Assembly (NCBI GenBank): GCA_947450325.1
Contig: CANFUT010000023.1
Coordinates: forward strand, 1-64,000
Source of the DNA: Flavobacteriia bacterium
Lineage (GTDB): Bacteria > Bacteroidota > Bacteroidia > Flavobacteriales_D > Crocinitomicaceae
DNA length: 64,000 bases
Direction of reading: 5' to 3'
Shown: positions 1 through 64,000 of the stretch, piece by piece
Position numbering within the stretch: the stretch's first letter is position 1
Layout: each line of letters begins with the position of its first letter
Translations under genes and position numbers: made by a program
Notes under the pieces: model-generated
Told to the model about the DNA's origin: nothing
Seen by the model: the letters and a program-made list of their open reading frames with translations, nothing else
Databases searched by the model: none

Positions 1-172
1 AGGAGCTTTTTCCTCAGAAAACGCTATTCTTAAACAAGTTTACCTAGCAATACAAAACGCTCATACAAGATGGAATGGACAAATCTTCGCTTGGGCAAGT
101 ATTAGAAATGATTTAAATAGCTACTTTAGTGAAAGAATTAAATAGGAACTTGACACAGTTTATTGAACACTC
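1..172 (+). mobile_element. Right end of an IS256-family insertion sequence
   Basis: The window opens inside a transposase reading frame that stops at 145. Directly after the stop is a sequence (about 146-172: GAACTTGACACAG, then TTTATTGAACACTCC) with the look of an IS256-family terminal inverted repeat. The left end lies outside the window, so neither the paired repeat nor the target duplication can be checked. The family call rests on the transposase C-terminus; the exact outer boundary is approximate. Confidence 0.65.
2..145 (+). CDS. IS256-family transposase, C-terminal fragment (cut by window edge)
   Basis: Reading frame 2 is open from the first base to a TAG at 143-145 and gives 47 residues. 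They include LAIQNAHTRWNGQIFAWASI followed by a short tail ending in SYFSERIK. The order 'YLAIQNA..+W....+.W......L...F..R' is the characteristic end of Mutator/IS256 transposases (DDE enzymes that cut and paste the element). The catalytic residues lie upstream of the window. Whether the full gene is intact cannot be judged here. Confidence 0.7.
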   Translation, partial: GAFSSENAILKQVYLAIQNAHTRWNGQIFAWASIRNDLNSYFSERIK

Positions 173-223
173 CCTTGTTACTAACTTGTTGTAAACAAAA
201 TCACTTTAACCAAACACAAAATA

Positions 224-1120
224 ATGTTTAGAAAATTTAACTTACTATTTATTTTTTTAATTGCTTTAAACAAGATTTACTGTCAAAAAGTTGAAAACGA
301 AAATAAATTTGAATTTCAATCAAATAATGATATTTCAATTGTAACCTATGGTTTAGTTGATGAATCAACCGTAGTTTTAATCAAAGAATTATTAATTGAT
401 ACAAATAATTTAATATTTTACAATAATAACAGCTATTTACATGTTAATTCACTTTTTGAAAGATATATTACTTTTGGGTTTGGAGAATCACCTTTGTGCG
501 AAAAAAGTATTGAGCCAATTTTAAGTTTATCTTTAAAAGAGAAACAGCGATTTAAAGGATTTAATCTAAAAGAAAAATATCTAGATTTTTATTTCAAGTC
601 TAAAAATCAGTTTATATATGACGGGATTATAAAATCATTGTCAATTAAAAATTTAGATAGTTGTCTAGTTCATTTAGATTCAATAACTAAGATGGATATA
701 GTGAATACTATTATTTCTGAGTATTCATTGTCATCATTAGACTCTTTAATTTTAAAAAATGAATTAAATAATATAGACCTAACAAAGGAAGATTTAATCA
801 AAATTGGAATGAACAAGAGAATAATTAATCTGTATTCTTTAAATACTCATGTTAATGGTTACGAGGATTTTATTAAATCTCAAAAAGATAGAAAAAATGT
901 TTTTTTTATTCTTCCAAGGAGTGGGTCAAGACGAAGTAGGTCTTTAAATTATTTAATTTTTAAAAATCGCATTAAAGGACACTATGAAGATTTTTCAATA
1001 ATTGAATCGAAAGATGTTCCTAAAAAAATTACCTTTTCCAAGTATACTCATTTAAAAAAAACTGATTTGGTTGGATTTAATTTTATTTTTATTTCTGAAT
1101 TAAAAAATTGTTCTTTTTAA
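224..1120 (+). CDS. Secreted hypothetical protein
   Basis: A 298-aa protein with a clear Sec signal peptide (hydrophobic FNLLFIFLIALNKIYC, probable cleavage near residue 20). I recognise no domain. The mature part is rich in Asn, Ser, Leu and Lys, with a basic SGSRRSRSLNYL segment near residue 235. The gene is visibly more AT-rich than the genes after 1922 and starts about 50 bp after the end of an IS256-type element, so recent acquisition is plausible. The following gene, 43 bp downstream in the same direction, is also a secreted hypothetical and may be co-transcribed. Confidence 0.6.
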   Translation: MFRKFNLLFIFLIALNKIYCQKVENENKFEFQSNNDISIVTYGLVDESTVVLIKELLIDTNNLIFYNNNSYLHVNSLFERYITFGFGESPLCEKSIEPILSLSLKEKQRFKGFNLKEKYLDFYFKSKNQFIYDGIIKSLSIKNLDSCLVHLDSITKMDIVNTIISEYSLSSLDSLILKNELNNIDLTKEDLIKIGMNKRIINLYSLNTHVNGYEDFIKSQKDRKNVFFILPRSGSRRSRSLNYLIFKNRIKGHYEDFSIIESKDVPKKITFSKYTHLKKTDLVGFNFIFISELKNCSF

Positions 1121-1163
1121 AAGTTCAATCGAATAGAAATAAACAGCCTAAATAGAAAAAGAT

Positions 1164-1604
1164 ATGAAATTATTTTTAGCGTTACTTTTTGTATTTATTA
1201 TTAGACATTACAACTGTCAAACTGTTGATTTAGAATATTCTGAGCTAAAAAAAGCTTATGAAAATTATGATACTGCATTTTTTTCCAAATTACAGGGAAA
1301 GCAAGTCAATGTTTTGAAAAATGGAAAATATCTCAGAAGAGATCGACCAGGAATTGGATTTACTCCAATATTAGATTGGTATTTAAACAAGAAAGCAGAC
1401 TTTACGGAATATGATTTTGAAATAATGGATTCTATTTTTATCCTCAAAATATATCAAAGTGACATAAAGAAAAAGATTGAATATCAGTTTAGGTTTACAG
1501 GAAGTAAACCTCAAATCCAGTTTAAGAAAGGCAAAAAGAATTGGTATAAAATTCTAAGACTGCAAGATTGTATATTGGTAAAGCACGATGAAAGTGAATT
1601 ATAG
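1164..1604 (+). CDS. Small secreted hypothetical protein
   Basis: A 146-aa product starting at ATG 1164, with a signal peptide (KLFLALLFVFIIRHYNCQ; possible cleavage after NC or CQ). The remainder is basic and aromatic with no domain I recognise. It follows the preceding secreted hypothetical by 43 bp on the same strand and has similarly low GC. A 60-aa frame on the opposite strand is only its shadow. The function is unknown. Confidence 0.55.
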   Translation: MKLFLALLFVFIIRHYNCQTVDLEYSELKKAYENYDTAFFSKLQGKQVNVLKNGKYLRRDRPGIGFTPILDWYLNKKADFTEYDFEIMDSIFILKIYQSDIKKKIEYQFRFTGSKPQIQFKKGKKNWYKILRLQDCILVKHDESEL

Positions 1605-1635
1605 AAATAAAGTTCTTTTAGTTGCATTAATCCCA

Positions 1636-1724
1636 TAGCCCCGATAGAAGCGGCATCTCCCGGTCCCGATCCCGATAGCTATCGGGACGGGACGGGAATA
1701 CAGCGGATAGCGGGAAATAGCTCC
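1636..1724. repeat. GC-rich hairpin-forming intergenic repeat (REP-like)
   Basis: An 89-bp segment, much richer in GC than its surroundings, lies between two genes. Its centre is a perfect 16-bp palindrome, CCCGATAGCTATCGGG (1671-1686), extended by GTCCCG (1663-1668) pairing with CGGGAC (1688-1693). The flanks are TAGCCCCGATAGAAGCGG on the left and CAGCGGATAGCGGGAAATAG on the right. From memory, repeats with these flanks (TAGCCCCGAT..AGCGG and AGCGGGAAATAGCTCC) recur between genes in Flavobacteriia. Only one copy is visible here, so the repeat status rests on that recollection. Confidence 0.6.
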
Positions 1725-1921
1725 AAAAACTTCCATTTTCATTAAGTGATTTTATCCGTTAGAATCACTTAGGACCCTGTAAAATTTGACTTATCACCAT
1801 TTCAAAAACCCCTTTTTCACCCAAAAACTGCGTTCCATTGATTCACCTGCCATTTTGAACGAATCTTTGGCTCAGGTTTATTCAAACGAAAAGTGTAATT
1901 TCATTTTCTAAAGCAAGCGTT

Positions 1922-2818
1922 ATGAAACCCAATATTCCCATTCCATGTTCTGAAGATTGGAACAAAATGAAAATCGGCCAAATTGGACGTCATTGTGGCG
2001 TTTGTGATAAATCTGTGGTGGATTTTACGCAAAAATCCCGTCATGAGATTTTGAGTTATTTGATTGAACACCGCAATGAGGAAGTTTGTGGTCACGTGAG
2101 AGTGTCGCAATTGGATTTTCGCCACGAAGATACGTTGATTGTCATCCGAGATTTGGAAAGGAAGCACCGCAATACGAATTTGTCATATTACTTGCTTTCG
2201 ATGGCCACCTTGTCGCTAATGGCTTGTGAATCAAATCCGAAATTGCCTCCTACAAAACCGAAAACTGAGCAAACCGAGATGCTTGGAGAAGTAAGAATCG
2301 ATGAAACTTGTCAAAATTCTGATAAAAAAGAGAAATTCGACGTCACCAGAATCGATCGAAAAATTGGTAGAGAAATCCAAGTATTTGAAGGAACAGTGGA
2401 AGGTGGAATGATGATTGAGCCACCTCAATACGGAGGAGCGATGGAAGTGATGTATGAAGTTGCTGAACCAGTTCTCAAAGGTGAATTTGAAGTCGATCCA
2501 AATCCCAGAATGATAGTGGAGAAAATGCCTGAATTTCCCGGCGGAACGGAAGCTTTGATGACTTATATTCACAGCAAATTGAAATATCCAAAATGGGAAA
2601 AAAGACGAAAAATTCAAGGCACAGTTTACGCTACTTTCGTGGTAAATGAACAAGGAGAAATCACCAATCCAAAAATTTTAAAATCTGTTGAAGGTTCTGA
2701 AAATTTTGATCAGGAAGTGATTCAACTATTGAACAGAATGCCACGCTGGAAACCCGGCGAAGATCGTGGCGAAATTGTTCCAGTGCAATTTAATTTGCCG
2801 TTTAGGTTTCAATTGTAA
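1922..2818 (+). CDS. TonB-family energy transducer with an N-terminal Cys-rich domain
   Basis: A 298-aa protein. The last ~95 residues (PEFPGGTEALMTYIHSKLKY, then GTVYATFVVNEQGEI and a MPRWKPG segment) form a TonB C-terminal domain of the type that contacts outer-membrane receptors. A single hydrophobic segment lies near residues 86-100 (YYLLSMATLSLMAC). Unlike classical TonB, about 85 residues precede it, with Cys at 9, 25, 28 and 56 in the context GRHCGVCDKSVVDFT and EVCGHV. This N-terminal motif is common in Bacteroidota regulatory-domain proteins and looks like a metal- or cluster-binding site. No exbB/exbD lies nearby. The three TonB-dependent receptors in the window are possible distant partners. 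Confidence 0.75.
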   Translation: MKPNIPIPCSEDWNKMKIGQIGRHCGVCDKSVVDFTQKSRHEILSYLIEHRNEEVCGHVRVSQLDFRHEDTLIVIRDLERKHRNTNLSYYLLSMATLSLMACESNPKLPPTKPKTEQTEMLGEVRIDETCQNSDKKEKFDVTRIDRKIGREIQVFEGTVEGGMMIEPPQYGGAMEVMYEVAEPVLKGEFEVDPNPRMIVEKMPEFPGGTEALMTYIHSKLKYPKWEKRRKIQGTVYATFVVNEQGEITNPKILKSVEGSENFDQEVIQLLNRMPRWKPGEDRGEIVPVQFNLPFRFQL

Positions 2819-2884
2819 TAGAATCATTAATGATTTTCTAACGTTTTTTACAAAGTCATTTCGAATCTTCTTTAGAGTTTTTAT

Positions 2885-2892
2885 TACCTTTG
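2885..2892 (+). promoter_or_regulatory. Possible -7 element (TACCTTTG)
   Basis: TACCTTTG matches the Bacteroidota TAnnTTTG -7 consensus and lies 43 bp before the ATG of the lipoprotein gene at 2935. No clean TTTG -33 element is present at the expected distance, so this is a weak call. Confidence 0.35.
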
Positions 2893-2934
2893 ATTGAATC
2901 ACACTTTGTGACCAGATTAAACTAAATATTTGAA

Positions 2935-3831
2935 ATGACTAAAATTTTCATTTTTTCTTGCGCATTAATTTCGATGTTAAGCAGTTGTGGGTTGCAATAC
3001 GAGCCGCAAACACCGCCGGAAGACAGACAATTACAGCGACAAAGAGTCATCGAATCTAAAATAAAGTCAGAGTTTGAACCTCAAAAAAAGCGATACAGAT
3101 CCATTGCTTTTGGGAAAACTACAACAATAAAACCAGTAAGTTTTATCAAATTGGATTCGTTGTTCGAGCAAAAATACCAATTGGAACAGACAGGTCGCAG
3201 AAGTAAAGAATTGGATGAAAAAATCGGTATTCAACGCTTGGTTTGTCAGACAGATACCAATGAAATTCTGTACATGGAAGAACATGTTTTCAGTTTAGAA
3301 ACAGACACAAGTGCTGAAGTTTTATCTGGAAATTTTGCTTTGAACATCAAGAATGAAATTCGTCAAGTAGAATTTACAAATGCGTACACCATTCCTGCCA
3401 ATTTGGTATCTATTTACGGATATTATGTGCTGAACGAATCATTCATGTTTTTCAGCGAGCAACCAGCTCAAGAAGAAGTAGAATTTTATCAATATTACAA
3501 AGCCCAGGCGGGAAATTTATTCGGTTACCAAAAAGAACAGTTCATCGTCAATACATTGAAATTGATGAAATTGGCAAGATCGAATAGATCATTAGAGAAA
3601 CAGTTGTTTTTGAGAGAATTGACCAAAACCGAAGTTCATGGCGTTAGTACCAACTATGAAAGCGCTGTTTTCAATAGATTAGATCAATTTTCCAATGCAA
3701 AAAATGAAGTTGATTACTATTTGGTTGACTATCAATTTGTAGAAAGAGTGAGTGATATCAAAACCGAATTGAGAAGATACATTTTGAAATTCGACCCTTA
3801 TTTGATGCTGATTTCTAAAGAGAAATTGTAA
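2935..3831 (+). CDS. Lipoprotein of unknown function
   Basis: A 298-aa protein with a lipoprotein signal (FSCALISMLSSC, lipobox Cys at residue 18). Acylation and export to the inner or outer membrane are expected. The mature part is highly charged near the N-terminus (PEDRQLQRQRV, KSEFEPQKKRYRS) and then mixed alpha/beta with many aromatic residues. I recognise no domain. The gene ends 8 bp from the stop of convergent comEC. It may be transcribed on its own from a -7-like element at 2885. Confidence 0.65.
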   Translation: MTKIFIFSCALISMLSSCGLQYEPQTPPEDRQLQRQRVIESKIKSEFEPQKKRYRSIAFGKTTTIKPVSFIKLDSLFEQKYQLEQTGRRSKELDEKIGIQRLVCQTDTNEILYMEEHVFSLETDTSAEVLSGNFALNIKNEIRQVEFTNAYTIPANLVSIYGYYVLNESFMFFSEQPAQEEVEFYQYYKAQAGNLFGYQKEQFIVNTLKLMKLARSNRSLEKQLFLRELTKTEVHGVSTNYESAVFNRLDQFSNAKNEVDYYLVDYQFVERVSDIKTELRRYILKFDPYLMLISKEKL

Positions 3832-3839
3832 AATTTCAA

Positions 3840-5816
3840 CTATAAATCAAATTGAATTGAGCCAAAAGCCAATTGATTTTCTAGTTTTTTGTTTGCCAAC
3901 CAAGGTGAATAAATGATTTTAGATTTGGTGGCTGCATGTTCATCGCTTGTAGCTAGAAAATAGGATTTCCCTTTTAATTTGATTTCATAGCCGCCTTTCA
4001 AATGTTCAATTTTGATGAATCCTTTCTTCAGTTTGATTTCCGTGTTTCTGTTTGCTGAAATTTCAAAATAATGCAGCATTCCTGGATACATTTTCTGAAA
4101 GGCTTCCGCCACGTATTTCGCTTTTTTGGGATTTTTATTTCGATTGGCATAAAAGCAAAAATTTTGACCGCCATGTTGAACAACGAAAGTGGGTTCATTC
4201 GCTTGAAAAAAGCAAATTTGCGAGTGATTCATTCTTTGAAAACGGTCTGAGACCAACAATCCGATCCACAAAATGCAAATGACCAAAACGGGTTGTAAAA
4301 CTTTGATTTTCTGCTTGATTAAACTCCAGTAAAAAACAATAATCACAGCGAAAAGGAAAGCTACTTCCCAGAATTGCAGCACAAATCCATTCGATACGGC
4401 TCCTGGCAGTGAATCTACAAAATCGATGATCCACAACATGGCAAACATCGTCCAAAAAAGCAAAAATGCAACGGCTTTCGCTAGCGGATTCCACCAAGCA
4501 ATTGCAAAAAGCGCGATGCCAAGTGCCAAGACCAAGAAAGAGAAAACCATCAATCCTAAATTGGTTAAAATGAAATAATTTGGGAATTGATGGAAGTAAT
4601 ACAAAGTCAACGGCACCGTCATAATTTGCGCTGCAATACCAACCATTGTTCCTTCCCAAGCGAGTTGAATCCATTTGAATTTGGTGTAAAAAAGCACGCT
4701 TAAATGTTTGTTAAACAAGAAAATTCCAACCATCGCCAGGTACGAAAGTTGAAATCCAATGTCAAAAAGAAAGTGCGGATTCCAAACCAAAATCAATACT
4801 GCGGAAAGTGCCAATGAATTGAATCCATTGTATTTTCTGCCTGACAATGTGCTTCCAGCCAAAACGGTAAACATCAATGCTGAACGAACTACAGACGAAG
4901 ACAATCCTGTCAAAGCAGAATAAATCCAAACGATGATTAACGCCAAAATTAGCGCTTGATTTTTGGAAATCCATTTGGAGAAAAGTCCAAAAATCAAAGT
5001 GAGAATTTGCACTAAAATCGCCACGTGAAGTCCTGAAACTGCCAATACATGCATCGCGCCAGTGTTTCCAAATTTGCGGGTAATTTCACTGTCGATGGAA
5101 CTTCTGTCTCCCAAAATCAATCCTTTGGCCACCGCATTTTCATCGCCTTTCAAGAAAGTGTCTAAAATGGATGCGAATTTTTCACGCAAACCGATGAATA
5201 AATCCATGATTTCCCAATCGGATTTTCCAACCACAATAAATTGATCCTCTGCAACAAACGCACTGTTTTGAATCGATTTGTGTTTCCAGAATTTTTGGCT
5301 GTCAAATTCTCCAGGATTTTGGTTGTTTCCAATTTTCGTCAGTTCTGCGTTTACAATACAAATTTGTTTTCGCTGCAATTTAGAAGTAGAATCTTCCAAA
5401 AACATCAAAATTTTCCCTCGTGTTGGCACCGTATCTTTGTAGCGAATAATGAATTTTGCTTCCACTTCGCATTTTTTGTAAGCGCCTGCAGTTTTGGAAA
5501 TAGCTTCAATTTCAACCATTACTTTGTCGCCAACCAAATATTGATTTTCAACGTGGTAAATGTCATTATTCGGATTTTCAAATAAGTACAAAGTTTGTCC
5601 CAATTGAAAGAAAATCAACAAAGGAAAAATGAATTGAATCTTTAAGACGGTTGAATCAATTTTAAACTTCAAGGCTTGAAATCCAGCAAAAATGAGCAGA
5701 ATGATTATCAGCGCAAAAAATGAAATGTAAAAATCAAAAGGAAATAAATCAGCGACTACAATGCCCAGCGCCATCGAAAAGAAAAACCACAAAAAAGGCA
5801 TGTACTGGAATCGCAT
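3840..5816 (-). CDS. comEC: ComEC/Rec2-family competence protein (DNA uptake channel)
   Basis: A 658-aa polytopic membrane protein. An N-terminal pair of hydrophobic helices is followed by a soluble DUF4131-like region. The Competence domain follows, with the signature MHVLAVSGLHVAIL and SALTGLSSSVVRSALMF, then further membrane segments. ComEC forms the inner-membrane channel that imports single-stranded DNA during natural transformation. The C-terminus is a short soluble domain without the HxHxDH metallo-beta-lactamase motif of full-length ComEC, as in many shorter Bacteroidota homologues. The gene converges on the lipoprotein gene at 2935-3831 and has no competence partners nearby. Confidence 0.88.
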   Translation of the reverse strand: MRFQYMPFLWFFFSMALGIVVADLFPFDFYISFFALIIILLIFAGFQALKFKIDSTVLKIQFIFPLLIFFQLGQTLYLFENPNNDIYHVENQYLVGDKVMVEIEAISKTAGAYKKCEVEAKFIIRYKDTVPTRGKILMFLEDSTSKLQRKQICIVNAELTKIGNNQNPGEFDSQKFWKHKSIQNSAFVAEDQFIVVGKSDWEIMDLFIGLREKFASILDTFLKGDENAVAKGLILGDRSSIDSEITRKFGNTGAMHVLAVSGLHVAILVQILTLIFGLFSKWISKNQALILALIIVWIYSALTGLSSSVVRSALMFTVLAGSTLSGRKYNGFNSLALSAVLILVWNPHFLFDIGFQLSYLAMVGIFLFNKHLSVLFYTKFKWIQLAWEGTMVGIAAQIMTVPLTLYYFHQFPNYFILTNLGLMVFSFLVLALGIALFAIAWWNPLAKAVAFLLFWTMFAMLWIIDFVDSLPGAVSNGFVLQFWEVAFLFAVIIVFYWSLIKQKIKVLQPVLVICILWIGLLVSDRFQRMNHSQICFFQANEPTFVVQHGGQNFCFYANRNKNPKKAKYVAEAFQKMYPGMLHYFEISANRNTEIKLKKGFIKIEHLKGGYEIKLKGKSYFLATSDEHAATKSKIIYSPWLANKKLENQLAFGSIQFDL

Positions 5817-5893
5817 AATAGTTTCATTGCTAGGTTAAAAATATTATTTTTTTTCAATAAATGATCTAAACAATGGTAAAATTGAACATTTGA

Positions 5894-6337
5894 TTATTTA
5901 TTTTTCTCCCAAAGTTGAATCGTTTGATTGTAAAATTGATTCAAGCGTGCGCTGTCAGCATCAACGTACAATTCAAATGTGGTATTATCGTTTGCATAAA
6001 TAGTGATGGAAGAAGCCATAGTTACTGCAGTGGTTTTGTCGTTTAATTTCATCGAATCAATTTGCGCATAAAATGCAAAGTTCATTTCTGTTTTGTTGTT
6101 TTCAATCCAATAGCTCGCAATCCTTTTATCAGTGACAAAATTGCCACTCTGTTTCAACCCTGAAATTCCGCCATTCGATTCGAACAGCAATATTTTTTCA
6201 TCGGTATCAAGAATGCCCAAACTGCGGATAAACGATAAATCTTTTGCCGAAAGATTATTTTCATTTTTTTCAGTCCAACTGCATGAAACTGCCAAAAACA
6301 AAATCGAAAACAAAAATATTGAAAGTGATTTTTTCAT
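5894..6337 (-). CDS. Small lipoprotein of unknown function
   Basis: A 147-aa protein with a lipoprotein signal peptide (SIFLFSILFLAVSC, lipobox Cys at 19). The mature region has the pattern DTDEKILLFESNGG / ASYWIENNKTE / ITIYANDNTTFELYVDADS, suggesting a small beta-rich fold similar to bacterial PH-like domains. That is an impression, not a domain match. It lies 77 bp upstream of comEC on the same strand and could be co-transcribed, but the gap makes this uncertain. It is divergent from the membrane protein gene at 6449. Confidence 0.6.
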   Translation of the reverse strand: MKKSLSIFLFSILFLAVSCSWTEKNENNLSAKDLSFIRSLGILDTDEKILLFESNGGISGLKQSGNFVTDKRIASYWIENNKTEMNFAFYAQIDSMKLNDKTTAVTMASSITIYANDNTTFELYVDADSARLNQFYNQTIQLWEKNK

Positions 6338-6405
6338 CTAACGAAGTTAAAAACAAGACCAATATAAAAGTTTATTTTCTTCAAAAACATAAAATTTAAC
6401 GGTTT

Positions 6406-6440
6406 TTTGAGCTTTCTTTTTTTAATTGAATGTAATTTTG
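6406..6440 (+). promoter_or_regulatory. Putative promoter (TTTG / TAATTTTG)
   Basis: TTTG at 6406-6409 and TAATTTTG at 6433-6440 match the Bacteroidota -33 and -7 elements with a 23-bp spacer. Transcription would begin near 6446-6449, almost at the ATG of the membrane-protein gene. This rules out the upstream in-frame TTG (6407) as its start and suggests a very short leader. Confidence 0.45.
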
Positions 6441-6448
6441 CAATCAAG

Positions 6449-7018
6449 ATGACAAAGCAAAAAAAGCAAATTTCCAAGAAAATTGATTTGAAACAATCAA
6501 ACAATGTGTTCGAAGATTCGCCTTGGAAATTGTATTTGCAAGTTACGCTTTTTACACTCGGATTAGGATTAGTTGGTTTCGTTACTCATTCATTTTTTCA
6601 ATCTTTTTCATTTTGGTTACTGAACAAAATTGAAATCACTACAACTCAAATTGGAACCGATTTTGAATTGAAAATGCTCTATATTGCCGCTTACGTTTTG
6701 GTTCCGTTGATGGTTTTCGCCATTCAGAAATTTTTGAAATTGTCGAAGATTAGCCAGAAAATTTTTGTAATCTCATCTATTTTTATTTCAGGAATCATCT
6801 TTTGGACTATTCAAATTAGCAGTTTAAATGATTTGTATCAAAGTCAATTGAAAATAAATACGCCATTTCCAATGAAATACACTTTTGCTCTAGAAAGTCT
6901 TTTTTTGGAGTTTAATCTATTGGTTGGATTTGTTGTCGGTGCCATTCTTGCTGCCGTTTTGCTTTTCAGATTCAACAAAAGGCAAACAGTTTCTGGTAAT
7001 AAAAAAATCAAAAAGTGA
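6449..7018 (+). CDS. Four-helix membrane protein of unknown function
   Basis: A 189-aa protein starting at ATG 6449. An in-frame TTG 42 bp upstream overlaps the probable promoter and is rejected. A basic, hydrophilic N-terminus (TKQKKQISKK) precedes four hydrophobic segments at about residues 30-60, 80-102, 112-132 and 150-175, and the C-terminus is again basic. No domain is recognised. The stop codon overlaps an in-frame GTG (GTGA, 7015-7018) of the following MFS transporter, so the two are almost certainly translated from one transcript. Confidence 0.65.
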   Translation: MTKQKKQISKKIDLKQSNNVFEDSPWKLYLQVTLFTLGLGLVGFVTHSFFQSFSFWLLNKIEITTTQIGTDFELKMLYIAAYVLVPLMVFAIQKFLKLSKISQKIFVISSIFISGIIFWTIQISSLNDLYQSQLKINTPFPMKYTFALESLFLEFNLLVGFVVGAILAAVLLFRFNKRQTVSGNKKIKK

Positions 7019-7023
7019 AAAAA

Positions 7024-8247
7024 ATGAGCGAACCCTTGGATTCTGAGCTAGCAGGAAAAAGCCAATCACCACTAAATCAAACGGTTTTTCCGATTCTTTT
7101 TGCGATTTGTTTTGCGCACTTAATCAATGATTTATTACAATCGATCATTCCTTCTATGTATCCGTTGATGCAGCAGAAATATGACTTAACGTTTTCGCAA
7201 ATTGGATTAATTACTTTTACATTTCAAATTACTTCTTCGCTTTTACAGCCTTTCATTGGATTTTATACTGATAAAAAACCGCAACCTTATTCATTTGTTT
7301 TTGGGATGTGTTTTACGCTTTCAGGAATCATTTTGTTGTCTTTTTCATGGAGTTATTACACCTTGCTTTTATCCGCGGGATTAGTAGGAATCGGCTCGTC
7401 GATTTTTCATCCAGAATCTTCCAAATTGGCATTTTTTGCCTCAGGTGGAAAACGTGGTTTGGCGCAATCGATTTTTCAGTTAGGTGGAAATACAGGAAGT
7501 GCAATCGGTCCGTTGCTTGTCGCGTTAATTGTTGCTGTTCATGGTCAAATTCACATTCTTTGGTTTACAATCGCTTCGTTTATCGGTTTGGCAGTTTTGA
7601 TGAAAGTAGGTATTTGGTATGACAAGCATTTAAAATGGCGAGCGAACAACAAAAACATCAAGAAAGAAGAAAAACACGATTTGTCCAAATCAAAAGTTGT
7701 TTTGTCAATTGTGATTTTATTGACTTTGATTTTTTCGAAATTCTTCTATACAGCAAGTATGACGAATTATTTCACTTTCTTTTTAATCGATAAATTTGAT
7801 GTTTCTGTGCCACAATCTCAGTTTTATCTGTTTATTTTCTTGGGTTCAATCGCTGCGGGAACGTTAATCGGTGGACCAATTGGTGATCGTTTTGGAAGAA
7901 AATATGTGATTTGGTTTTCAATTCTTGGAGTAGCCCCTTTCACGTTAATGCTTCCTCATGCCAATTTTACATGGACGATTGTTTTGGCTGTAATGATAGG
8001 TTTTATTTTATCATCCGCTTTTTCAGCAATCATCGTTTACGCGCAAGAATTGTTGCCAGGTAGAGTAGGGATGGTTTCTGGACTTTTCTTCGGATTTGCT
8101 TTTGGAATGGGCGCGTTAGGCTCCGCTTTATTAGGGAAATTGGCTGACAAAACAAGCATCGAAGAAGTCTTCTTTATTTGCTCCTTTTTGCCTTTGATTG
8201 GCGTCATCAATATTTTCTTGCCAACGATAAAGAAGTTGAAAGCTTAA
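7024..8247 (+). CDS. MFS transporter, fosmidomycin-resistance (Fsr) type
   Basis: About 407 aa with twelve predicted membrane segments. The N-terminal half carries CFAHLINDLLQSIIPSMYPL and GFYTDKKPQPY, both typical of Fsr-like exporters. The second half has GTLIGGPIGDRFGRKYVIW, the MFS loop motif, after helix 8. The family exports small drugs, fosmidomycin in E. coli; the substrate here is unknown. A GTG at 7015, which overlaps the upstream stop as GTGA, would add three residues. I prefer ATG 7024, but both are possible. It is coupled to the small membrane protein gene upstream. Confidence 0.85.
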   Translation: MSEPLDSELAGKSQSPLNQTVFPILFAICFAHLINDLLQSIIPSMYPLMQQKYDLTFSQIGLITFTFQITSSLLQPFIGFYTDKKPQPYSFVFGMCFTLSGIILLSFSWSYYTLLLSAGLVGIGSSIFHPESSKLAFFASGGKRGLAQSIFQLGGNTGSAIGPLLVALIVAVHGQIHILWFTIASFIGLAVLMKVGIWYDKHLKWRANNKNIKKEEKHDLSKSKVVLSIVILLTLIFSKFFYTASMTNYFTFFLIDKFDVSVPQSQFYLFIFLGSIAAGTLIGGPIGDRFGRKYVIWFSILGVAPFTLMLPHANFTWTIVLAVMIGFILSSAFSAIIVYAQELLPGRVGMVSGLFFGFAFGMGALGSALLGKLADKTSIEEVFFICSFLPLIGVINIFLPTIKKLKA

Positions 8248-8577
8248 TCAAATCAAAATCCTTTCCTTAATTTGATTGAATTAAATTCTTTTAAAATTCA
8301 TATTAAGCAATATTAAGTAATTTTTTACCACGAATTAATTTGGTTGTTGAGACTTTATATGGTTATTCGCTTAATTACAAATGTTTTAAGTTTAAGAATT
8401 TTCATTAAAAACATCAATTTTGTTGCGCTGTTAAGTTGTGGAATAATTAAACCAATATTAAAATAATGTGAATAATTAAATTTTCCTTTTTTGTTTTAAA
8501 ACTAAACTAACACAAAATATATAATATACTGTTTTGTAGTGTTTTACTCTTTAATGCAAAGATAATACTCCGTTAAT
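8248..8577. other. AT-rich intergenic region without recognisable genes
   Basis: About 330 bp between the MFS gene and the promoter of the next locus. It is very AT-rich with no ORF of note. A weak inverted repeat, AATCAAAT (8246-8253) with ATTTGATT (8270-8277), directly follows the MFS stop but lacks a strong T tract. I see no RNA gene. Confidence 0.5.
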
Positions 8578-8606
8578 TTTGTTGAAGGATTGATGGCGTA
8601 ATTTTG
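8578..8606 (+). promoter_or_regulatory. Putative promoter of the 8.6-16.5 kb operon
   Basis: TTTG (8578-8581) and TAATTTTG (8599-8606) match the Bacteroidota -33/-7 consensus with a 17-bp spacer. A second TAATTTTG ends at 8581. The inferred start near 8613 leaves a leader of about 33 nt before ATG 8646. An in-frame TTG at 8604 lies inside the -7 box and is excluded as a start. Confidence 0.5.
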
Positions 8607-8645
8607 TTCAAATTTTTAGAAAATATCGTTTTTCAATTAATAAGT

Positions 8646-9464
8646 ATGAACAAATTTTACTTTACGCTTTTTTGTCTATTATCTGTGTTAAATTCCTTCA
8701 GTCAACAAGGGCTTGAAGGTATAATCGTAGAAAAGTATTACGAAACAAGTAACAATGAGTTAGAAGTTTTTGGTTTACCGAAAGGAACAGTGACGTATAG
8801 AATTTATGCAGATTTAAATCCTGATTTCAGATTTCAAGCCGCTTATGGAAATGCAAATCATCCTTTGACAATTTCAACTTCTACCACTTTTTACAATGAT
8901 TTAGAACATGGCGATTTTATTCCAAATACCATTGCGAGACGAAATCTAGGAAAAAAAGCATTGATGTTGGATTCATGGCTCTCTGTTGGAGGTGCAGGTG
9001 AAAAATATTATGGTGTCTTAAAATCTTCTGATGATACTTTGGAAACGATTAAACACCCAAACGGATTATTTGCGGCTAATTCTAAAGAAATCTCGATTCG
9101 CGAAAAAGATGGTTTATTGTCAAGTGAAATTATTCCAAGACCAACCTTTTTTGGAATTGACAGTGCAGTAGCAGTTTTTAAAAATAAGGTAGGCTCTGAA
9201 TTTAAAACAACCAATGGTGCTTGGGCTTATTTAGGCAAAGGATCTGTTGGTGCTGATTCATTAACCAAAAACACAGTTTTAATTGCACAAATTACAACGA
9301 ACGGTGATTTCAATTTCGAATTAAATATTCAAGTTGGTTCAACTAAAACAGGAGAAATACAAAAATATGTTGCCAAAAACCCAATCGGCAACGAAATCTT
9401 GATGCCTCAATTAATCTACTCGAGTTCATCAAAAAAGTCAAAAAAAAATAAACGAAAAAAATAG
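8646..9464 (+). CDS. Secreted paralog A of an unnamed family (EKYY domain), no T9SS domain
   Basis: A 272-aa protein with a signal peptide (FYFTLFCLLSVLNSFSQ). The mature protein starts with GLEGIIVEKYY and shares with the proteins at 9470, 13745 and 18621 the blocks TYRIYADL, ISTSTTFYND, LDSWLSVGG, YGVLKS and NTVLIAQITTNG, all about 250 residues in the same order. I cannot name this domain; it looks beta-rich. Unlike its paralogs it has no C-terminal sorting domain and ends in a lysine-rich tail (SSSKKSKKNKRKK). It is first in a six-gene run and sits 5 bp before its longer paralog. No function is assigned. Confidence 0.75.
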   Translation: MNKFYFTLFCLLSVLNSFSQQGLEGIIVEKYYETSNNELEVFGLPKGTVTYRIYADLNPDFRFQAAYGNANHPLTISTSTTFYNDLEHGDFIPNTIARRNLGKKALMLDSWLSVGGAGEKYYGVLKSSDDTLETIKHPNGLFAANSKEISIREKDGLLSSEIIPRPTFFGIDSAVAVFKNKVGSEFKTTNGAWAYLGKGSVGADSLTKNTVLIAQITTNGDFNFELNIQVGSTKTGEIQKYVAKNPIGNEILMPQLIYSSSSKKSKKNKRKK

Positions 9465-9469
9465 AAATT

Positions 9470-10561
9470 ATGAAAAAAACAATGTTTTTTGCTTGTGTAT
9501 TAGCAAGTTCATTCGCTCACTCACAAGGTCTTGAAGGTGTTGTAGTTGAAAAGTACTATGTATCTGATTTAGCAGATTCTTTAAATGCGGATTTAAATGG
9601 TGCTACCTCTCCATTGAAAGTTGGTTCTGTTACGTACCGCGTTTTTGCTGATTTAGCTGATGGATACAACTTTATTCAAATGTTTGGAAATTCAACACAT
9701 GATTTGAAAATTTCAACAACAACTGATTTTTACAACGATCCAAATAATGGAACTGTTTTCCCTCAAAATACAAGTGTAATTAATACGCGTAAAAATACAA
9801 CTTTAATTGATTCTTGGCTTTCAGTTGGAGGTGTTGCTAGTGGTCAAATGGGTGTTTTGAAATCTGAAGACACAGATGGTTCAATCGGAAACGCGCATGG
9901 AGTTTTAGCAAATGCAGATGCATCAATCGGTTTGCCAATCAATGGAACTGGAGCACAAGATGGATTATTGGCAGGAACTCCTGTAATTCCAAATTCATTG
10001 GGCTTAGGATCTTCAACAGATATTTTTGACCAAACTCCAGGAAATTCATTTGTTTCAAATGGTGGAGCAATTGCAGCTTTAGGTGGTGTGCAAGGTGTTA
10101 CAGCAAGTAATATGGTTTTAATTGGACAATTTACAACGGATGGAGTATTGCATTTTGAGTTGAACATTCAAATTGGTACGCCAACTGCCGGTGGAAGTGA
10201 AACTTATGTAGCGTCAAATCCTACGGCATCAGAATTGACAATTCCTAGTTTGATTTATACATCTCCAGTTTCAAATGTTGGTGTAAATGAAAATACTTTA
10301 GTCAAAGAAAACATTTCAATTTTCCCAAATCCAACAAAAAACGCTTTCAATGTTGTTGTAATTGGACTTAAAGAGCAATCTAACAATGATTTTTACCAAG
10401 TTCAAGATATCAAAGGTGCTGTTTTGAGTAAATCAAATTTGACTGTTGTCAATGGAAAAATTAACCAACAAGTGGATATTTCTTCTTTACCAAGCGGAAT
10501 CTATTTTGTTACGATTTCTGTAGCAGGTAAAAATTCAACTCATAAAATCATTAAAGAGTAA
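9470..10561 (+). CDS. Secreted paralog B of the EKYY family, with T9SS type A sorting domain
   Basis: A 363-aa protein: signal peptide (residues 1-18, ends SFAHSQ), then the EKYY domain (about 20-265; GLEGVVVEKYY, TYRVFADL, TTDFYNDPNNG, LIDSWLSVGG, GVLKSEDTDGS, GAIAALGGV, NMVLIGQFTTDG). A T9SS type A C-terminal domain follows (from about 285; ISIFPNPTKNAFNV, LPSGIYFVTIS, KIIKE). It should cross the outer membrane by the type IX system and be anchored or released at the surface. It is closest to the N-terminal part of the 18621 protein. It is part of the operon from 8646 and lies 39 bp before the TonB-dependent receptor. Confidence 0.8.
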   Translation: MKKTMFFACVLASSFAHSQGLEGVVVEKYYVSDLADSLNADLNGATSPLKVGSVTYRVFADLADGYNFIQMFGNSTHDLKISTTTDFYNDPNNGTVFPQNTSVINTRKNTTLIDSWLSVGGVASGQMGVLKSEDTDGSIGNAHGVLANADASIGLPINGTGAQDGLLAGTPVIPNSLGLGSSTDIFDQTPGNSFVSNGGAIAALGGVQGVTASNMVLIGQFTTDGVLHFELNIQIGTPTAGGSETYVASNPTASELTIPSLIYTSPVSNVGVNENTLVKENISIFPNPTKNAFNVVVIGLKEQSNNDFYQVQDIKGAVLSKSNLTVVNGKINQQVDISSLPSGIYFVTISVAGKNSTHKIIKE

Positions 10562-10600
10562 TCTAAAACTAGAAGATTATTTCATTTCTTATTTCATGTT

Positions 10601-13600
10601 ATGGTTCACAATAACTTTCATCTAAAAACAATAGGATTCAACGTTCTTAGAAATTTCAATTTGTTGAAAATCTCACTTTGCTGTCTACTTTTTATTTTAT
10701 CAAATGAATCTTTAAAAGCACAAGGTTCTCTAACAGGTAAAATTTTTGACGAAAAAGGAGAGCCAGTATACAACGCAAAAGTTTTCAATAAAATTGATAA
10801 ATTAAAAGTGGTTAGATCTGATTTTGAAGGAAATTTTTCTATTGAAATCACAAGTAATCAACCTCAAAATATTTTGATTGCTTTTATTGGATACGATACA
10901 ACTAGTTTGATTGTGAACCCTCTTAAAAATGAAGTTATTGAGAAAAATATAGTTCTGAAAATCGAACAATTGAAAGTCACAACAATAACTGAAGTATCTA
11001 TTGTCGCTCGTCGTTCTAAAGGAAATGATGAATACATGGACAAGAAAAAAGAAAACTCAGCCACTACGATTGATTATATTTCCAGTGAAACAATGAAAAA
11101 CACCGGAGATCAAAATGTTTCTGCTGCAACCTCCAGAGTCTCTGGTGTTTCTTCTAGTGGTGGAATCATAACTGTAAGAGGAATTGGTGATAGATATGTG
11201 AAAACTACTTTAAATGGGTCAAGAATTCCAACGCTTGATCCATTAACAAACAATTTGAAATTAGACATTTTTCCAGCGAGTTTGGTCGACAATGTTATCA
11301 TTACAAAAACAGCAAGTCCTGACTTACCAGGAGATTGGTCTGGTGCTTATTTATCAGTTGAAACTAAAGATTATCCTAACAAATTAAATGTTAGTTGTGA
11401 TTTTCAATTTGGATATAATGCCCAAACTTCATTTAAAGATGTTATCAGCTCACAAAGAAGTCAAACTGATTGGCTTGGTTTTGACAATGGATTCAGAAAT
11501 AGATCTCAGGAAAATATTACAAGTCCCAATCTTAATCCTACATCCTACCAAGAATTGGTTGCATTAGGATTAGGTGATTTTTATTCCAGTTTAGGTGTAA
11601 ATGGATGGATAGATGGTAGTTCGCAAGGTGATATATACTTTAAATTAGGTTTAGTTCAATTGGGATTATTATCAAAAGGATTAATCAATGATCCAGTTGC
11701 ATACAACAACGCCAAGACTGTCTATTTAAATACCTATAAGCCTCAAGCGTTTGAAAATATGAATCCAAACGGATCGAATTACAATAACAACTTATCTAAT
11801 AGTTGGAACACAACCAAACGTAGAGCACCTTTGAATATCTCTCAAAGCTTCAGTGTGGGAGATCAAACCAAGCTTTTTGGTAAGACTTTGGGTTATTTTG
11901 TAGGTTTTAGATATGGTAGTTCAGTGAGATATGATCCAAACGGTATTTCGCAAAGAATTGGTGCTGAAGAGTTAGGCTTTCCTGTTGAGTTTGTTGATAA
12001 TGCTCAGATTAGTAGAGAAACAAATGGTTGGAGTGCATTGGTTAACCTGGCTTATAAGTTGAATACGAGAAACAAATTTTCTTTCTTATTTATGCCCAAT
12101 TTTACAGGGACAAATGATGTTGCAAATTTTTCAACTGTCTACGATAATAGTCCTTCTCAAGAGGGACGAACACAAATAAATCAATTCTATGAACAAAGAA
12201 AGCAAATGATTTATCAAGTGAAATCAGAGCATTTTGTTCCTGGTTCAAAAATGAAAATTGATTTCAATGCTTCTTACACTAAAGGAGCAAGTATTGCGCC
12301 TGACTTTAAAGTCACAAGGTTTGACTTTTTGAAGGAAAATGGTGTAATTACTGATTATGTTTTTTCACCGACTGCAGGTGAAGGAATTAGAAGGTACTTC
12401 AGATATTTAGATGATAATATTTTGGATTCAAGAATTTCTGCTGAACTTCCTTTTGGCGATACTATCAAGAAACTAGTAAGGAAATTAAAATTTGGAGGGT
12501 CATATCAAAGAAATGATAGAAAGTCTGATTTGAATGAGCTTTACTTAGTTGATGGGAATAATTTGAATAAAGCAGAGCTTAATAATGATAATTTGGATGC
12601 TTTTTTAAGTGAAGATAAATTTATAATGTCTGATCAAAAAGTAGATTTTTGCTACAATGAAAGAGATTTTTTCAGAAATCATACATTTGGAAATAGCAGT
12701 GTAACTGCTGGTTTTGTGATGCTGGATTACGAACTTTTGAAGAAATTGCGTTTTTCGGGAGGTGTGAGAGTTGAGCAAGGTAAAGTCTTTACTGATGTGG
12801 TTGAATATTACAACAAAGGTTACAAGAATAATGACCTCAGGAGAGAAAATGTAGGCGGTTTCCCTTTAGTAAACGCTGCCGATAAAAATGAAGTGAATGT
12901 TTTACCAAGTGCTAATTTTATCTATAAACTTATTGATAGCGATACTACCAAATTAAATTTGAGATTTAATTACAGTCAAACTGTTGCTCGCCCAAGTATT
13001 AGAGAGTTAAATGATGCTGCAGTTTATGACAATGAATATAGAACCCTGATTTATGGTAATTCAGATTTGAAATTTGTTCATATCAAAAATTTTGATTTTA
13101 GAGCTGAATCGTATTTTAAAAATGGAGACAATGTTTCTGTTAGTTTATTTTACAAAGATTTTAGAAATCACATAGAATTGGGATTTGGAAGCGCAGGTAT
13201 TACATGGCAAAATATTGATAAATCGAATGTAAAAGGTATTGAAATCGATGTAAACAAAACTCTTTCAAAATACTTTGATTTGAAAGCGAATGTTACTTTA
13301 GTAAAATCAAATTCAATTTTTATCCGCAAAGATTTACAATTGGTAGATGGAGTAAAAGTTTATACGCCAATCGATACAGTTTCGAGACCAATGTTTGGTC
13401 AAGCACCCTACATTGTTAATGCGATTGTAGTTTTTAAGCTAGATTCAATTGGATTGACGACGACATTGAGTTACAATATTCAAGGCCCTAGATTGGCAAT
13501 TACAGGTGTTGTAAAAGGAAGACCTGATGTATACGAAATCCAAAGAAATTCAATTGATTTCAAAATGAGTAAAACAATTGGTAAACATTTTGCGGTGAGT

Positions 13601-13726
13601 TTAACAATAAGAGATCTATTAAACGCTAAAGTTAGAAGAGCCTACAAATTACCGTCAGGATGGCAAGATTTTGACAGTTTCAGATATGGAACGAATTTCG
13701 TAGCCGGAATTTCTTATAAATTATAA
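10601..13726 (+). CDS. TonB-dependent receptor with carboxypeptidase-like N-terminal domain
   Basis: A 1041-aa outer-membrane receptor. The signal sequence ends near residue 40 (SLKAQ) and is followed by a CarboxypepD_reg-like domain (about 43-125; GSLTGKIFDEKGEPVYNAKV). Next is a plug domain (about 150-260; ISSETMKNTGDQNVSAATSR, VRGIGDRY, DNVIITKTASPDLPGDWSG), then a long beta barrel ending in an aromatic strand (NFVAGISYKL). The plug wording (DNV+I.KTASPD.PG) matches the receptor at 30699-33554, so both belong to one subclass. It lies between EKYY-family genes. The imported substrate cannot be told from sequence. Confidence 0.9.
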   Translation: MVHNNFHLKTIGFNVLRNFNLLKISLCCLLFILSNESLKAQGSLTGKIFDEKGEPVYNAKVFNKIDKLKVVRSDFEGNFSIEITSNQPQNILIAFIGYDTTSLIVNPLKNEVIEKNIVLKIEQLKVTTITEVSIVARRSKGNDEYMDKKKENSATTIDYISSETMKNTGDQNVSAATSRVSGVSSSGGIITVRGIGDRYVKTTLNGSRIPTLDPLTNNLKLDIFPASLVDNVIITKTASPDLPGDWSGAYLSVETKDYPNKLNVSCDFQFGYNAQTSFKDVISSQRSQTDWLGFDNGFRNRSQENITSPNLNPTSYQELVALGLGDFYSSLGVNGWIDGSSQGDIYFKLGLVQLGLLSKGLINDPVAYNNAKTVYLNTYKPQAFENMNPNGSNYNNNLSNSWNTTKRRAPLNISQSFSVGDQTKLFGKTLGYFVGFRYGSSVRYDPNGISQRIGAEELGFPVEFVDNAQISRETNGWSALVNLAYKLNTRNKFSFLFMPNFTGTNDVANFSTVYDNSPSQEGRTQINQFYEQRKQMIYQVKSEHFVPGSKMKIDFNASYTKGASIAPDFKVTRFDFLKENGVITDYVFSPTAGEGIRRYFRYLDDNILDSRISAELPFGDTIKKLVRKLKFGGSYQRNDRKSDLNELYLVDGNNLNKAELNNDNLDAFLSEDKFIMSDQKVDFCYNERDFFRNHTFGNSSVTAGFVMLDYELLKKLRFSGGVRVEQGKVFTDVVEYYNKGYKNNDLRRENVGGFPLVNAADKNEVNVLPSANFIYKLIDSDTTKLNLRFNYSQTVARPSIRELNDAAVYDNEYRTLIYGNSDLKFVHIKNFDFRAESYFKNGDNVSVSLFYKDFRNHIELGFGSAGITWQNIDKSNVKGIEIDVNKTLSKYFDLKANVTLVKSNSIFIRKDLQLVDGVKVYTPIDTVSRPMFGQAPYIVNAIVVFKLDSIGLTTTLSYNIQGPRLAITGVVKGRPDVYEIQRNSIDFKMSKTIGKHFAVSLTIRDLLNAKVRRAYKLPSGWQDFDSFRYGTNFVAGISYKL

Positions 13727-13744
13727 TTTTTTAAATATAATCCA

Positions 13745-15079
13745 ATGAATTTCAATAGAATAATAGTGTTGTTTTTTTCGATTTTGAGTTTCAATTCAAT
13801 GTTTGCTCAATTAGAAAAAGTGATTGTTGAGAAATATTACATTTCTGACGACCATGATTCAACTGATACTTTTGGAGGTACTTTAAAATCAGGATCTACA
13901 ACTTACAGGATTTATGTTGATTTAAAGTCAGGAAGTAAATTAATCAAAATGTATGCAGATGCAAACCATAAAGTTGAATTTGCAAGCACTGAAGTATTTT
14001 TTAATCATTTGGCTGATGGTCAATCTTTCGCAAAAGATTTCATTAAAAACAGATATTTAGAAAGTACGATTGCTCTCGATACATGGTTGACTTTGGGTCA
14101 AACCGCTAAAAAGCAGAGTAATAAAACTTATTACGGTATTTTAAAAAACCAAGACGTAGATGGTTCATTTATTGGTGGAGTAAACAATGATGGAGGGAGT
14201 CAATTAATAGCTGGTGGATTATTGATTAACAATGATCCAATGATTGGTTCTCCCTTAACGTTAGCTGATGGAATGGATACAATGAATTTTACACCTGATT
14301 CTTGGTTGGACAATGGTGTGAAGGATTTTTTCTCTGGAAATGATAGTACCATTTTTGGTTCATTGGTTCCAAGTAATGTTTTTTCAAGCAATGATTTCTA
14401 TCTTCAAAACTCAGGAGTAACAGGTGTTGTTCCGGATAGCAATCAAATTTTAGTCGCTCAACTGACAACGTTTGGAGAGCTTTCGTTTGAATTCAATATA
14501 GAAGTGTTGGAGTTAATTGATGGTGTTCCAACGTTAGTTAAATATGTAGCGAATGATTCAATTTTGGCAAATGGTGAAATTTTTAGTCCATTTTTGAAAT
14601 ATCCTTTTGATTGCGGTTGTAACGATGCAAACTATCTCGAATATGACCCTAGTTTCGCTTGTTTAGCTCCTGGTTCTTGTATTACCCCTATTGTGCTTGG
14701 GTGCATGGATCCAATGTCTTGTAATTATGACCCTAATGCCAATGTTTCAGTTACTGAACTGTGCTGCTATCCAGGTTCTTGTGGAGATAGAGATATTGCT
14801 GTGGTTTGTCCTTCTTTGATGGGAGATAAATTTGATTTTGAAATCGCGCCAAATCCAACCAATGATTTCATTACTTTAAACGTTAACTCCGGCTTAGAAA
14901 GTAAAATTACTTACATCGTTTACAATTCATTTGGTGTAATTATAACTCAAAAAGAAACAGCTTCTAATGATTTATTAGTGAACGAGAAAATTGACATGAC
15001 GAATGCAAATGCAGGTTTATATCTGATCAAAGTAGTCGTAGGAAATCAGTTTCAGACTAAACTATTTATGAAAAATTAA
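13745..15079 (+). CDS. Secreted paralog C of the EKYY family with a Cys-rich insert and T9SS domain
   Basis: A 444-aa protein: signal peptide (ends NSMFAQ), a divergent EKYY domain (about 22-285; EKVIVEKYY, TYRIYVDL, LDTWLTLG, YYGILKNQDVDGS, QILVAQLTTFGELSFEFN), then a short Cys-rich segment (about 295-355). That segment has two or more copies of a C.D.NY..YDP / GCMDPMSCNYDPNANV pattern known from surface proteins of marine Bacteroidota. A T9SS type A sorting domain follows (from about 365; FEIAPNPTNDFITLNVN, GLYLIKVVV). It begins 18 bp after the TonB receptor, in the same operon. It is the most diverged of the four paralogs. Confidence 0.75.
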   Translation: MNFNRIIVLFFSILSFNSMFAQLEKVIVEKYYISDDHDSTDTFGGTLKSGSTTYRIYVDLKSGSKLIKMYADANHKVEFASTEVFFNHLADGQSFAKDFIKNRYLESTIALDTWLTLGQTAKKQSNKTYYGILKNQDVDGSFIGGVNNDGGSQLIAGGLLINNDPMIGSPLTLADGMDTMNFTPDSWLDNGVKDFFSGNDSTIFGSLVPSNVFSSNDFYLQNSGVTGVVPDSNQILVAQLTTFGELSFEFNIEVLELIDGVPTLVKYVANDSILANGEIFSPFLKYPFDCGCNDANYLEYDPSFACLAPGSCITPIVLGCMDPMSCNYDPNANVSVTELCCYPGSCGDRDIAVVCPSLMGDKFDFEIAPNPTNDFITLNVNSGLESKITYIVYNSFGVIITQKETASNDLLVNEKIDMTNANAGLYLIKVVVGNQFQTKLFMKN

Positions 15080-15100
15080 TTAATATTTATATTTTGATTT

Positions 15101-15823
15101 ATGAAAAATATGAAATTTAAAATATCATTTTTGATTTTTTCAATAGCTTTTTTAACATTGAATTCTTGTAAGAAAGATGAGGTGAAAGTGAAAGAAAATG
15201 AAACCAGTACCATGACTGATTTAGAAGGAAATGTATATAAAACAGTCAAAATTGGCGATCAGTGGTGGATGGCTGAAAATTTAAAAGTGACAAAATACAA
15301 TGATGGTACTTCGATTAACTATATAGATTCACTGCAAACCGATTCTACTTGGGCAGCTCAGACCGAAGGTGCTTTTTGTAAAACTGATAATCGTTATGGA
15401 ATGTTGTACAATTGGTTTGCGGTGGTTGATACCAGAAAATTAGCTCCAGCTGGGTGGCATATTCCATCAGATGAAGAGTGGAAAACAATGGAGAAATCGA
15501 TTGGAATGTCAACTGAATCTGTAAATCAAACTGCTTGGCGGGGAACAAATGAATGTGAGAAAATAATAACAAAATCTTCAGTAGGTTGGCCTTCAGCATC
15601 AATCGTTTTTGGCACCAATGAAAGTGGGTTTTCAGCTTTGCCAGGTGGTTGCAGACTGTTTAATGGAGAAATTAACAATCAATCAAATTGCGCTTTTTGG
15701 TGGACTTCTTCTCCTGATAATAGTGATGCTTGGTATCGTTATATTGATAGAAATAACAAAAAGATTTTCAGACAACATACCTACCAAAAATATGGCTTGA
15801 GTATTAGATGCGTTAAAGATTAA
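15101..15823 (+). CDS. FISUMP-domain lipoprotein
   Basis: A 240-aa protein with a lipoprotein signal (IAFLTLNSCKK, lipobox Cys near residue 23) and one Fibrobacter succinogenes major paralogous domain (about 40-240). Typical blocks are DLEGNVYKTVKIGDQWWMAE, YGMLYNWFAVVD, APAGWHIPSDEEW, ESGFSALPGG, FWWTSS and GLSIRCVKD. The fold is common in surface lipoproteins of Bacteroidota and is thought to bind ligands or serve as a display scaffold; the specific role is unknown. ATG 15110 is a possible alternative start. It lies 21 bp after paralog C and 10 bp before the barrel gene, within one operon. Confidence 0.85.
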   Translation: MKNMKFKISFLIFSIAFLTLNSCKKDEVKVKENETSTMTDLEGNVYKTVKIGDQWWMAENLKVTKYNDGTSINYIDSLQTDSTWAAQTEGAFCKTDNRYGMLYNWFAVVDTRKLAPAGWHIPSDEEWKTMEKSIGMSTESVNQTAWRGTNECEKIITKSSVGWPSASIVFGTNESGFSALPGGCRLFNGEINNQSNCAFWWTSSPDNSDAWYRYIDRNNKKIFRQHTYQKYGLSIRCVKD

Positions 15824-15833
15824 TTTTAAAAAC

Positions 15834-16505
15834 ATGATAAAAGTATTTTCCTTTTTTATTTTATTGATCGGGCTAACAGCTTTTGGACAGCAAAAAGATA
15901 CATTGAAGTTTAACAATGTTAAGTTGGGTTTGTCTTTGGCTCCAACTTTTTCGTCCCGATATTTGAAGGCTGAAGCAGACGCGCAAGCAAATGCAGATTA
16001 TTTTGATTCTATTGAAATACCTCACCTTGGTTACTCAGTGGGAATCAATTTTGGTTATCAAATTTCTAAGAGATTTTCTTTTAACTCTGGACTTTCCTTT
16101 TCAAATAAGGCGCAAGGTTCGAAATCTGCATCTTTGGAAACCATTTTAGGTTATACAAACAATATTTACTACTTAGATTTACCTTTGAAGTTCAATTATT
16201 ATTTTTTTGCAAAAAAGTCGAAAGTTTATTTAACAGGGGGAGCTAATTTTTCGTACTTCCTTTCCAATCAGATTTCATACAGAAAACAAAATAATAACGA
16301 AATTTTTACAGCAAAAAGCGACGATTTGAATTCTTTTAATGTTGCTGGTATTATTGGAGTAGGATTTGATATTCCTATCTATAAAAGATGGGCATTTAAT
16401 TTTGAGGTAAATTATCAACACGCTTTTACTCCTGTTTTAAATACCCCAATTAAAAGATATTTATATAGTATAAGTCCAACATTGGCTCTTTTTTACAGAT
16501 TTTAG
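15834..16505 (+). CDS. Small outer-membrane beta-barrel protein (PorT-like porin family)
   Basis: A 223-aa protein with a signal peptide (FFILLIGLTAFGQ). Alternating hydrophobic/polar strands are typical of the 8-stranded OMP_b-brl family: VKLGLSLAPTFS, GYSVGINFGYQIS, FSFNSGLSFSN, YYLDLPLKFNYYF, VYLTGGANFSY and a final ISPTLALFYRF. It is the last gene of the operon that starts at 8646 and is followed 47 bp later by a hairpin terminator. A structural or pore role in the outer membrane next to the receptor is likely; nothing indicates a specific ligand. Confidence 0.75.
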   Translation: MIKVFSFFILLIGLTAFGQQKDTLKFNNVKLGLSLAPTFSSRYLKAEADAQANADYFDSIEIPHLGYSVGINFGYQISKRFSFNSGLSFSNKAQGSKSASLETILGYTNNIYYLDLPLKFNYYFFAKKSKVYLTGGANFSYFLSNQISYRKQNNNEIFTAKSDDLNSFNVAGIIGVGFDIPIYKRWAFNFEVNYQHAFTPVLNTPIKRYLYSISPTLALFYRF

Positions 16506-16552
16506 ATATACATGTTTGGATTAACCAAGAAGTCTTAGTTAAACTAAATTGG

Positions 16553-16591
16553 AAGGCATTGCAAATTAATATTTTGTTTATGCCTTTTTTT
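16553..16591 (+). terminator. Rho-independent terminator after the 8.6-16.5 kb operon
   Basis: AAGGCAT (16553-16559) pairs with ATGCCTT (16580-16586) across a 20-nt loop, followed by a run of seven T (16585-16591). The loop is long and AT-rich, so strength is uncertain. Confidence 0.55.
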
Positions 16592-16825
16592 GTTAAGTGT
16601 AATTTATCTTCCAAAAAGCATTGATTTTAAATAGATTTCTAGTTTTGGACATACTTAGTTAACCTTTTGTTCTTTTATTTTTAAAATTCAGCGTAATATA
16701 TTAACTCTTAATTAATATAATACTTGATAAATATTATCTTTTTAGTAATAAAACCTTTAACTTTTTCTAGTGCAAACTATAGATATTTGTACAACTATTT
16801 AATAAAGCATTTAAAAAAGAAAAAA
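16592..16825. other. AT-rich upstream region of the beta-helix gene
   Basis: No ORF or RNA gene is visible. An in-frame TTG at 16724 would give a poor N-terminal extension (34 residues before a clear signal peptide) and is not used. I do not find a convincing TAnnTTTG promoter here. A poly-A-rich leader (16810-16825) directly precedes ATG 16826. Confidence 0.45.
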
Positions 16826-18541
16826 ATGAAAAAAAATCAACATTTTAGAAAAGTTATTGCTGCTGCTACATTAGCGTTGACGGCAATTTCACCAAGCTTC
16901 GCGCAATCAAATTTAGGTTCAGCTTGCGGATGTCCTCCTGTTGCGTCAAGACCAGATGTTTTGTTGTCAAGCTTAACGGGCTTTACCGCAGTGTCAGGAA
17001 CGTACGGAGGAGAATTGACTCAAGGTGCAGTTTTGACTTGTGCAAACAATTATATTATTGACCAAAAAATTTACATTCCTTCTGGAAAAACATTAACAAT
17101 TAATCCAGGTACAGTATTGAAAGGACGTGTTGCTCCTTTTATTAGTGGAACAACAACAGTAGACCCAGCTAAAGCTTCTGCTCTTACTATTGAAAAAGGC
17201 GGAAAAATCATGGCTGAAGGTACTGCAGATTGTCAAATTGTTTTCACTGCTGAGGCAGATCCGATGGATGGTTCTTATGCAATTGCTAACAAAGGAATGT
17301 GGGGTGGAGTTGTTATTCTAGGAAAAGCCACTAATAACCTTACTTTGTCTCCAAATGGACCTTTCGTTGCTGGTGGAGGTGCGAGTGCAGGGAAATTATG
17401 TGTTGCTAATGGTTTAGGAACAATGGAAGGTTTTGCAACATCCAATACCCAAGATCAATTTGGTGTTAATCTTACACTAGGTGAAACTTTTGATGATAAT
17501 GATAATTCTGGAATTCTTAAATATGTTTCCATTAGACATGCAGGTGCTATTTTATCTGTTGGTTCAGAGTTGAATGGTTTATCGTTAGCTTCTGTTGGTA
17601 GAGGTACTACAATTGATCATTTAGAAATTATTTCTAGTGCTGATGACAATATAGAATTTTTCGGAGGTACAGTAAACGTAAGATACGTTGCAGGTCTTTT
17701 TGGAAATGACGACATGTTCGATTACGATTTAGGTTGGTCTGGTAAAGCTCAATTTTTATTTGGTATGAAAACTGATAATACTGCAAGTGTAGACTCAGAT
17801 AATGGTTTTGAAGCAGATTCTGATGATCAAAAATCAAATAATAGCCCAAGATCTATTCCAGTTATTTACAATGCTACAATTGTTGGAAATGACAAAACAG
17901 TTTTAACTTCTGATAACTCTTCTATTGCTGCAATCAATGCGAAAGAATTGACAGGTGGTGAAATTTACAATTCAGTTTTTGCTAACTTCAAAAATGGTTT
18001 TAATATGGTGAAATCTGTTGGTACAAGAACAGGTGGTTATGAAGCTTACCATAACTGGACTAATACAAGTGGCGTTGGTACACCTATTTTGAAAGTAAAA
18101 TGTAATACTTTCGTTGGAGTAACAAATCCAATTACAGTTGGAAGTTCTGCAGCTAGTGTGTTAGCTGTTGATACCGTTCAATTTAAGCAAACAGATATGA
18201 ACACTGTTATCGCTGGAAACACTTTACCTGGTTTTAGCTATGCGTTTACTGTAAATAACAACACAAATACTTTCTCTGTTAAAAATGACTTAGTTCCTAA
18301 TCCAGCATTGTCTGTTTCAGGTTGTCCAGTTCCTCCAGCTGATGGTTTCTTTAGAGCTGCAAACTACAGAGGTGCTTTCGAATCAAACGGTAACAACTGG
18401 TTGTCTGATTGGTCATATACACAAATTTTAGGTGCTACTCAAGGTTTGGTTGCTTGTCCTACAGATATCAACAAAGATGGAATTACAAACATCGATGATT
18501 TCTTGATTTTCGCTCCAGCTTTTGGAACATCTTGTAACTAA
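16826..18541 (+). CDS. Secreted beta-helix-like protein with C-terminal dockerin-like calcium motif
   Basis: A 571-aa protein starting at ATG 16826, where a signal peptide begins (ends AISPSFAQ). The body has repeated strand-turn units typical of right-handed parallel beta-helix proteins: YIPSGKTLTINPGTVLKG, LTIEKGGKIMAEGT, GMWGGVVILGKA, DDNDNSGILKYVSIRHAG and NIEFFGGTVNVRYV. It is clearly paralogous to residues ~50-360 of the protein at 28031-30559. Near the C-terminus come FFRAANYRGAF..WLSDWS and then DINKDGITNIDDFLIFAPAF, an EF-hand-like calcium loop like those of dockerin repeats. No T9SS type A domain is evident. It is followed 79 bp later by the largest EKYY paralog. Confidence 0.75.
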   Translation: MKKNQHFRKVIAAATLALTAISPSFAQSNLGSACGCPPVASRPDVLLSSLTGFTAVSGTYGGELTQGAVLTCANNYIIDQKIYIPSGKTLTINPGTVLKGRVAPFISGTTTVDPAKASALTIEKGGKIMAEGTADCQIVFTAEADPMDGSYAIANKGMWGGVVILGKATNNLTLSPNGPFVAGGGASAGKLCVANGLGTMEGFATSNTQDQFGVNLTLGETFDDNDNSGILKYVSIRHAGAILSVGSELNGLSLASVGRGTTIDHLEIISSADDNIEFFGGTVNVRYVAGLFGNDDMFDYDLGWSGKAQFLFGMKTDNTASVDSDNGFEADSDDQKSNNSPRSIPVIYNATIVGNDKTVLTSDNSSIAAINAKELTGGEIYNSVFANFKNGFNMVKSVGTRTGGYEAYHNWTNTSGVGTPILKVKCNTFVGVTNPITVGSSAASVLAVDTVQFKQTDMNTVIAGNTLPGFSYAFTVNNNTNTFSVKNDLVPNPALSVSGCPVPPADGFFRAANYRGAFESNGNNWLSDWSYTQILGATQGLVACPTDINKDGITNIDDFLIFAPAFGTSCN

Positions 18542-18620
18542 TATTTAATTTAAGGAAAAACAATATTTCGAGGTTATTTAACTTTTGAAATGTTGTTTTT
18601 TCTTTTTAAAAAATAAAGCA

Positions 18621-21029
18621 ATGAAATTTAAAAATATATTTTTAGGACTTGGTTTATCTTTATTGATGAATACAACTTTCGCTCAAGGTGGTCTTGAAGG
18701 AATTGTTGTTGAAAGATATTACCAAACTGATGCTACAGATGGAGCAAATGCCTCTACAAATGGAGCAATCAATGCATTAGCAACGGGTACTGTAGTTTAC
18801 AGAGTCTATGTTGATATGGCTGCAGGATATAAATTCTCTCAATTGTATGGTGCTACAACGCACGATTTTAAGTTGAATACAACTACTAATTTTTACAACG
18901 ATCCAAATAATGGATCTACTACAAATCCAGCTGCAATCAGTTTAACAAATGCAAAGAAAAATACAGTACTTATTGATTCATGGTTTACAACAGGCGGCGT
19001 TTGTGCTGGGAAATCTGGTGTTTTAAAATCTGAAGATTTAGACGGAACAATTGGAAATACACAAGGTGTATTAGCAAATAATCCTGGTTCTTGCTATGGT
19101 GCTCCAATTAATGGTACTAATGCACAAGACGGATTGGTTTCAAGTACTTCTTTGACTGCAGTAAATCCAAATATTTTGGGAATCACTTCAACTCAATTGA
19201 ATTTGTTGGATCAAGGAACTGGAAATAGTTTCTTGTCAAACAATGGTGCAATTGCTGCTTTAGGTGGTATCAAAGGATCGAATGCATCTAACATGGTATT
19301 AGTTGGTCAGTTCACAACGAATGGTGTTCTTTCTTTTGAATTCAATGTTCAATTGATTTCTGCAAATGGAACGGCTGAAAATTGGGTTGCTAGAAACAGA
19401 ACTGGAAGTGAATATACTAGCCCTAGTTTGATTTTTAATTCTACGCCAATTGCAGGAACAGTTTCTGCTGCTGCAAGTATTTGTACAGGAACTTCTAAGA
19501 CATTGACTTTGTCTGGTAATGATGGTGCAATTCAATGGCAAAAATCAACTACTTCTTCAACTCTTGGCTTTACAGATATTTCTGGTGCAAATGCGTCAAC
19601 CTATACTGCTGCTAACGTAACTGTTTCAACATGGTACAGAGCAAAAGTATCGAAGTCTAGTTGTGCTGAAGTATTTACTCCTACTGTAAAATTGACTGTA
19701 ACAACAGTTCCCTCTGTTGGTGGAACAGTGACTGCAGACGCTACAACGATTTGTAAAAACTCTGGAGCTAATTTGACGTTAACAGGTAGTTCAGGAACAA
19801 TTATTTGGCAATATTCTACTACTTGGACTGCTGCAACTCCAACTTGGTATACTGTAACTGGTCAAACTTCAACTACTCTTACTACGGGAGTTTTAACAGC
19901 TTCTAAAGCTTACAGAGCAAAATTAACAAGTGGTTCATGTATTTCTTACTCTAATGAAATGCTGATTACTGTAAATCCAACTTCTACGGTATCTACTATT
20001 TCAGGAGCTGGAACTTTTTGTATTGGAAGTACCGTTAATTTAACTTTGGCTTCAGCTACAGGAACAATTCAATGGCAAGAAGCTCCAAGTACAACAGGTA
20101 CATTTACGGACATTGTTGGTGCAAATGGTTTAGCTTATTCAATCTCAAATCTTCAAAGTACGAAGGCTTATAGAGCTGTTGTTACAAGTGGTGTATGTTC
20201 TTCAATTACGTCAACTGCTGTTACAGTTACTTGTTCTCCATTAGCAGTTGCTGGTACCATTACATCTAATAAAGGTGCAAGTGTTTGTCCAGGTACAAGT
20301 ACATTATTTACTTCTATTGGTTCCACTGGAACAAGACAATGGCAGTCTTCAACAAATGGTGTTGATTTTACTGATATTGCTGCTTCAACAGGCTTGACAA
20401 AATACATCGTTATTTCTTCACCAACTTATGTAAGAGTTAAGTTAACAAGTGGTTCATGTGCAGTAGCTTATTCAAATGTGATTTTCACTGATGTTTTACC
20501 TGCAGCTAATGGCGGATCGATTTCAGGACTAAATTCAGTTGTTGTTAATACTGGAACAACGCTTTCTGTAACTGGTGCTCAAGGAACAATCGCTTGGCAA
20601 AAATCTACAGATGGAGTTACTTTTACTTCAATTACAGGGCAAACTGCTGCAAGTTTGGCAACTGGTAATCTTACGGTTTCAACCTACTATAGAGTAAAAG
20701 CAACTGTTGGAACTTGTTATGTTTATTCTCCTGTTTTCTTGGTAACTGTTAATGCTGCAAGATCAAGTGAAATTGATTTGAATGCTTTTGGAGCTATTGC
20801 TTATCCAAATCCATTTGCTGATAATTTCATGTTAGAAGTAAATGCTTCAACTAATGAGATGATTCAAGTTAATGTATATGATATGTTAGGTAAATTAGTT
20901 GAAAATCACCAAGTGAATGTTTCAGATTTATCAACTTTCGTTATTGGTAATAAATTTGTTTCTGGAGTTTACAACATTGAAGTAATTCAAGGTACTCAAA
21001 TCGAAAGATTAAGAGTTGTTAAGAACTAA
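18621..21029 (+). CDS. Secreted paralog D of the EKYY family: Ig-like repeats and T9SS sorting domain
   Basis: An 802-aa protein from ATG 18621; an upstream TTG at 18585 gives a non-signal N-terminus and is rejected. Order: signal peptide (ends NTTFAQ), EKYY domain (about 22-280; LEGIVVERYY, TYRVY-like VVYRVYVDM, TTNFYNDPNNGS, GVLKSEDLDG, GAIAALGGI, NMVLVGQFTTNG). About five tandem Ig-like repeats of ~85 residues follow (280-720), each with a Cys, a 'G.I.WQ.S' strand and a 'YRAK..SG.C' strand. A T9SS type A domain closes the protein (from about 725; IAYPNPFADNFMLEVN, GVYNIEVIQG). A strong terminator follows. It is probably a large surface adhesin or scaffold. Confidence 0.82.
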   Translation: MKFKNIFLGLGLSLLMNTTFAQGGLEGIVVERYYQTDATDGANASTNGAINALATGTVVYRVYVDMAAGYKFSQLYGATTHDFKLNTTTNFYNDPNNGSTTNPAAISLTNAKKNTVLIDSWFTTGGVCAGKSGVLKSEDLDGTIGNTQGVLANNPGSCYGAPINGTNAQDGLVSSTSLTAVNPNILGITSTQLNLLDQGTGNSFLSNNGAIAALGGIKGSNASNMVLVGQFTTNGVLSFEFNVQLISANGTAENWVARNRTGSEYTSPSLIFNSTPIAGTVSAAASICTGTSKTLTLSGNDGAIQWQKSTTSSTLGFTDISGANASTYTAANVTVSTWYRAKVSKSSCAEVFTPTVKLTVTTVPSVGGTVTADATTICKNSGANLTLTGSSGTIIWQYSTTWTAATPTWYTVTGQTSTTLTTGVLTASKAYRAKLTSGSCISYSNEMLITVNPTSTVSTISGAGTFCIGSTVNLTLASATGTIQWQEAPSTTGTFTDIVGANGLAYSISNLQSTKAYRAVVTSGVCSSITSTAVTVTCSPLAVAGTITSNKGASVCPGTSTLFTSIGSTGTRQWQSSTNGVDFTDIAASTGLTKYIVISSPTYVRVKLTSGSCAVAYSNVIFTDVLPAANGGSISGLNSVVVNTGTTLSVTGAQGTIAWQKSTDGVTFTSITGQTAASLATGNLTVSTYYRVKATVGTCYVYSPVFLVTVNAARSSEIDLNAFGAIAYPNPFADNFMLEVNASTNEMIQVNVYDMLGKLVENHQVNVSDLSTFVIGNKFVSGVYNIEVIQGTQIERLRVVKN

Positions 21030-21047
21030 TAATACTGATTAATATTG

Positions 21048-21081
21048 AAACCCGCTTTGATTTTTTCTAAGCGGGTTTTTT
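21048..21081 (+). terminator. Strong Rho-independent terminator
   Basis: A perfect 10-bp stem, AAACCCGCTT (21048-21057) with AAGCGGGTTT (21069-21078), has an 11-nt loop and continues into a T run to 21081. It closes the plus-strand locus that precedes the minus-strand serine cluster. Confidence 0.88.
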
Positions 21082-21169
21082 GTTTCTATAATTTTTAAAA
21101 GAGAAAATTGTAAAGTTGAAAATGGTCTCAGTAAATCGAATAGATTGAAAATCAAGTAGAGATTATTTT

Positions 21170-21829
21170 TTATCTCCCACCAAAAATACTGCTACCAATT
21201 CTCACCATCGTACTTCCTTCTTCAATCGCAATGGCATAATCACCACTCATTCCCATGGAAAGTTCTTTGAAGTCAGCGTTGAATTTAAAATGATGGCTTT
21301 TGATGACGTGAAAATAGTTGTAAAGTGTTCGAAATTCATCTCTGATTTGTTCTTCATCATCAACAAATGATGCCATTCCCATCAATCCCACGATGCGTAC
21401 ATTTTCCATTTCGATGAATTCTTTGGATTCAAGAATTTCTGTTGCTTCTTCGAATGTCAAACCAAATTTGGTTTCTTCTGATGCGATGAAAAATTGCAAT
21501 AAACAATCAATCACGCGGTTATTTTTCTTCGCTTCTTTGTCGATTTCTTTCAATAATTTTAAACTGTCAACAGCATGAATCAAAGTGACGAAAGGAGCAA
21601 TGTATTTTACTTTATTGGTTTGCAAATGTCCAATCAAATGCCATTGAATATCTTTAGGCAATGACTCGTATTTGTCGGCCATTTCTTGGACTTTATTTTC
21701 ACCAAAAACAAGCTGTCCCGCTTGATAAGCTTGAATAATGTCTTCGTTCGGTTTTGTTTTAGAAACAGCAATCAATTGAACTGAAGCGGGCAAAGTGTGC
21801 TTAAGGGCTAATATTTTTTTAGCAATCAT
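21170..21829 (-). CDS. YggS/PROSC-family PLP homeostasis protein
   Basis: A 219-aa single-domain protein with the fold-type III PLP-binding pattern of the YggS family. The PLP lysine is K24 in VQLIAVSKTKPNEDI. Other blocks are FGENKVQEM, WHLIGHLQTNK, HAVDSL, KFGL, LMGMAS, SMGMSGDYAIAIEEGST and VRIGSSIFG. The family maintains cytosolic pyridoxal phosphate homeostasis. Its start overlaps the stop of the upstream DUF1015 gene by 4 bp, so it is the last gene of the serine cluster, whose SerC also uses PLP. Confidence 0.92.
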   Translation of the reverse strand: MIAKKILALKHTLPASVQLIAVSKTKPNEDIIQAYQAGQLVFGENKVQEMADKYESLPKDIQWHLIGHLQTNKVKYIAPFVTLIHAVDSLKLLKEIDKEAKKNNRVIDCLLQFFIASEETKFGLTFEEATEILESKEFIEMENVRIVGLMGMASFVDDEEQIRDEFRTLYNYFHVIKSHHFKFNADFKELSMGMSGDYAIAIEEGSTMVRIGSSIFGGR

Positions 21830-23064
21830 TCTTTGATGTTATAAATCGTTAATCCACTACGCATTTTTGGTTCAACCCAGGTAGATTTTGGTGGCATAAT
21901 CATTTGGTGATCTGCAACTCTTTTAACTTGGGACATATTCAACGGAAATAATACAAATCCTACTTCTGATTTACCTGCCTGAATCGGTTTTGATATCGCG
22001 TCCAAACCTAAATTTCCACTGATAAATTCAATGTTTTGGTCTGTTTTCAAATCTTCAATACCCAAAATAGGAGTGAGGATTTCTTGCGTCAAAATTTCTG
22101 GGTCTAAACAAGAAACTGGATGTTCTTCATGCACAATATTCGCTTTACAAGTCAATGAATACCAAACATTTTTCAAATTCATGGTGATTTGATGTTCATG
22201 AGCTGGTTTCCTTGCGCCTGCTAATTCGTTTATTTCAAATGAATCTGCTAATCGAGCTAAAAATTGCTTTGTAGTTAATCCGTTTAACGTTTTGACAAGT
22301 CTATTGAACTCGAGGATATTTAATCTATTTTCGTCTATCAAAAACGCCAAAAAGTAATGGTGATTTTCTCCTTTTGGAGTTTCACCTCTTTTTTCGATGA
22401 TTTCTGCTAATCTAGCCGATGAAGCCGAACGATGATGACCATCTGCGATGTAACTCGCAGGAATCGCTTCAAATGCTTTTAAAACCGCATCCGTTTGTGA
22501 TGCCGAAAGCGTCCAAAGTTCATGTTTAATCATATCAGTAGTCGAAAATTCAAATTCTGGTCTTTCTTTTGAAATTTCAGTATATAAATTTTCTAAGGTT
22601 TCGTTATGCGGATAGGATAGGAGCACAGGTTCTGCATTGAACCCTACAATGTCCAAATAATCTGTAAACATGGCTTCTCTTGAAGTCAAGGTTGCTTCGT
22701 GTTTTTTGATTAAATCTTGGTTGTATTCTGCGACACTTGCACCAGCGATAATCCCCAAATAGGCATGATTATCTTTAGTTTGTTGATAAAGGTAAAGCGT
22801 CTCAGTTGGATCTTGTACCAAAATGCCTAAATCGCAAAAATTGTCAAATTCTTTTTTAACGTTCAAAAATCGTTCACGAGAATTTGGTCTTGTTTTCACA
22901 ATCTCTCCAAATTCTGGATTGATAATGTGAATAAATGAGTAAGGATTTGTTTCAAGTTTGGCTTTCAGGACTGAATTTTTGTATGTATAAACGGGTCTCG
23001 TAGCCACCAAATGAACCTTGTCTCGCGTTGGACGAATTGCTTTAAACGGTTTTAATTTTGCCAT
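21826..23064 (-). CDS. DUF1015 family protein
   Basis: A 412-aa protein from ATG 23064; an upstream GTG at 23103 would add a hydrophobic stretch that is not family-like. Recognisable DUF1015 blocks are KPFKAIRPTRDKVHLVATRP, LYLYQQ, GIIAGASVAEYNQDLIKKHE, PVLLSYPHNE, YIADGHHRSASSARL, FLAFLIDENRLNILEFNR and VGFVLFPLNMSQV. The biochemical function is not firmly known to me. From memory it is regularly found next to serine-biosynthesis genes in Bacteroidota, as here between the serA-like and yggS-like genes, which suggests a serine- or PLP-related role (inference). It is probably cytosolic, with no signal peptide. Confidence 0.85.
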   Translation of the reverse strand: MAKLKPFKAIRPTRDKVHLVATRPVYTYKNSVLKAKLETNPYSFIHIINPEFGEIVKTRPNSRERFLNVKKEFDNFCDLGILVQDPTETLYLYQQTKDNHAYLGIIAGASVAEYNQDLIKKHEATLTSREAMFTDYLDIVGFNAEPVLLSYPHNETLENLYTEISKERPEFEFSTTDMIKHELWTLSASQTDAVLKAFEAIPASYIADGHHRSASSARLAEIIEKRGETPKGENHHYFLAFLIDENRLNILEFNRLVKTLNGLTTKQFLARLADSFEINELAGARKPAHEHQITMNLKNVWYSLTCKANIVHEEHPVSCLDPEILTQEILTPILGIEDLKTDQNIEFISGNLGLDAISKPIQAGKSEVGFVLFPLNMSQVKRVADHQMIMPPKSTWVEPKMRSGLTIYNIKE

Positions 23065-23115
23065 AAAGAAGAAAACAATGAGTGGTGAAAAATCATTCAC
23101 CACTCAAAATGCATA

Positions 23116-24075
23116 TTAAAAAGTTCCGAATTGCTTAATAATCAAATTAGCTAATTCTAAACCGATTCTATCTTGTGCTTCCAAAGTTGCAGCTCCAATG
23201 TGCGGAGTACAAGCAATCTTTGGATGATTCAATAAATCTTTTCTTGGATTTGGTTCATTTTCATAAACATCCAATGCGATTCCAGCTACAATTCCTGATT
23301 CCAATGCAACCAATAAATCATCTTCATTGATTACACCTCCACGAGCTGCATTGGCTATTCGAACACCTTTTTTCATTTTTGCAAATTCCGCTTCAGTGAT
23401 AACAGCACTTCCGTCCGCTTGTTTAGGAACGTGCAATGAAATGAAATCTGCATTTGCAAGTAAATAGTCAAGATCTGTGATTACTTGGATTTTTACTTTT
23501 GGCGTTCCAAATCCTGGGATTTCTGCCAATTCAACTTCACATTCTTCAGTGGTTTTACCAACAGCAATTACTTTCATTCCGATAGCCAATGCATAGGAAG
23601 CCAAAGATTGTCCGATTCTTCCAAAGCCAATGATTCCTAGTGTTTTTCCACGTAATTCAATTCCTTTGGCGTAATTTTTTTTCAATGTATTGAAATCACC
23701 TGTTTCCATGTTTTTGAATGAATCAGGCAAAAATCTTGATAATGAAAACAATTGACCCATTACCAATTCCGCAACGGATTGAGAGGAAGATGCAGGTGTG
23801 TTAATTACCGTTCTTCCATTTTCTCTTGCGTAAGCAACATCAATGTTGTCCATTCCAACGCCACCACGACCAATCAATTTCAATCCTGGACAAGCGTCAA
23901 TCACTTCCTTGCGAACTGTTGTGGCACTTCTAACCAACACAATTTCGTAGTTTTCTTCATTAACAGCTTTAGCCAAATCAATTTGTTCAACTTTGTCCGT
24001 TACAACTGTATACCCAGCATTCTGTAAAGCGATTTTTCCCTCTTCAGAAATACCATCATTTGCTAATATTTTCAT
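23116..24075 (-). CDS. serA: D-3-phosphoglycerate dehydrogenase-like 2-hydroxyacid dehydrogenase
   Basis: A 319-aa D-isomer-specific 2-hydroxyacid dehydrogenase from ATG 24075; the in-frame TTG at 24096 is rejected. It has the substrate-domain motif LIGRGGVGMDNIDVAYA, the NAD-binding glycine motif LGIIGFGRIGQSLA, the catalytic Arg region NAARGGVINEDDLL, the Glu in ALDVYENEPN and the catalytic His in CTPHIGAAT. It would oxidise 3-phosphoglycerate to 3-phosphohydroxypyruvate, the first step of serine synthesis. It lacks the C-terminal ACT domain, so serine feedback through ACT is not expected. The assignment is strengthened by serC 92 bp upstream on the same strand. Confidence 0.87.
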   Translation of the reverse strand: MKILANDGISEEGKIALQNAGYTVVTDKVEQIDLAKAVNEENYEIVLVRSATTVRKEVIDACPGLKLIGRGGVGMDNIDVAYARENGRTVINTPASSSQSVAELVMGQLFSLSRFLPDSFKNMETGDFNTLKKNYAKGIELRGKTLGIIGFGRIGQSLASYALAIGMKVIAVGKTTEECEVELAEIPGFGTPKVKIQVITDLDYLLANADFISLHVPKQADGSAVITEAEFAKMKKGVRIANAARGGVINEDDLLVALESGIVAGIALDVYENEPNPRKDLLNHPKIACTPHIGAATLEAQDRIGLELANLIIKQFGTF

Positions 24076-24118
24076 ACTTAATAAATAAGTTTTCAATTTA
24101 AGACCAAAGATTGGAACA

Positions 24119-24167
24119 ATCTAAAGTTTAATGTCTTCAGTCTATTGTCTTTCGTCTAATGTCTAAA
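24119..24167. repeat. Seven-unit tandem heptamer between serC and serA
   Basis: Seven consecutive 7-bp units run in phase: ATCTAAA, GTTTAAT, GTCTTCA, GTCTATT, GTCTTTC, GTCTAAT, GTCTAAA. Five carry GTCT exactly. The array ends at the base adjoining the serC stop codon and fills most of the serC-serA spacer. Confidence 0.7.
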
Positions 24168-25235
24168 TTACCCGTTTTTCCTAGTAAATTCCTTCATCAC
24201 ATCAACCAAAACTTGGACGCTAGATAATGGCAATGCATTATACATCGAAGCTCTATATCCTCCAACAGATCTGTGACCAGGAAGACCAACGATTCCTGCA
24301 CCTTTCCATGCAGCATCAAATTTGTCGGACAAAGTTTCGTCAGTCAATTTGAAAGTAACATTCATATTTGAACGGTCTTCTTTAGCAACATTTCCAACGA
24401 ATAATGGATTGGTATCAATTTCGTTGTACAATAAGTTTCCTTTGCCAATGTTTTCCAACTCTTTTGCTTTTACACCACCATTTTTCAATAAATCACGCAA
24501 GTTTAGCATTGCAACGTAAACTGAAAATACTGGAGGCGTATTCAACATAGATTCTTTTTCAACATGTTGTTTCAAATCCAAATAAGTTGGCATGAAAGGC
24601 GAAGTAGATTTTCCTAAAACAGAATCTTTCACAATATACAATGTTGCTCCAGCTGGTCCAAGATTTTTTTGAGCTCCAGCGTAAATCAAGTCAAATTCCC
24701 CAACATTGATTTCTTTGGAGAAAATATCAGATGACATATCACAAACCAACGGTAAACTTGTTTTTGGCGTTTCATGAAATTGAGTTCCGTAAATTGTATT
24801 GTTAGATGTGTAGTGAAAATAGTCTAATCCTTCAGGAATTGCATAATTTTTTGGAATGTAGCTGAATTGTTTATCTTCAGAAGAAGCCAATACTTGAACA
24901 TCAATCCCAACTTTTTTTGCTTCTTTGATTGCTCCAGAAGCCCATGTTCCAGTGTTTAAATAGGCTGCTTTTTTATTTTCGCGCATCATGTTTAAAGCAA
25001 CAATTGTAAAACCAAGACTTGCTCCACCTTGCAAATATGCAACAGAATATCCTTCAGGAACATTCAATGCTTTTTTAACTAAATCTAACGCTTCATCCAT
25101 AACAGCCACATAATCTTTATGGCGGTGAGATACTTCTAAAATTGAAAGTCCATTGAAATCACGCACTGCTTCTGCAGCTTGTTTAAAGACATCTTGTGGT
25201 AAAATACAAGGTCCAGCACCAAAATTATGTTTCAT
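24168..25235 (-). CDS. serC: Phosphoserine aminotransferase
   Basis: A 355-aa class V aminotransferase. The N-terminus MKHNFGAGPCILPQDV, the block LEVSHRHKDY, the cofactor-binding GGASLGFTIVALN, VCDMSSDIFS and the Schiff-base lysine K190 in AGAQKNLGPAGATLYIV match SerC closely, as does GLPGHRSVGGYRASMYNALP at the C-terminus. The enzyme transaminates 3-phosphohydroxypyruvate with glutamate using PLP. It is the first gene of the minus-strand cluster serC, serA, DUF1015, yggS. The length fits the family. Confidence 0.96.
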   Translation of the reverse strand: MKHNFGAGPCILPQDVFKQAAEAVRDFNGLSILEVSHRHKDYVAVMDEALDLVKKALNVPEGYSVAYLQGGASLGFTIVALNMMRENKKAAYLNTGTWASGAIKEAKKVGIDVQVLASSEDKQFSYIPKNYAIPEGLDYFHYTSNNTIYGTQFHETPKTSLPLVCDMSSDIFSKEINVGEFDLIYAGAQKNLGPAGATLYIVKDSVLGKSTSPFMPTYLDLKQHVEKESMLNTPPVFSVYVAMLNLRDLLKNGGVKAKELENIGKGNLLYNEIDTNPLFVGNVAKEDRSNMNVTFKLTDETLSDKFDAAWKGAGIVGLPGHRSVGGYRASMYNALPLSSVQVLVDVMKEFTRKNG

Positions 25236-25377
25236 ATTTGATCTTTTAAGAATGAGTTTTGTAACTCACTAGTTTACGGTTTACAAATTTGGTTTTTTTT
25301 TTCCTCCTGACCAACTTTCTAGTGTTATAAAAATGTATAATCTTTTGGAAGATTTGAAAACCTATTTTTTTTAGCAC

Positions 25378-25409
25378 AAAAAAAAGGACTGATTCAAAAT
25401 CAGTCCTTT
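25378..25409 (-). terminator. Rho-independent terminator of the M43 protease gene
   Basis: AAAGGACTGATT (25383-25394) and AATCAGTCCTTT (25398-25409) form a perfect 12-bp stem. On the minus strand the stem runs into eight T (plus-strand A run 25378-25385), 20 bp after the protease stop codon. Confidence 0.9.
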
Positions 25410-25428
25410 CCATTATTTTTATAAAGCA

Positions 25429-27561
25429 TTATAAAATAACCACTTTTTTCGTCATGTTAAATGCACCTTGACTAACTTTCAAATAGTAACATCCTGAAGC
25501 CAATGGACTTGATAATTCAAGTTTATGAGTTACTTCAGAATTCATTGACTTGTTAGTTTCAGTAGTAATAACTTTCCCTTGTAAATCCATCAATTGAAAT
25601 TCAACTGGATTTTCATTTGCAACATAATTGATTGAAATTCCATTGTTAGAATTTGTTGGGTTTGGATAAACTGTAATGTCCATTGCGTTTAATGGATTTT
25701 CAGCGATACTTAAAACTCCAGTTACACGGATATTATCGATGTAAACATTGTTAGAAACATCTGAAGAAACGAATTCAAATTTAAAACGAGTTCTTGTATC
25801 ACTTGAATTTCCTGGAACAGAAACTGTAGCTGTTTTCCACAAGTTATCAGTTGAAGGTTTAAAATCGATTCCAGTTGAGTTTCCAGCTGATAATAAATCA
25901 GTTGTTGCAAGTGTTTGTTTCAATGACCATGTTTTACCACAATTTTTAGAAACATAAATTCTCAATGATTCAGTGATGTCAGCCAAAGTAGCACCATTTG
26001 TTGCATAGGCATAGTCAAAAATCAATTCAGAACCCGTTGTTGTAGACAAATCATAAGAAGGAGTGATTAAACCATCTCTGTTACCTCCTAAACGGAAATT
26101 ATAGAAATATGTATCTGTAAATTGTTGCGCTGCAGAAACATCTCTATAGTTATTCAGTTTCATACATTTAGAATTACCTTTTCCATTTGCTGTTGACAAT
26201 TGCCATTTTGCATAGTTGTCCTCTGGGTTGTCAATCAACCAAGAATTTACATTTCCAGACTCAAAATCTTCAGTGTAAGGTCCAACTTTATCAGCCCAAT
26301 TTTGAGAGATATGAATTGTTTCCCATCTAACTGTGCTATCCGTTCCAGTAGCATTTGTAACTACCAATTTAACTTTCTTCCAACCTAAACCAGAAAAAGT
26401 CACACTTGGATTAGCTACTGTGGAAGTAGAAGGAGTTCCATCTGTAAAGTACCAAACTCTAGAATCAACTGCTGCATTCCAAGAAGCATCTTTGAAAGTA
26501 ACTGCATCACCTTCACAAACAAATTTATTACTTACACTGAAATCGGCAACAGGAGTGCAAAGTGGAGCAGGACTGATCAAAGCACCTGTCTCTAAAAGAT
26601 TAGTATCTTTCCAAAGGTTACTTCTGTTTGCAGTTTCAACAATCAAAGTATTTCTCATAAAATCAACTTGATCATGAGTAAACATGATGGAGCAATAAGA
26701 GTAGTCCATGTAATTTTGGAAGTTCTCAACGATAGCAGGATCACAAACAGAACCCTGAGCTAATGTAGTAGGACAAAAATTGAATCCTTTACTTACTGGA
26801 GTATCGTCAATCCCATCGTCTCCACATGCAACCATTGGGTTATTTGTGTTACCCCATGTGTGAGCCAAACCTAAATAGTGTCCAATTTCATGTGTTAAAG
26901 CGCGAGAAGTGTTTTCAGAACTAGTTCCGATTCTTCCGATATAACCATTTAAAATAATTACACCATCAGCAAAGAAAAAACTTCCTTCAGTTGCACTTGG
27001 GTAAAAAGCATATCCTGCAACACCATCTTTCATTGATTTAACAACCCATACATTTAAGTATTTTGATCTATGCCATTGGTTATGTTTTGAATAATCATCG
27101 CCATTATTCGTTTCATGAGAATAAATGTGCTCAATTCCATTTGTACAATTTCCATAAGGGTCGATTGTAGCTAAACGAAATTCAATATTTGCATCACCAG
27201 CAATGGTATCAAAACCAGCAACAGCTTCAGATAAATCTGCATTTAATTTTCTGTAATCACGGTTTAAAACAGCTACTTCATCATATACTTGAGCGTCAGA
27301 AATATTTTCTGTTCCATATTCATGAATAATATGAAAAACCAATGGAATGATGTAAGTGGTTTTTGCCATAACTCCGTTTCCTTTTACTTTACGAGCATTG
27401 GCAACAAGTTGATCGTAATCAGCTTTCATTTGTGGGTCTTTTGCCCACATTTCTTGTGTTCTTTGGTTGTGTCCACAGTTAAAGTGATTCTCCTGTGCAT
27501 TCATAGAAAAAGAACACCCTAAAGCTAACACAAATAAAAATGAGTTGAATTTTAGTTTCAT
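25429..27561 (-). CDS. Secreted M43-family zinc metalloprotease with PKD-like and T9SS domains
   Basis: A 710-aa protein. The signal peptide ends near CSFSMNAQ and the pro-region carries a Cys (NCGHNQR). The pappalysin/cytophagalysin-type catalytic domain spans about 70-310, with zinc motif HEIGHYLGLAH (residues 224-234) and the Met-turn region YMDYSYCSIMFTHDQ. Then come a PKD-like domain (about 335-420; FSVSNKFVCEGDAVTFKDAS), a jelly-roll-like segment (430-620) and a T9SS type A domain (from about 630; DITVYPNPTNSNNG, ASGCYYLKVS). It is secreted through the type IX system to degrade extracellular proteins. It stands alone on the minus strand with its own terminator. Confidence 0.92.
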   Translation of the reverse strand: MKLKFNSFLFVLALGCSFSMNAQENHFNCGHNQRTQEMWAKDPQMKADYDQLVANARKVKGNGVMAKTTYIIPLVFHIIHEYGTENISDAQVYDEVAVLNRDYRKLNADLSEAVAGFDTIAGDANIEFRLATIDPYGNCTNGIEHIYSHETNNGDDYSKHNQWHRSKYLNVWVVKSMKDGVAGYAFYPSATEGSFFFADGVIILNGYIGRIGTSSENTSRALTHEIGHYLGLAHTWGNTNNPMVACGDDGIDDTPVSKGFNFCPTTLAQGSVCDPAIVENFQNYMDYSYCSIMFTHDQVDFMRNTLIVETANRSNLWKDTNLLETGALISPAPLCTPVADFSVSNKFVCEGDAVTFKDASWNAAVDSRVWYFTDGTPSTSTVANPSVTFSGLGWKKVKLVVTNATGTDSTVRWETIHISQNWADKVGPYTEDFESGNVNSWLIDNPEDNYAKWQLSTANGKGNSKCMKLNNYRDVSAAQQFTDTYFYNFRLGGNRDGLITPSYDLSTTTGSELIFDYAYATNGATLADITESLRIYVSKNCGKTWSLKQTLATTDLLSAGNSTGIDFKPSTDNLWKTATVSVPGNSSDTRTRFKFEFVSSDVSNNVYIDNIRVTGVLSIAENPLNAMDITVYPNPTNSNNGISINYVANENPVEFQLMDLQGKVITTETNKSMNSEVTHKLELSSPLASGCYYLKVSQGAFNMTKKVVIL

Positions 27562-27581
27562 TTTATAATAATTAGTTCATA

Positions 27582-27607
27582 CAAAGTTAGCAAATTATAA
27601 AAGACAA
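27582..27607 (-). promoter_or_regulatory. Possible promoter of the M43 protease gene
   Basis: On the minus strand, TAACTTTG (27589-27582) matches TAnnTTTG, with a TTG at 27607-27605 only 15 bp upstream. The inferred leader is short, about 15 nt. The spacing is shorter than usual, so the call is weak. Confidence 0.35.
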
Positions 27608-27974
27608 TTTAGGTTAAAGTTATTAATTTTTATTTTTCAGACAAGTTTTGGAGGTGGTTTGGTAAAATACTTCATTTTTTTTGGAATAAGAAAAACGAAG
27701 TTGTAAAATGAATTGATTCTCGTTTGGGCTGTATTTTTTTGTTTGAAAATCAAATCACTAAATTTTGAAATGATCTTTTCACAAAATATAGAATTATCCA
27801 ATTTGTGAAGGCTACTCACTTTGGATGGAATATTAATATTTTGTGTTTTTTTTCTCATTTCGTCTTCAAACCTAATGAAAAGGTATTAACATTTGTTGGA
27901 TAAAAATTGCTCATTTATTAAAGTGTCATTTTCGAGTGATTAAGTAGTCTAATTTCGATTTAAAGATTTTGGTC
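27608..27974. other. Intergenic region, no supported gene
   Basis: AT-rich DNA between the beta-helix gene terminator and the protease promoter. A 73-codon minus-strand frame (27858-27637) has no signal, motif or coupling to a neighbour and is not accepted as a gene. No RNA gene is recognised. Confidence 0.45.
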
Positions 27975-28008
27975 AAAAAAAAAAGACCAATCTTTCGAAT
28001 GGTCTTTT
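27975..28008 (-). terminator. Rho-independent terminator of the beta-helix gene
   Basis: AAAAGACCA (27981-27989) pairs with TGGTCTTTT (28000-28008). On the minus strand the stem is followed by a run of ten T (plus-strand A 27975-27984), 22 bp beyond the stop at 28031. Confidence 0.88.
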
Positions 28009-28030
28009 CAATATGAAGGATGTTAATCGA

Positions 28031-30559
28031 CTATTTTGTCAAAATCAATCTCATGTTTTTTACAGATTTTCCTGTTGTGATAACTGTTGAATACAATCCA
28101 GAAGTTAAATCAGTCGTATTTAATTTTACAATGTTTTCACCTGAATTCATAAATCCAGAGAATCCTTCAGAAACCAATTTTCCAGTTACATCATAAATAT
28201 TAACGGTAACTTCTGTTGATTCATTCAAATACACACCAACGTTTACTTCATTTTGAGCTGGATTTGGATAAAGTATTGCTTGTCCAATAGTTTCCAATTC
28301 TTCAATTCCAGCAGATAAAACCACTGTCAAATGAGTTGTATCTGAACAGTTGCCATTTGTAGCTGTAAGAACAACTGTATAGGTTCCGTTTCCTGCAAAT
28401 GCATGTACAGGATTTGAAGCAGATGAATTTGTTTGATCACCGAAATCCCAAGAATATGTTGTCGCTCCAGAAGAAGTGTTTGTGAATGTAACAACAGTTC
28501 CACTAGTTGTAAATGATGCAACTGCTGCAGGTACTGCGCCAAATGTCAATGTAATAGGAGTAGAAGTCCCAACTCCATTACAAGCATTTGTGTTAGTTGT
28601 TACAACTGTAAATGTTCCGTCAGCTGTCACATCAATTGTTTGAGTTGTAGCACCATTTGACCACAAGTATGTATCAGCAGTACTAGAAGTTAAAGTGATT
28701 GTTTCACCTTGGCAAGCAGATGTTGTTGTTGAAGCAATAGTTGGAACTGGTGAATTGCTAACGCTCACATTTACTGCATTAGAAGTTGATGAACAACCAT
28801 CATTATTGGTAACAGTTACTGTGTATGTTCCAGTTGTTGTTACGACGATGTCTTGAGAGGTTAATGTATTTGACCAAACGTTTCCTGTTGTTGCGCTTGA
28901 GCTTAAAGTTACAGATCCTCCTGTACAGAAAGATGTTGCACCACTTGCAGAAATTGTAGGAATGGCTGGCAAAGCATTTACTACAACTGTGATCAGAGAT
29001 CTTGGACTTTCGTCACCAACTGTATTGTTTTGAGATACATAATACATATAAGTTCCTGCTGCACTTGTACTTGGTACTGGCGCAGATGTTACAGCCGTTC
29101 CGCCAGTTGCTTGTGTGTACCATTTAAAAGTATTTCCAACTTCACCATTTGCAGTTAATGCTGTTGCAGTAGCTCCTTGACAATATGTTACCGAAGCAGT
29201 AACAGTTGGTGCATCTAAATTGAAGAATTTTGGATTTGTAAAATCTGCGCCTGATGCTGCAGTTGAACTTGAACTTAATCTTGCATCTGGAGTAGTTCCC
29301 AAACTTGGAAATAAATTAACCCAATTGATTTGAGCAATTGTTTTAGTCGAATCATTGTTTTCAGAGCCAAAGAAAGTTGCATAAAAAGCACTAGAAGCAG
29401 AACCGACATTTGAACCAACAGGAAGATTTACTAATTCATTGTTTGAAAAGTAAGCAGAATCACCAGTAATATTGTCTTCTGTTGATGTACCTTCAAATGA
29501 AGCTCCTTTTTCCCATCCTGTAATCAATGTGTTAAAAACTGAAATTGAAGAATTTCTTCTAATTCTGAATGCTTTTTCAAATTTCTCACCAGTTGGGAGA
29601 GAGATAGTTCCATCTCCTTTTGCACCAACAGTTGTGATGTTAGAGAAAATTGCAGCTGTTAATGGCTGTGAGTTTGACCCTGTTGCATCATTGTCAGATT
29701 CTAATGAATTTGAATCTCCAGCAGCATCAGAAAGGTCTTTGTCTCTAATAATTAATCCAAACTGAATTTTACCTCTGTAACCAAAATCGGTGTCAAAATC
29801 GTCATCTAATCCTCTATAAGCGATTAAGTGTTTGCAATTTACTGTTCCACCAAACCATTCGTAAGAATCATCACCTGAAAAAGATACTTGGCAATAGTCT
29901 ACAAATGTTCCTGAGCCTACAGAACCAAACGTGATCCCGTTAATTTCTTTGTTTGGTTGTAAAGGAATACCCGCAAATTCAACTCTTACATATTTTAAAG
30001 ATCCCGAATTGTCATCATCAAAATTCCCTCCAAACTGAGTATCAGTCGTTGGAGCAATTCCTTCGATGTTTGCAACACCTCCAGGTTGGTTGTTTTTTGC
30101 TAAACCTAAAAGCACCAATCCACCCCAGTCTCCTTCATTTCTGTTTCCAACGGCTTCACTAGAAGTGAAAATTATTGGATTAGAGCTAGTTCCTTCAGCA
30201 ATTATTTTAGCGCCTCTTGTAATAATCAATGTTCCTTGAGTCAATTTATCACCTCTGATAATCGTTCCTGGTAAAATTGTCAATGTGGCGTTGTTTTTTA
30301 CATAAATTTTATTTTGTAATAAAATCACTCCACTCCAAGTTGTACTGCTCGTTATATCTGCAGAAACTGTTGTCGTTGTTGCAGGATAAACTGTGTTTTC
30401 AGGGTCAAAATTTGACCATCCACTCGTCCAATCAGTTGCTGGCGTATTATCTGTTACTGGAAACGCACCTTTGTAATTAGTAGGTGTCCAAAATGCTTGT
30501 TGCGCACTCAATAATGAGCAAACAAAAAGTGAAGCAAAACTCAAATAAATATTCTTCAT
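28031..30559 (-). CDS. Secreted beta-helix protein with Ig/PKD repeats and T9SS sorting domain
   Basis: An 842-aa protein. Order: signal peptide (ends SLLSAQ), then a motif FWTPTNYKGAF..DWTSGWS (about 22-52) and a beta-helix-like region (about 65-365; ATLTILPGTIIRGDKLTQGT, GDWGGLVLLGLAKN, DDDNSGSLKYVRVEFAG, SYEWFGGTVNCKHL). Ig-like repeats follow (about 450-680; CQGATATALTANGEV, CTGGSVTLSSSATTG, CQGETITLTSSTADT), then a PKD domain (about 685-760; YSWDFGDQTNSSASNP) and a T9SS type A domain (from about 768; AILYPNPAQNEVNVGV, SGLYSTVITTG). It is paralogous in the helix region to the 16826 protein. It lies 139 bp downstream of a TonB receptor on the same strand. Confidence 0.82.
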   Translation of the reverse strand: MKNIYLSFASLFVCSLLSAQQAFWTPTNYKGAFPVTDNTPATDWTSGWSNFDPENTVYPATTTTVSADITSSTTWSGVILLQNKIYVKNNATLTILPGTIIRGDKLTQGTLIITRGAKIIAEGTSSNPIIFTSSEAVGNRNEGDWGGLVLLGLAKNNQPGGVANIEGIAPTTDTQFGGNFDDDNSGSLKYVRVEFAGIPLQPNKEINGITFGSVGSGTFVDYCQVSFSGDDSYEWFGGTVNCKHLIAYRGLDDDFDTDFGYRGKIQFGLIIRDKDLSDAAGDSNSLESDNDATGSNSQPLTAAIFSNITTVGAKGDGTISLPTGEKFEKAFRIRRNSSISVFNTLITGWEKGASFEGTSTEDNITGDSAYFSNNELVNLPVGSNVGSASSAFYATFFGSENNDSTKTIAQINWVNLFPSLGTTPDARLSSSSTAASGADFTNPKFFNLDAPTVTASVTYCQGATATALTANGEVGNTFKWYTQATGGTAVTSAPVPSTSAAGTYMYYVSQNNTVGDESPRSLITVVVNALPAIPTISASGATSFCTGGSVTLSSSATTGNVWSNTLTSQDIVVTTTGTYTVTVTNNDGCSSTSNAVNVSVSNSPVPTIASTTTSACQGETITLTSSTADTYLWSNGATTQTIDVTADGTFTVVTTNTNACNGVGTSTPITLTFGAVPAAVASFTTSGTVVTFTNTSSGATTYSWDFGDQTNSSASNPVHAFAGNGTYTVVLTATNGNCSDTTHLTVVLSAGIEELETIGQAILYPNPAQNEVNVGVYLNESTEVTVNIYDVTGKLVSEGFSGFMNSGENIVKLNTTDLTSGLYSTVITTGKSVKNMRLILTK

Positions 30560-30698
30560 AATTTCTTAATATTGTATGATGCAAAGTAAAGCACTCGACC
30601 TTGTCTTAAAATTAACGTATTATTACAGATACTTTACAATTATGTTAATCAAATGTTATTGATTTTTTATATTATTTACTTTATGTTAATATTGATAT

Positions 30699-33554
30699 TT
30701 AAAATGTATAATTTAAACTCAATGAAATCGTTTGTCCAAATGTGGTTTCTTGCCAGCGATTGTCAACGTTTTTATCGTATTTTTTATTCTTATTTATATC
30801 TTGGTAGAAGATCAAATCTTGCGCTAGTAAATCTCTAACGTTCAATTTCACTTCTAATTTTTTGTCCAAGAATAATTTTGAAATTTGTAGATCTATTACA
30901 TTTCGTTGATTTTCCCAAACATCTGGTTCTTGTACGTTTCCGACGATGTAAATTCTTCTTCCAACTACATTGTATGATGCGCTAAAAGTGAAATTAGATT
31001 TTGGCTCAGTATATTGAATTCCCGCATTTACTATATACGGAGATTGTCCTTGAAGTGGTCTTGAAGATCCAGTAGCACCAATAATCTGGCTCACATCTAC
31101 CTTTGATTTAATTAAAGCTAAATTTGTGTATAACGTTGTGTTTGAAAGGAAAGTATTTTGTTTCGAAGCTCCCTTAGCAAAAGCGTCAAGTTTTATTCTG
31201 TATTCCAATTCAACTCCATAGTTCACAACTTTTGATACGTTGGTATAATACAATTCACTTGCACCAGAAACACCTGTTCTATTCACAAGTTCAATTGGGT
31301 TTTTGAAATATTTATAGAATCCTGAGACACTAAACACTTGTCCTGCTCCTGGGAACAATTCATACCTAACGTCCATATTGTCAATCAGTGCTCTTTTCAA
31401 GTTTGTATTTCCTGAAAGGATATTATCCATGGCGAAATTATAAAATGCAAAAGGAGCTAATTCTCTAAATTCAGGTCTTGAAAGTGTTTTGTAGTAGCTC
31501 AATCTGACATTCATTTTTTTGTTAATAGAGTAAATGAAATTCAAAGATGGTAGAACGTCAACTACAGTTGTATCAATTGTTCTGTCAATATTTGAGCCTG
31601 CTTCGGTATACGAGAATTTTTGGTTGTAAGATTCTAGTCTTGCTCCTCCAACAAATCTGAATTTTTCTTTGATTTTTGTATCAAACATCAAGAATCCAGC
31701 GTGTAACATTGATGAAGCTTGGTAGCTGTCGCTTACTTTAGTGGCTTCTTCTAATTTAAATCCACCCATTCCGTTTGACATTACACCCAAATGATCTGCA
31801 GAAAAAATTTGGTCTTCAGGAAGTAATAATAAACTATTGTCAAAAGCAATTCCATTGGCTTTGTATCTTGAGAATCCTAAATTTCTAGCACTGAAATCTC
31901 TAGATCTAAATTGTTCCATTCCACCAATTTTAAATTCCGTTTTGACATTTTTAGTATCAAATGGTATGATTAAGTCATATTTCGCACTGTAGATTTGTTC
32001 TTTTGTATTTGACCAAAACATATTTCCAGCTGCAGTTGGGATGGTACCATTATTTTGAACAACTGCAATATATTGAGCTGTCGTGTCATCTTCAACTAGA
32101 GCAGTTTTCTGATAAACGACCCTTCTCATATTTGGAACAGTTCTATTAACATCGCTGTATCCTAAATTCCAGTTGAATTTTAATTTCTTTTCGGTAAATT
32201 CGTGATTACCTTCTAATTGACTAGTATAAAGTACGTTTTGTGTGAACCATCTGTTAGAAGATTTTTCAAATTGATGTGGATCACTGTCCATTTCACGAAT
32301 ACCTTTTCTGATATTTACTTTGTCATCAGAATTGATACTCATCATATTTTTGAATTTCAATTTGTTTTTGGCGTTTATTTCATAAGAAAAATTTAATAAA
32401 CCACTATTTAAAATCGATTGAGTATACACAGAATCAACTAGTTCTGATTTCAAAACGATACCATCTGATTGTTCTTCAAATTCTCTTCTAATGTTTCTGT
32501 TGGTTGCAAAATTATTTTGGTATGTATAGGCAAACACAACTCCAAGGTTGTGATCTTTTACCTTTATGTTTCTACCAAGTCCATATTGTAAGTTTAGATT
32601 TGGCAATGCCATTTTTTTATCAATGGCCCATGAAGGTGTTACTTTTTGAGCAAGGCGCCCTTTTTCAGCAGTACTCAAACTTGCAAAATCTTTTGTACTT
32701 GGTATTTCGCTAGACAATCCTCTTGCTCCATTATCTAAACCTAACCAATCTAATTTTCCACCTTGGTAAGTACTGAAATTTTTGAAAGTAGTTAATGTAT
32801 TGTACGATGAACCAATTGAAATAGACTGAAAATTAGTGTCTTTAGGATTCTTCGTATTTATGTTGATTACACCTCCAGCGAATTCTCCCGGCATATCTGG
32901 TGTAGCAGTTTTTAAAATGACAATATTATCCAACATCATGGCTGGGAAAATATCAAATGAAAATGCTTTTTTGTCGCTCTCTGAACTAGGAAGTGGAGCG
33001 CCATTGATGAATGCGGCATTGTATCTATCATTCAATCCGCGAATTACAACAAATTTATTGTCTTGAATACTAGCGCCACTAATTCTTTTTAATGCATCAC
33101 TCGCTTTTGTATCTGGACGTTTTTTCATCTCTTCAGATGAGGTTCCGTCGGATACAGTTGCTGCATTTTGTTTGTCTTTTTCAAGACTTGCAGTACCGCC
33201 TTTGTCCATTTCTCCTTTAACAGTAAATTCTCCAATTTCCTGAGCAGCAGGTTCCATTTTTATATTAATTACTAATTTATCACCTGATTTGATGGTGATA
33301 TCTTTCATTTCTTGAGGTTTGTATTCTGGAAATCTAAATAATAAGGTATGTTTTCCTGGTGCTACACTTTTAATTTTATAATTTCCATCCATGTCAGATC
33401 TAACTGGAACTGTCGCTCCATCCAAGAAAATCAAAACAGTTGGAAAAGTTGCTCCTGTTTCATCGGTAATTGTTCCAGAGATCTCTGTGGTTTGTGCATT
33501 TCCAAAGCCGAAAATCATACAAATAATTAACGTCAAATAGCCATGTAACTTCAT
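30699..33554 (-). CDS. TonB-dependent receptor paired with a beta-helix protein
   Basis: A 951-aa outer-membrane receptor: signal peptide (ends FGFGNAQ), CarboxypepD_reg-like domain (about 22-110; EISGTITDETGATFPTVLIF, GNYKIKSVAPGKHTLLFRFP), plug (about 135-250; ALKRISGASIQDNKFVVIRG, DRYNAAFINGAPLPS, DNIVILKTATPDMPGEFAGG), then a beta barrel ending in FGQTISLSLNYTF. The plug shares the DN+.I.KTA+PD+PG signature with the 10601 receptor. The next gene on the strand encodes the beta-helix/T9SS protein, a likely surface partner. The imported ligand is unknown. Confidence 0.9.
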   Translation of the reverse strand: MKLHGYLTLIICMIFGFGNAQTTEISGTITDETGATFPTVLIFLDGATVPVRSDMDGNYKIKSVAPGKHTLLFRFPEYKPQEMKDITIKSGDKLVINIKMEPAAQEIGEFTVKGEMDKGGTASLEKDKQNAATVSDGTSSEEMKKRPDTKASDALKRISGASIQDNKFVVIRGLNDRYNAAFINGAPLPSSESDKKAFSFDIFPAMMLDNIVILKTATPDMPGEFAGGVININTKNPKDTNFQSISIGSSYNTLTTFKNFSTYQGGKLDWLGLDNGARGLSSEIPSTKDFASLSTAEKGRLAQKVTPSWAIDKKMALPNLNLQYGLGRNIKVKDHNLGVVFAYTYQNNFATNRNIRREFEEQSDGIVLKSELVDSVYTQSILNSGLLNFSYEINAKNKLKFKNMMSINSDDKVNIRKGIREMDSDPHQFEKSSNRWFTQNVLYTSQLEGNHEFTEKKLKFNWNLGYSDVNRTVPNMRRVVYQKTALVEDDTTAQYIAVVQNNGTIPTAAGNMFWSNTKEQIYSAKYDLIIPFDTKNVKTEFKIGGMEQFRSRDFSARNLGFSRYKANGIAFDNSLLLLPEDQIFSADHLGVMSNGMGGFKLEEATKVSDSYQASSMLHAGFLMFDTKIKEKFRFVGGARLESYNQKFSYTEAGSNIDRTIDTTVVDVLPSLNFIYSINKKMNVRLSYYKTLSRPEFRELAPFAFYNFAMDNILSGNTNLKRALIDNMDVRYELFPGAGQVFSVSGFYKYFKNPIELVNRTGVSGASELYYTNVSKVVNYGVELEYRIKLDAFAKGASKQNTFLSNTTLYTNLALIKSKVDVSQIIGATGSSRPLQGQSPYIVNAGIQYTEPKSNFTFSASYNVVGRRIYIVGNVQEPDVWENQRNVIDLQISKLFLDKKLEVKLNVRDLLAQDLIFYQDINKNKKYDKNVDNRWQETTFGQTISLSLNYTF

Positions 33555-33882
33555 TTTATCGCTTATTAAAATTTCGACACAAAGTTCAGGCTATTCCTTT
33601 AGTGGTCTGTTAATGCTAAATTAAGAGATTGTTAATTTGAAAAGGTTTGTAAATCTAAAAGAGATAATAAATTAATATTGAATTAACATTAGAATGAATT
33701 TATATTTAATATGCTAATGATTTTTAAATATTAGCTGCTAATTACTTAACATTGGTATTAAAAATGGGGGGTGACATAAGTTAAAATAGAATTAATTTAC
33801 TTCAATTTTACTTTCGTTTTCTAAAGTCAATAAAATTGAAGTAAGCATTTGAATTAAATCTAAGAGGAAATTTAATAGCTCA
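33555..33882. other. AT-rich intergenic region upstream of the receptor gene
   Basis: A 328-bp spacer between the minus-strand receptor start and the stop of the GGGPS-like gene. It is very AT-rich apart from a GGGGGG run at about 33766. No ORF, RNA gene, clear terminator or consensus promoter was recognised. Confidence 0.45.
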
Positions 33883-34635
33883 CTAAAGTGTAGAAGAGGA
33901 TAATTTGTAATTTTGAATATCAAGTAAAAAATCAATGTTTTCTTCAATGTGATTGCCTATCACAATAACATTTACTCCACTTCTTTTAAATGCTTCTATT
34001 TCACTTAGAGATTTGATTCCACCTCCAATTATAATTGGAATGTCTGCTGCTTTCTTTAGTTGTTCGACAAATTGAAATGGTACTAATTCTTTTGCGCCAC
34101 TTCCAGCATCAAAATATACTAATTTTTTCCCTTGAAAAATAGCCGCAAGGGCTGTATTCAAAGCAATACTATTTTGTTCCCTTGGAATTGGTGTTGTTTG
34201 GCTTATATAGGCAACAGAACTTTTGGTACCACCATCTACTAAAATATAAGCAGTTGGAATCAATTCAATGTTCATTTTTGCAATTTCTTGAGCGCTATTG
34301 ACATGATGTGTAATTAGATAATCTGGATTTCTTCCGGAAACTAAACTCAAATAGAGTAGGGCATCAGCCTCATTTGATAATTGGTGAGAACCACCCGGAA
34401 AAAGTACAACTGGAATGGTTGTATTTTGCTTTAGCAAATGAACTGTTTTTTCTAAATCGTTTCTTGAAACAGTGCTTCCACCAACGAAAAAATAGTCAAT
34501 TTTAGCAAAAGCTGCTTTTTTAGTTAATTTTTTAATTTGTTCAAGGGTATTCGTTTTTTCAGGATCGACCAAAATAGCTATTTGACCCAAAGAGGATAAA
34601 AACTTATTGTAAATGTTTTCGCTGCGAAATTTCAA
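33883..34635 (-). CDS. Geranylgeranylglyceryl/heptaprenylglyceryl phosphate synthase family (PcrB-like)
   Basis: A 250-aa TIM-barrel prenyltransferase. Diagnostic blocks are AILVDPEKTN, DYFFVGGSTVSRNDLE, VVLFPGGSHQLSNEADALLY, LVSGRNPDYLI, TAYILVDGGTKSSV, VYFDAGSGAKELVP and IIIGGGIKSLSEIEAFKRSG. The family joins sn-glycerol-1-phosphate to a polyprenyl diphosphate, the first step of archaeal-type ether lipids. Bacteroidota carry a distinct group of these enzymes whose physiological product is poorly defined. The gene overlaps the upstream phosphopantetheinyl transferase by 32 bp, implying tight coupling. No glycerol-1-phosphate dehydrogenase is visible here. Confidence 0.9.
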   Translation of the reverse strand: MKFRSENIYNKFLSSLGQIAILVDPEKTNTLEQIKKLTKKAAFAKIDYFFVGGSTVSRNDLEKTVHLLKQNTTIPVVLFPGGSHQLSNEADALLYLSLVSGRNPDYLITHHVNSAQEIAKMNIELIPTAYILVDGGTKSSVAYISQTTPIPREQNSIALNTALAAIFQGKKLVYFDAGSGAKELVPFQFVEQLKKAADIPIIIGGGIKSLSEIEAFKRSGVNVIVIGNHIEENIDFLLDIQNYKLSSSTL

Positions 34636-35248
34636 TTGAACTAGAATTAAACGTTATTACGTAATTTGAATATTTAATTATTTGCAAATTTACAGAAAAG
34701 ATTTCGGTCGGATTAATAATTTTACCTTCCCATAAATTTTCACTCCTTATATATAGGTGTAAATCTTTCCTGAAATCGATTTCTTTTCTGCCAGCTAATT
34801 TATAAAGTGTTTCTTTTGCAGACCAACAAGCAGTCATTATTTCTTTGTTGTCTAAATCAAAATTTGCTTGTTCGACATCATTCAGAAATTTCGGATAAAG
34901 TTTTTGTGCTTTTCCTTGGATCAATTCTAAATCTAATCCAATTTGATAATGTGGGTTTAACGCTATGCCAACTAGATTTTCCGCATGACTAATAGAAATA
35001 AAACCCTCGTCTTTAATGAATGGTGCGCCGACAGTATTATAATGTATGTGTTTAAATCCAAAAATTGAATGTCTCAGAATTCTTGTTGCAACAAATTCTC
35101 GTTTTCTCTTGATATGTGAAAAAGATTCGAATCTTTCAAGTTCATTTGAAGTTAAATGACTTAAATAAGACAATGGATCAAAGTCTGAAAAAGACAAAGT
35201 GTATATTATAGTATCCCCATTAGTAATTTGATCGAACTTGAAATCCAT
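34604..35248 (-). CDS. 4'-phosphopantetheinyl transferase superfamily protein
   Basis: A 214-aa Sfp/HetI-like enzyme. The magnesium- and CoA-binding motifs are present: ISISHAENLVGIAL, QIGLDLELI and CWSAKETLYKLAG. The family transfers phosphopantetheine from CoA to a serine of acyl or peptidyl carrier proteins. Length fits the Sfp-like class rather than AcpS. It is the first gene of a two-gene unit, and its 3' end overlaps the PcrB-like gene by 32 bp. The carrier-protein target cannot be told from the window. Confidence 0.9.
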   Translation of the reverse strand: MDFKFDQITNGDTIIYTLSFSDFDPLSYLSHLTSNELERFESFSHIKRKREFVATRILRHSIFGFKHIHYNTVGAPFIKDEGFISISHAENLVGIALNPHYQIGLDLELIQGKAQKLYPKFLNDVEQANFDLDNKEIMTACWSAKETLYKLAGRKEIDFRKDLHLYIRSENLWEGKIINPTEIFSVNLQIIKYSNYVITFNSSSIEISQRKHLQ

Positions 35249-35630
35249 TAATGCGAAGTTAATAGAATTTTCAAATCATTATACATTTGACAATATTCAT
35301 TAAGTTCAATTATTTTGATTTCATTTTTAAACGCATAGAAAATTATTTGATGATGCAAAAAAACAAGAAAAAATCAGCAGAAAAGTGAACTTAAGCATTT
35401 TAAATGCCAATCAATACATGTCATCATTTTAACTTAAATTTTAGACATGTATATATTGTGAAAAAATGAAACCATTTATCCTTATTTTATTCCTTTGGTA
35501 TTCATACTTTTGTTAATGTAAGTTAAAGAAATTTTTAACGAAAAAGATTTTGGCTGGTTCTTTTACGTTTTATTTGTCTATATTTACGGGCTTTGTTGCT
35601 AAAAAAAAGTATAATATTTAAACTGTACTT
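35249..35630. other. Divergent intergenic region
   Basis: A 382-bp AT-rich spacer between the divergent phosphopantetheinyl transferase gene and the receptor operon. TACTTTTG (35505-35512) matches TAnnTTTG on the plus strand but has no matching -33 element. A TTTG at 35549-35552 with 7/8 boxes near 35564 and 35579 is an alternative. No RNA gene or ORF is supported. Confidence 0.45.
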
Positions 35631-38600
35631 ATGTTACGAAAACTCAATTTGTTATTAGTATGTGTCTTCCTGACAACCTTTTATGGTTTTTCTCAGTCGG
35701 GTTTGGGAACCGTTAGAGGGTCTGTTATTGACGTAAAATCAAAAGAACCGATCTTTGGATGTCGTGTTGTTTTGAAACAAAATGGAACTATTAAAGCAGG
35801 TGCGAATACCGACTTTGATGGAAAGTTCCAAATCAATTCACTTACTCCTGGTGAATATGATGTAGAAGTAAGAAATGAAGGAGAAGATTATCAGCCAAGT
35901 ATGACAACAGGTGTTGTTGTTTCGGCTGATAAAATTACTTTCCTTGACAATGTTACCCTGGGTAAAAAAGTCAGTGAATTAGAAGTGGTAAATGTTGTTG
36001 CTTACCGAGTTCCACTAATCAACAAAGATGGTGGTGCTTCAGGAGCAACTGTTACGCGTGAAGATATCGCTAGACTACCTGTTCGTTCTGCTGCAGGTGT
36101 AGCCGGAACTGTTGGTGGGGTAAATGCCCAAGAAGGTACAGGTGAAATCAGTGTAAGAGGTTCACGTTCAGATGGTACTTATTTCTATATAGATGGTATC
36201 AAAGTGCGTGGTTCTTCAAATTTACCAAAGTCTGCTATTGAAGAGGTATCAGTAATTACTGGTGGTGTTCCAGCAAACTATGGTGATGTAACAGGAGGTA
36301 TTATCTCCGTTACCACTCGTGGTCCATCGTCTAAATTCTTTGGAAGTTTTGAAGGGGTATCTTCAGGTTTTTATGTTAAAGGTAAAGATGTGAACGGATA
36401 CGATGGAAAAGTTTTCGGTTTAGATAAATATGGTTATAACCTAATGGAAGGTATGATTTCTGGTCCGCTTTGGATGCAAAAAGATTCTACTGGAAAGAAA
36501 ACTAAACCAAGATTAGGTTTCCTTGTTTCGGCTAACTTAACTGATGAGCTGGATAACAGACCATTGGCAAACGGTGGTGGTTATAGAATCAAGAAAGATG
36601 TAAGAGATCAGATTTTAGCTAATCCTTTAAGACCTACTTCAACTGGTATTGGTACTTTTTACAATACAAGTTTCTTGACGAAAAATGATTTCGAACAAGT
36701 TAAGTGGAGAATGAATGCTAGAAGAACTGTACTTTCAGCATCAGGTAAAATTGATGTTAATACAGGGCCAAGTGTAAACTTGACTTTTGGTGGATCAATG
36801 AACTACAGTTATGGAAAAGATTATTCTTATGGTAACTCATTATTGAACTTTTCTAATTTCGGAAATTCAAGATCATTAGACTGGAGAGTATATGGTCGTT
36901 TTTCTCAACGTTTTGTGAATAACCAAGAAGGAAACAGCTCGAAAATTAAGAGTGCTTTTTATTCTATCATGGTGGATTACTCCAAATCGAAAGATGAGAA
37001 TTATGATGATAAACACAAATATGATATTTTCAGCTACGGACATGTGGGTAAATTTACAACAACAAGAAGACCTTCATATGAATTCAATGCAACAACTCAA
37101 ACGTATGTGCACAATGGTTTTCAGGATGTAGTTGTAGATTTTACTCCTTCTGAAACGAATGCAGCATTAGCCGCAATTACAACTCAGTATTATAATATTT
37201 ATCAAGGTAATCCTAATGGACACTACGAAAATCTTTTCCAAATTCAACAAGGTAATGCGTTGAGAAATGGTGATCAACCTCAAAGTGTTTATGGTATTTG
37301 GAGTAACATCGGTACTCCATATAACTATTTTGGTAAAACTGAAAATGATCAATTTCGTGTGACTGGTTCAGGTTCGGTAAATATTGGTGATCACTCACTT
37401 TCATTAGGATTTGAATTCGAACAACGTTTTGACCGTGGTTGGACTGCTGGTTCCACTACAAGTGGAGGAACAAATGGTCCAATCGGTATTTGGACGATTG
37501 CTCGTCAATTGGCAAACTTCCATATTACTGAGCTAGATTTATTTGATGCAACTGTTGCTGATTCAGGTAACTTTACACAAATTACTTATTCTCGATTGAA
37601 TTCAGGTTATGCTGCAACGCACAACGGTGAATTTGGTGGTCAAAAAAACAACGACAATCAATCTTTTTTTGATTATAACTTGAGAAAAAAATTAGGGTTA
37701 AGTGGTGCTAATGAGGATTATATCGATATCGATAACTACGATCCTAAAATGTTCTCCTTGGATATGTTCTCAGCAGATGAATTATTTAATAACGGAAACA
37801 CTTTCGTTTCATATTGGGGATTTGATCAAACAGGTAAAAAAGTTAGAGGTAACACTGATATCAAAAGTTATTTCAATGATTTTGATAAAAACAATAACTA
37901 TAAACGTTTTATCGGAGCTTTCCAACCAATATATGCTTCAGGTTATTTGATGGACAAATTTGCATTCAACGATATCGTTTTCAACGTTGGGGTTCGTGTC
38001 GATGTATTTGATGCAAATCAACCAGTTTTGAAAGATAAGTACTTGTTATATAACGCTAAGAAAGCCAGTGAGGCGCGTGCTTCATACGCGAGTGGTAACT
38101 CGTCGTGGGCTATCGTTCCTGAATCAATTGGTGATGATTATGTTGTTTATGTAAATGACGTAAATAATCCAACTGCAATTAATGGTTTCCGAAATGGTGA
38201 TAAATGGTACAATGCACAAGGTGTCGAGGTAGAAGATCCAAAAACATTAAGAGGTGCAGCAGGTATTGCTCCATGGTTAGTTGATCCTTCTCAAAAAACA
38301 GTTAATGCTGATGCATTTGAGAAATATAAACCACAAATCAATGTAATGCCTCGTGTAGCTTTCTCATTCCCAATTTCGGATGAAGCTTCTTTCTTTGCAC
38401 ACTATGATATCTTGACAAAAAGACCAACTTCTGGTTTCCGTTTTGATCCAATCGATTATCAATTCATTCAAACAAGAACTGGTGTAATCAATAATCCTAA
38501 CTTGAAACCAGAAACAACTATTGATTATGAATTAGGTTTCCAACAAGTTTTATCTAAAACATCTTCATTGAAAATCTCTGCTTTCTATCGTGAGCAAAGA

Positions 38601-39395
38601 AATAATGTTCAATTGATCAATGTTTTTGAAGCGTATCCTAACACATACAGAACTTACGGAAACCGTGATTTCGGTACGGTAAAAGGGATGACAATTGCTT
38701 ATGACATGAGAAGGACTGGAAACATTCGAATGACTGCTGCATATACTTTGCAGTTCGCTGAAGGTACAGGTTCTGATGCAACTTCTGCTCAAGGTTTGAT
38801 TAACGCAGGTTTACCAAACTTGAGAAACATCTTCCCTTATGATTTTGATCAAAGACACGCATTTGCAATAACTTTTGACTATAGATACGGAAGTGGCGCA
38901 GACTATAACGGTCCAATGATTGGAAATTTGAAAATATTGGAAAATACTGGTTTAAATATTGTAACTAATATTTATTCAGGGTCTCCATATTCTGCTCAAC
39001 AGTCGATTACAGACGAGGCTATCGGTAGTTTAACTTCTGGTTTGACTGGAACATTGAACGGTTCTAGGACACCATGGTCTTACAGATTAGATTTGCAATT
39101 AGACAGAACATTTGATTTGAAATTAGGAAAAGGTGATAATAAGAAAAAAGCTGCTTTCTTGAATGTTTACATTCGTGCGACAAACTTGTTAAATCAATTT
39201 AATGTCTTGAATGTTTACCGAGCTACCGGTAACTGGAATGATGATGGATATTTAGCAGCTGCTCAATTCCAACAAGCGATCCAAAATCAATTAGATGAGC
39301 AATCTTTCAGAGATTATTACACGATGAAAGTTCAAAATGCTTTTAACATTAGTGCTCCAAGAACAATTCGTTTGGGAGTTAAATTTGATTTCTAA
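35631..39395 (+). CDS. Large TonB-dependent receptor (first gene of receptor / giant protein / PorV-like operon)
   Basis: A 1254-aa protein: signal peptide (ends FYGFSQ), CarboxypepD_reg-like domain (about 25-120; GTVRGSVIDVKSKEPIFGCR, GKFQINSLTPGEYDVEV), plug (about 130-240; TVTREDIARLPVRSAAGVAG, GEISVRGSRSDGTYFYIDG, IEEVSVITGGVPANYGDVTG) and a very long beta barrel ending in APRTIRLGVKFDF. This plug type (VITGG.PA.YGD.TGG) differs from the two other receptors in the window. It is followed by only 18 bp and then the giant secreted protein gene, suggesting the three downstream products act together at the outer membrane. Substrate unknown. Confidence 0.88.
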   Translation: MLRKLNLLLVCVFLTTFYGFSQSGLGTVRGSVIDVKSKEPIFGCRVVLKQNGTIKAGANTDFDGKFQINSLTPGEYDVEVRNEGEDYQPSMTTGVVVSADKITFLDNVTLGKKVSELEVVNVVAYRVPLINKDGGASGATVTREDIARLPVRSAAGVAGTVGGVNAQEGTGEISVRGSRSDGTYFYIDGIKVRGSSNLPKSAIEEVSVITGGVPANYGDVTGGIISVTTRGPSSKFFGSFEGVSSGFYVKGKDVNGYDGKVFGLDKYGYNLMEGMISGPLWMQKDSTGKKTKPRLGFLVSANLTDELDNRPLANGGGYRIKKDVRDQILANPLRPTSTGIGTFYNTSFLTKNDFEQVKWRMNARRTVLSASGKIDVNTGPSVNLTFGGSMNYSYGKDYSYGNSLLNFSNFGNSRSLDWRVYGRFSQRFVNNQEGNSSKIKSAFYSIMVDYSKSKDENYDDKHKYDIFSYGHVGKFTTTRRPSYEFNATTQTYVHNGFQDVVVDFTPSETNAALAAITTQYYNIYQGNPNGHYENLFQIQQGNALRNGDQPQSVYGIWSNIGTPYNYFGKTENDQFRVTGSGSVNIGDHSLSLGFEFEQRFDRGWTAGSTTSGGTNGPIGIWTIARQLANFHITELDLFDATVADSGNFTQITYSRLNSGYAATHNGEFGGQKNNDNQSFFDYNLRKKLGLSGANEDYIDIDNYDPKMFSLDMFSADELFNNGNTFVSYWGFDQTGKKVRGNTDIKSYFNDFDKNNNYKRFIGAFQPIYASGYLMDKFAFNDIVFNVGVRVDVFDANQPVLKDKYLLYNAKKASEARASYASGNSSWAIVPESIGDDYVVYVNDVNNPTAINGFRNGDKWYNAQGVEVEDPKTLRGAAGIAPWLVDPSQKTVNADAFEKYKPQINVMPRVAFSFPISDEASFFAHYDILTKRPTSGFRFDPIDYQFIQTRTGVINNPNLKPETTIDYELGFQQVLSKTSSLKISAFYREQRNNVQLINVFEAYPNTYRTYGNRDFGTVKGMTIAYDMRRTGNIRMTAAYTLQFAEGTGSDATSAQGLINAGLPNLRNIFPYDFDQRHAFAITFDYRYGSGADYNGPMIGNLKILENTGLNIVTNIYSGSPYSAQQSITDEAIGSLTSGLTGTLNGSRTPWSYRLDLQLDRTFDLKLGKGDNKKKAAFLNVYIRATNLLNQFNVLNVYRATGNWNDDGYLAAAQFQQAIQNQLDEQSFRDYYTMKVQNAFNISAPRTIRLGVKFDF

Positions 39396-39413
39396 CCTTA
39401 AGAATTCGAAATT

Positions 39414-42400
39414 ATGAAAACAACAATGAAATACATTGGATTAGTATTGTCCCTGCTCATAGGAGGGAATACTTTTGCCTACCATGAAGTAGATGGTAAA
39501 ACCAAAGAGAAAGACAAAGGAAATAATGGTGGCTTTGTGAATAAAGCAAACTGTTCTCCTGCAACTGCAAAATTGATTTTTGAATTTAATGATGTAAGAG
39601 CACAATTAAATACAAACGGAGTTTTATTTAGAGATAGAGCAAACAATGTTGCTGCTTATGAAGTACCAAAAAGTACTTCAGGTACAAGATTAACTGCAAT
39701 ATACGCAGCAGCTTTATGGATGGGTGGAACCGATGTAAATGGACAACTTAAGTTAGCAGCTGCTAGATATGGAGATGGTAATGACTTTTGGACTGGACCA
39801 TTGACAGCTACTCCTGGAACAGGAAATTACGATCCAAAGTATCCAGTAGGTAATGACGCTACGAGGGATTTTGGTGATGCGAATATTGATCCTTCTGTTT
39901 GTGCTACTTATGATAAGTTTTTCACTATCAGAAAAGCCGAAGTAATCGCATTCATCACATGGTGGGAATACAATCACGCAGAAACTCCAGTAGGTGACCC
40001 TGTGCCTGAGCCAGATGCTGAAATTATGGCAAGAATTCTTGCTTGGCCAGCCCATGGTGATGTTTCTTTAAATCAAGATTATTATTTAGCTCCATTTTAT
40101 GATAGACCTGCAGAAGTTGGTCAACAAGGTGATGGTTCTTACAATCCAATCGAACAAGGAGATTACCCTTGGTATGATGATATCCTTGGAAGAGATGATA
40201 TCGAATGTGGAAGTGATAGAAGAATTTCTTTATTTGGTGATGAAACACATTGGTGGATTTTTAATGATAAAGGAAATATCCACACTGAATCTACAGGTGA
40301 TCCAATTGGCATGGAGATTAGAGCGCAAGCTTTTGCTTTTACTACCAATGATGAAGTGAATAAGATGACTTTCTACAATTATGAGATGATTAATAGAGGT
40401 ACTCAAACATTGTATAATACTTACTTTGCGCAATATGTGGATGCGGATTTAGGTGGTTACAGTGATGATTATGTTGGTTGTGACGTGTCTCGAGGTTTGG
40501 GTTATACTTATAATGGAGATAATTTTGACCAAGAGGTTGCAGGTAAACCAGGTTACGGTGCAAATCCACCTGCTATTGGGGTTGACTTTTTCGAAGGTCC
40601 TTACCAGGATGCGGATGGAATTGATAACTATGGCCCTCATTCAGATACAATTGGTGGTGTAATTACTCCAGCAGTTATGAATGTACAAGATGCAATCAAT
40701 GGAAAAGGTATTGTATACAAAGGTTTAGGTATTGGTTACCAAGATGGAATCATCGATAATGAGCGCTATGGTATGAAACGTTTTACTTACTATACAAGTA
40801 CAGCTGCTGCGACTCAATCAGATCCAACAACAGCTGCTCAGTACTACTATTATATGAGCGGAAAATGGAGATTTGGTGATGATGTAATTTTCGGTGGAAC
40901 TGGTTTCGAAGGTTCAGCGGGGTCAACTTCTGGCTTGCATGCTGATTATGTTTTCCCTTCTGATTCTGATCCATTGTATTGGAGTACTGCTGGTACAGCA
41001 ACTTCTTTTCCATGGGCAGAAAATAACTTTGATGGTGCAGGTACAAGTACACCTCCTGGTGACCGTCGTTTCGTTCAAGCTGCTGGTCCCTTCACATTGA
41101 AACCAGGTGCGATCAATAACATTACTGTTGGTATCGTTTACGCAAGAAGTACAGATGGAGATTTATTTGCTTCAGTAAGAGCTTTGAGAAGAGCAGATAC
41201 AAAAGCACAAGCATTGTTTGATAACTGTTTTGAGATCTTAGACCCACCAAATGCTCCAGTTTTGAAAATTCAAGAATTGGAAAATGAATTGGTTTTGATG
41301 TTAGACAATCCAGTTCAGTCAAATAACAAAAGCGAACTTTACGCAAAGGAAGATAAAATAAATATTATCGATCCAGGAAATGGAATTATTTATGATAAAT
41401 TCTACAGATTTGAAGGTTATCAAATTTTCCAAATGAAAGATGGTACAGCTTCAGTTTCTGACATTGAAGATATTGATAAAGCTCGTTTGGTTGCTCAATG
41501 TGACATTGTGAACAATGTTGCAAGAATTATAAATTTTGAATTTGACGAAAACTTAGGTTTATCTATTCCAAATGAAAAAGTAAACGGTGAGAATAAAGGA
41601 ATTCGTCATACATTCTTAGTGAATGAAGATCAATTTGCTCAAGGAGTGAGAACGCTTGTAAATCACAAAAAATATTACTATATCGCAGTTGCCTATGCAT
41701 TCAATGAATTTAAGAAATACAATCCTGATGATGGAACTTTGTTAGATGGTCAAAAAATCCCTTACATTGCATCTCGTATCAATGCTGACGGTTCTGCGAT
41801 TACTGCATCTGAGGCTATCCCTCACAATCCAGCCCCTGAATTAGGTGGAACATACCAAAATATTTCTTACGGTTCTACGCCTCAAATTACAAGATTAGAT
41901 GGTACTGGAAATGGAAATAGAGCTTTGGAATTCACGCCAAGTTCTTTAACTTCAATCTTAACACAAGGATATGTAACAAATCCTACTTACGATTATGGTG
42001 CTGGTCCATTAAATGTTAAAGTTGTTGACCCATTGAATCTAGCTGGTGGTTATTTTGAATGTAAATTCAGAAATTACGCAAATACTGGTGCTGATGAGTT
42101 TACAAATTATAAGGGAACGGATACAGCTTCTTGGGTAATTTACAGATATGATTCTGAAAATAAGACAAGTTTGCTTGATTCAGCTGTATCAGAAAGAACA
42201 ATTGCAAATAAAAATGAGCAAATTATCGCGAAATGGGGTATTTCTGTTGAAATCCAACAAAATTTGTATGGCGGCGCAGTGCAACCACCACAATCTTTGG
42301 AGTACGACAGATATACGGCGCCAATTGAATCTTCAATATTTTTCAAAGATTCGTCTAAACGTTGGTTGTCTTTTGTTTCTGATAATGATGCTTATTTCCC

Positions 42401-43643
42401 TACCAATTGGATTTTATCTGGAATTTATACCGCACAGGGTGCAGATACTGTAACTTCAACGCCTAAGTACCTGAGTCCTTATCTATATAACGATGAAATC
42501 GGAAAAGATCCAACTCAAAGCTATGAGAAAATCTTGAACGGTGGAATTGCACCACATAGATTGGTAGGATATAAAGCAGAATTTAGTCCTTTAGCTTATC
42601 CTACAGGAACGGGTGCTTTGAATGCAGGTACAATTTCTACTATCAGAACAAGAAGTAGTGTATCTAGAATTCCAAGTATAAATATTGTATTGACTTCTGA
42701 TAAATCTAAATGGACGCGATGTGCGGTAATTGAACTTGGTTCAGATCCAGCTTTAAATGTTGGTCAAGCAAAACCAGGAACATTAAGAAAAAGTCCAAGT
42801 ATTGACCAAAACGGAAACACAATTGCTGGAAGTACTGGTATGAGTTGGTTCCCCGGCTATGCTGTAGATATGGAAACAGGTATGCGTTTGCACATGGCTT
42901 TTGGAGAAAATTCTTTCTTAGGAAGTGATAATGGAAATGATATGACTTGGAATCCATCTTCAAGAATAGTTGATAATGCTGGTCGTCCAGTATTGGGAGG
43001 TCAACATCCGATTTACGTTTATGGTTACAATATCAATGGAGATGGTTGTCCTTACTATGACGGAGTTAATAATTGGGTTTTTGATAGAATGACAGAAGCT
43101 ACATCTGCTTCTTACAAATCAGCGTTCATGAGTCTTGTTTGGGTTGCTAATCCATTGTTGACGCCTGGTCAAACAAATTTAGCAACTGATGTTACTTTAA
43201 GAGTAAGAGTTAACAAGGAATACAATGATTTTGTTGCTACAGGTCAAAATGGTGGAAAACCAATGTATTCTTGGAAAATGGATGACATTAGAACGGTAAC
43301 TGGAAGTAAAGATCAATTGGCAGAAGTGTTGAATTTGATTAATGTTGTGCCAAATCCATACTATGCATTCTCTACTTATGAAACAACAAGATTGGATGTT
43401 AGAGTTAAGATCACAAATTTACCAGATCAATGTGTTGTTAAAATTTACAACATCAATGGTAAATTGATTAGAACATTCAAAAAGGATAGTCCTGTAACTT
43501 CTCTTGATTGGGATTTGAAAAACAACAAAGGTATTCCAATTGCCAGTGGTGTTTATTTGATTCACGTGGAAGTGGAAGGTGTTGGTGAGAAAATTGTCAA
43601 ATTCTTCGGTGGAGTTCGTCAACCTGACCTTGAAAACATTTAA
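39414..43643 (+). CDS. Giant secreted protein with FlgD/T9SS-like C-terminal domain
   Basis: A 1409-aa protein with a signal peptide (ends GGNTFAYH). The mature N-terminus has a Lys/Gly-rich linker (DGKTKEKDKGNNGGF) followed by long beta-rich sequence with aspartate-rich calcium-like stretches. No catalytic domain is recognised. The last ~105 residues resemble a T9SS/FlgD-type Ig domain (INVVPNPYYAFSTYET, VVKIYNINGKLIRTFKKDS, GIPIASGVYLIHVEVEG) but continue past the usual end with KFFGGVRQPDLENI. It sits 18 bp after the TonB receptor and 27 bp before a PorV-like gene. A surface-exposed partner of that receptor is the best inference. Confidence 0.75.
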   Translation: MKTTMKYIGLVLSLLIGGNTFAYHEVDGKTKEKDKGNNGGFVNKANCSPATAKLIFEFNDVRAQLNTNGVLFRDRANNVAAYEVPKSTSGTRLTAIYAAALWMGGTDVNGQLKLAAARYGDGNDFWTGPLTATPGTGNYDPKYPVGNDATRDFGDANIDPSVCATYDKFFTIRKAEVIAFITWWEYNHAETPVGDPVPEPDAEIMARILAWPAHGDVSLNQDYYLAPFYDRPAEVGQQGDGSYNPIEQGDYPWYDDILGRDDIECGSDRRISLFGDETHWWIFNDKGNIHTESTGDPIGMEIRAQAFAFTTNDEVNKMTFYNYEMINRGTQTLYNTYFAQYVDADLGGYSDDYVGCDVSRGLGYTYNGDNFDQEVAGKPGYGANPPAIGVDFFEGPYQDADGIDNYGPHSDTIGGVITPAVMNVQDAINGKGIVYKGLGIGYQDGIIDNERYGMKRFTYYTSTAAATQSDPTTAAQYYYYMSGKWRFGDDVIFGGTGFEGSAGSTSGLHADYVFPSDSDPLYWSTAGTATSFPWAENNFDGAGTSTPPGDRRFVQAAGPFTLKPGAINNITVGIVYARSTDGDLFASVRALRRADTKAQALFDNCFEILDPPNAPVLKIQELENELVLMLDNPVQSNNKSELYAKEDKINIIDPGNGIIYDKFYRFEGYQIFQMKDGTASVSDIEDIDKARLVAQCDIVNNVARIINFEFDENLGLSIPNEKVNGENKGIRHTFLVNEDQFAQGVRTLVNHKKYYYIAVAYAFNEFKKYNPDDGTLLDGQKIPYIASRINADGSAITASEAIPHNPAPELGGTYQNISYGSTPQITRLDGTGNGNRALEFTPSSLTSILTQGYVTNPTYDYGAGPLNVKVVDPLNLAGGYFECKFRNYANTGADEFTNYKGTDTASWVIYRYDSENKTSLLDSAVSERTIANKNEQIIAKWGISVEIQQNLYGGAVQPPQSLEYDRYTAPIESSIFFKDSSKRWLSFVSDNDAYFPTNWILSGIYTAQGADTVTSTPKYLSPYLYNDEIGKDPTQSYEKILNGGIAPHRLVGYKAEFSPLAYPTGTGALNAGTISTIRTRSSVSRIPSINIVLTSDKSKWTRCAVIELGSDPALNVGQAKPGTLRKSPSIDQNGNTIAGSTGMSWFPGYAVDMETGMRLHMAFGENSFLGSDNGNDMTWNPSSRIVDNAGRPVLGGQHPIYVYGYNINGDGCPYYDGVNNWVFDRMTEATSASYKSAFMSLVWVANPLLTPGQTNLATDVTLRVRVNKEYNDFVATGQNGGKPMYSWKMDDIRTVTGSKDQLAEVLNLINVVPNPYYAFSTYETTRLDVRVKITNLPDQCVVKIYNINGKLIRTFKKDSPVTSLDWDLKNNKGIPIASGVYLIHVEVEGVGEKIVKFFGGVRQPDLENI

Positions 43644-43670
43644 TCTTATTCATTTCAATAGTATAGAAGA

Positions 43671-44738
43671 ATGAAAAATTTTAAGAATATATTAAGAAAT
43701 ACGGCATTCATTGGAGCAGCAGTTTTAACCTGCTCCAGTGTATTCGCTGGAAATGAAGATCGTGTTGGTTCTGCTGGTGCGTCTCAATTATTGGTAAATC
43801 CTTGGGCGCGAAGCACAGGTTCTGCTGATGCTGGTATCGCGAATGTGAATGGAATCGAAGGTACTTATACAAATATTGCTGGTTTAGCTTTTACGGATAA
43901 GACTCAATTGAAGTTCAATTATACAAACTGGTTAGGAAATTCAGGAATTCGCTTTTCTTCAGCTGGTTTCGCTCAAAGATTGTCAGAATCTAGCGTTATT
44001 GGTGTAAGCATTCAAGCAATGAGCTTTGGAGACATTGATATCACTACTGTTGAGTTACCAGAAGGCGGAATTGGTGTATTTACGCCAAGAGTAAATGTTT
44101 TCAATGTTGGTTATGCTAAATCGTTTACTAAATCAATTTCTGGAGGTATTAACTTTAAGGTTATTTCTGAAAGTATTGCAAACTTGAAAGCTAATGGTAT
44201 GGCAATTGACGCAGGTATTCGTTATGTTACTGGTGAGCAAGATCAAATCAAATTTGGTATCACATTGAAAAATGTTGGTCCAACAATGAGATATAAAGGT
44301 GATGGTTTGGCAACTCAAATCAACTATGTTTCAACTGGTGGTAAAGCAACTTTAGAGCAACGTTCTCAAGCTTTTGAAATGCCATCTTTATTAGCTATTG
44401 GAGGATCTTATGATTTCATCTTTAATGAAAAAAGCAAATTAACTACAATGTTAGGTTTTACTGCTAATTCATTTGCAAACGACCAATACCGTTTAGGTTT
44501 GGATTATGGGATGACAGCAGGAAAAGCTGCTTTTAATATTAGAGCTGGATATGTTTATGAGAAAAACCTTTTCAGCATGGAAAATAGAACAAATGCCTTG
44601 ACTGGTCCTACTGCAGGATTCTCTGTTGATGCACTTGTTGGAAAAAACAAATCCGCTCTTGGTGTGGAATACGCAATGCGTATCGCTGGACCTTTTGGAG
44701 TAATTCACACACTTGGTGTAGCGATTAGTTTGAAATAA
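43671..44738 (+). CDS. PorV/PorQ-family outer-membrane protein
   Basis: A 355-aa protein with a signal peptide (ends TCSSVFAG). The opening VGSAGASQLLVNPWARSTGS and DAGIANVNGIEGTYTNIAGL matches the family signature of PorV-like barrels (AGA..LL+P..ARS.G.....A...G.EA.Y.N.AGLA). Regular beta strands continue to GPFGVIHTLGVAISLK. PorV is the T9SS protein that carries cargo from the translocon to the sortase. This copy ends a receptor / giant-protein operon rather than lying with T9SS core genes, so it may serve the giant protein specifically. A hairpin terminator follows. Confidence 0.82.
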   Translation: MKNFKNILRNTAFIGAAVLTCSSVFAGNEDRVGSAGASQLLVNPWARSTGSADAGIANVNGIEGTYTNIAGLAFTDKTQLKFNYTNWLGNSGIRFSSAGFAQRLSESSVIGVSIQAMSFGDIDITTVELPEGGIGVFTPRVNVFNVGYAKSFTKSISGGINFKVISESIANLKANGMAIDAGIRYVTGEQDQIKFGITLKNVGPTMRYKGDGLATQINYVSTGGKATLEQRSQAFEMPSLLAIGGSYDFIFNEKSKLTTMLGFTANSFANDQYRLGLDYGMTAGKAAFNIRAGYVYEKNLFSMENRTNALTGPTAGFSVDALVGKNKSALGVEYAMRIAGPFGVIHTLGVAISLK

Positions 44739-44759
44739 TAAAATATTTATATATTTTTG
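44729..44759 (+). promoter_or_regulatory. Putative greA promoter (TTTG-N19-TATTTTTG)
   Basis: TTTG (44729-44732) and TATTTTTG (44752-44759) are separated by exactly 19 bp, an ideal Bacteroidota sigma-ABfr-type promoter. The -33 element lies inside the last codons of the PorV-like gene. Transcription would start near 44765, at the first bases of the hairpin that also looks like a terminator. Confidence 0.55.
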
Positions 44760-44763
44760 TAAG

Positions 44764-44796
44764 AACAAGAGGGTCCAAAAGGCTCTCTTGTTTTTT
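44764..44796 (+). terminator. Hairpin with T tract between the PorV-like gene and greA
   Basis: AACAAGAG (44764-44771) pairs with CTCTTGTT (44785-44792), an inner CC/GG pair can extend the fold, and six T follow (44791-44796). It is well placed to terminate the 35.6-44.7 kb operon. Because the greA promoter appears to start transcription at its left edge, the hairpin would also form the 5' end of the greA mRNA. Confidence 0.75.
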
Positions 44797-44814
44797 GTTA
44801 TAAACTCAAAGGAT

Positions 44815-45288
44815 ATGTCACAAATTACTTATTATACAGAAGAAGGTTTAAAAAAATTGAAAGATGAATTACACCACATGAAAACGGTGATGCGTCCCTC
44901 AATATCAGATCAAATTGCTGAAGCACGCGATAAAGGTGACTTGTCTGAAAACGCAGAATATGATGCTGCAAAAGAGGCCCAAGGTTTATTGGAAATGAAA
45001 ATTTCTAAGATGGAAGGAATTATTGGAAATGCTCGAATCATCGATGAGACGAATATCGATAATTCTAAAGTTTTCATTTTGTCACGTGTGAAGATCAAAA
45101 ATGTTGACAATGGAATGGAATTAGAATACACATTGGTTGCTGAAAATGAAGCTGATTTAAAAGCTAAAAAGATTTCAATCGATTCTCCTTTTGGGAAAGG
45201 CTTATTAGGTAAAAAGGTTGGTGAAATTGCTGACATTGTTACTCCAAACGGAACAATGAAATTTGAAGTAATCGAAATTAATAGATAA
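44815..45288 (+). CDS. greA: Transcription elongation factor GreA
   Basis: 157 aa, matching GreA in length. The N-terminal coiled coil carries the acidic tip motif ARDKGDLSENAEYDAAKEAQ, and the C-terminal FKBP-like domain includes SPFGKGLLGKKVGEIADIVT and FEVIEI. GreA stimulates RNA cleavage by backtracked RNA polymerase. ATG 44815 is chosen; an in-frame TTG at 44788 lies inside the upstream hairpin and is rejected. The stop overlaps the ATG of the HIT-family gene by one base (TAATG), so the two are coupled. Confidence 0.96.
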   Translation: MSQITYYTEEGLKKLKDELHHMKTVMRPSISDQIAEARDKGDLSENAEYDAAKEAQGLLEMKISKMEGIIGNARIIDETNIDNSKVFILSRVKIKNVDNGMELEYTLVAENEADLKAKKISIDSPFGKGLLGKKVGEIADIVTPNGTMKFEVIEINR

Positions 45289-45677
45289 TGGCGACCATTT
45301 TTTCTAAAATAATTTCTGGTGAAATTCCATGTTACAAAGTTGCTGAAAATGAAGATTTTCTTGCTTTTTTAGATATTCAACCTTTGAGAAAAGGACATGT
45401 ATTGGTTATCCCAAAGTTGGAGATTGATTACATATTTGACATGGAAGACGATCAACTTGGAAAGATGATGGCATTCTCCAAAACTGTTGCACACAAAATA
45501 AAAGCAGTTTTTCCTTGCAGAAAAGTTGGAGTTACAGTAATTGGACTTGAAGTTCCTCACGCACATATTCATTTGATTCCAATTAATGGAATTCAAGATA
45601 TGAATTTTGCCCAAGATAAGATGGTCTTGAGCAGCGCCGAATTGGACGAAATTTCTAAAGCACTTCAACAAGCTTAA
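45288..45677 (+). CDS. HIT-family nucleotide-binding hydrolase
   Basis: 129 aa with the full histidine-triad fold: TIFSKIISGEIPCYKVAEN, FLDIQPLRKGHVLVIPK and the catalytic triad HAHIHLIPI (residues near 93-100). Members hydrolyse nucleoside phosphoramidates or dinucleotides. It overlaps the greA stop by one base, a pairing I recall from other Bacteroidota. The specific substrate is unknown. Confidence 0.93.
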   Translation: MATIFSKIISGEIPCYKVAENEDFLAFLDIQPLRKGHVLVIPKLEIDYIFDMEDDQLGKMMAFSKTVAHKIKAVFPCRKVGVTVIGLEVPHAHIHLIPINGIQDMNFAQDKMVLSSAELDEISKALQQA

Positions 45678-45740
45678 ATAGATAGAATCTCTTGTTATTA
45701 TTAATCTGTTTGATTATCTTTAAAAGAATAATTTTTTGAA

Positions 45741-47678
45741 ATGAAAATTTTTAAGCTTGTTTCTATATTATTGCTTTTATCACTTTTTGCTTGTGATTAT
45801 TTTGACGATGCTCAATCGGAAGAAGGAAAAAAGATTATAACTAACCAGCAAATTAGAGAATCTCATAGTTACGCTAATATAGACGAAGTTTATACTAAAC
45901 ACTTGCATTTAGATATGGAAGTGGATTTTGATAATAACTCAATCTATGGTGTCGCTCGTCATACAATGATCAACAAAGGTTCGGATACAGCCGTTTTTGA
46001 CATCAAAGGATTGGAAATTCAAAAAGTCACGCTCGGAGAAAAAAATCATGAAGTAAATACCAATTTCGTGATAGGTATTGAAGATTCCATTTTGGGTGCT
46101 CCATTGAGTGTGAAAATTGACAGGAAATCAACGTTAATTAACATCTATTACAAAACGACTGATCGTTCTGAAGCCCTCGATTGGTTGAAGCCTGAAATGA
46201 CCAAAGGAAAGAAATTTCCTTATTTATACACCCAAGGTCAAGCAATCTTAACTAGAACTTGGATTCCTTCTCAAGATAGACCTTCGAATCGAATTACTTA
46301 TTCTGCTGACGTTAAAGTGCCAGAAGGAATGATGGCTTTGATGAGTGCAAAAAATCCGACTAAGAAATCAAAAGACGGTTTATATCATTTTGAAATGAAC
46401 CAACCGATTCCGGTTTATTTGATTGCGTTGGCTGTTGGAAATCTCGAATACCGAAAAATCGGCAAAAATTGCGGTGTTTACTCTGAACCAGAAATGATTC
46501 GACAAGTTGCTTGGGAATTCAAAGACCTACGTAAGATGATTGTTGCTGCCGAGGGAATCTATGGCAAATATCAATGGGAACAATATGATGTAATAGTCTT
46601 GCCTTATTCTTTTCCTTTTGGAGGAATGGAAAATCCGCGGTTGACGTTCGCAAATCCTACTTTATTAGCTGGAGATCGAAGTTTGATTTCTGTTATTGCG
46701 CATGAGTTAGCACATTCGTGGTCAGGAAACCTGGTTACAAACGCCACATGGGATGATTTTTGGCTCAATGAAGGTTTTACCGTCTATTTTGAAAATCGCA
46801 TCATGGAGTCGCTTTATGGGAAAGATATCGCAGATATTTTGGCGTTGATCGAGTTTCAAGAGTTGAAAGCAGAAGTAAAAGAAATCAGTGATGGAGATCA
46901 TCCTGAAGATACTTATTTGAAATTATCATTGGACGGACGAAATCCTGATGATGGAATGACTTCTGTGGCTTACGTAAAAGGTGCATTTTTCCTTAAAACG
47001 TTAGAAGAAAAGGTCGGAAGAGAAAAATTTGATGTTTTTGTGAAAGGCTACTTCAAGAAATTTCAGTTTAAAACGTTGACAACCGAAATTTTTGAAAAGT
47101 ATTTAGAAGACAATTTATTGAAGCCAAATAAAATCAAGTTTAACACCAAGGCTTGGTTGTATGGCAAAGGAATTCCTAAAAATTGTATTAAAATTGTTTC
47201 TCCGCGATTTGTAGCCATGCAGAAAATAGCAGATGATTTCAATGCAGGAAAAGACATTTTTAAAATTAAAGTCAAAAAGCGTCGTCGCAAAATCGATTTG
47301 AAACGCGATATGTATGTTACGCAGGAATGGCTAGCATTTATTCGTCGATTGCCTAGAAATATATCTATCGATAAATTAAAATTACTGGACAAAAAATTAG
47401 ATTTCAAAGGTTGGGGAAATGCTGAGATTGCTACTGAATGGTACATTTTAGGTGTTGATGCAGGTTATGAAGATATTCGTCCAAATATGGAGAAATTCCT
47501 CAAAAAAGTTGGTCGACGCAAATTCTTATTGCCAATTTATAAAACCTTGGCAAAACGACCAGCAGATTTGAAATGGGCGAAAGAAGTATATGCAGATGCA
47601 CGGTCAAATTATCATGCAGTTTCGCAAAATACGATCGATGAAATTTTGAAATTTAAACCAAAACCTGCAAAAGTTTGA
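45741..47678 (+). CDS. M1-family aminopeptidase (lipoprotein)
   Basis: A 645-aa protein. A lipoprotein signal (LLLLSLFAC, Cys 18) precedes the M1 N-terminal saddle domain and the catalytic domain. The exopeptidase motif FGGMENP is at about 293-299, the zinc motif HELAH at 321-325 and the third zinc ligand E344 in LNEGFTVYF. The C-terminal helical domain resembles that of leukotriene A4 hydrolase/aminopeptidase. It removes N-terminal residues from peptides, here probably as an envelope-anchored enzyme. It stands 63 bp after the HIT gene, so co-transcription is uncertain. Confidence 0.93.
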   Translation: MKIFKLVSILLLLSLFACDYFDDAQSEEGKKIITNQQIRESHSYANIDEVYTKHLHLDMEVDFDNNSIYGVARHTMINKGSDTAVFDIKGLEIQKVTLGEKNHEVNTNFVIGIEDSILGAPLSVKIDRKSTLINIYYKTTDRSEALDWLKPEMTKGKKFPYLYTQGQAILTRTWIPSQDRPSNRITYSADVKVPEGMMALMSAKNPTKKSKDGLYHFEMNQPIPVYLIALAVGNLEYRKIGKNCGVYSEPEMIRQVAWEFKDLRKMIVAAEGIYGKYQWEQYDVIVLPYSFPFGGMENPRLTFANPTLLAGDRSLISVIAHELAHSWSGNLVTNATWDDFWLNEGFTVYFENRIMESLYGKDIADILALIEFQELKAEVKEISDGDHPEDTYLKLSLDGRNPDDGMTSVAYVKGAFFLKTLEEKVGREKFDVFVKGYFKKFQFKTLTTEIFEKYLEDNLLKPNKIKFNTKAWLYGKGIPKNCIKIVSPRFVAMQKIADDFNAGKDIFKIKVKKRRRKIDLKRDMYVTQEWLAFIRRLPRNISIDKLKLLDKKLDFKGWGNAEIATEWYILGVDAGYEDIRPNMEKFLKKVGRRKFLLPIYKTLAKRPADLKWAKEVYADARSNYHAVSQNTIDEILKFKPKPAKV

Positions 47679-47706
47679 TTCAAACTTAAACTTTTGGACA
47701 GTTTAA

Positions 47707-47741
47707 TTTGTTAGCGTTACGTGTTTTATTCCGTAAATTTG
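47707..47741 (+). promoter_or_regulatory. Putative ispH promoter
   Basis: TTTG (47707-47710) and TAAATTTG (47734-47741) match the Bacteroidota consensus with a 23-bp spacer. The inferred start near 47748 gives a leader of about 12 nt before ATG 47760. Confidence 0.5.
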
Positions 47742-47759
47742 TAATTCAAAAATCGTTTC

Positions 47760-48971
47760 ATGAAGCAATTCGAAATTCCAGCATATTATCGTTCTCCGAT
47801 TATTAGCAAGGTCAAGCAACAACGTAAAATGCAAGATCCTCGCAAAAAGGATTTCACTCCAACTCGTTTGGATTTTGGAACAGTAGAATTTTTAATTGCG
47901 CGTCATTTTGGATTCTGCTACGGGGTTGAAAACGCCATCGAAATTTCCTACAAAGCCATTCATGAAAATCCTGAAAAAAAGATATATTTATTAAGTCAGA
48001 TGATTCACAATCCTGGTGTAAATGAAGATTTGCAAAGCTATGGCATTGAATTTATTCAAGATACACACGGAAATCAATTGATTCCTTGGGATAATATCAA
48101 ATCGGAAGACGTTGTGATTATTCCTGCATTCGGAACAACCCTAGAAACGGAAGAAATTCTGACAAAGATTGGCGTCAATGTTCAAGCATATAACACCACT
48201 TGTCCATTCGTAGAAAAAGTTTGGAACCGGTCTGAGAAATTAGGTAGCGACCAACATACGATTATCATTCACGGAAAAGCAGATCACGAAGAAACGAGAG
48301 CGACTTTTTCTCATAGTTCGCAAAATGCGCCATCGATTGTAATCAAAGACATTTTGGAAGCGGCCTATTTGTGCCAGATCATTTTAGGACAAAGACCATC
48401 AGAAGATTTTTATACTTTGTTTGAAGGTAAATTCACTGAAGGTTTTGATGTCAGCAAAGATTTAGCTAAAATTGGTGTAGTCAATCAAACGACAATGTTG
48501 GCTACTGAAACGCAAGAAATCACAGACATGCTTCGAAATGCCATGATAGAAAAATATGGCGAAGAAACAATCAAAGAACACATTGCCGATACGAGAGATA
48601 CTTTGTGTTATGCAACCAACGATAATCAATCTGCCACTTATGGATTGATGGAAAACGATGCTGATTTGGCTATTGTGGTTGGTGGAAGTAATAGTTCAAA
48701 TACGACGCATTTGGTTGAATTGCTTGAAAATAAGTTCAAGACTTTTTTCATCACTTCAGCAGAAAATATTTGGGATGTGAATGAAGTTGAATCTTTTGAT
48801 ATTCACGGAAAAACATGGAAACAATATGATTCTTTTTTGCCAGTGGAGAAAGCGAAAATGACCATTGCAATCACTTCTGGCGCTTCTTGTCCTGATGCAA
48901 TCGTCGATGGAGTAATCCAAAAGATTTTAGAATTATTAGGCGTTGAAAAAGGCATTTCAGAAGTTATTTGA
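47760..48971 (+). CDS. ispH: 4-hydroxy-3-methylbut-2-enyl diphosphate reductase
   Basis: A 403-aa iron-sulfur enzyme of the MEP isoprenoid pathway. The three cluster-binding cysteines are C53 (HFGFCYGVENAIE), C148 (NTTCPFVEKVW) and C283 (DTLCYATNDNQSA). Other family blocks are LLSQMIHNPGVNEDL, IPAFGTT, HGKADHEETRAT, VVGGSNSSNTTHL and TSGASCPDAIVDG. It makes IPP and DMAPP from HMBPP. At 403 aa it is longer than the ~315-aa enzyme of E. coli because of an N-terminal extension and an internal insert. The pseudouridine synthase gene follows after 3 bp. Confidence 0.96.
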   Translation: MKQFEIPAYYRSPIISKVKQQRKMQDPRKKDFTPTRLDFGTVEFLIARHFGFCYGVENAIEISYKAIHENPEKKIYLLSQMIHNPGVNEDLQSYGIEFIQDTHGNQLIPWDNIKSEDVVIIPAFGTTLETEEILTKIGVNVQAYNTTCPFVEKVWNRSEKLGSDQHTIIIHGKADHEETRATFSHSSQNAPSIVIKDILEAAYLCQIILGQRPSEDFYTLFEGKFTEGFDVSKDLAKIGVVNQTTMLATETQEITDMLRNAMIEKYGEETIKEHIADTRDTLCYATNDNQSATYGLMENDADLAIVVGGSNSSNTTHLVELLENKFKTFFITSAENIWDVNEVESFDIHGKTWKQYDSFLPVEKAKMTIAITSGASCPDAIVDGVIQKILELLGVEKGISEVI

Positions 48972-48974
48972 TTC

Positions 48975-49676
48975 ATGGAAATAAACCCAATCGAATTACA
49001 AGTTTTGCATGAAGACAATCATGTAATCGTAGTCAACAAACGACCATCTGATATCGTGCAAGGCGATAAAACGGGTGACATTACAATGCCTGATCAAATC
49101 AAAGAATTTTTGCGTGTCAAATACAACAAACCAGGAAATATTTTTTGTGGTGTGGTGCATCGATTAGATCGACCAACGAGCGGTGCAGTTGTTTTCGCAA
49201 AGACGAGCAAAGCATTGACGCGACTCAATGAGCAATTCCGTGAAAAAGACACGCAAAAGGTTTATTGGGCAGTAGTAGAAAAAGCACCGCAATCCAACAC
49301 TGGACATTTAGAGAATTTCTTGTTGAAAAATGAGAAGCAGAATAAAGCTTATGTGCACGAAAAAGAAGTTTCTGGTTCCAAAAAAGCGATTTTAGATTAT
49401 CGAGTAGTTTTTCAATCAGACAAATACACTTTGGTTGAAGTAACATTACATACTGGACGACACCATCAAATACGTGCGCAAATGGCGCACATTGGTTGTA
49501 TTATCAAAGGCGATTTGAAATACGGCGCCAAACGTTCAAATGCAGATGGTTCTATTCATTTGCATGCGCGCTATTTGTCATTCATTCATCCAACAACCAA
49601 AGAAACAATTCAAATCACCGCGCCAGTTCCAGAAGATTCGCTTTGGAAGTGGTTTGAAAACAACCAAAAAAAGTAA
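48975..49676 (+). CDS. RluA-family RNA pseudouridine synthase
   Basis: 233 aa. The catalytic motif VHRLDRPTSGAVVFAKT (Asp 65) and the RNA-binding blocks LVEVTLHTGRHHQIRAQM, GDLKYGAK and LHARYLSFIHPTT place it in the RluA/RluC/RluD family. No N-terminal S4 domain is present, as in shorter members. The enzyme isomerises uridine to pseudouridine in rRNA or tRNA; the target base cannot be told. It starts 3 bp after the ispH stop, indicating one transcript. Confidence 0.93.
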   Translation: MEINPIELQVLHEDNHVIVVNKRPSDIVQGDKTGDITMPDQIKEFLRVKYNKPGNIFCGVVHRLDRPTSGAVVFAKTSKALTRLNEQFREKDTQKVYWAVVEKAPQSNTGHLENFLLKNEKQNKAYVHEKEVSGSKKAILDYRVVFQSDKYTLVEVTLHTGRHHQIRAQMAHIGCIIKGDLKYGAKRSNADGSIHLHARYLSFIHPTTKETIQITAPVPEDSLWKWFENNQKK

Positions 49677-49791
49677 AGGGAATTTTTACGATTTACATCG
49701 CAACCGTTTGTAATTAAAACTTACCGCTTAAAGAATATTAAATACCAGGCAATTTAATTTGCTTAGTTTTAATCAATTCATTTTGCAAAAT

Positions 49792-50682
49792 ATGATTACA
49801 ATTAAAAATCTTTCATTTGGTTATAATTCCAAAGAAGAAATCATTCACGACGTTTCGTTGCATGTTCAACCAGGAACAATTTATGGCTTTTTAGGTCCGA
49901 ATGGATCTGGAAAAACGACCATTATTCGCTTGATTTTAAATTTATTGAAGCACAAAGCTGGCAAAATTTACATCGATGGAACGGAGGTAAATATCAATTC
50001 TGTTGAAATTTTCAGACGCATTGGTTCAATGATTGAATCACCTTCCTTGTACAATCATTTGAGTGGTAGAGCGAATTTGGAGATTTTCGCTTTGTATTAT
50101 TCGATTGATAAAAAACGAATTGACGAAGTTTTGGAGATTGCTGGTTTAACAGACGCCGCACATAAAATCATGAAACGTTATTCCTTGGGAATGAAACAGC
50201 GACTAGGCATTGCGATTTGTTTGTTGCACGATCCTGATTTGTTGATTTTAGACGAACCATTGAACGGATTAGACCCTCACGGAATTGCGGAAATCAGACA
50301 TTTGCTCATCAAACTTTGCAAAGAAGAAGGCAAAACGATTTTTGTTTCGAGTCATTTATTAAGTGAAATTGAAAGTACGTGTGATTTTATTGGAATCATT
50401 TCCAAAGGAAAGTTGCTTTTCCAAGGCAAAATTGACGATTTGAAAAACGCCCAAGCTGGAAAGATGATTTACAGTATAGAACCTTCCAACTTGGATTTAG
50501 CGACTGCTCAATTGAATGGATTGACATTTTCTACCTACGACAACAAAATCAGCGTTGAAGTAGAGAACAAGGAAGAGATTGCGCAATTAATTAGAAAAAT
50601 CGTTTCGAATGGTGTGGATTTATACAGTGTTCAGCGCAAGGAAAACAATTTAGAAGATTTATTTTTAGAACTTACAAAATAG
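49792..50682 (+). CDS. ABC transporter ATP-binding protein
   Basis: A 296-aa protein from ATG 49792; an upstream in-frame TTG at 49759 is rejected. Walker A is GPNGSGKTT, the signature region is YSLGMKQRLGIAICL, Walker B is DLLILDEPLNGLDP and the switch His is in FVSSHLLSEIE. The C-terminal ~80 residues resemble those of bacitracin/lantibiotic-type exporters (BcrA-like). It works with the permease gene 5 bp downstream, in export or in membrane-associated resistance. The substrate is unknown. Confidence 0.92.
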   Translation: MITIKNLSFGYNSKEEIIHDVSLHVQPGTIYGFLGPNGSGKTTIIRLILNLLKHKAGKIYIDGTEVNINSVEIFRRIGSMIESPSLYNHLSGRANLEIFALYYSIDKKRIDEVLEIAGLTDAAHKIMKRYSLGMKQRLGIAICLLHDPDLLILDEPLNGLDPHGIAEIRHLLIKLCKEEGKTIFVSSHLLSEIESTCDFIGIISKGKLLFQGKIDDLKNAQAGKMIYSIEPSNLDLATAQLNGLTFSTYDNKISVEVENKEEIAQLIRKIVSNGVDLYSVQRKENNLEDLFLELTK

Positions 50683-50687
50683 GAGGT

Positions 50688-51455
50688 ATGTTATTGAAAT
50701 TATTATACATAGAGCACAAAAAAACGAAACGTTCATTTGCTTTTTGGTTGACAATTTTTGGTTCAATGGTCATTCCGATGGTTGTTTGTTTGGTGATGTT
50801 GGTGAAACCAGCGCCTTTTGTGCCATTTGGAAATTCAAATCCTTGGAAATCATTGTTGATTAACAATTTTGCTTCGGTCAGTTCTTTTCTTTTTCCGATG
50901 TATGTTATTTATTTAATCGGTTTATTGGGAAATATCGAATACAAATCGAGCAATTGGAAAAAGCTTTTTGTGTTGCCGATTCGAAAAGAACTGTTGATTT
51001 CATCCAAATTGTTGTATGTCTTGATACATATTTTTGTAGCTATTATATTATTTGGAATCAATTCATTGCTTTTTGGATTGATTGCAGGTGCAGCGCATCC
51101 AGAATTGAAATTATTGGACTTTTCCCCGCAATTTGATTTGATGATTTGGTTGGTTTACCACTTGTTTTTATCTGTTTTGGGAATCATTGGTTTGCAATTT
51201 ATATTGAGTATTTTCTTTGAAAACATTCTCATCACATTGGCCATTGGCTTGTTTTTAATGGTTGGTTCGCTTATCGCCGCAGGATTAAAATGGGAATACA
51301 TAGAATTTGTGCCCTACGCATCCCCAAATCGTTTTGCTGTTGCCGCTGGAACGGTCAAAGAATGGATCACCAAACCAGAATGGACCAACTTGGTCGTTTT
51401 CGGATTGTCTTTTGCGTTCAGTTTGTTCTTCTTTAAGCGGAAGACGGTGAAGTAA
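50688..51455 (+). CDS. ABC transporter permease (ABC-2 type)
   Basis: A 255-aa membrane protein with about six hydrophobic segments (around 18-38, 58-78, 105-130, 145-170, 180-198, 233-250), typical of BcrB/ABC-2 permeases. It begins 5 bp after the ATPase stop. AGGAGG (50681-50686) is only one base from ATG 50688 but seven bases from an in-frame TTG at 50694. The start might therefore be the TTG, although Bacteroidota seldom rely on Shine-Dalgarno pairing. It ends 4 bp from the convergent recQ stop. Confidence 0.85.
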   Translation: MLLKLLYIEHKKTKRSFAFWLTIFGSMVIPMVVCLVMLVKPAPFVPFGNSNPWKSLLINNFASVSSFLFPMYVIYLIGLLGNIEYKSSNWKKLFVLPIRKELLISSKLLYVLIHIFVAIILFGINSLLFGLIAGAAHPELKLLDFSPQFDLMIWLVYHLFLSVLGIIGLQFILSIFFENILITLAIGLFLMVGSLIAAGLKWEYIEFVPYASPNRFAVAAGTVKEWITKPEWTNLVVFGLSFAFSLFFFKRKTVK

Positions 51456-51459
51456 TTCC

Positions 51460-53571
51460 TCAAACTTCAGCCCGATCCAAAATAGTCAATGTCAAACGGA
51501 TTTTTCCGTAATCAATTTCGCCGTTTAGTGCTTCGAAAATTGGTTTCAATGCGACAGTTTCTCCAATTTCAGAGACAATCTGTGTAATGCGATTGATTTC
51601 TTCTTGACTCACAAAATTTTCGATTTCAATAGGATAACCTTCTTGGAATAATTTGGCGATATGTGAATAAACCGTGGTGGATTGCATGTTTCTGGCTTGC
51701 GCGATTTCGTCAACGGTTTTGTTTTCTTTCAACAAAATTAAGGTTTCCTCATACGTTGTCAGTTTCGGTCGATTGTCGTCCAAATGGGTTTTGATTAAAT
51801 CCATGAAATCTCGGCCGTAATTTTCCAGTTTTTGGATTCCAACTCCAGAAATCGCCAAAAATTCATCGCTGTTTTTTGGTAATTCCAAGGTCATTTCATG
51901 TAAACTCGCATCTGTGAAAATCACATACGGCGGAACATTGTTTTCAACCGCTAATTTTCTTCGCAACAATTTCAATTTATTGAACAAAACTTCTTGCGTT
52001 GACAAAGGAGTTGGCTCTTTTTTCGTTTTGGTTTTCGGTTCAGCGACTTTATATTCTCTATTGAAAGCGGTTAATTGAATTTTTTCATTTTCGAAAAGCA
52101 CTTTATTTCCGTAAGGTGAAATTTTCAAATGCATGTGTTCGTCATACGCAACTTCAATCAAACCAATGTTTTTCATTTCTGTGATGTGATGCGACCAAGT
52201 GTTCCAATTCAAATCGCTGCCGATTCCGTAGGTTTTGAGTTGATGAAAATTGCTGTTGTAAATCGCAGCGGTTTTGGCGCCACGAAGAATGTCGATCAAC
52301 AAATTCGCAGTCACTTTTTCTTCCGTTCTTTTGATGGCAGAAAGTGCTTTTTGCGCTAAAATCGTTCCATCTACATACGCGGGAGGATTTTTGCATACGT
52401 CACAATTGCCGCAGTTTTCGGTTAATTCTTCTCCAAAATAGGCCAATAAAATGCGTCTTCGGCAAGTAGAAGCTTCTGCATATTGCAACATGCGATCGAG
52501 TTTTTCAAGCAAAATTTCCTGTTGCTCTCCTTGACTTGCAAAATCTTTCAGCATCACCACGTCTTTATAATTGTAGTACAATCGTGTGATAGATGGCATT
52601 CCGTCTCTTCCGGCGCGACCAATTTCTTGGTAGTAACCTTCCATGTTTTTTGGTAAATTGGTGTGGATTACCCAACGCACATTTGATTTGTCGATTCCCA
52701 TTCCAAATGCAATAGTCGCACAAATCACGGGCACATCATCTTTCACAAAATCTTCTTGCACTTTCGCGCGTTCATCAGGATTTAATCCCGCATGATAATG
52801 TTCAGCGGCGATTCCATTGTTTCTTAAAATTGTCGCCCAATCTTCGGTTTCCTTGCGACTCAGGCAATACATGATTCCAGAATTGTCTTCTTGCGACTGG
52901 ATGAAATCTACAATTTGTTTGACTTTGTCTTTCTTTGGAATGTTGCCCATTACTTCCAAGGCCAAATTTGGTCGATCGAAAGAAGAAGAAAATAACGTTG
53001 GTTCATTGAGTCCTAAATGGAGCGCAATGTCTTTTTTGGTTAATTTATCCGCTGTAGCTGTCAATGCGACAAAAGGAATCGATGCAAATTGTTTTCTCAG
53101 TTCACGAATCATTGTGTATTCAGGTCGGAAATCGTGTCCCCACATGGATACGCAATGTGCTTCGTCGATCGCAACTAATGAAATTGGAATTTCTTGCAAC
53201 CAAGTTTGCATTCCCGCAACCAATGTTTCAGGAGAAATATAGAGTAATTTTAATTTCCCGTTTTTGGCATTGTACAGTATTTCGTTTTTCTGACTTTCAG
53301 ATTGTGAACTATTGATGAATACAGCCTTTACACCGTTGGCAATTAAATTTTCGACTTGATCTTTCATCAAGGAAATCAAAGGTGAAATCACCAAAGTGAC
53401 ATCGTCAAAAATCAATGCTGGAATTTGAAAACAGATGGATTTCCCACCGCCAGTTGGCATAAGTACAATGGCGTCTTTATTGTCTAAAATGTGTTGAATG
53501 ATTTGTTCTTGGTCGGCTCGAAATGAGTCATAACCAAAAACCTGCTTTAATACAGATTTTGCGTTTTTCAT
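51460..53571 (-). CDS. recQ: ATP-dependent DNA helicase RecQ
   Basis: 703 aa from ATG 53571; an upstream in-frame start at 53625 overlaps the neighbour's terminator and is rejected. Helicase motifs are the Q motif FGYDSFRADQEQII, Walker A MPTGGGKS, DEAH in AIDEAHCVSMWGHDFRPEY and motif VI EIGRAGRDG. The RQC zinc site has four Cys (ASTCRR, ENCGNCDVC). An HRDC domain follows (VENNVPPYVIFTDASL) and a C-terminal helix-turn-helix extension (KTVDEIAQARNMQSTTVYSH). RecQ unwinds DNA 3' to 5' in recombination and fork repair. The full domain set is present. Confidence 0.96.
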   Translation of the reverse strand: MKNAKSVLKQVFGYDSFRADQEQIIQHILDNKDAIVLMPTGGGKSICFQIPALIFDDVTLVISPLISLMKDQVENLIANGVKAVFINSSQSESQKNEILYNAKNGKLKLLYISPETLVAGMQTWLQEIPISLVAIDEAHCVSMWGHDFRPEYTMIRELRKQFASIPFVALTATADKLTKKDIALHLGLNEPTLFSSSFDRPNLALEVMGNIPKKDKVKQIVDFIQSQEDNSGIMYCLSRKETEDWATILRNNGIAAEHYHAGLNPDERAKVQEDFVKDDVPVICATIAFGMGIDKSNVRWVIHTNLPKNMEGYYQEIGRAGRDGMPSITRLYYNYKDVVMLKDFASQGEQQEILLEKLDRMLQYAEASTCRRRILLAYFGEELTENCGNCDVCKNPPAYVDGTILAQKALSAIKRTEEKVTANLLIDILRGAKTAAIYNSNFHQLKTYGIGSDLNWNTWSHHITEMKNIGLIEVAYDEHMHLKISPYGNKVLFENEKIQLTAFNREYKVAEPKTKTKKEPTPLSTQEVLFNKLKLLRRKLAVENNVPPYVIFTDASLHEMTLELPKNSDEFLAISGVGIQKLENYGRDFMDLIKTHLDDNRPKLTTYEETLILLKENKTVDEIAQARNMQSTTVYSHIAKLFQEGYPIEIENFVSQEEINRITQIVSEIGETVALKPIFEALNGEIDYGKIRLTLTILDRAEV

Positions 53572-53625
53572 AATTGTGTTGTAAAGGTAACTGAAATTGA
53601 AGTTACGAATTAAATTTGAAAACAC

Positions 53626-53659
53626 AAAAAAAACGGATTGAAAAAAATCAACCCGTTTT
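53626..53659 (-). terminator. Rho-independent terminator of the PNGase F-like gene
   Basis: On the minus strand AAAACGG (53659-53653) pairs with CCGTTTT (53636-53630), with further pairing of GTTGA and TCAAT, around a T-rich loop. Eight T follow (plus-strand A 53626-53633). It lies 20 bp beyond the stop at 53679. Confidence 0.82.
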
Positions 53660-53678
53660 GAAATTAGTAAATGGCTTA

Positions 53679-55628
53679 TTATCGCTTGATGATGAATTTT
53701 TTAGAAGTGGAACTTCCGTTTTCGAATTCACAAGAGATGAAATAAATTCCTTCTTTTAGGTCTTTAGTATCTACTGTTAGCAAAGAAGATTTTGAAACTT
53801 GTACGTTGTCTGATTTCAATTTCTTTCCTGCTAAATCAATGATTGAATATTTTACTTTTTCGTTTTTTGCTAAATCAAACTGCAATTGAATTTTATCTTG
53901 TGCAGGATTTGGAAACAATTCGATTTTCTTATCGTCTGATTCAATTTCCTCCACATCCAGTACATATCCAACTGTAAATCTTTCTTTGATATTGCACCCA
54001 AAATCTCCGTTGAAATTTTTTAGCAATCCTAAAGATGTTTCTTTAATAAAACGCGCTTGACCTGCGCCTGGATCTACGTCGTAATATTGATAATACCACC
54101 AAGAAATTCCGTCGCAGTTGTCATCAGTCATTTCGAAAGTGTAGCATCCAGTTGGAAGTGACAACGTATCGATGTAAAGTGAATCATTGACATTATTGAT
54201 TCTACTTGCGACAACCGTTCCCGAAGCATCTTTGATTGTCCAGTTTGTTTCGTTGTAAGGCGAATTGCTTGTTGATGTGGCGTTGTTTGTTTTAAAATAC
54301 ATTCTGAATGTCAACGGATATGATTTCACATGTATAAATGTTGTTTTGTATTCATCATTGAATTGATTTTGATCTTGCGCTTGACCGTTAACATTTGTCA
54401 AGTGAACATAAAATTGGTTTGATTCATTGCCGCTGAAAACTGCAGTGTTTGAACCTAAGTCAATTTCTTCTTCTTGCATGAAAGCCAAATTCCCCGTCCA
54501 ATTGAAAGTTGCCGCTTGACCGCCTACTAATTGATATTCGATGGTCATACTAGTCAAAGGATCAGTTCCAACGTTTTTTACTTTGATTATTGGATTGTTA
54601 CAAACGCTATTCGAACGCGTATAATTTGGATCGTTCGTTGGTGCAATTACATCTTCAATCGAAGCGTCTAAAGTGTGATTCGGTGCTTTGTATGTTATTA
54701 ACTGTGACACAACATTGAATCCACCGGTGTTCGTTTGGTCTGGAGAAGTATAAGGTTCAAAATCCATATTGACTTCAAAAGCAGAAGCAGGATTGGTGAT
54801 GTCGCTGATATCATGAATGATTGGATAAACAATTTCCCCTGGACACCAATTGGCGCGTTCAAACAACCAAGTTCCAGTTTGAGGATAAATATTGTTTACA
54901 CCACAATTGCTTTTCCAAAGTTGTTTTTGAGCAATTTGCGTTCCGTTGATTTTTTGTTGGTAATATTTACTGCAAAATTCTCCACAACCATTGTTGTCAG
55001 AACCATGACCACTGATGATGTTTTTCAAAATAGCATTCGTAACAGGTGCATTGTAAGTGAAATTTTTTGGTACCAAATTGTTTTCAATTGGGTTTGAAGT
55101 ATTTCCATAAGAGAAATAACCATCGTACACATTTTTCGCAGCAACTGCATCCATTGGTGGAATTCCTTCGATGTATTCAATTTTCAATGTCAAAGTAAAA
55201 CCCCAAGAATATCCTTCATACTGATATTGCATGTCTAGATTTCCATTCAAAATGGGCGCATAGTCAGTAACGTCAACGATGTAGTCGTGTTTTCTTGCAG
55301 TGGTCCAATCAGTCGCATATGGTGTAATGATTCTTGCCAACTCCACTGTATCTGCATTTTGAGGTTTGGCGTAAACCAGAGTAGTATAATCCCAAGAACC
55401 GCAATATTGAGAACCTGAAGGACAATTGTATCTACCCAAAATGTAGTGCATTCGAATTTTTCGATATCGAGTTCCAGCTGCTGGCAGAACAGCCGTTGTA
55501 TCGTAATTCCCGTAGTGATCAATTTTTCTATTTTCAAAAACTGTTACCCAAGTTGTGTCGCCTGGAGCGGCAAAAAGATTGATTGCATTGAAAGCAAAAA
55601 GGCAAAAAAGTAATATAGAACGCGTCAT
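53679..55628 (-). CDS. Secreted PNGase F-like protein with T9SS sorting domain
   Basis: A 649-aa protein with a signal peptide (ends INLFAAPG). Residues ~25-330 match the two jelly-roll domains of peptide-N-glycosidase F: TTWVTVFENRKIDHYG, RYRKIRMHYILGRYNCPSG, YCGSWDYTTLVY (D80 as likely counterpart of the catalytic Asp), GHGSDNNGCGEFCSK, WLFERANWCPGEIV. PNGase F hydrolyses the Asn-GlcNAc bond of N-glycoproteins. A CARDB-like segment and a lectin-like segment follow, then a T9SS type A domain (from about 565; IELFPNPAQDKIQLQFD, EGIYFISCEF). It is transcribed alone. Activity is inferred, since the Glu residues were not verified. Confidence 0.85.
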   Translation of the reverse strand: MTRSILLFCLFAFNAINLFAAPGDTTWVTVFENRKIDHYGNYDTTAVLPAAGTRYRKIRMHYILGRYNCPSGSQYCGSWDYTTLVYAKPQNADTVELARIITPYATDWTTARKHDYIVDVTDYAPILNGNLDMQYQYEGYSWGFTLTLKIEYIEGIPPMDAVAAKNVYDGYFSYGNTSNPIENNLVPKNFTYNAPVTNAILKNIISGHGSDNNGCGEFCSKYYQQKINGTQIAQKQLWKSNCGVNNIYPQTGTWLFERANWCPGEIVYPIIHDISDITNPASAFEVNMDFEPYTSPDQTNTGGFNVVSQLITYKAPNHTLDASIEDVIAPTNDPNYTRSNSVCNNPIIKVKNVGTDPLTSMTIEYQLVGGQAATFNWTGNLAFMQEEEIDLGSNTAVFSGNESNQFYVHLTNVNGQAQDQNQFNDEYKTTFIHVKSYPLTFRMYFKTNNATSTSNSPYNETNWTIKDASGTVVASRINNVNDSLYIDTLSLPTGCYTFEMTDDNCDGISWWYYQYYDVDPGAGQARFIKETSLGLLKNFNGDFGCNIKERFTVGYVLDVEEIESDDKKIELFPNPAQDKIQLQFDLAKNEKVKYSIIDLAGKKLKSDNVQVSKSSLLTVDTKDLKEGIYFISCEFENGSSTSKKFIIKR

Positions 55629-55859
55629 TTGTTAAATTTTTGGTGAAGATAATTCATTTCAGCGTTATTTATCACATCCCTGAAGCTCAATTTTCATTTT
55701 ATTCTTGGATTTTTAGTTTTTTGAATCTGAATTCTTTTTAAAAAGTAAAAAATAATGAATAAGGGGTCTTTTTTTAGGTGAAACTGATTTAAAAAATAGT
55801 TTTTTCATGAATTTGATTAAAAAATAGGGGGTGTGTTGAAAAATAAATGCATTTTTTTA
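55629..55859. other. Divergent intergenic region upstream of glnA
   Basis: AT-rich DNA between the divergent PNGase F-like gene and the glnA promoter. A short GGGGG run lies at 55827-55831. No ORF or RNA gene is seen. Confidence 0.45.
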
Positions 55860-55889
55860 TTGTTTACCCCTCAAAAACTTCTATTTTTG
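55860..55889 (+). promoter_or_regulatory. Putative glnA promoter (TTG-N19-TATTTTTG)
   Basis: TTG (55860-55862) and TATTTTTG (55882-55889) have a 19-bp spacer, matching the Bacteroidota consensus. The predicted start near 55896 leaves a leader of about 12 nt before ATG 55908. Confidence 0.6.
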
Positions 55890-55907
55890 TAAAAAAAAAT
55901 ATTTTTC

Positions 55908-58091
55908 ATGGCAACAATTAGACAGCAAGCGTATCAAGATGTATTACATCGTACCCCGAAACACATTGAGTTTGACGGGAAAATTTCTGAGATTTTTGGA
56001 GAAAATGTTTTTCACCAAGAAGTAATGCGTGAATATCTTCCAGATGGAGCGTACAAAATGATGATGGCTTCCATGCAAAGTGGAGCACGTTTAGATCGTA
56101 ATATCGCTGATCAAGTTGCTTCAGCCATGAAAGATTGGGCTTTGACAAAAGGCGCAACACATTATACACACTGGTTTCAACCTTTGACAGGTACAACTGC
56201 TGAAAAGCACGACGCGTTTTTCAAGCCAGTTGGTCCAGGAAGAGCAATCGAGCGTTTTGATGGAGATTTGTTGGTTCAACAAGAGCCAGATGCTTCGTCT
56301 TTTCCAAATGGTGGAATTAGAAATACTTTCGAAGCAAGAGGTTATACTGCTTGGGATCCTTCTTCGCCAGCATTTGTAATCGGTAAAACATTGTGTATAC
56401 CAACGATTTTCATTTCATATACTGGTGAATCTTTGGATTATAAAATGCCATTAATTAAAGCATTGCACGCAGTTGATCAAGCTGCAGTGGATGTTTGCCA
56501 ATATTTTGATAAAAACGTAACCAAAGTCATCGCAACGTTGGGTTGGGAACAAGAATATTTCTTGATTGACAAAGCTTTGTACAATGCACGTCCTGATATC
56601 ATGATGACAGGACGAGCGTTGTTCGGTCAAGCTCCAGCGAAAGGACAACAATTGGAAGACCACTATTTTGGTTCAATTCCAGAAAGAGTTACTGCTTTTA
56701 TGCGTGATTTTGAAACAGAATCTATTCGTTTGGGAATTCCTGTTACTACGCGTCACAATGAGGTTGCGCCAAATCAATTCGAGTGTGCACCGATTTTTGA
56801 AGAATGTAACTTGGCAAACGACCACAACTTATTGTTGATGGATTTGTTGGAGAAAATTGCTATCAAACATGATTTCAGAGTTTTATTGCATGAGAAACCA
56901 TTCTCAGGAGTAAACGGTTCTGGAAAACACAATAACTGGTCATTGTCGACGAATACTGGCGTGAACTTATTGGCACCTGGAAAAAATCCAAAAACGAATT
57001 TACAATTCTTGACTTTTTTCGTGAATACGATCAAAGCGATTCACGATAATGCAGATTTGTTGCGTGCTTGTATCGCATCAGCGAGCAATGATCACCGTTT
57101 GGGAGCAAACGAAGCGCCACCAGCAATTATTTCAACTTTCATCGGAACCTATTTATCTTCGGTGTTAGATGATTTAGAGCAAAGTGTGAAAGCTGGCAAA
57201 ATGAGTCCAGAAGAAAAAACGGAATTGAAATTGAATATCGGTAAAATTCCACAAATCATGTTGGATAATACGGATAGAAATAGAACTTCACCTTTCGCCT
57301 TTACAGGAAATAAATTTGAGTTCAGAGCGGTTGGTTCTTCTGCAAACTGTTCAAAATCGATGATTGTTTTGAATACCATTATGGCAAGTCAATTGCGTAT
57401 TTTCAAAGCGCAAGTAGATGCTAGAATTGAGAAAGGCGATTCAAAAGACGAAGCAATTTTAAAAGAATTGCAACAAATGATCAAAGATTCTAAGAAAATT
57501 CGTTTCGAAGGAAATGGATACGGAGACGAATGGGTGAAAGAAGCTGAAAAAAGAGGTTTGAATAACTTCAAAGACACGCCACGTTCATTGGATATTTGGG
57601 ATGACAAACGTATCATCGGAATTTTTGAAGAATTGAACGTTTTGACTCACAGAGAAATTGAAGCTAGAAAAGAAATCGAATTTGAAAATTATGTTCATAA
57701 ATTGCAAATTGAAGCACGTTTGATTGGCGATTTAACGCAAAACCATATCATTCCTGCAGTAATCAATTACCAAAATAGATTGATTCAAAATGTACAAGGT
57801 TTGATTTCTGTTCTTGGAAAAGATGGTGCAGGTGCAGCCAAAGCACAAACGGAATTGATTACTAAAATTTCTGAGCACTTAAACAAAATGAAATCTTTGT
57901 GTGATGTGATGTTGGAAGCACGTAAAAAAGCAAACAAAATCGAATCAATCGAAGAAAAAGCAGTTGCTTATTGCGATGAAGTGAAAGTTTATTTTGACGA
58001 CATTCGCTACCACGCAGACAAATTAGAATTATTGGTTGACGACGAATTGTGGCCGTTGCCAAAATTCAGAGAGATGTTGTTTACGCGTTAA
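55908..58091 (+). CDS. glnA: Glutamine synthetase type III
   Basis: 727 aa, the size of GSIII (GlnN), far longer than type I enzymes. Typical blocks are the N-terminal FGENVFHQEVMREYLPDGAY, THYTHWFQPLTGTTAEKHDA, LGWEQEYFLID (active-site Glu), RHNEVAPNQFECAP, HEKPFSGVNGSGKHNNWSL and DRNRTSPFAFTGNKFEFRAV. It forms glutamine from glutamate, ammonia and ATP. The type I adenylylation motif is absent, as expected for GSIII. It is expressed from its own promoter and followed by a strong terminator. Confidence 0.96.
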   Translation: MATIRQQAYQDVLHRTPKHIEFDGKISEIFGENVFHQEVMREYLPDGAYKMMMASMQSGARLDRNIADQVASAMKDWALTKGATHYTHWFQPLTGTTAEKHDAFFKPVGPGRAIERFDGDLLVQQEPDASSFPNGGIRNTFEARGYTAWDPSSPAFVIGKTLCIPTIFISYTGESLDYKMPLIKALHAVDQAAVDVCQYFDKNVTKVIATLGWEQEYFLIDKALYNARPDIMMTGRALFGQAPAKGQQLEDHYFGSIPERVTAFMRDFETESIRLGIPVTTRHNEVAPNQFECAPIFEECNLANDHNLLLMDLLEKIAIKHDFRVLLHEKPFSGVNGSGKHNNWSLSTNTGVNLLAPGKNPKTNLQFLTFFVNTIKAIHDNADLLRACIASASNDHRLGANEAPPAIISTFIGTYLSSVLDDLEQSVKAGKMSPEEKTELKLNIGKIPQIMLDNTDRNRTSPFAFTGNKFEFRAVGSSANCSKSMIVLNTIMASQLRIFKAQVDARIEKGDSKDEAILKELQQMIKDSKKIRFEGNGYGDEWVKEAEKRGLNNFKDTPRSLDIWDDKRIIGIFEELNVLTHREIEARKEIEFENYVHKLQIEARLIGDLTQNHIIPAVINYQNRLIQNVQGLISVLGKDGAGAAKAQTELITKISEHLNKMKSLCDVMLEARKKANKIESIEEKAVAYCDEVKVYFDDIRYHADKLELLVDDELWPLPKFREMLFTR

Positions 58092-58113
58092 TCAATTGAC
58101 AATAGATTTTTTG

Positions 58114-58150
58114 AAACGTGAAATTTCCTAGTGAGATTTCACGTTTTTTT
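58114..58150 (+). terminator. Rho-independent terminator of glnA
   Basis: AAACGTGAAAT (58114-58124) pairs perfectly with ATTTCACGTTT (58136-58146), followed by T through 58150. The right arm and T tract recur at 60888-60905 after the next three genes. Confidence 0.9.
58133..58150. repeat. 18-bp direct repeat, left copy
   Basis: GAGATTTCACGTTTTTTT, the right arm and T tract of the glnA terminator. It is repeated exactly at 60888-60905, on the far side of a three-gene cassette. Confidence 0.75.
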
Positions 58151-58245
58151 GTTTAAATAATTTATAAAATATTTTTTGCGGGTTATTTCAAATTTTTCAG
58201 TAATTTAGTTGAACTGATTTTTAAATTATACCTAATCTTTTACTA

Positions 58246-58329
58246 ATGAAATTACTGAAATTCAACCTGAGAAATCCGCTGATAAACAAAGGAGAAGAAA
58301 CCATAAGGTTTATAAAAACAGCGCAATGA
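58246..58329 (+). CDS. Possible 27-aa leader peptide coupled to the outer-membrane gene
   Basis: A short frame ATG 58246 to TGA 58327-58329 overlaps the start codon of the outer-membrane protein gene as ATGA (58326-58329), the same overlap used between the later genes of the cassette. The peptide is basic (about six Lys/Arg in 27) with no hydrophobic core, beginning MKLLKFNLRNP. It could be a translated leader that couples initiation, or chance. There is no independent evidence for translation. Confidence 0.3.
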   Translation: MKLLKFNLRNPLINKGEETIRFIKTAQ

Positions 58330-59114
58330 AAAGTATTTTAGTTTCCCTCATTTTTATTTGCATCGCATTATTTGCGCTTGCGCAAGACAAAGGTGATCTT
58401 TCTTTTTCGTTGGGCTACAATAGATGTAACTATAGTATGAAGGATGCGCAAGAATATTTGGCAGATCCAACTTTTTTTGATCCCATGTTTTATTCGAACA
58501 TTAGTTTTAGTGACATCAAGCAGGGAAAGATGTATGACATGGAATTAACGTATCAATTTTTTAAATATGTTGATTTCGGTTTACACCTAAATTACCAAGG
58601 GTCTGAGTTGACTCGCTCTTTTTTTTACCAACATTATCCAGATCCTATTACCTACCCAGATTCCATTCAATTTACATTCGCTGGATTGAATATGATAGAG
58701 ACAAGGTCAATTTCAACGGGCTTAACTGGCAATGTATTGCTAAATAAAGTTTTTCATTTTGAGGATTATGAATCAAAAATCTTAAAGCGAATAACCTTGG
58801 TGTCAGGAATTAAGTTTTTGGTTGGAATGAGCTCAATGCGGAACCAGGAGAGTTTAACTTTTCCAGTAACCTCTGAATTTGTGCGGACTAATTTAAATTC
58901 AACTAATTTCAATGGAAGGGCGGAATTAAAAATTGGTTATAGATTTGAAAAAGATTTATTTACAGAAATAGGTATTAAACTCGGCTATCAAGTCCATTTA
59001 ACTGCTCCGTTGGAAAATCTCAACCGAGATAACCTCAGCTCACCCAGTCACAATGAGTTTCGATTGGATTTTGGAGGTTTTTATTATGGTTTATTTTTAA
59101 AATTGGGGAAATGA
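58326..59114 (+). CDS. Outer-membrane beta-barrel protein, cassette paralog 1
   Basis: A 262-aa protein with a signal peptide (ends ALFALAQ). Alternating amphipathic strands (DLSFSLGYNRCNYSM, YVDFGLHLNYQGSEL, FNGRAELKIGYRF, LFTEIGIKLGYQVHL, FGGFYYGLFLKLGK) indicate a small outer-membrane barrel. It is paralogous to the protein at 60055-60882 (shared FNG+.EL...Y, LFT..GIK.GY and a closing GFYYGLFL+.GK-like strand). Its stop overlaps the start of the next gene by ATGA. Function unknown; the two paralogs and the lipoprotein between them probably form one envelope unit. Confidence 0.7.
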   Translation: MKSILVSLIFICIALFALAQDKGDLSFSLGYNRCNYSMKDAQEYLADPTFFDPMFYSNISFSDIKQGKMYDMELTYQFFKYVDFGLHLNYQGSELTRSFFYQHYPDPITYPDSIQFTFAGLNMIETRSISTGLTGNVLLNKVFHFEDYESKILKRITLVSGIKFLVGMSSMRNQESLTFPVTSEFVRTNLNSTNFNGRAELKIGYRFEKDLFTEIGIKLGYQVHLTAPLENLNRDNLSSPSHNEFRLDFGGFYYGLFLKLGK

Positions 59115-60055
59115 TAAAACTATTAGTTGGCATATTGATTTGTATCAGTCTTTTTTCATGCAAGAAAGAAAAAGTTCAAGTGGAAGAACCTGTTTTGCAA
59201 TCTGCAACAGAAGATTATTATTGCCAGTCGTTACTCCCTCCGGAGCTGCAGTTTATTAGCCCAACGGAGTTTACGGATTACGATGAAACATACTATAACT
59301 ATCCCATTATTAATCCGAATAACCCTGCTGAGATTGTGTACCTAAATGGCAATTTTCCTAATGGTAAAATAATGTTTTACAATCTTGATACCAAAGAAAA
59401 GCGGGTTCTATTTGATGGTAACAGCGGTAGTAGTTTTTCATGGAGCAAAAAGGATTGGATTTTATTTCAGGATACTGAAAATTTTAGTATTTTTAAGATC
59501 AAAAGTAATGGAGACAGTTTGACAAGACTAACCTTTGATGGAAATATTTTTTTTCCAAAATGGAATCACGACGGAACTAAGTTTATTTGTTCAAAAAAAT
59601 TTGCAACTCAGTATTCCTTCATCATGAATGAAGATGGTCATGTAATTGATTCAATTACTGATTGGCATCATACGAACGGAAACTGGTCGCATCCTCAATA
59701 CTATGTTGGAGGGTCAACCTTTGAAATTATATTTATGGATTTGAAAACTCATGTGGTGTTTGATCATTTATATTTTAATAATCAAGTAGATTTTGTTGGT
59801 TGGGCTTCCATTTCAGAAATATACTATAGAATAGGACGTAAACTTATACTTTATGATATTTATACCAAAAAGAAAACAGTTGTTAAGGATCAATGTTATC
59901 GTGGTTTCAATAGTGCTGATGCGACCGCTGATTATTCAAGAATCCTTTTTCAGGTCATTGAATCTACATTGGAGCCAAATAATCGACTGTTTCTAGACTC
60001 CAAGTTGGTTTTAATGAAAAAGGATGGTACTGATGAAATTGAAATTTTGCCCTAA
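59111..60055 (+). CDS. Lipoprotein with TolB/PD40-like beta-propeller
   Basis: A 314-aa protein with a lipoprotein signal (LVGILICISLFSCKK, lipobox Cys at about 17). The mature part has WD40/PD40-type blades: IMFYNLDTKEKRVLFDGNSG, FSWSKKDWILFQDTENFSIF, SLTRLTFDGNIFFPKWNHDG and ADATADYSRILFQV. Such TolB-like propellers mediate protein contacts in the envelope. It overlaps both neighbours (ATGA at 59111-59114, TAATG at 60053-60057), so the three genes are translated together. The specific partner is unknown. Confidence 0.75.
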   Translation: MIKLLVGILICISLFSCKKEKVQVEEPVLQSATEDYYCQSLLPPELQFISPTEFTDYDETYYNYPIINPNNPAEIVYLNGNFPNGKIMFYNLDTKEKRVLFDGNSGSSFSWSKKDWILFQDTENFSIFKIKSNGDSLTRLTFDGNIFFPKWNHDGTKFICSKKFATQYSFIMNEDGHVIDSITDWHHTNGNWSHPQYYVGGSTFEIIFMDLKTHVVFDHLYFNNQVDFVGWASISEIYYRIGRKLILYDIYTKKKTVVKDQCYRGFNSADATADYSRILFQVIESTLEPNNRLFLDSKLVLMKKDGTDEIEILP

Positions 60056-60882
60056 TGACTTGCTTTATGAATAAAAAGAGTTTTCGGGCCCTGACTTTAA
60101 ATTTGGTAGGTATATGCCTAACAATGTCGTTTTTTATGGACGCTTTTTCGCAGCAGAAAAAAGATTTCAGTGTTGAGTTTAGCGCCATTATGGTAGGTCA
60201 AAAAATGAATTCGGTAAATGACTTCATCAATAGAGATGCAACCTATGATTGGACTAATATTTCCAATGATGATAAATTTTTAAATTCACTCAACGATGGA
60301 TTTGATTACAGTTTATCGGTTAAATATCAAATTAGTAATTATTTTGATGTAGGTATTTACACAAATTACAATACCTCGTGTTTGCAACGGAGTTTTCGTG
60401 TTGAATCTTCAGACCCACCACCTTTCATTCAAGTTTACCATGGAGAAGTGAAAAATATAGCCAATGCGTTTTCAGTAGGTTTGAGCTCAGATATATATCT
60501 TAATAAGTTGTTTAATTTTTCGAGGTTCAATTCTTTAGTTTTGCAGAAAGTGATTTGGTCTATCGGTCTAAAAGGCGGTTACGGTAAAAGTTATTTTATT
60601 GAAAAAGCACTTGTAAAAGAGTATACTGAAGATTATCGCTATTATAACTTTAGCGCATCCAATTTTAATGGTAAAGTAGAACTCGCATTGAGTTATCCGT
60701 TGTATGATAGTCAGTTATTTACTCACCTAGGAATTAAAGGTGGCTATAATTTTTACAAATCATCCGCTTTGCGAACTTATTCAGGTAATAGCTCAGCTTC
60801 AGTTCAAAGTAATTTGCCACAAATAAATGTAGATTTTAGCGGTTATTATTTAGGATTCTTTTTAAGAATCGGGAAGCATTGA
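60055..60882 (+). CDS. Outer-membrane beta-barrel protein, cassette paralog 2
   Basis: A 275-aa protein (ATG 60055, overlapping the upstream stop by one base; ATG 60067 is an alternative). The signal peptide ends FFMDAFSQ. Barrel strands include DFSVEFSAIMVGQKM, YFDVGIYTNYNTSCL, FNGKVELALSYPL, LFTHLGIKGGYNFYK and a closing FSGYYLGFFLRIGKH. It is clearly a diverged copy of the protein at 58326, separated from it by the propeller lipoprotein. The 18-bp direct repeat lies 6 bp after the stop. No function can be assigned. Confidence 0.7.
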   Translation: MTCFMNKKSFRALTLNLVGICLTMSFFMDAFSQQKKDFSVEFSAIMVGQKMNSVNDFINRDATYDWTNISNDDKFLNSLNDGFDYSLSVKYQISNYFDVGIYTNYNTSCLQRSFRVESSDPPPFIQVYHGEVKNIANAFSVGLSSDIYLNKLFNFSRFNSLVLQKVIWSIGLKGGYGKSYFIEKALVKEYTEDYRYYNFSASNFNGKVELALSYPLYDSQLFTHLGIKGGYNFYKSSALRTYSGNSSASVQSNLPQINVDFSGYYLGFFLRIGKH

Positions 60883-60887
60883 TTCTG

Positions 60888-60905
60888 GAGATTTCACGTT
60901 TTTTT
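60888..60905. repeat. 18-bp direct repeat, right copy
   Basis: GAGATTTCACGTTTTTTT, identical to 58133-58150. Here the left terminator arm (AAACGTGAAAT) is missing, so this copy is only half a hairpin. Confidence 0.75.
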
Positions 60906-60950
60906 TTAGCCAATTTTTCATTTTCAAATTTCTCGTGTTGATTTAACCTT

Positions 60951-60958
60951 TATATTTG
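60951..60958 (+). promoter_or_regulatory. Possible -7 element upstream of the response regulator
   Basis: TATATTTG matches TAnnTTTG and lies 20 bp before ATG 60978. No TTTG is present at the expected -33 distance. Confidence 0.35.
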
Positions 60959-60977
60959 TTGTTTATAATCATTCTAA

Positions 60978-61652
60978 ATGAAAATCATACTCGCAGATAG
61001 CAATGAATTGATTCGAATTGGCTTGCGCGCCGTCTTGAGTTCTGAAAAGAACTTGCAAATTGTGGGCGAAGCAACGGATAACGATGAGCTTTTTTCGCTG
61101 ATCAAAAATTTTGGGTCTGACATCGTTTTGATTGATTATACTTCAACAGGATTTTCGATTGACATTATACCAAAAGTATTGTCCAAATTTCCGAATGTGA
61201 ATTTTGTGGCTATTACGCCTGAACAAAGTGCACAAACCTTGGTGAATGCCTTGAGAAGTGGCGTGAAAAGTTATGTCAAAAAGGATTGTGACGTTTCTGA
61301 AATCATCAATTCAGTGAAAGAAACGGGGAGAGGCAACAAGTTTTTCTGCGGACAGATTTTAGAAACCATTCAACGTGCAAGCATTGATGTGGATGACATA
61401 GATTTTGAATCTTTTTCTTGTGAACCCATTTTATTGTCAGAAAGGGAAAATGAAATCATTGTTTTCATCGCCGAAGGACAAACGAATGCACAAATTGCGG
61501 AAATATTGTTTTTGAGTAATCACACAATCAACACGCATCGCAAAAATATCATGGCGAAATTGGGCGTAAAAAACACGGCAGGAATCGTAATGTATGCGGT
61601 GAAAACCAACTTGGTAAGTCCGAATAAATTTTTATTTGCGGCTGAATCTTAA
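60978..61652 (+). CDS. NarL/LuxR-type response regulator
   Basis: A 224-aa two-domain regulator. The receiver domain (1-120) has an acidic residue at ILADSNE, the phospho-acceptor Asp 53 in IVLIDYTS, Thr 80 in FVAITPEQS and a conserved Lys in VKSYVKKDC. The LuxR-type helix-turn-helix (about 153-212) reads LSERENEIIVFIAEGQTNAQ, then IAEILFLSNHTINTHRKNI and MAKLGV. It is likely a DNA-binding activator. No histidine kinase is adjacent, so the cognate sensor is unknown. Confidence 0.9.
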   Translation: MKIILADSNELIRIGLRAVLSSEKNLQIVGEATDNDELFSLIKNFGSDIVLIDYTSTGFSIDIIPKVLSKFPNVNFVAITPEQSAQTLVNALRSGVKSYVKKDCDVSEIINSVKETGRGNKFFCGQILETIQRASIDVDDIDFESFSCEPILLSERENEIIVFIAEGQTNAQIAEILFLSNHTINTHRKNIMAKLGVKNTAGIVMYAVKTNLVSPNKFLFAAES

Positions 61653-61685
61653 TTTTCAACCAACTTTTTTCATTTTTTTTGGTCT

Positions 61686-61693
61686 TACATTTG
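61686..61693 (+). promoter_or_regulatory. Possible -7 element (TACATTTG)
   Basis: TACATTTG matches TAnnTTTG, 50 bp before ATG 61743, with no clear -33 element. Confidence 0.35.
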
Positions 61694-61742
61694 AACGAAT
61701 GTTGATTCGAATTGTACAAAGACGCAATTCAATACAGTTTTT

Positions 61743-62915
61743 ATGAAATTTCTGCTGTTATTTATTTCGATTTTTGGACTTACAAATCTTGTATTTGCGC
61801 AAGCGAATGTTAATACTACGATTCAAAACAATAATTCGAACGCGACAAATTCAAAGGAAGAGATAATCATTGCGCCATCTTCTGTTCCAGAGGAAAAAGA
61901 AAATGATTTGGAAGAAGTGACTTTGAAAAAAACAGTTGCTTCTGAGAAAAGTGCCAATTCGAAACAAATCGAAATGAAAACCAATACTTCTTTTTTGAAA
62001 AACAAGAAATTGGCAGCAACACAAATTACTTCCAGAACTCCAACCTTGGAGCAACAAGCTGAGATGAATACAGCGATAGATTACTACAAACTCAACGCCC
62101 CAGAATCTTTTGAATACCATTATTTTACTTACATCGCTGGGAATTACAATTTGGATTTTATTATGCATTTGGAAAAAGCCAAAGAATTGAAACCAACCAA
62201 CAGCGATGTGATTGTTCAAATGGCAGCTTATCATACAATTATTTCAGATACAAGCGCTTCAACCAAAGAACTATCGCAATTGGTTCAAATGGGAAAAATT
62301 GAAGCAGATGTGTTGACTTATGACAACGCCTTATTAAATTCTGTTTCGACCAATGGTGTTTTGTTGACGCACGGTTTTGATGATGCTTATGGAAGTTTTT
62401 ATTTGCAACAAAATAACAACGTCAGAAATGATGTCAAAATCGTTTCTTTGGATTTGATGCAGAGTAAAGTGTATCGAGATTCCTTGAAAAAAGATGGTTT
62501 TCAGATACCCAATTCACAAGTGGTGGATGTACAGTTTTTCCAAGATTTCTGTGCGCAAAACCAATCGAAAAATTTGAATTTAAGCTTGACTTTCCCAAAA
62601 CCATATTTGCAACCACAAATCAATCAATTGGAAGTTCAAGGATTGGTGTATGTTTTCAAAGATCCATCTAAAAATATGGCTTCTGAGAATCAGAAAATTT
62701 GGAAAACACTCAGTCTTTCAAAATCATTTGAAAATGTGAACACAGAAAAAGGAAAGCAATTGACAGCGAATTACTTGCCTATGCTTTTTTACTTGAGGGA
62801 TTTGTATGAAAAGCAAAACAAGAAAAACGAAATTCCACCGATAGATAAGGCGATTGAAAAAATTGGAATTCAGACCAATAAGTTGAAACAGATTCAAACT
62901 ATTTTGGGTAAATAA
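61743..62915 (+). CDS. Secreted hypothetical protein upstream of an ECF sigma factor
   Basis: A 390-aa protein with a signal peptide (ends NLVFAQA). A low-complexity Asn/Ser/Glu/Lys region (20-95) precedes a helical, possibly TPR-like segment (about 100-175; EQQAEMNTAIDYYKLNAPES, FIMHLEKAKELKPTNSDVIV). A mixed alpha/beta region follows (LLTHGFDDAYGSFYLQQNN, VYRDSLKKDGF). I do not recognise the family. Its TAA lies directly before the sigma factor gene (3 bp to ATG 62919), so they are probably one transcript. Function unknown. Confidence 0.65.
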   Translation: MKFLLLFISIFGLTNLVFAQANVNTTIQNNNSNATNSKEEIIIAPSSVPEEKENDLEEVTLKKTVASEKSANSKQIEMKTNTSFLKNKKLAATQITSRTPTLEQQAEMNTAIDYYKLNAPESFEYHYFTYIAGNYNLDFIMHLEKAKELKPTNSDVIVQMAAYHTIISDTSASTKELSQLVQMGKIEADVLTYDNALLNSVSTNGVLLTHGFDDAYGSFYLQQNNNVRNDVKIVSLDLMQSKVYRDSLKKDGFQIPNSQVVDVQFFQDFCAQNQSKNLNLSLTFPKPYLQPQINQLEVQGLVYVFKDPSKNMASENQKIWKTLSLSKSFENVNTEKGKQLTANYLPMLFYLRDLYEKQNKKNEIPPIDKAIEKIGIQTNKLKQIQTILGK

Positions 62916-62918
62916 TTG

Positions 62919-63506
62919 ATGAGAATAGCGAACAAATATACAGAGATGTCGGACGAAAAGCTGATGGCTTTCCTCGAAAAAGGGGACAAGTTGGCTTTCG
63001 ACGAACTGTATGTGCGCTATGCTAAAATGATGAAAGGTTATTTCAAGCGGATGTTGTGGAACGACGCCGAAAAAGCGGAAGATTTTGTACACGATTTGTT
63101 TGCTAAAATCATCAAAAACCCAGCTTCATTTGATGCTTCCCGTTCGTTTAAAACGTGGTTTTTCTCTGTTGCGAATAACATGTGCAAGAACGAATACAAA
63201 AAGCAAGAAGTTAGGAAAGGAACTTCTAACGGCTTGGACGAACATTTTGTAATCAAAGATCATCAAACCGATGTGATGAATGAAGTGCAAGATCAGTTTT
63301 TTGGAAAGGCATTTGAATACCACATTGAACAATTAGATATCAAACACAGTGAAGTTTTTAAATTGAGACATTTGGAAGGATTGTCGATCAAAGAAATTGC
63401 AGATGTTTTGTCGGCAAATGAAGGTACAATCAAATCGCGTTTGTTTTATGCGACCAAATATTTGGCTGAAAGTCTCAAAGAATTTAATCCCATTTTAAAT
63501 AGATAG
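62919..63506 (+). CDS. ECF-type RNA polymerase sigma factor
   Basis: About 195 aa. Region 2 reads LAFDELYVRYAKMMKGYFKR, FVHDLFAKIIKNPASFD and SFKTWFFSVANNMCKNEYKK. Region 4 reads HSEVFKLRHLEGLSIKEIAD followed by VLSANEGTIKSRLFYATKYL, a typical sigma-70 region 4 helix-turn-helix. ATG 62919 is chosen; TTG 62916 immediately precedes it and ATG 62946 is possible. The downstream gene with one membrane helix starts 2 bp after the stop and looks like the anti-sigma partner. The controlled genes are unknown. Confidence 0.9.
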   Translation: MRIANKYTEMSDEKLMAFLEKGDKLAFDELYVRYAKMMKGYFKRMLWNDAEKAEDFVHDLFAKIIKNPASFDASRSFKTWFFSVANNMCKNEYKKQEVRKGTSNGLDEHFVIKDHQTDVMNEVQDQFFGKAFEYHIEQLDIKHSEVFKLRHLEGLSIKEIADVLSANEGTIKSRLFYATKYLAESLKEFNPILNR

Positions 63507-63508
63507 TC

Positions 63509-64000
63509 ATGCAAACAGACGACCTAGAATATATTTTAAGCAAAGAATATGGTGAATTAAGTGCTTCGGAAAAAGCGCAAATTCAGGATATTTGTCCATC
63601 TGAAGAAGAATTTTTGCAGATGAAACACTTTTTCTTTGCAGTGGAGAATTACGCACAAGAAACTGCCAATTTTGATTCAACATCTGAAAACACCAAAGAA
63701 AGTTTGGATGCGCTTTTCTATCAAACTTACCAAAGTAAAGGAGTATTTTGGTACAATTCACTTTGGTTGACGGTTTATGCGCCAGAGAAAAAGTTTCATC
63801 AAAAACCGCTTGTTCGAGTTGCTGCATTGTTGATTTTGTCGCTGTCTGTTTTGCCTTTTGTTGGGAAACAAAATGTGACTGAAAATCAATTGGCGAAATT
63901 AGAAGAGAAAGCAAAAACAGAAGATTCTAATTCAACTGCGAAAGTTCAAGGAAAGGAAAATGAAACAGTTGAGATCAAAGTTCAAAGTCCGATTTTTACT
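63509..64000 (+). CDS. Probable anti-sigma or membrane regulator, truncated by window edge
   Basis: The frame is open from ATG 63509 to the last base (164 codons, no stop). The N-terminal ~110 residues are acidic and soluble (DDLEYILSKEYGELSASEKA, EEEFLQMKHFFFAVENYA). One membrane segment follows (about 110-127; VRVAALLILSLSVLPFVG), then a charged linker (LEEKAKTEDSNSTAK). This layout, a cytosolic domain, one helix and a periplasmic part, immediately after an ECF sigma gene fits an anti-sigma factor. No zinc-binding anti-sigma HxxxCxxC motif is visible. Confidence 0.65.
   Translation, partial: MQTDDLEYILSKEYGELSASEKAQIQDICPSEEEFLQMKHFFFAVENYAQETANFDSTSENTKESLDALFYQTYQSKGVFWYNSLWLTVYAPEKKFHQKPLVRVAALLILSLSVLPFVGKQNVTENQLAKLEEKAKTEDSNSTAKVQGKENETVEIKVQSPIFT

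What the first reader, a model, noticed from the sequence alone, without database searches (positions are those of the whole stretch)
8646..21029. Locus with four paralogs of an unnamed secreted domain around a TonB receptor and a beta-helix protein
Seen: four proteins (8646, 9470, 13745, 18621) share a ~250-residue domain with ordered blocks (VEKYY, TYR+Y.DL, TT.FYND, DSWLSVGG, GVLKSED, GAIAALGG, NMVLIGQFTT). They differ in what follows: a Lys tail, a T9SS domain, a Cys-rich insert plus T9SS, or five Ig repeats plus T9SS. They interleave with a TonB receptor, a FISUMP lipoprotein, a small barrel and a beta-helix protein; the first six genes have gaps of only 5-39 bp. Inference: a multi-component surface apparatus for capture and uptake or adhesion, made by tandem duplication of one module with varied anchors.
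Basis: partly seen in the sequence, partly recalled or inferred. Interest (0 to 1): 0.75.

Follow-up and report, generated by a model that had tools for sequence, protein, structure and literature searches.

The report
TonB surface locus with dockerin-like tail
Some Bacteroidota bacteria carry a fixed set of eight genes that appears to build a capture device on the cell surface around one importer, using a previously unnamed protein module in four versions and a partner protein with a plug-like tail known from cellulose-digesting machines.

Summary
Four proteins share a ~245-residue domain (call it D) with no Pfam, NCBIfam or convincing PDB sequence match. The host genome has four copies, all here. 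The locus is a conserved unit: of 399 genomes of the order, 68 have strong D matches and 70 this TonB receptor; 67 have both. In loci fetched through D, D lies directly upstream of the receptor in 53 of 53 scorable cases and directly downstream in 50 of 50. The paralogs sort mainly by position in the locus.
New finding: the beta-helix protein W7 ends in a calcium-loop tail whose profile matches a crystallised dockerin (2y3n_B, E 8.8e-9). D is confidently modelled (pLDDT 96.9); cohesins are frequent among its weak fold matches (Z 3.7-5.0). In 55 hand-chosen genomes all 34 with D carry the tail and 1 of 21 without D does. Both expand together in one sister family.
Best reading: a T9SS-displayed, TonB-linked surface assembly in which D may be the receptor for dockerin-like tails. 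Linkage is shown; D-tail binding, substrate and uptake are inferred.

The parts
8646..9464 (+). W1: signal peptide + D domain (8709-9419) + short Lys-rich tail; no T9SS tail
   Evidence: W1-type relatives: 46 of 51 have a tail of <=30 aa, 31 of 51 a short tail with >=4 Lys/Arg
9470..10561 (+). W2: D domain (9527-10258) + T9SS type A tail
   Evidence: W2-type relatives with T9SS tail 52 of 53
10601..13726 (+). W3: TonB-dependent outer-membrane receptor (CarboxypepD_reg-like domain, plug, barrel)
13745..15079 (+). W4: D domain (13808-14602) + Cys-rich repeat + T9SS type A tail
   Evidence: relatives: 47 of 50 with >=8 Cys in the tail, 47 of 50 with T9SS tail
15101..15823 (+). W5: FISUMP lipoprotein; N-terminus after the lipid Cys fits C-X-K-(D/E)2-X, the lipoprotein export signal of PMC5080379
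   Evidence: 9 of 23 rows scored, of 24, fit strictly
15834..16505 (+). W6: small outer-membrane beta-barrel
   Evidence: OMP_b-brl_2 E 1.2e-16; weak PorG resemblance far below cut-off
16826..18541 (+). W7: secreted beta-helix protein without T9SS type A tail
   Evidence: (no family of note)
18431..18538 (+). Dockerin-like C-terminal tail of W7: one Ca-loop (F-hand) repeat between two Cys
   Evidence: present in 38 of 41 W7 ORFs of named loci, the other 3 end mid-protein
18621..21029 (+). W8: D domain (18690-19436) + five Ig-like repeats + T9SS type A tail
   Evidence: W8-type relatives with T9SS tail 13 of 37, 20 of the 37 being cut at a locus end

Best explanation
A conserved outer-surface capture-and-uptake assembly. 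W3 is the outer-membrane importer. D proteins W2, W4 and W8 are exported and anchored by the type IX system and stand around it as receptors; W1 is a D protein without a known anchor. W5 is a surface lipoprotein and W6 a small barrel. W7 is a beta-helix ligand-binding or processing protein that carries a calcium-dependent dockerin-like tail, and the D domains are its docking receptors, so W7 (and, in some relatives, a further large protein with the same tail) is held next to the importer. Shown: fixed composition, order and co-inheritance; T9SS tails; the tail's dockerin resemblance; co-occurrence and co-expansion of D and tail in the genomes tested. Inferred: that D binds the tail, that W3 imports a product, and what the ligand is (a polymer such as a polysaccharide is a guess from the beta-helix fold).
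For: Unit: strong D in 68, W3 type in 70, both in 67 of 399 genomes; synteny 53/53, 50/50, 51/52, FISUMP 46/47, D after W7 38/38 (loci fetched through D). Positional orthology: 5 label changes against 42.4 shuffled, 76 of 192 rows used. Tail: profile A9 hits dockerin 2y3n_B, E 8.8e-9, two repeats; the whole W7 profile's only PDB hit at E<=1 is the same chain; a two-repeat tail of a relative passes Pfam Dockerin_1 (24.0 bits, cut-off 22.9). D: pLDDT 96.9; by their titles 15 of 50 Foldseek rows and 21 of 50 VIA rows shown are cohesins. Tail in 8 of 8 D+ and 0 of 10 D- genomes of the window's family at E 0.01, one site each except two in G027, whose second site is at a contig start beside its W8: the tail's partner is then probably in the locus. 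D and tail counts in 24 f9 genomes: rho 0.76. In three relatives a large protein inserted beside W7 is seen whole or in part; the two seen to the C-terminus end in a tandem double tail, and one has a calcineurin-like phosphoesterase domain. Of 20 tailed proteins scanned, some hold endonuclease I, starch-binding or dehydrogenase domains.
Against: No binding was tested. D has no sequence match to cohesins (49 long-form and 8 short-form members); no Foldseek hit is significant, and Z of 4-5 can mean only a common beta-sandwich; the top four VIA rows are Als adhesins (Z 5.2-5.7). W7 has a single repeat, where dockerins have two; after 2y3n_B the tail's PDB matches are weak (next E 0.0066) and soon include ordinary EF-hands such as S100-A8 (E 0.031). 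AlphaFold gives the tail low confidence. W7 lacks a T9SS tail, so its export is unexplained. D-tail closeness in the genome is enriched in G053 (11 of 19 D clusters within 10 kb, p 0.0007) but not in G467 (4 of 13, p 0.37). The 55 genomes were chosen by hand; co-expansion is seen in one family and may reflect ancestry or secretome size. Three W3-type genomes lack strong D (G653 and G667 have weak D; G684 none at 1e-10), and G501 has D without W3.
Confidence: 0.45

Rival explanations
1. The dockerin-like tail is a C-terminal sorting or anchoring signal read by an export machine, not by D; D is an independent lectin-like or structural domain of T9SS surface proteins.
For: The tail sits 0-3 residues from the C-terminus in 41 of 44 listed ORFs, and no ORF examined had both the tail and a T9SS tail, judged with a home-made three-sequence T9SS profile, as an alternative signal would. 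f9 genomes have up to 81 tails. D-tail closeness is not enriched in G467.
Against: In the window's family the tail is absent from the 10 D- genomes and confined to the locus where its place was seen, so a general machine is less likely there; two-repeat versions reach Pfam Dockerin_1, and f9 has D and tail together in one protein.
Confidence: 0.3
2. An adhesion or matrix apparatus: D proteins are stalked adhesins (Als- or Sdr-like sandwich), W7 an adhesive beta-helix, and W3 only an assembly or energy-coupled partner, with no nutrient uptake.
For: Best fold rows for D are Candida Als adhesins (Z 5.2-5.7); W8-type tails vary greatly in length (0-1181 aa, many cut by locus ends); W7 Foldseek rows include the adhesin PfbA.
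Against: The receptor W3 is present in 67 of the 68 strong-D genomes and receptors of this class normally import (general knowledge); Z values are low.
Confidence: 0.25
3. A Sus-like system for a polysaccharide in which D replaces SusD and the surface glycan-binding proteins, and docking plays no part.
For: TonB receptor with SusC-like N-terminal domain, surface-type lipoprotein W5, beta-helix nearest to pectate lyase Pel9A (Foldseek E 4.4e-4).
Against: No SusD and no glycoside hydrolase or sulfatase family among W1-W8; W3 is not listed for the SusC/RagA model at E<=1.
Confidence: 0.2

Closest known systems
Cohesin-dockerin assemblies (cellulosomes and non-cellulosomal pairs)
   Same: C-terminal Ca-loop tail with detectable dockerin similarity; multi-copy beta-sandwich partner candidates on anchored proteins; enzymes and binding modules among tailed proteins of relatives
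   Different: D has no cohesin sequence match; the W7 tail is one Cys-flanked repeat; anchoring is by T9SS in a Gram-negative; linked to a TonB importer
Dockerin-bearing Bacteroidetes bins of rumen metagenomes (PMC6071333, passages)
   Same: Dockerins in Bacteroidetes; one tabulated bin (Bin49) has 11 dockerins and 0 cohesins, i.e. no known receptor
   Different: Other lineage and habitat; no D domain or locus described in the passages seen
Sus-like / BtuB-BtuG-BtuH systems of Bacteroidota (PMC10404256, PMC6143338, PMC8941943; search listing only)
   Same: TonB importer with surface-exposed partner proteins that capture the ligand
   Different: Partners here are T9SS cargo with a new domain, not SusD or BtuG lipoproteins
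T9SS type A cargo (TIGR04183)
   Same: W2, W4, W8 carry the sorting domain
   Different: W1 and W7 do not
FISUMP lipoproteins (TIGR02145/PF09603)
   Same: W5 is a full-length member
   Different: placed after W4 in this locus in 46 of 47 scored relatives

Membership tests
Dockerin (Pfam PF00404) | Ca-binding F-hand loop D-x-N/D-x-D-G-x-x-x-x-x-D (pattern recalled) | tested here: met
   Invariant D12, D16, G17, D23 in A9; match to dockerin 2y3n_B
Dockerin (Pfam PF00404) | Two tandem repeats | tested here: not met
   W7 has one repeat; relatives' proteins L113 and L120 have two, and 60 matches in G053 merge to 50 sites, i.e. about 10 close pairs
Dockerin (Pfam PF00404) | Pfam gathering score | tested here: not met
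   W7 no Pfam match at E<=1; tail of L203 passes (24.0 against 22.9), L200 just misses (22.6)
Dockerin (Pfam PF00404) | Binds a cohesin | not testable with these tools
   needs a binding assay
Cohesin | Sequence match to a cohesin model | tested here: not met
   0 of 49 long-form members at E 0.1; 0 of 8 short-form members at E 1
Cohesin | Cohesin jelly-roll fold | tested here: inconclusive
   Cohesins, by title, 15 of 50 Foldseek rows (best E 0.25) and 21 of 50 VIA rows (Z 3.7-5.0, 111-129 of 244 residues)
Cohesin | Binds a dockerin | not testable with these tools
   needs a binding assay
SusCD/RagAB system | SusC/RagA-family receptor | tested here: not met
   TIGR04056 not listed for W3 at E<=1; PDB matches to SusC/RagA confined to the N-terminal part
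SusCD/RagAB system | SusD/RagB lipoprotein partner | tested here: not met
   No SusD family among W1-W8
T9SS type A cargo | TIGR04183 C-terminal domain | tested here: met
   W2, W4, W8 above cut-off; W1 and W7 not matched
FISUMP lipoprotein | TIGR02145 / PF09603 domain | tested here: met
   122.4 bits against 41.65; 157.2 against 33.9

The most novel reading that the evidence does not exclude
D is a new family of cohesin-like docking receptors, and the Cys-flanked F-hand tail is its dockerin: a cohesin-dockerin-type assembly of Gram-negative Bacteroidota, anchored by the type IX system, used in one locus around a TonB importer in the window's family and expanded to dozens of D domains and dozens of tailed proteins in a sister family. 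It would also offer a kind of receptor for Bacteroidota dockerins that have no known cohesin.
Probability: 0.35. Interest if true: 0.87.

Novelty: new variant of a known kind. Interest (0 to 1): 0.68.

Why it matters
It gives a domain family absent from Pfam and NCBIfam as tested, a fixed genomic context and a specific, cheap binding test. If D binds the tail, plug-and-socket assembly of surface proteins, known best from clostridial cellulosomes, would also exist on the type IX secreted surface of Bacteroidota, and dockerin-like tails there, reported before without cohesins in at least one rumen bin (PMC6071333), would have a candidate type of receptor. Even without docking, the locus is a conserved TonB-centred surface system of unknown substrate.

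Tried and rejected
Chance similarity of the four domains: rejected. Recent tandem copies: rejected by the tree. Known Pfam, NCBIfam or PDB family for D: none of note; the two PDB rows (CHMP1B, E 0.22 and 0.28) and five single-member Pfam rows (best E 0.0096) were taken as noise. Viral structure library for D: nothing at E 0.001. Sigma-70 promoter scan (55 found, 54.3 expected), terminator scan (7, 6.2 expected) and TAnnTTTG (85, 94.3 expected) were uninformative, so transcription units rest on gene spacing. GC of the locus is within the range of the window. Paper searches: no listed title or abstract start described this locus or a T9SS cohesin-dockerin pair; beyond listings I saw only passages of PMC5080379, PMC2930009, PMC5831590 and PMC6071333. 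[quoted passage not shown] So dockerins in this phylum are not new in themselves. The review by Peer et al. 2009 on non-cellulosomal cohesin and dockerin modules is known to me only from the reference list and from recall; it was not held. Not done for lack of searches: canonical cohesins (PF00963) in the f9 genomes, the empty site in G003, T9SS tail counts as a control for the co-expansion, and the place of the second tail match of G032.
Full report
WHAT WAS CHECKED. The eight genes W1-W8 (8646-21029) exist as described. W1, W2, W4 and W8 share domain D. A profile search of the host genome (3.44 Mb, 42 contigs) finds four D copies at E up to 1, all here. D has no Pfam or NCBIfam match in the window proteins, none credible in 49 long-form relatives, and no PDB sequence match of note.

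DISTRIBUTION. With a 49-row D profile at E 1e-10, 3 of 395 genomes drawn across the phylum match (all three also lie in the window's order) and 147 of 399 of the order. In the latter 68 have best E below 1e-50 (38 in the window's family f1, 28 in f9, 1 each in f4 and f8; counted by hand from the listing), and 79, all f9, have only weak best E (1e-10 to 1e-16) through a shorter form. Within f1 the locus is patchy even inside a genus (G000, G001, G004 have it; G003, 99% complete, has no match). Titles of the named relatives fetched mostly say Flavobacteriales or Bacteroidetes.

A FIXED UNIT. In the same 399 genomes the W3-type receptor (E 1e-180) is in 70 and W7-type proteins (E 1e-80) in 68. 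Strong D and W3 share 67; D without W3: G501; W3 without strong D: G653, G667 (both with weak D), G684. Strong D and W7 share 58; 10 D genomes lack a W7 match and 10 W7 genomes, all f9, lack strong D; I did not check how many misses are contig ends. In the 70 named loci fetched through D, among W3 ORFs with a neighbour present, D is directly upstream in 53 of 53 and directly downstream in 50 of 50; a second D upstream 51 of 52; FISUMP next 46 of 47; recognisable barrel next 34 of 46; D after W7 38 of 38. Fetching through D biases these counts upward; the 399-genome test does not have that bias. More distant relatives (L041, L042, L043) keep W3 followed by D but have extra D genes, and no FISUMP or barrel was recognised next to it. 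A quick tree of 76 of 192 domains needs 5 changes of position label against a shuffled mean of 42.4 and a minimum of 3; W4-type is one side of a well-supported branch, W1-type of a branch with support 83, W2 and W8 need 3 and 4 changes.

PARTS. W2-type have a T9SS tail in 52 of 53; W4-type have at least 8 tail Cys in 47 of 50; W1-type lack a T9SS tail in 50 of 51; W8-type have one in 13 of 37, of which 20 ORFs are cut at a locus end, so 13 of 17 uncut. 31 of 51 W1-type have a short tail with at least 4 Lys/Arg, so the Lys tail is common but not universal. W5's first residues after the lipid Cys fit C-X-K-(D/E)2-X, shown in PMC5080379 (passages) to be the optimal signal for sending a lipoprotein to the surface of Capnocytophaga; 9 of 23 rows scored fit strictly (of 24 rows; one row was not scored and one was scored at a wrong Cys). 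W3 resembles SusC/RagA in PDB only at its N-terminal part. W7 models as a beta-helix (pLDDT 80.9), nearest to pectate lyase Pel9A (E 4.4e-4); no catalytic residues were tested.

THE TAIL. The last 36 residues of W7 hold the main new clue: in 20 aligned tails G5, C9, T11, D12, D16, G17, T19, D23, F24, F31 and C35 never vary. The tail profile's best PDB match is the dockerin of a cellulosomal GH48 enzyme (2y3n_B, E 8.8e-9, both repeats aligned); the next are other cellulosomal proteins at E 0.007-0.03 and then ordinary EF-hands from E 0.031. The full W7 profile finds only 2y3n_B (E 0.0011). 38 of 41 W7 ORFs of named loci have the tail; the other three end mid-protein. In 26 hand-chosen genomes at E 0.1, all 9 f1 genomes with D have it (one match, two in G027 and G032; the second of G032 was not located), 11 of 12 f1 genomes without D have none (G015 one at E 0.097), 4 f9 genomes have 44-68, and G038 (f4) has 2. 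In 55 hand-chosen genomes at E 0.01, tails occur in 34 of 34 genomes with D and 1 of 21 without (G037, E 0.0017); this set overlaps, and the Fisher p-values ignore ancestry. In f1 the tail is part of the locus, so there the test shows mainly that these genomes have no use for it elsewhere.

CO-EXPANSION IN F9. Sister family f9 has a ~200-residue short form of D that lacks most of the long form's middle (A10): 6-43 matches per genome and 1-81 tails, rank correlation 0.76 over 24 genomes. D match counts mix whole domains and split long forms. D and tail occur in one protein (L172, L175, L186, L192) or in neighbouring genes (L176, L190, L174). The closeness test, which counts the same protein too, is mixed: G053 4, 6 and 11 of 19 D clusters within 2.5, 5 and 10 kb of a tail (p 0.034, 0.024, 0.0007); G467 3, 3 and 4 of 13 (p 0.08, 0.29, 0.37). 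The 60 tail matches of G053 merge to 50 sites, so about 10 are close pairs, and one two-repeat tail passes Pfam Dockerin_1. Of 20 tailed proteins scanned (42 ORFs were at hand, held only to about 530 residues each), 9 had no Pfam family at E 0.001; the rest include endonuclease I, CBM48/CBM20, glucose/sorbosone dehydrogenase, plastocyanin-like, lamin-tail and repeat domains.

AN ADDED TAILED PROTEIN IN THE LOCUS. In L113 (2194 aa) and L120 (1358 aa, cut at its start) a large protein lies just before W7; L114 holds a partial homolog, and L083 is the same contig as L113. Both C-termini carry two tandem tail repeats, and L113 holds a calcineurin-like phosphoesterase domain (38.3 bits, cut-off 21.5). 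An unrelated protein that joined the locus with a double dockerin-like tail is what docking predicts, though a shared sorting signal predicts it too.

FOLD OF D. AlphaFold on 141 sequences gives pLDDT 96.9, pTM 0.93. No Foldseek hit is significant; the first row is a type II cohesin (E 0.25) and 15 of the 50 rows shown are cohesins by title. VIA: four Als adhesin rows at Z 5.2-5.7, then cohesins at Z up to 5.0, 21 of 50 rows. The tool warns that Z under 8 may be only a common arrangement. I therefore call D cohesin-like in arrangement, not a cohesin.

PRIOR WORK. Dockerins in Bacteroidetes are not new: PMC6071333 (passages) tabulates a Bacteroidetes rumen bin with 11 dockerins and 0 cohesins and cites other rumen reports. 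What I did not see in the listings of ten searches is D, this locus, or a receptor proposed for such tails.

VERDICT. The conserved, TonB-centred, T9SS-displayed eight-gene system and the new domain are solid. That D is the socket for the dockerin-like tail is a specific, unproven and testable reading; the main rival is that the tail is a sorting signal in its own right. Substrate and the role of W3 (uptake or other) are unknown.

Noticed in passing
28031-33554 (- strand): A second TonB receptor and T9SS beta-helix pair, distant relatives of W3 and W7. In relatives L128 and L135 homologs of this pair lie directly upstream of the D locus.
   Followed up: partly
35631-44738: Large plausible TonB-type receptor (read from sequence; only a weak NCBIfam match), a 1409-aa protein with T9SS tail and a PorV/PorQ family protein in a row.
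   Followed up: no
L113:1064-7645, L120:3-4076: Large proteins inserted beside W7 with tandem double dockerin-like tails; one has a calcineurin-like phosphoesterase domain.
   Followed up: partly
G467:C2 about 734-828 kb and 2.74-2.77 Mb (among them loci L197, L209-L219, odd numbers): Clusters of large proteins with very similar or identical dockerin-like tails spaced a few kb apart.
   Followed up: no
G553, G499: Several short-form D domains in single open frames of more than 3,600 codons; 43 and 37 matches per genome.
   Followed up: no
record titles: Several MAG records with the locus bear unlikely names (Actinomyces viscosus, Candidatus Kuenenia stuttgartiensis, Chryseobacterium gleum), probably mislabelled bins.
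   Followed up: no
8646-9464: The Lys-rich tail of W1 recurs in 31 of 51 relatives but is lost in others; its role is unexplained.
   Followed up: partly
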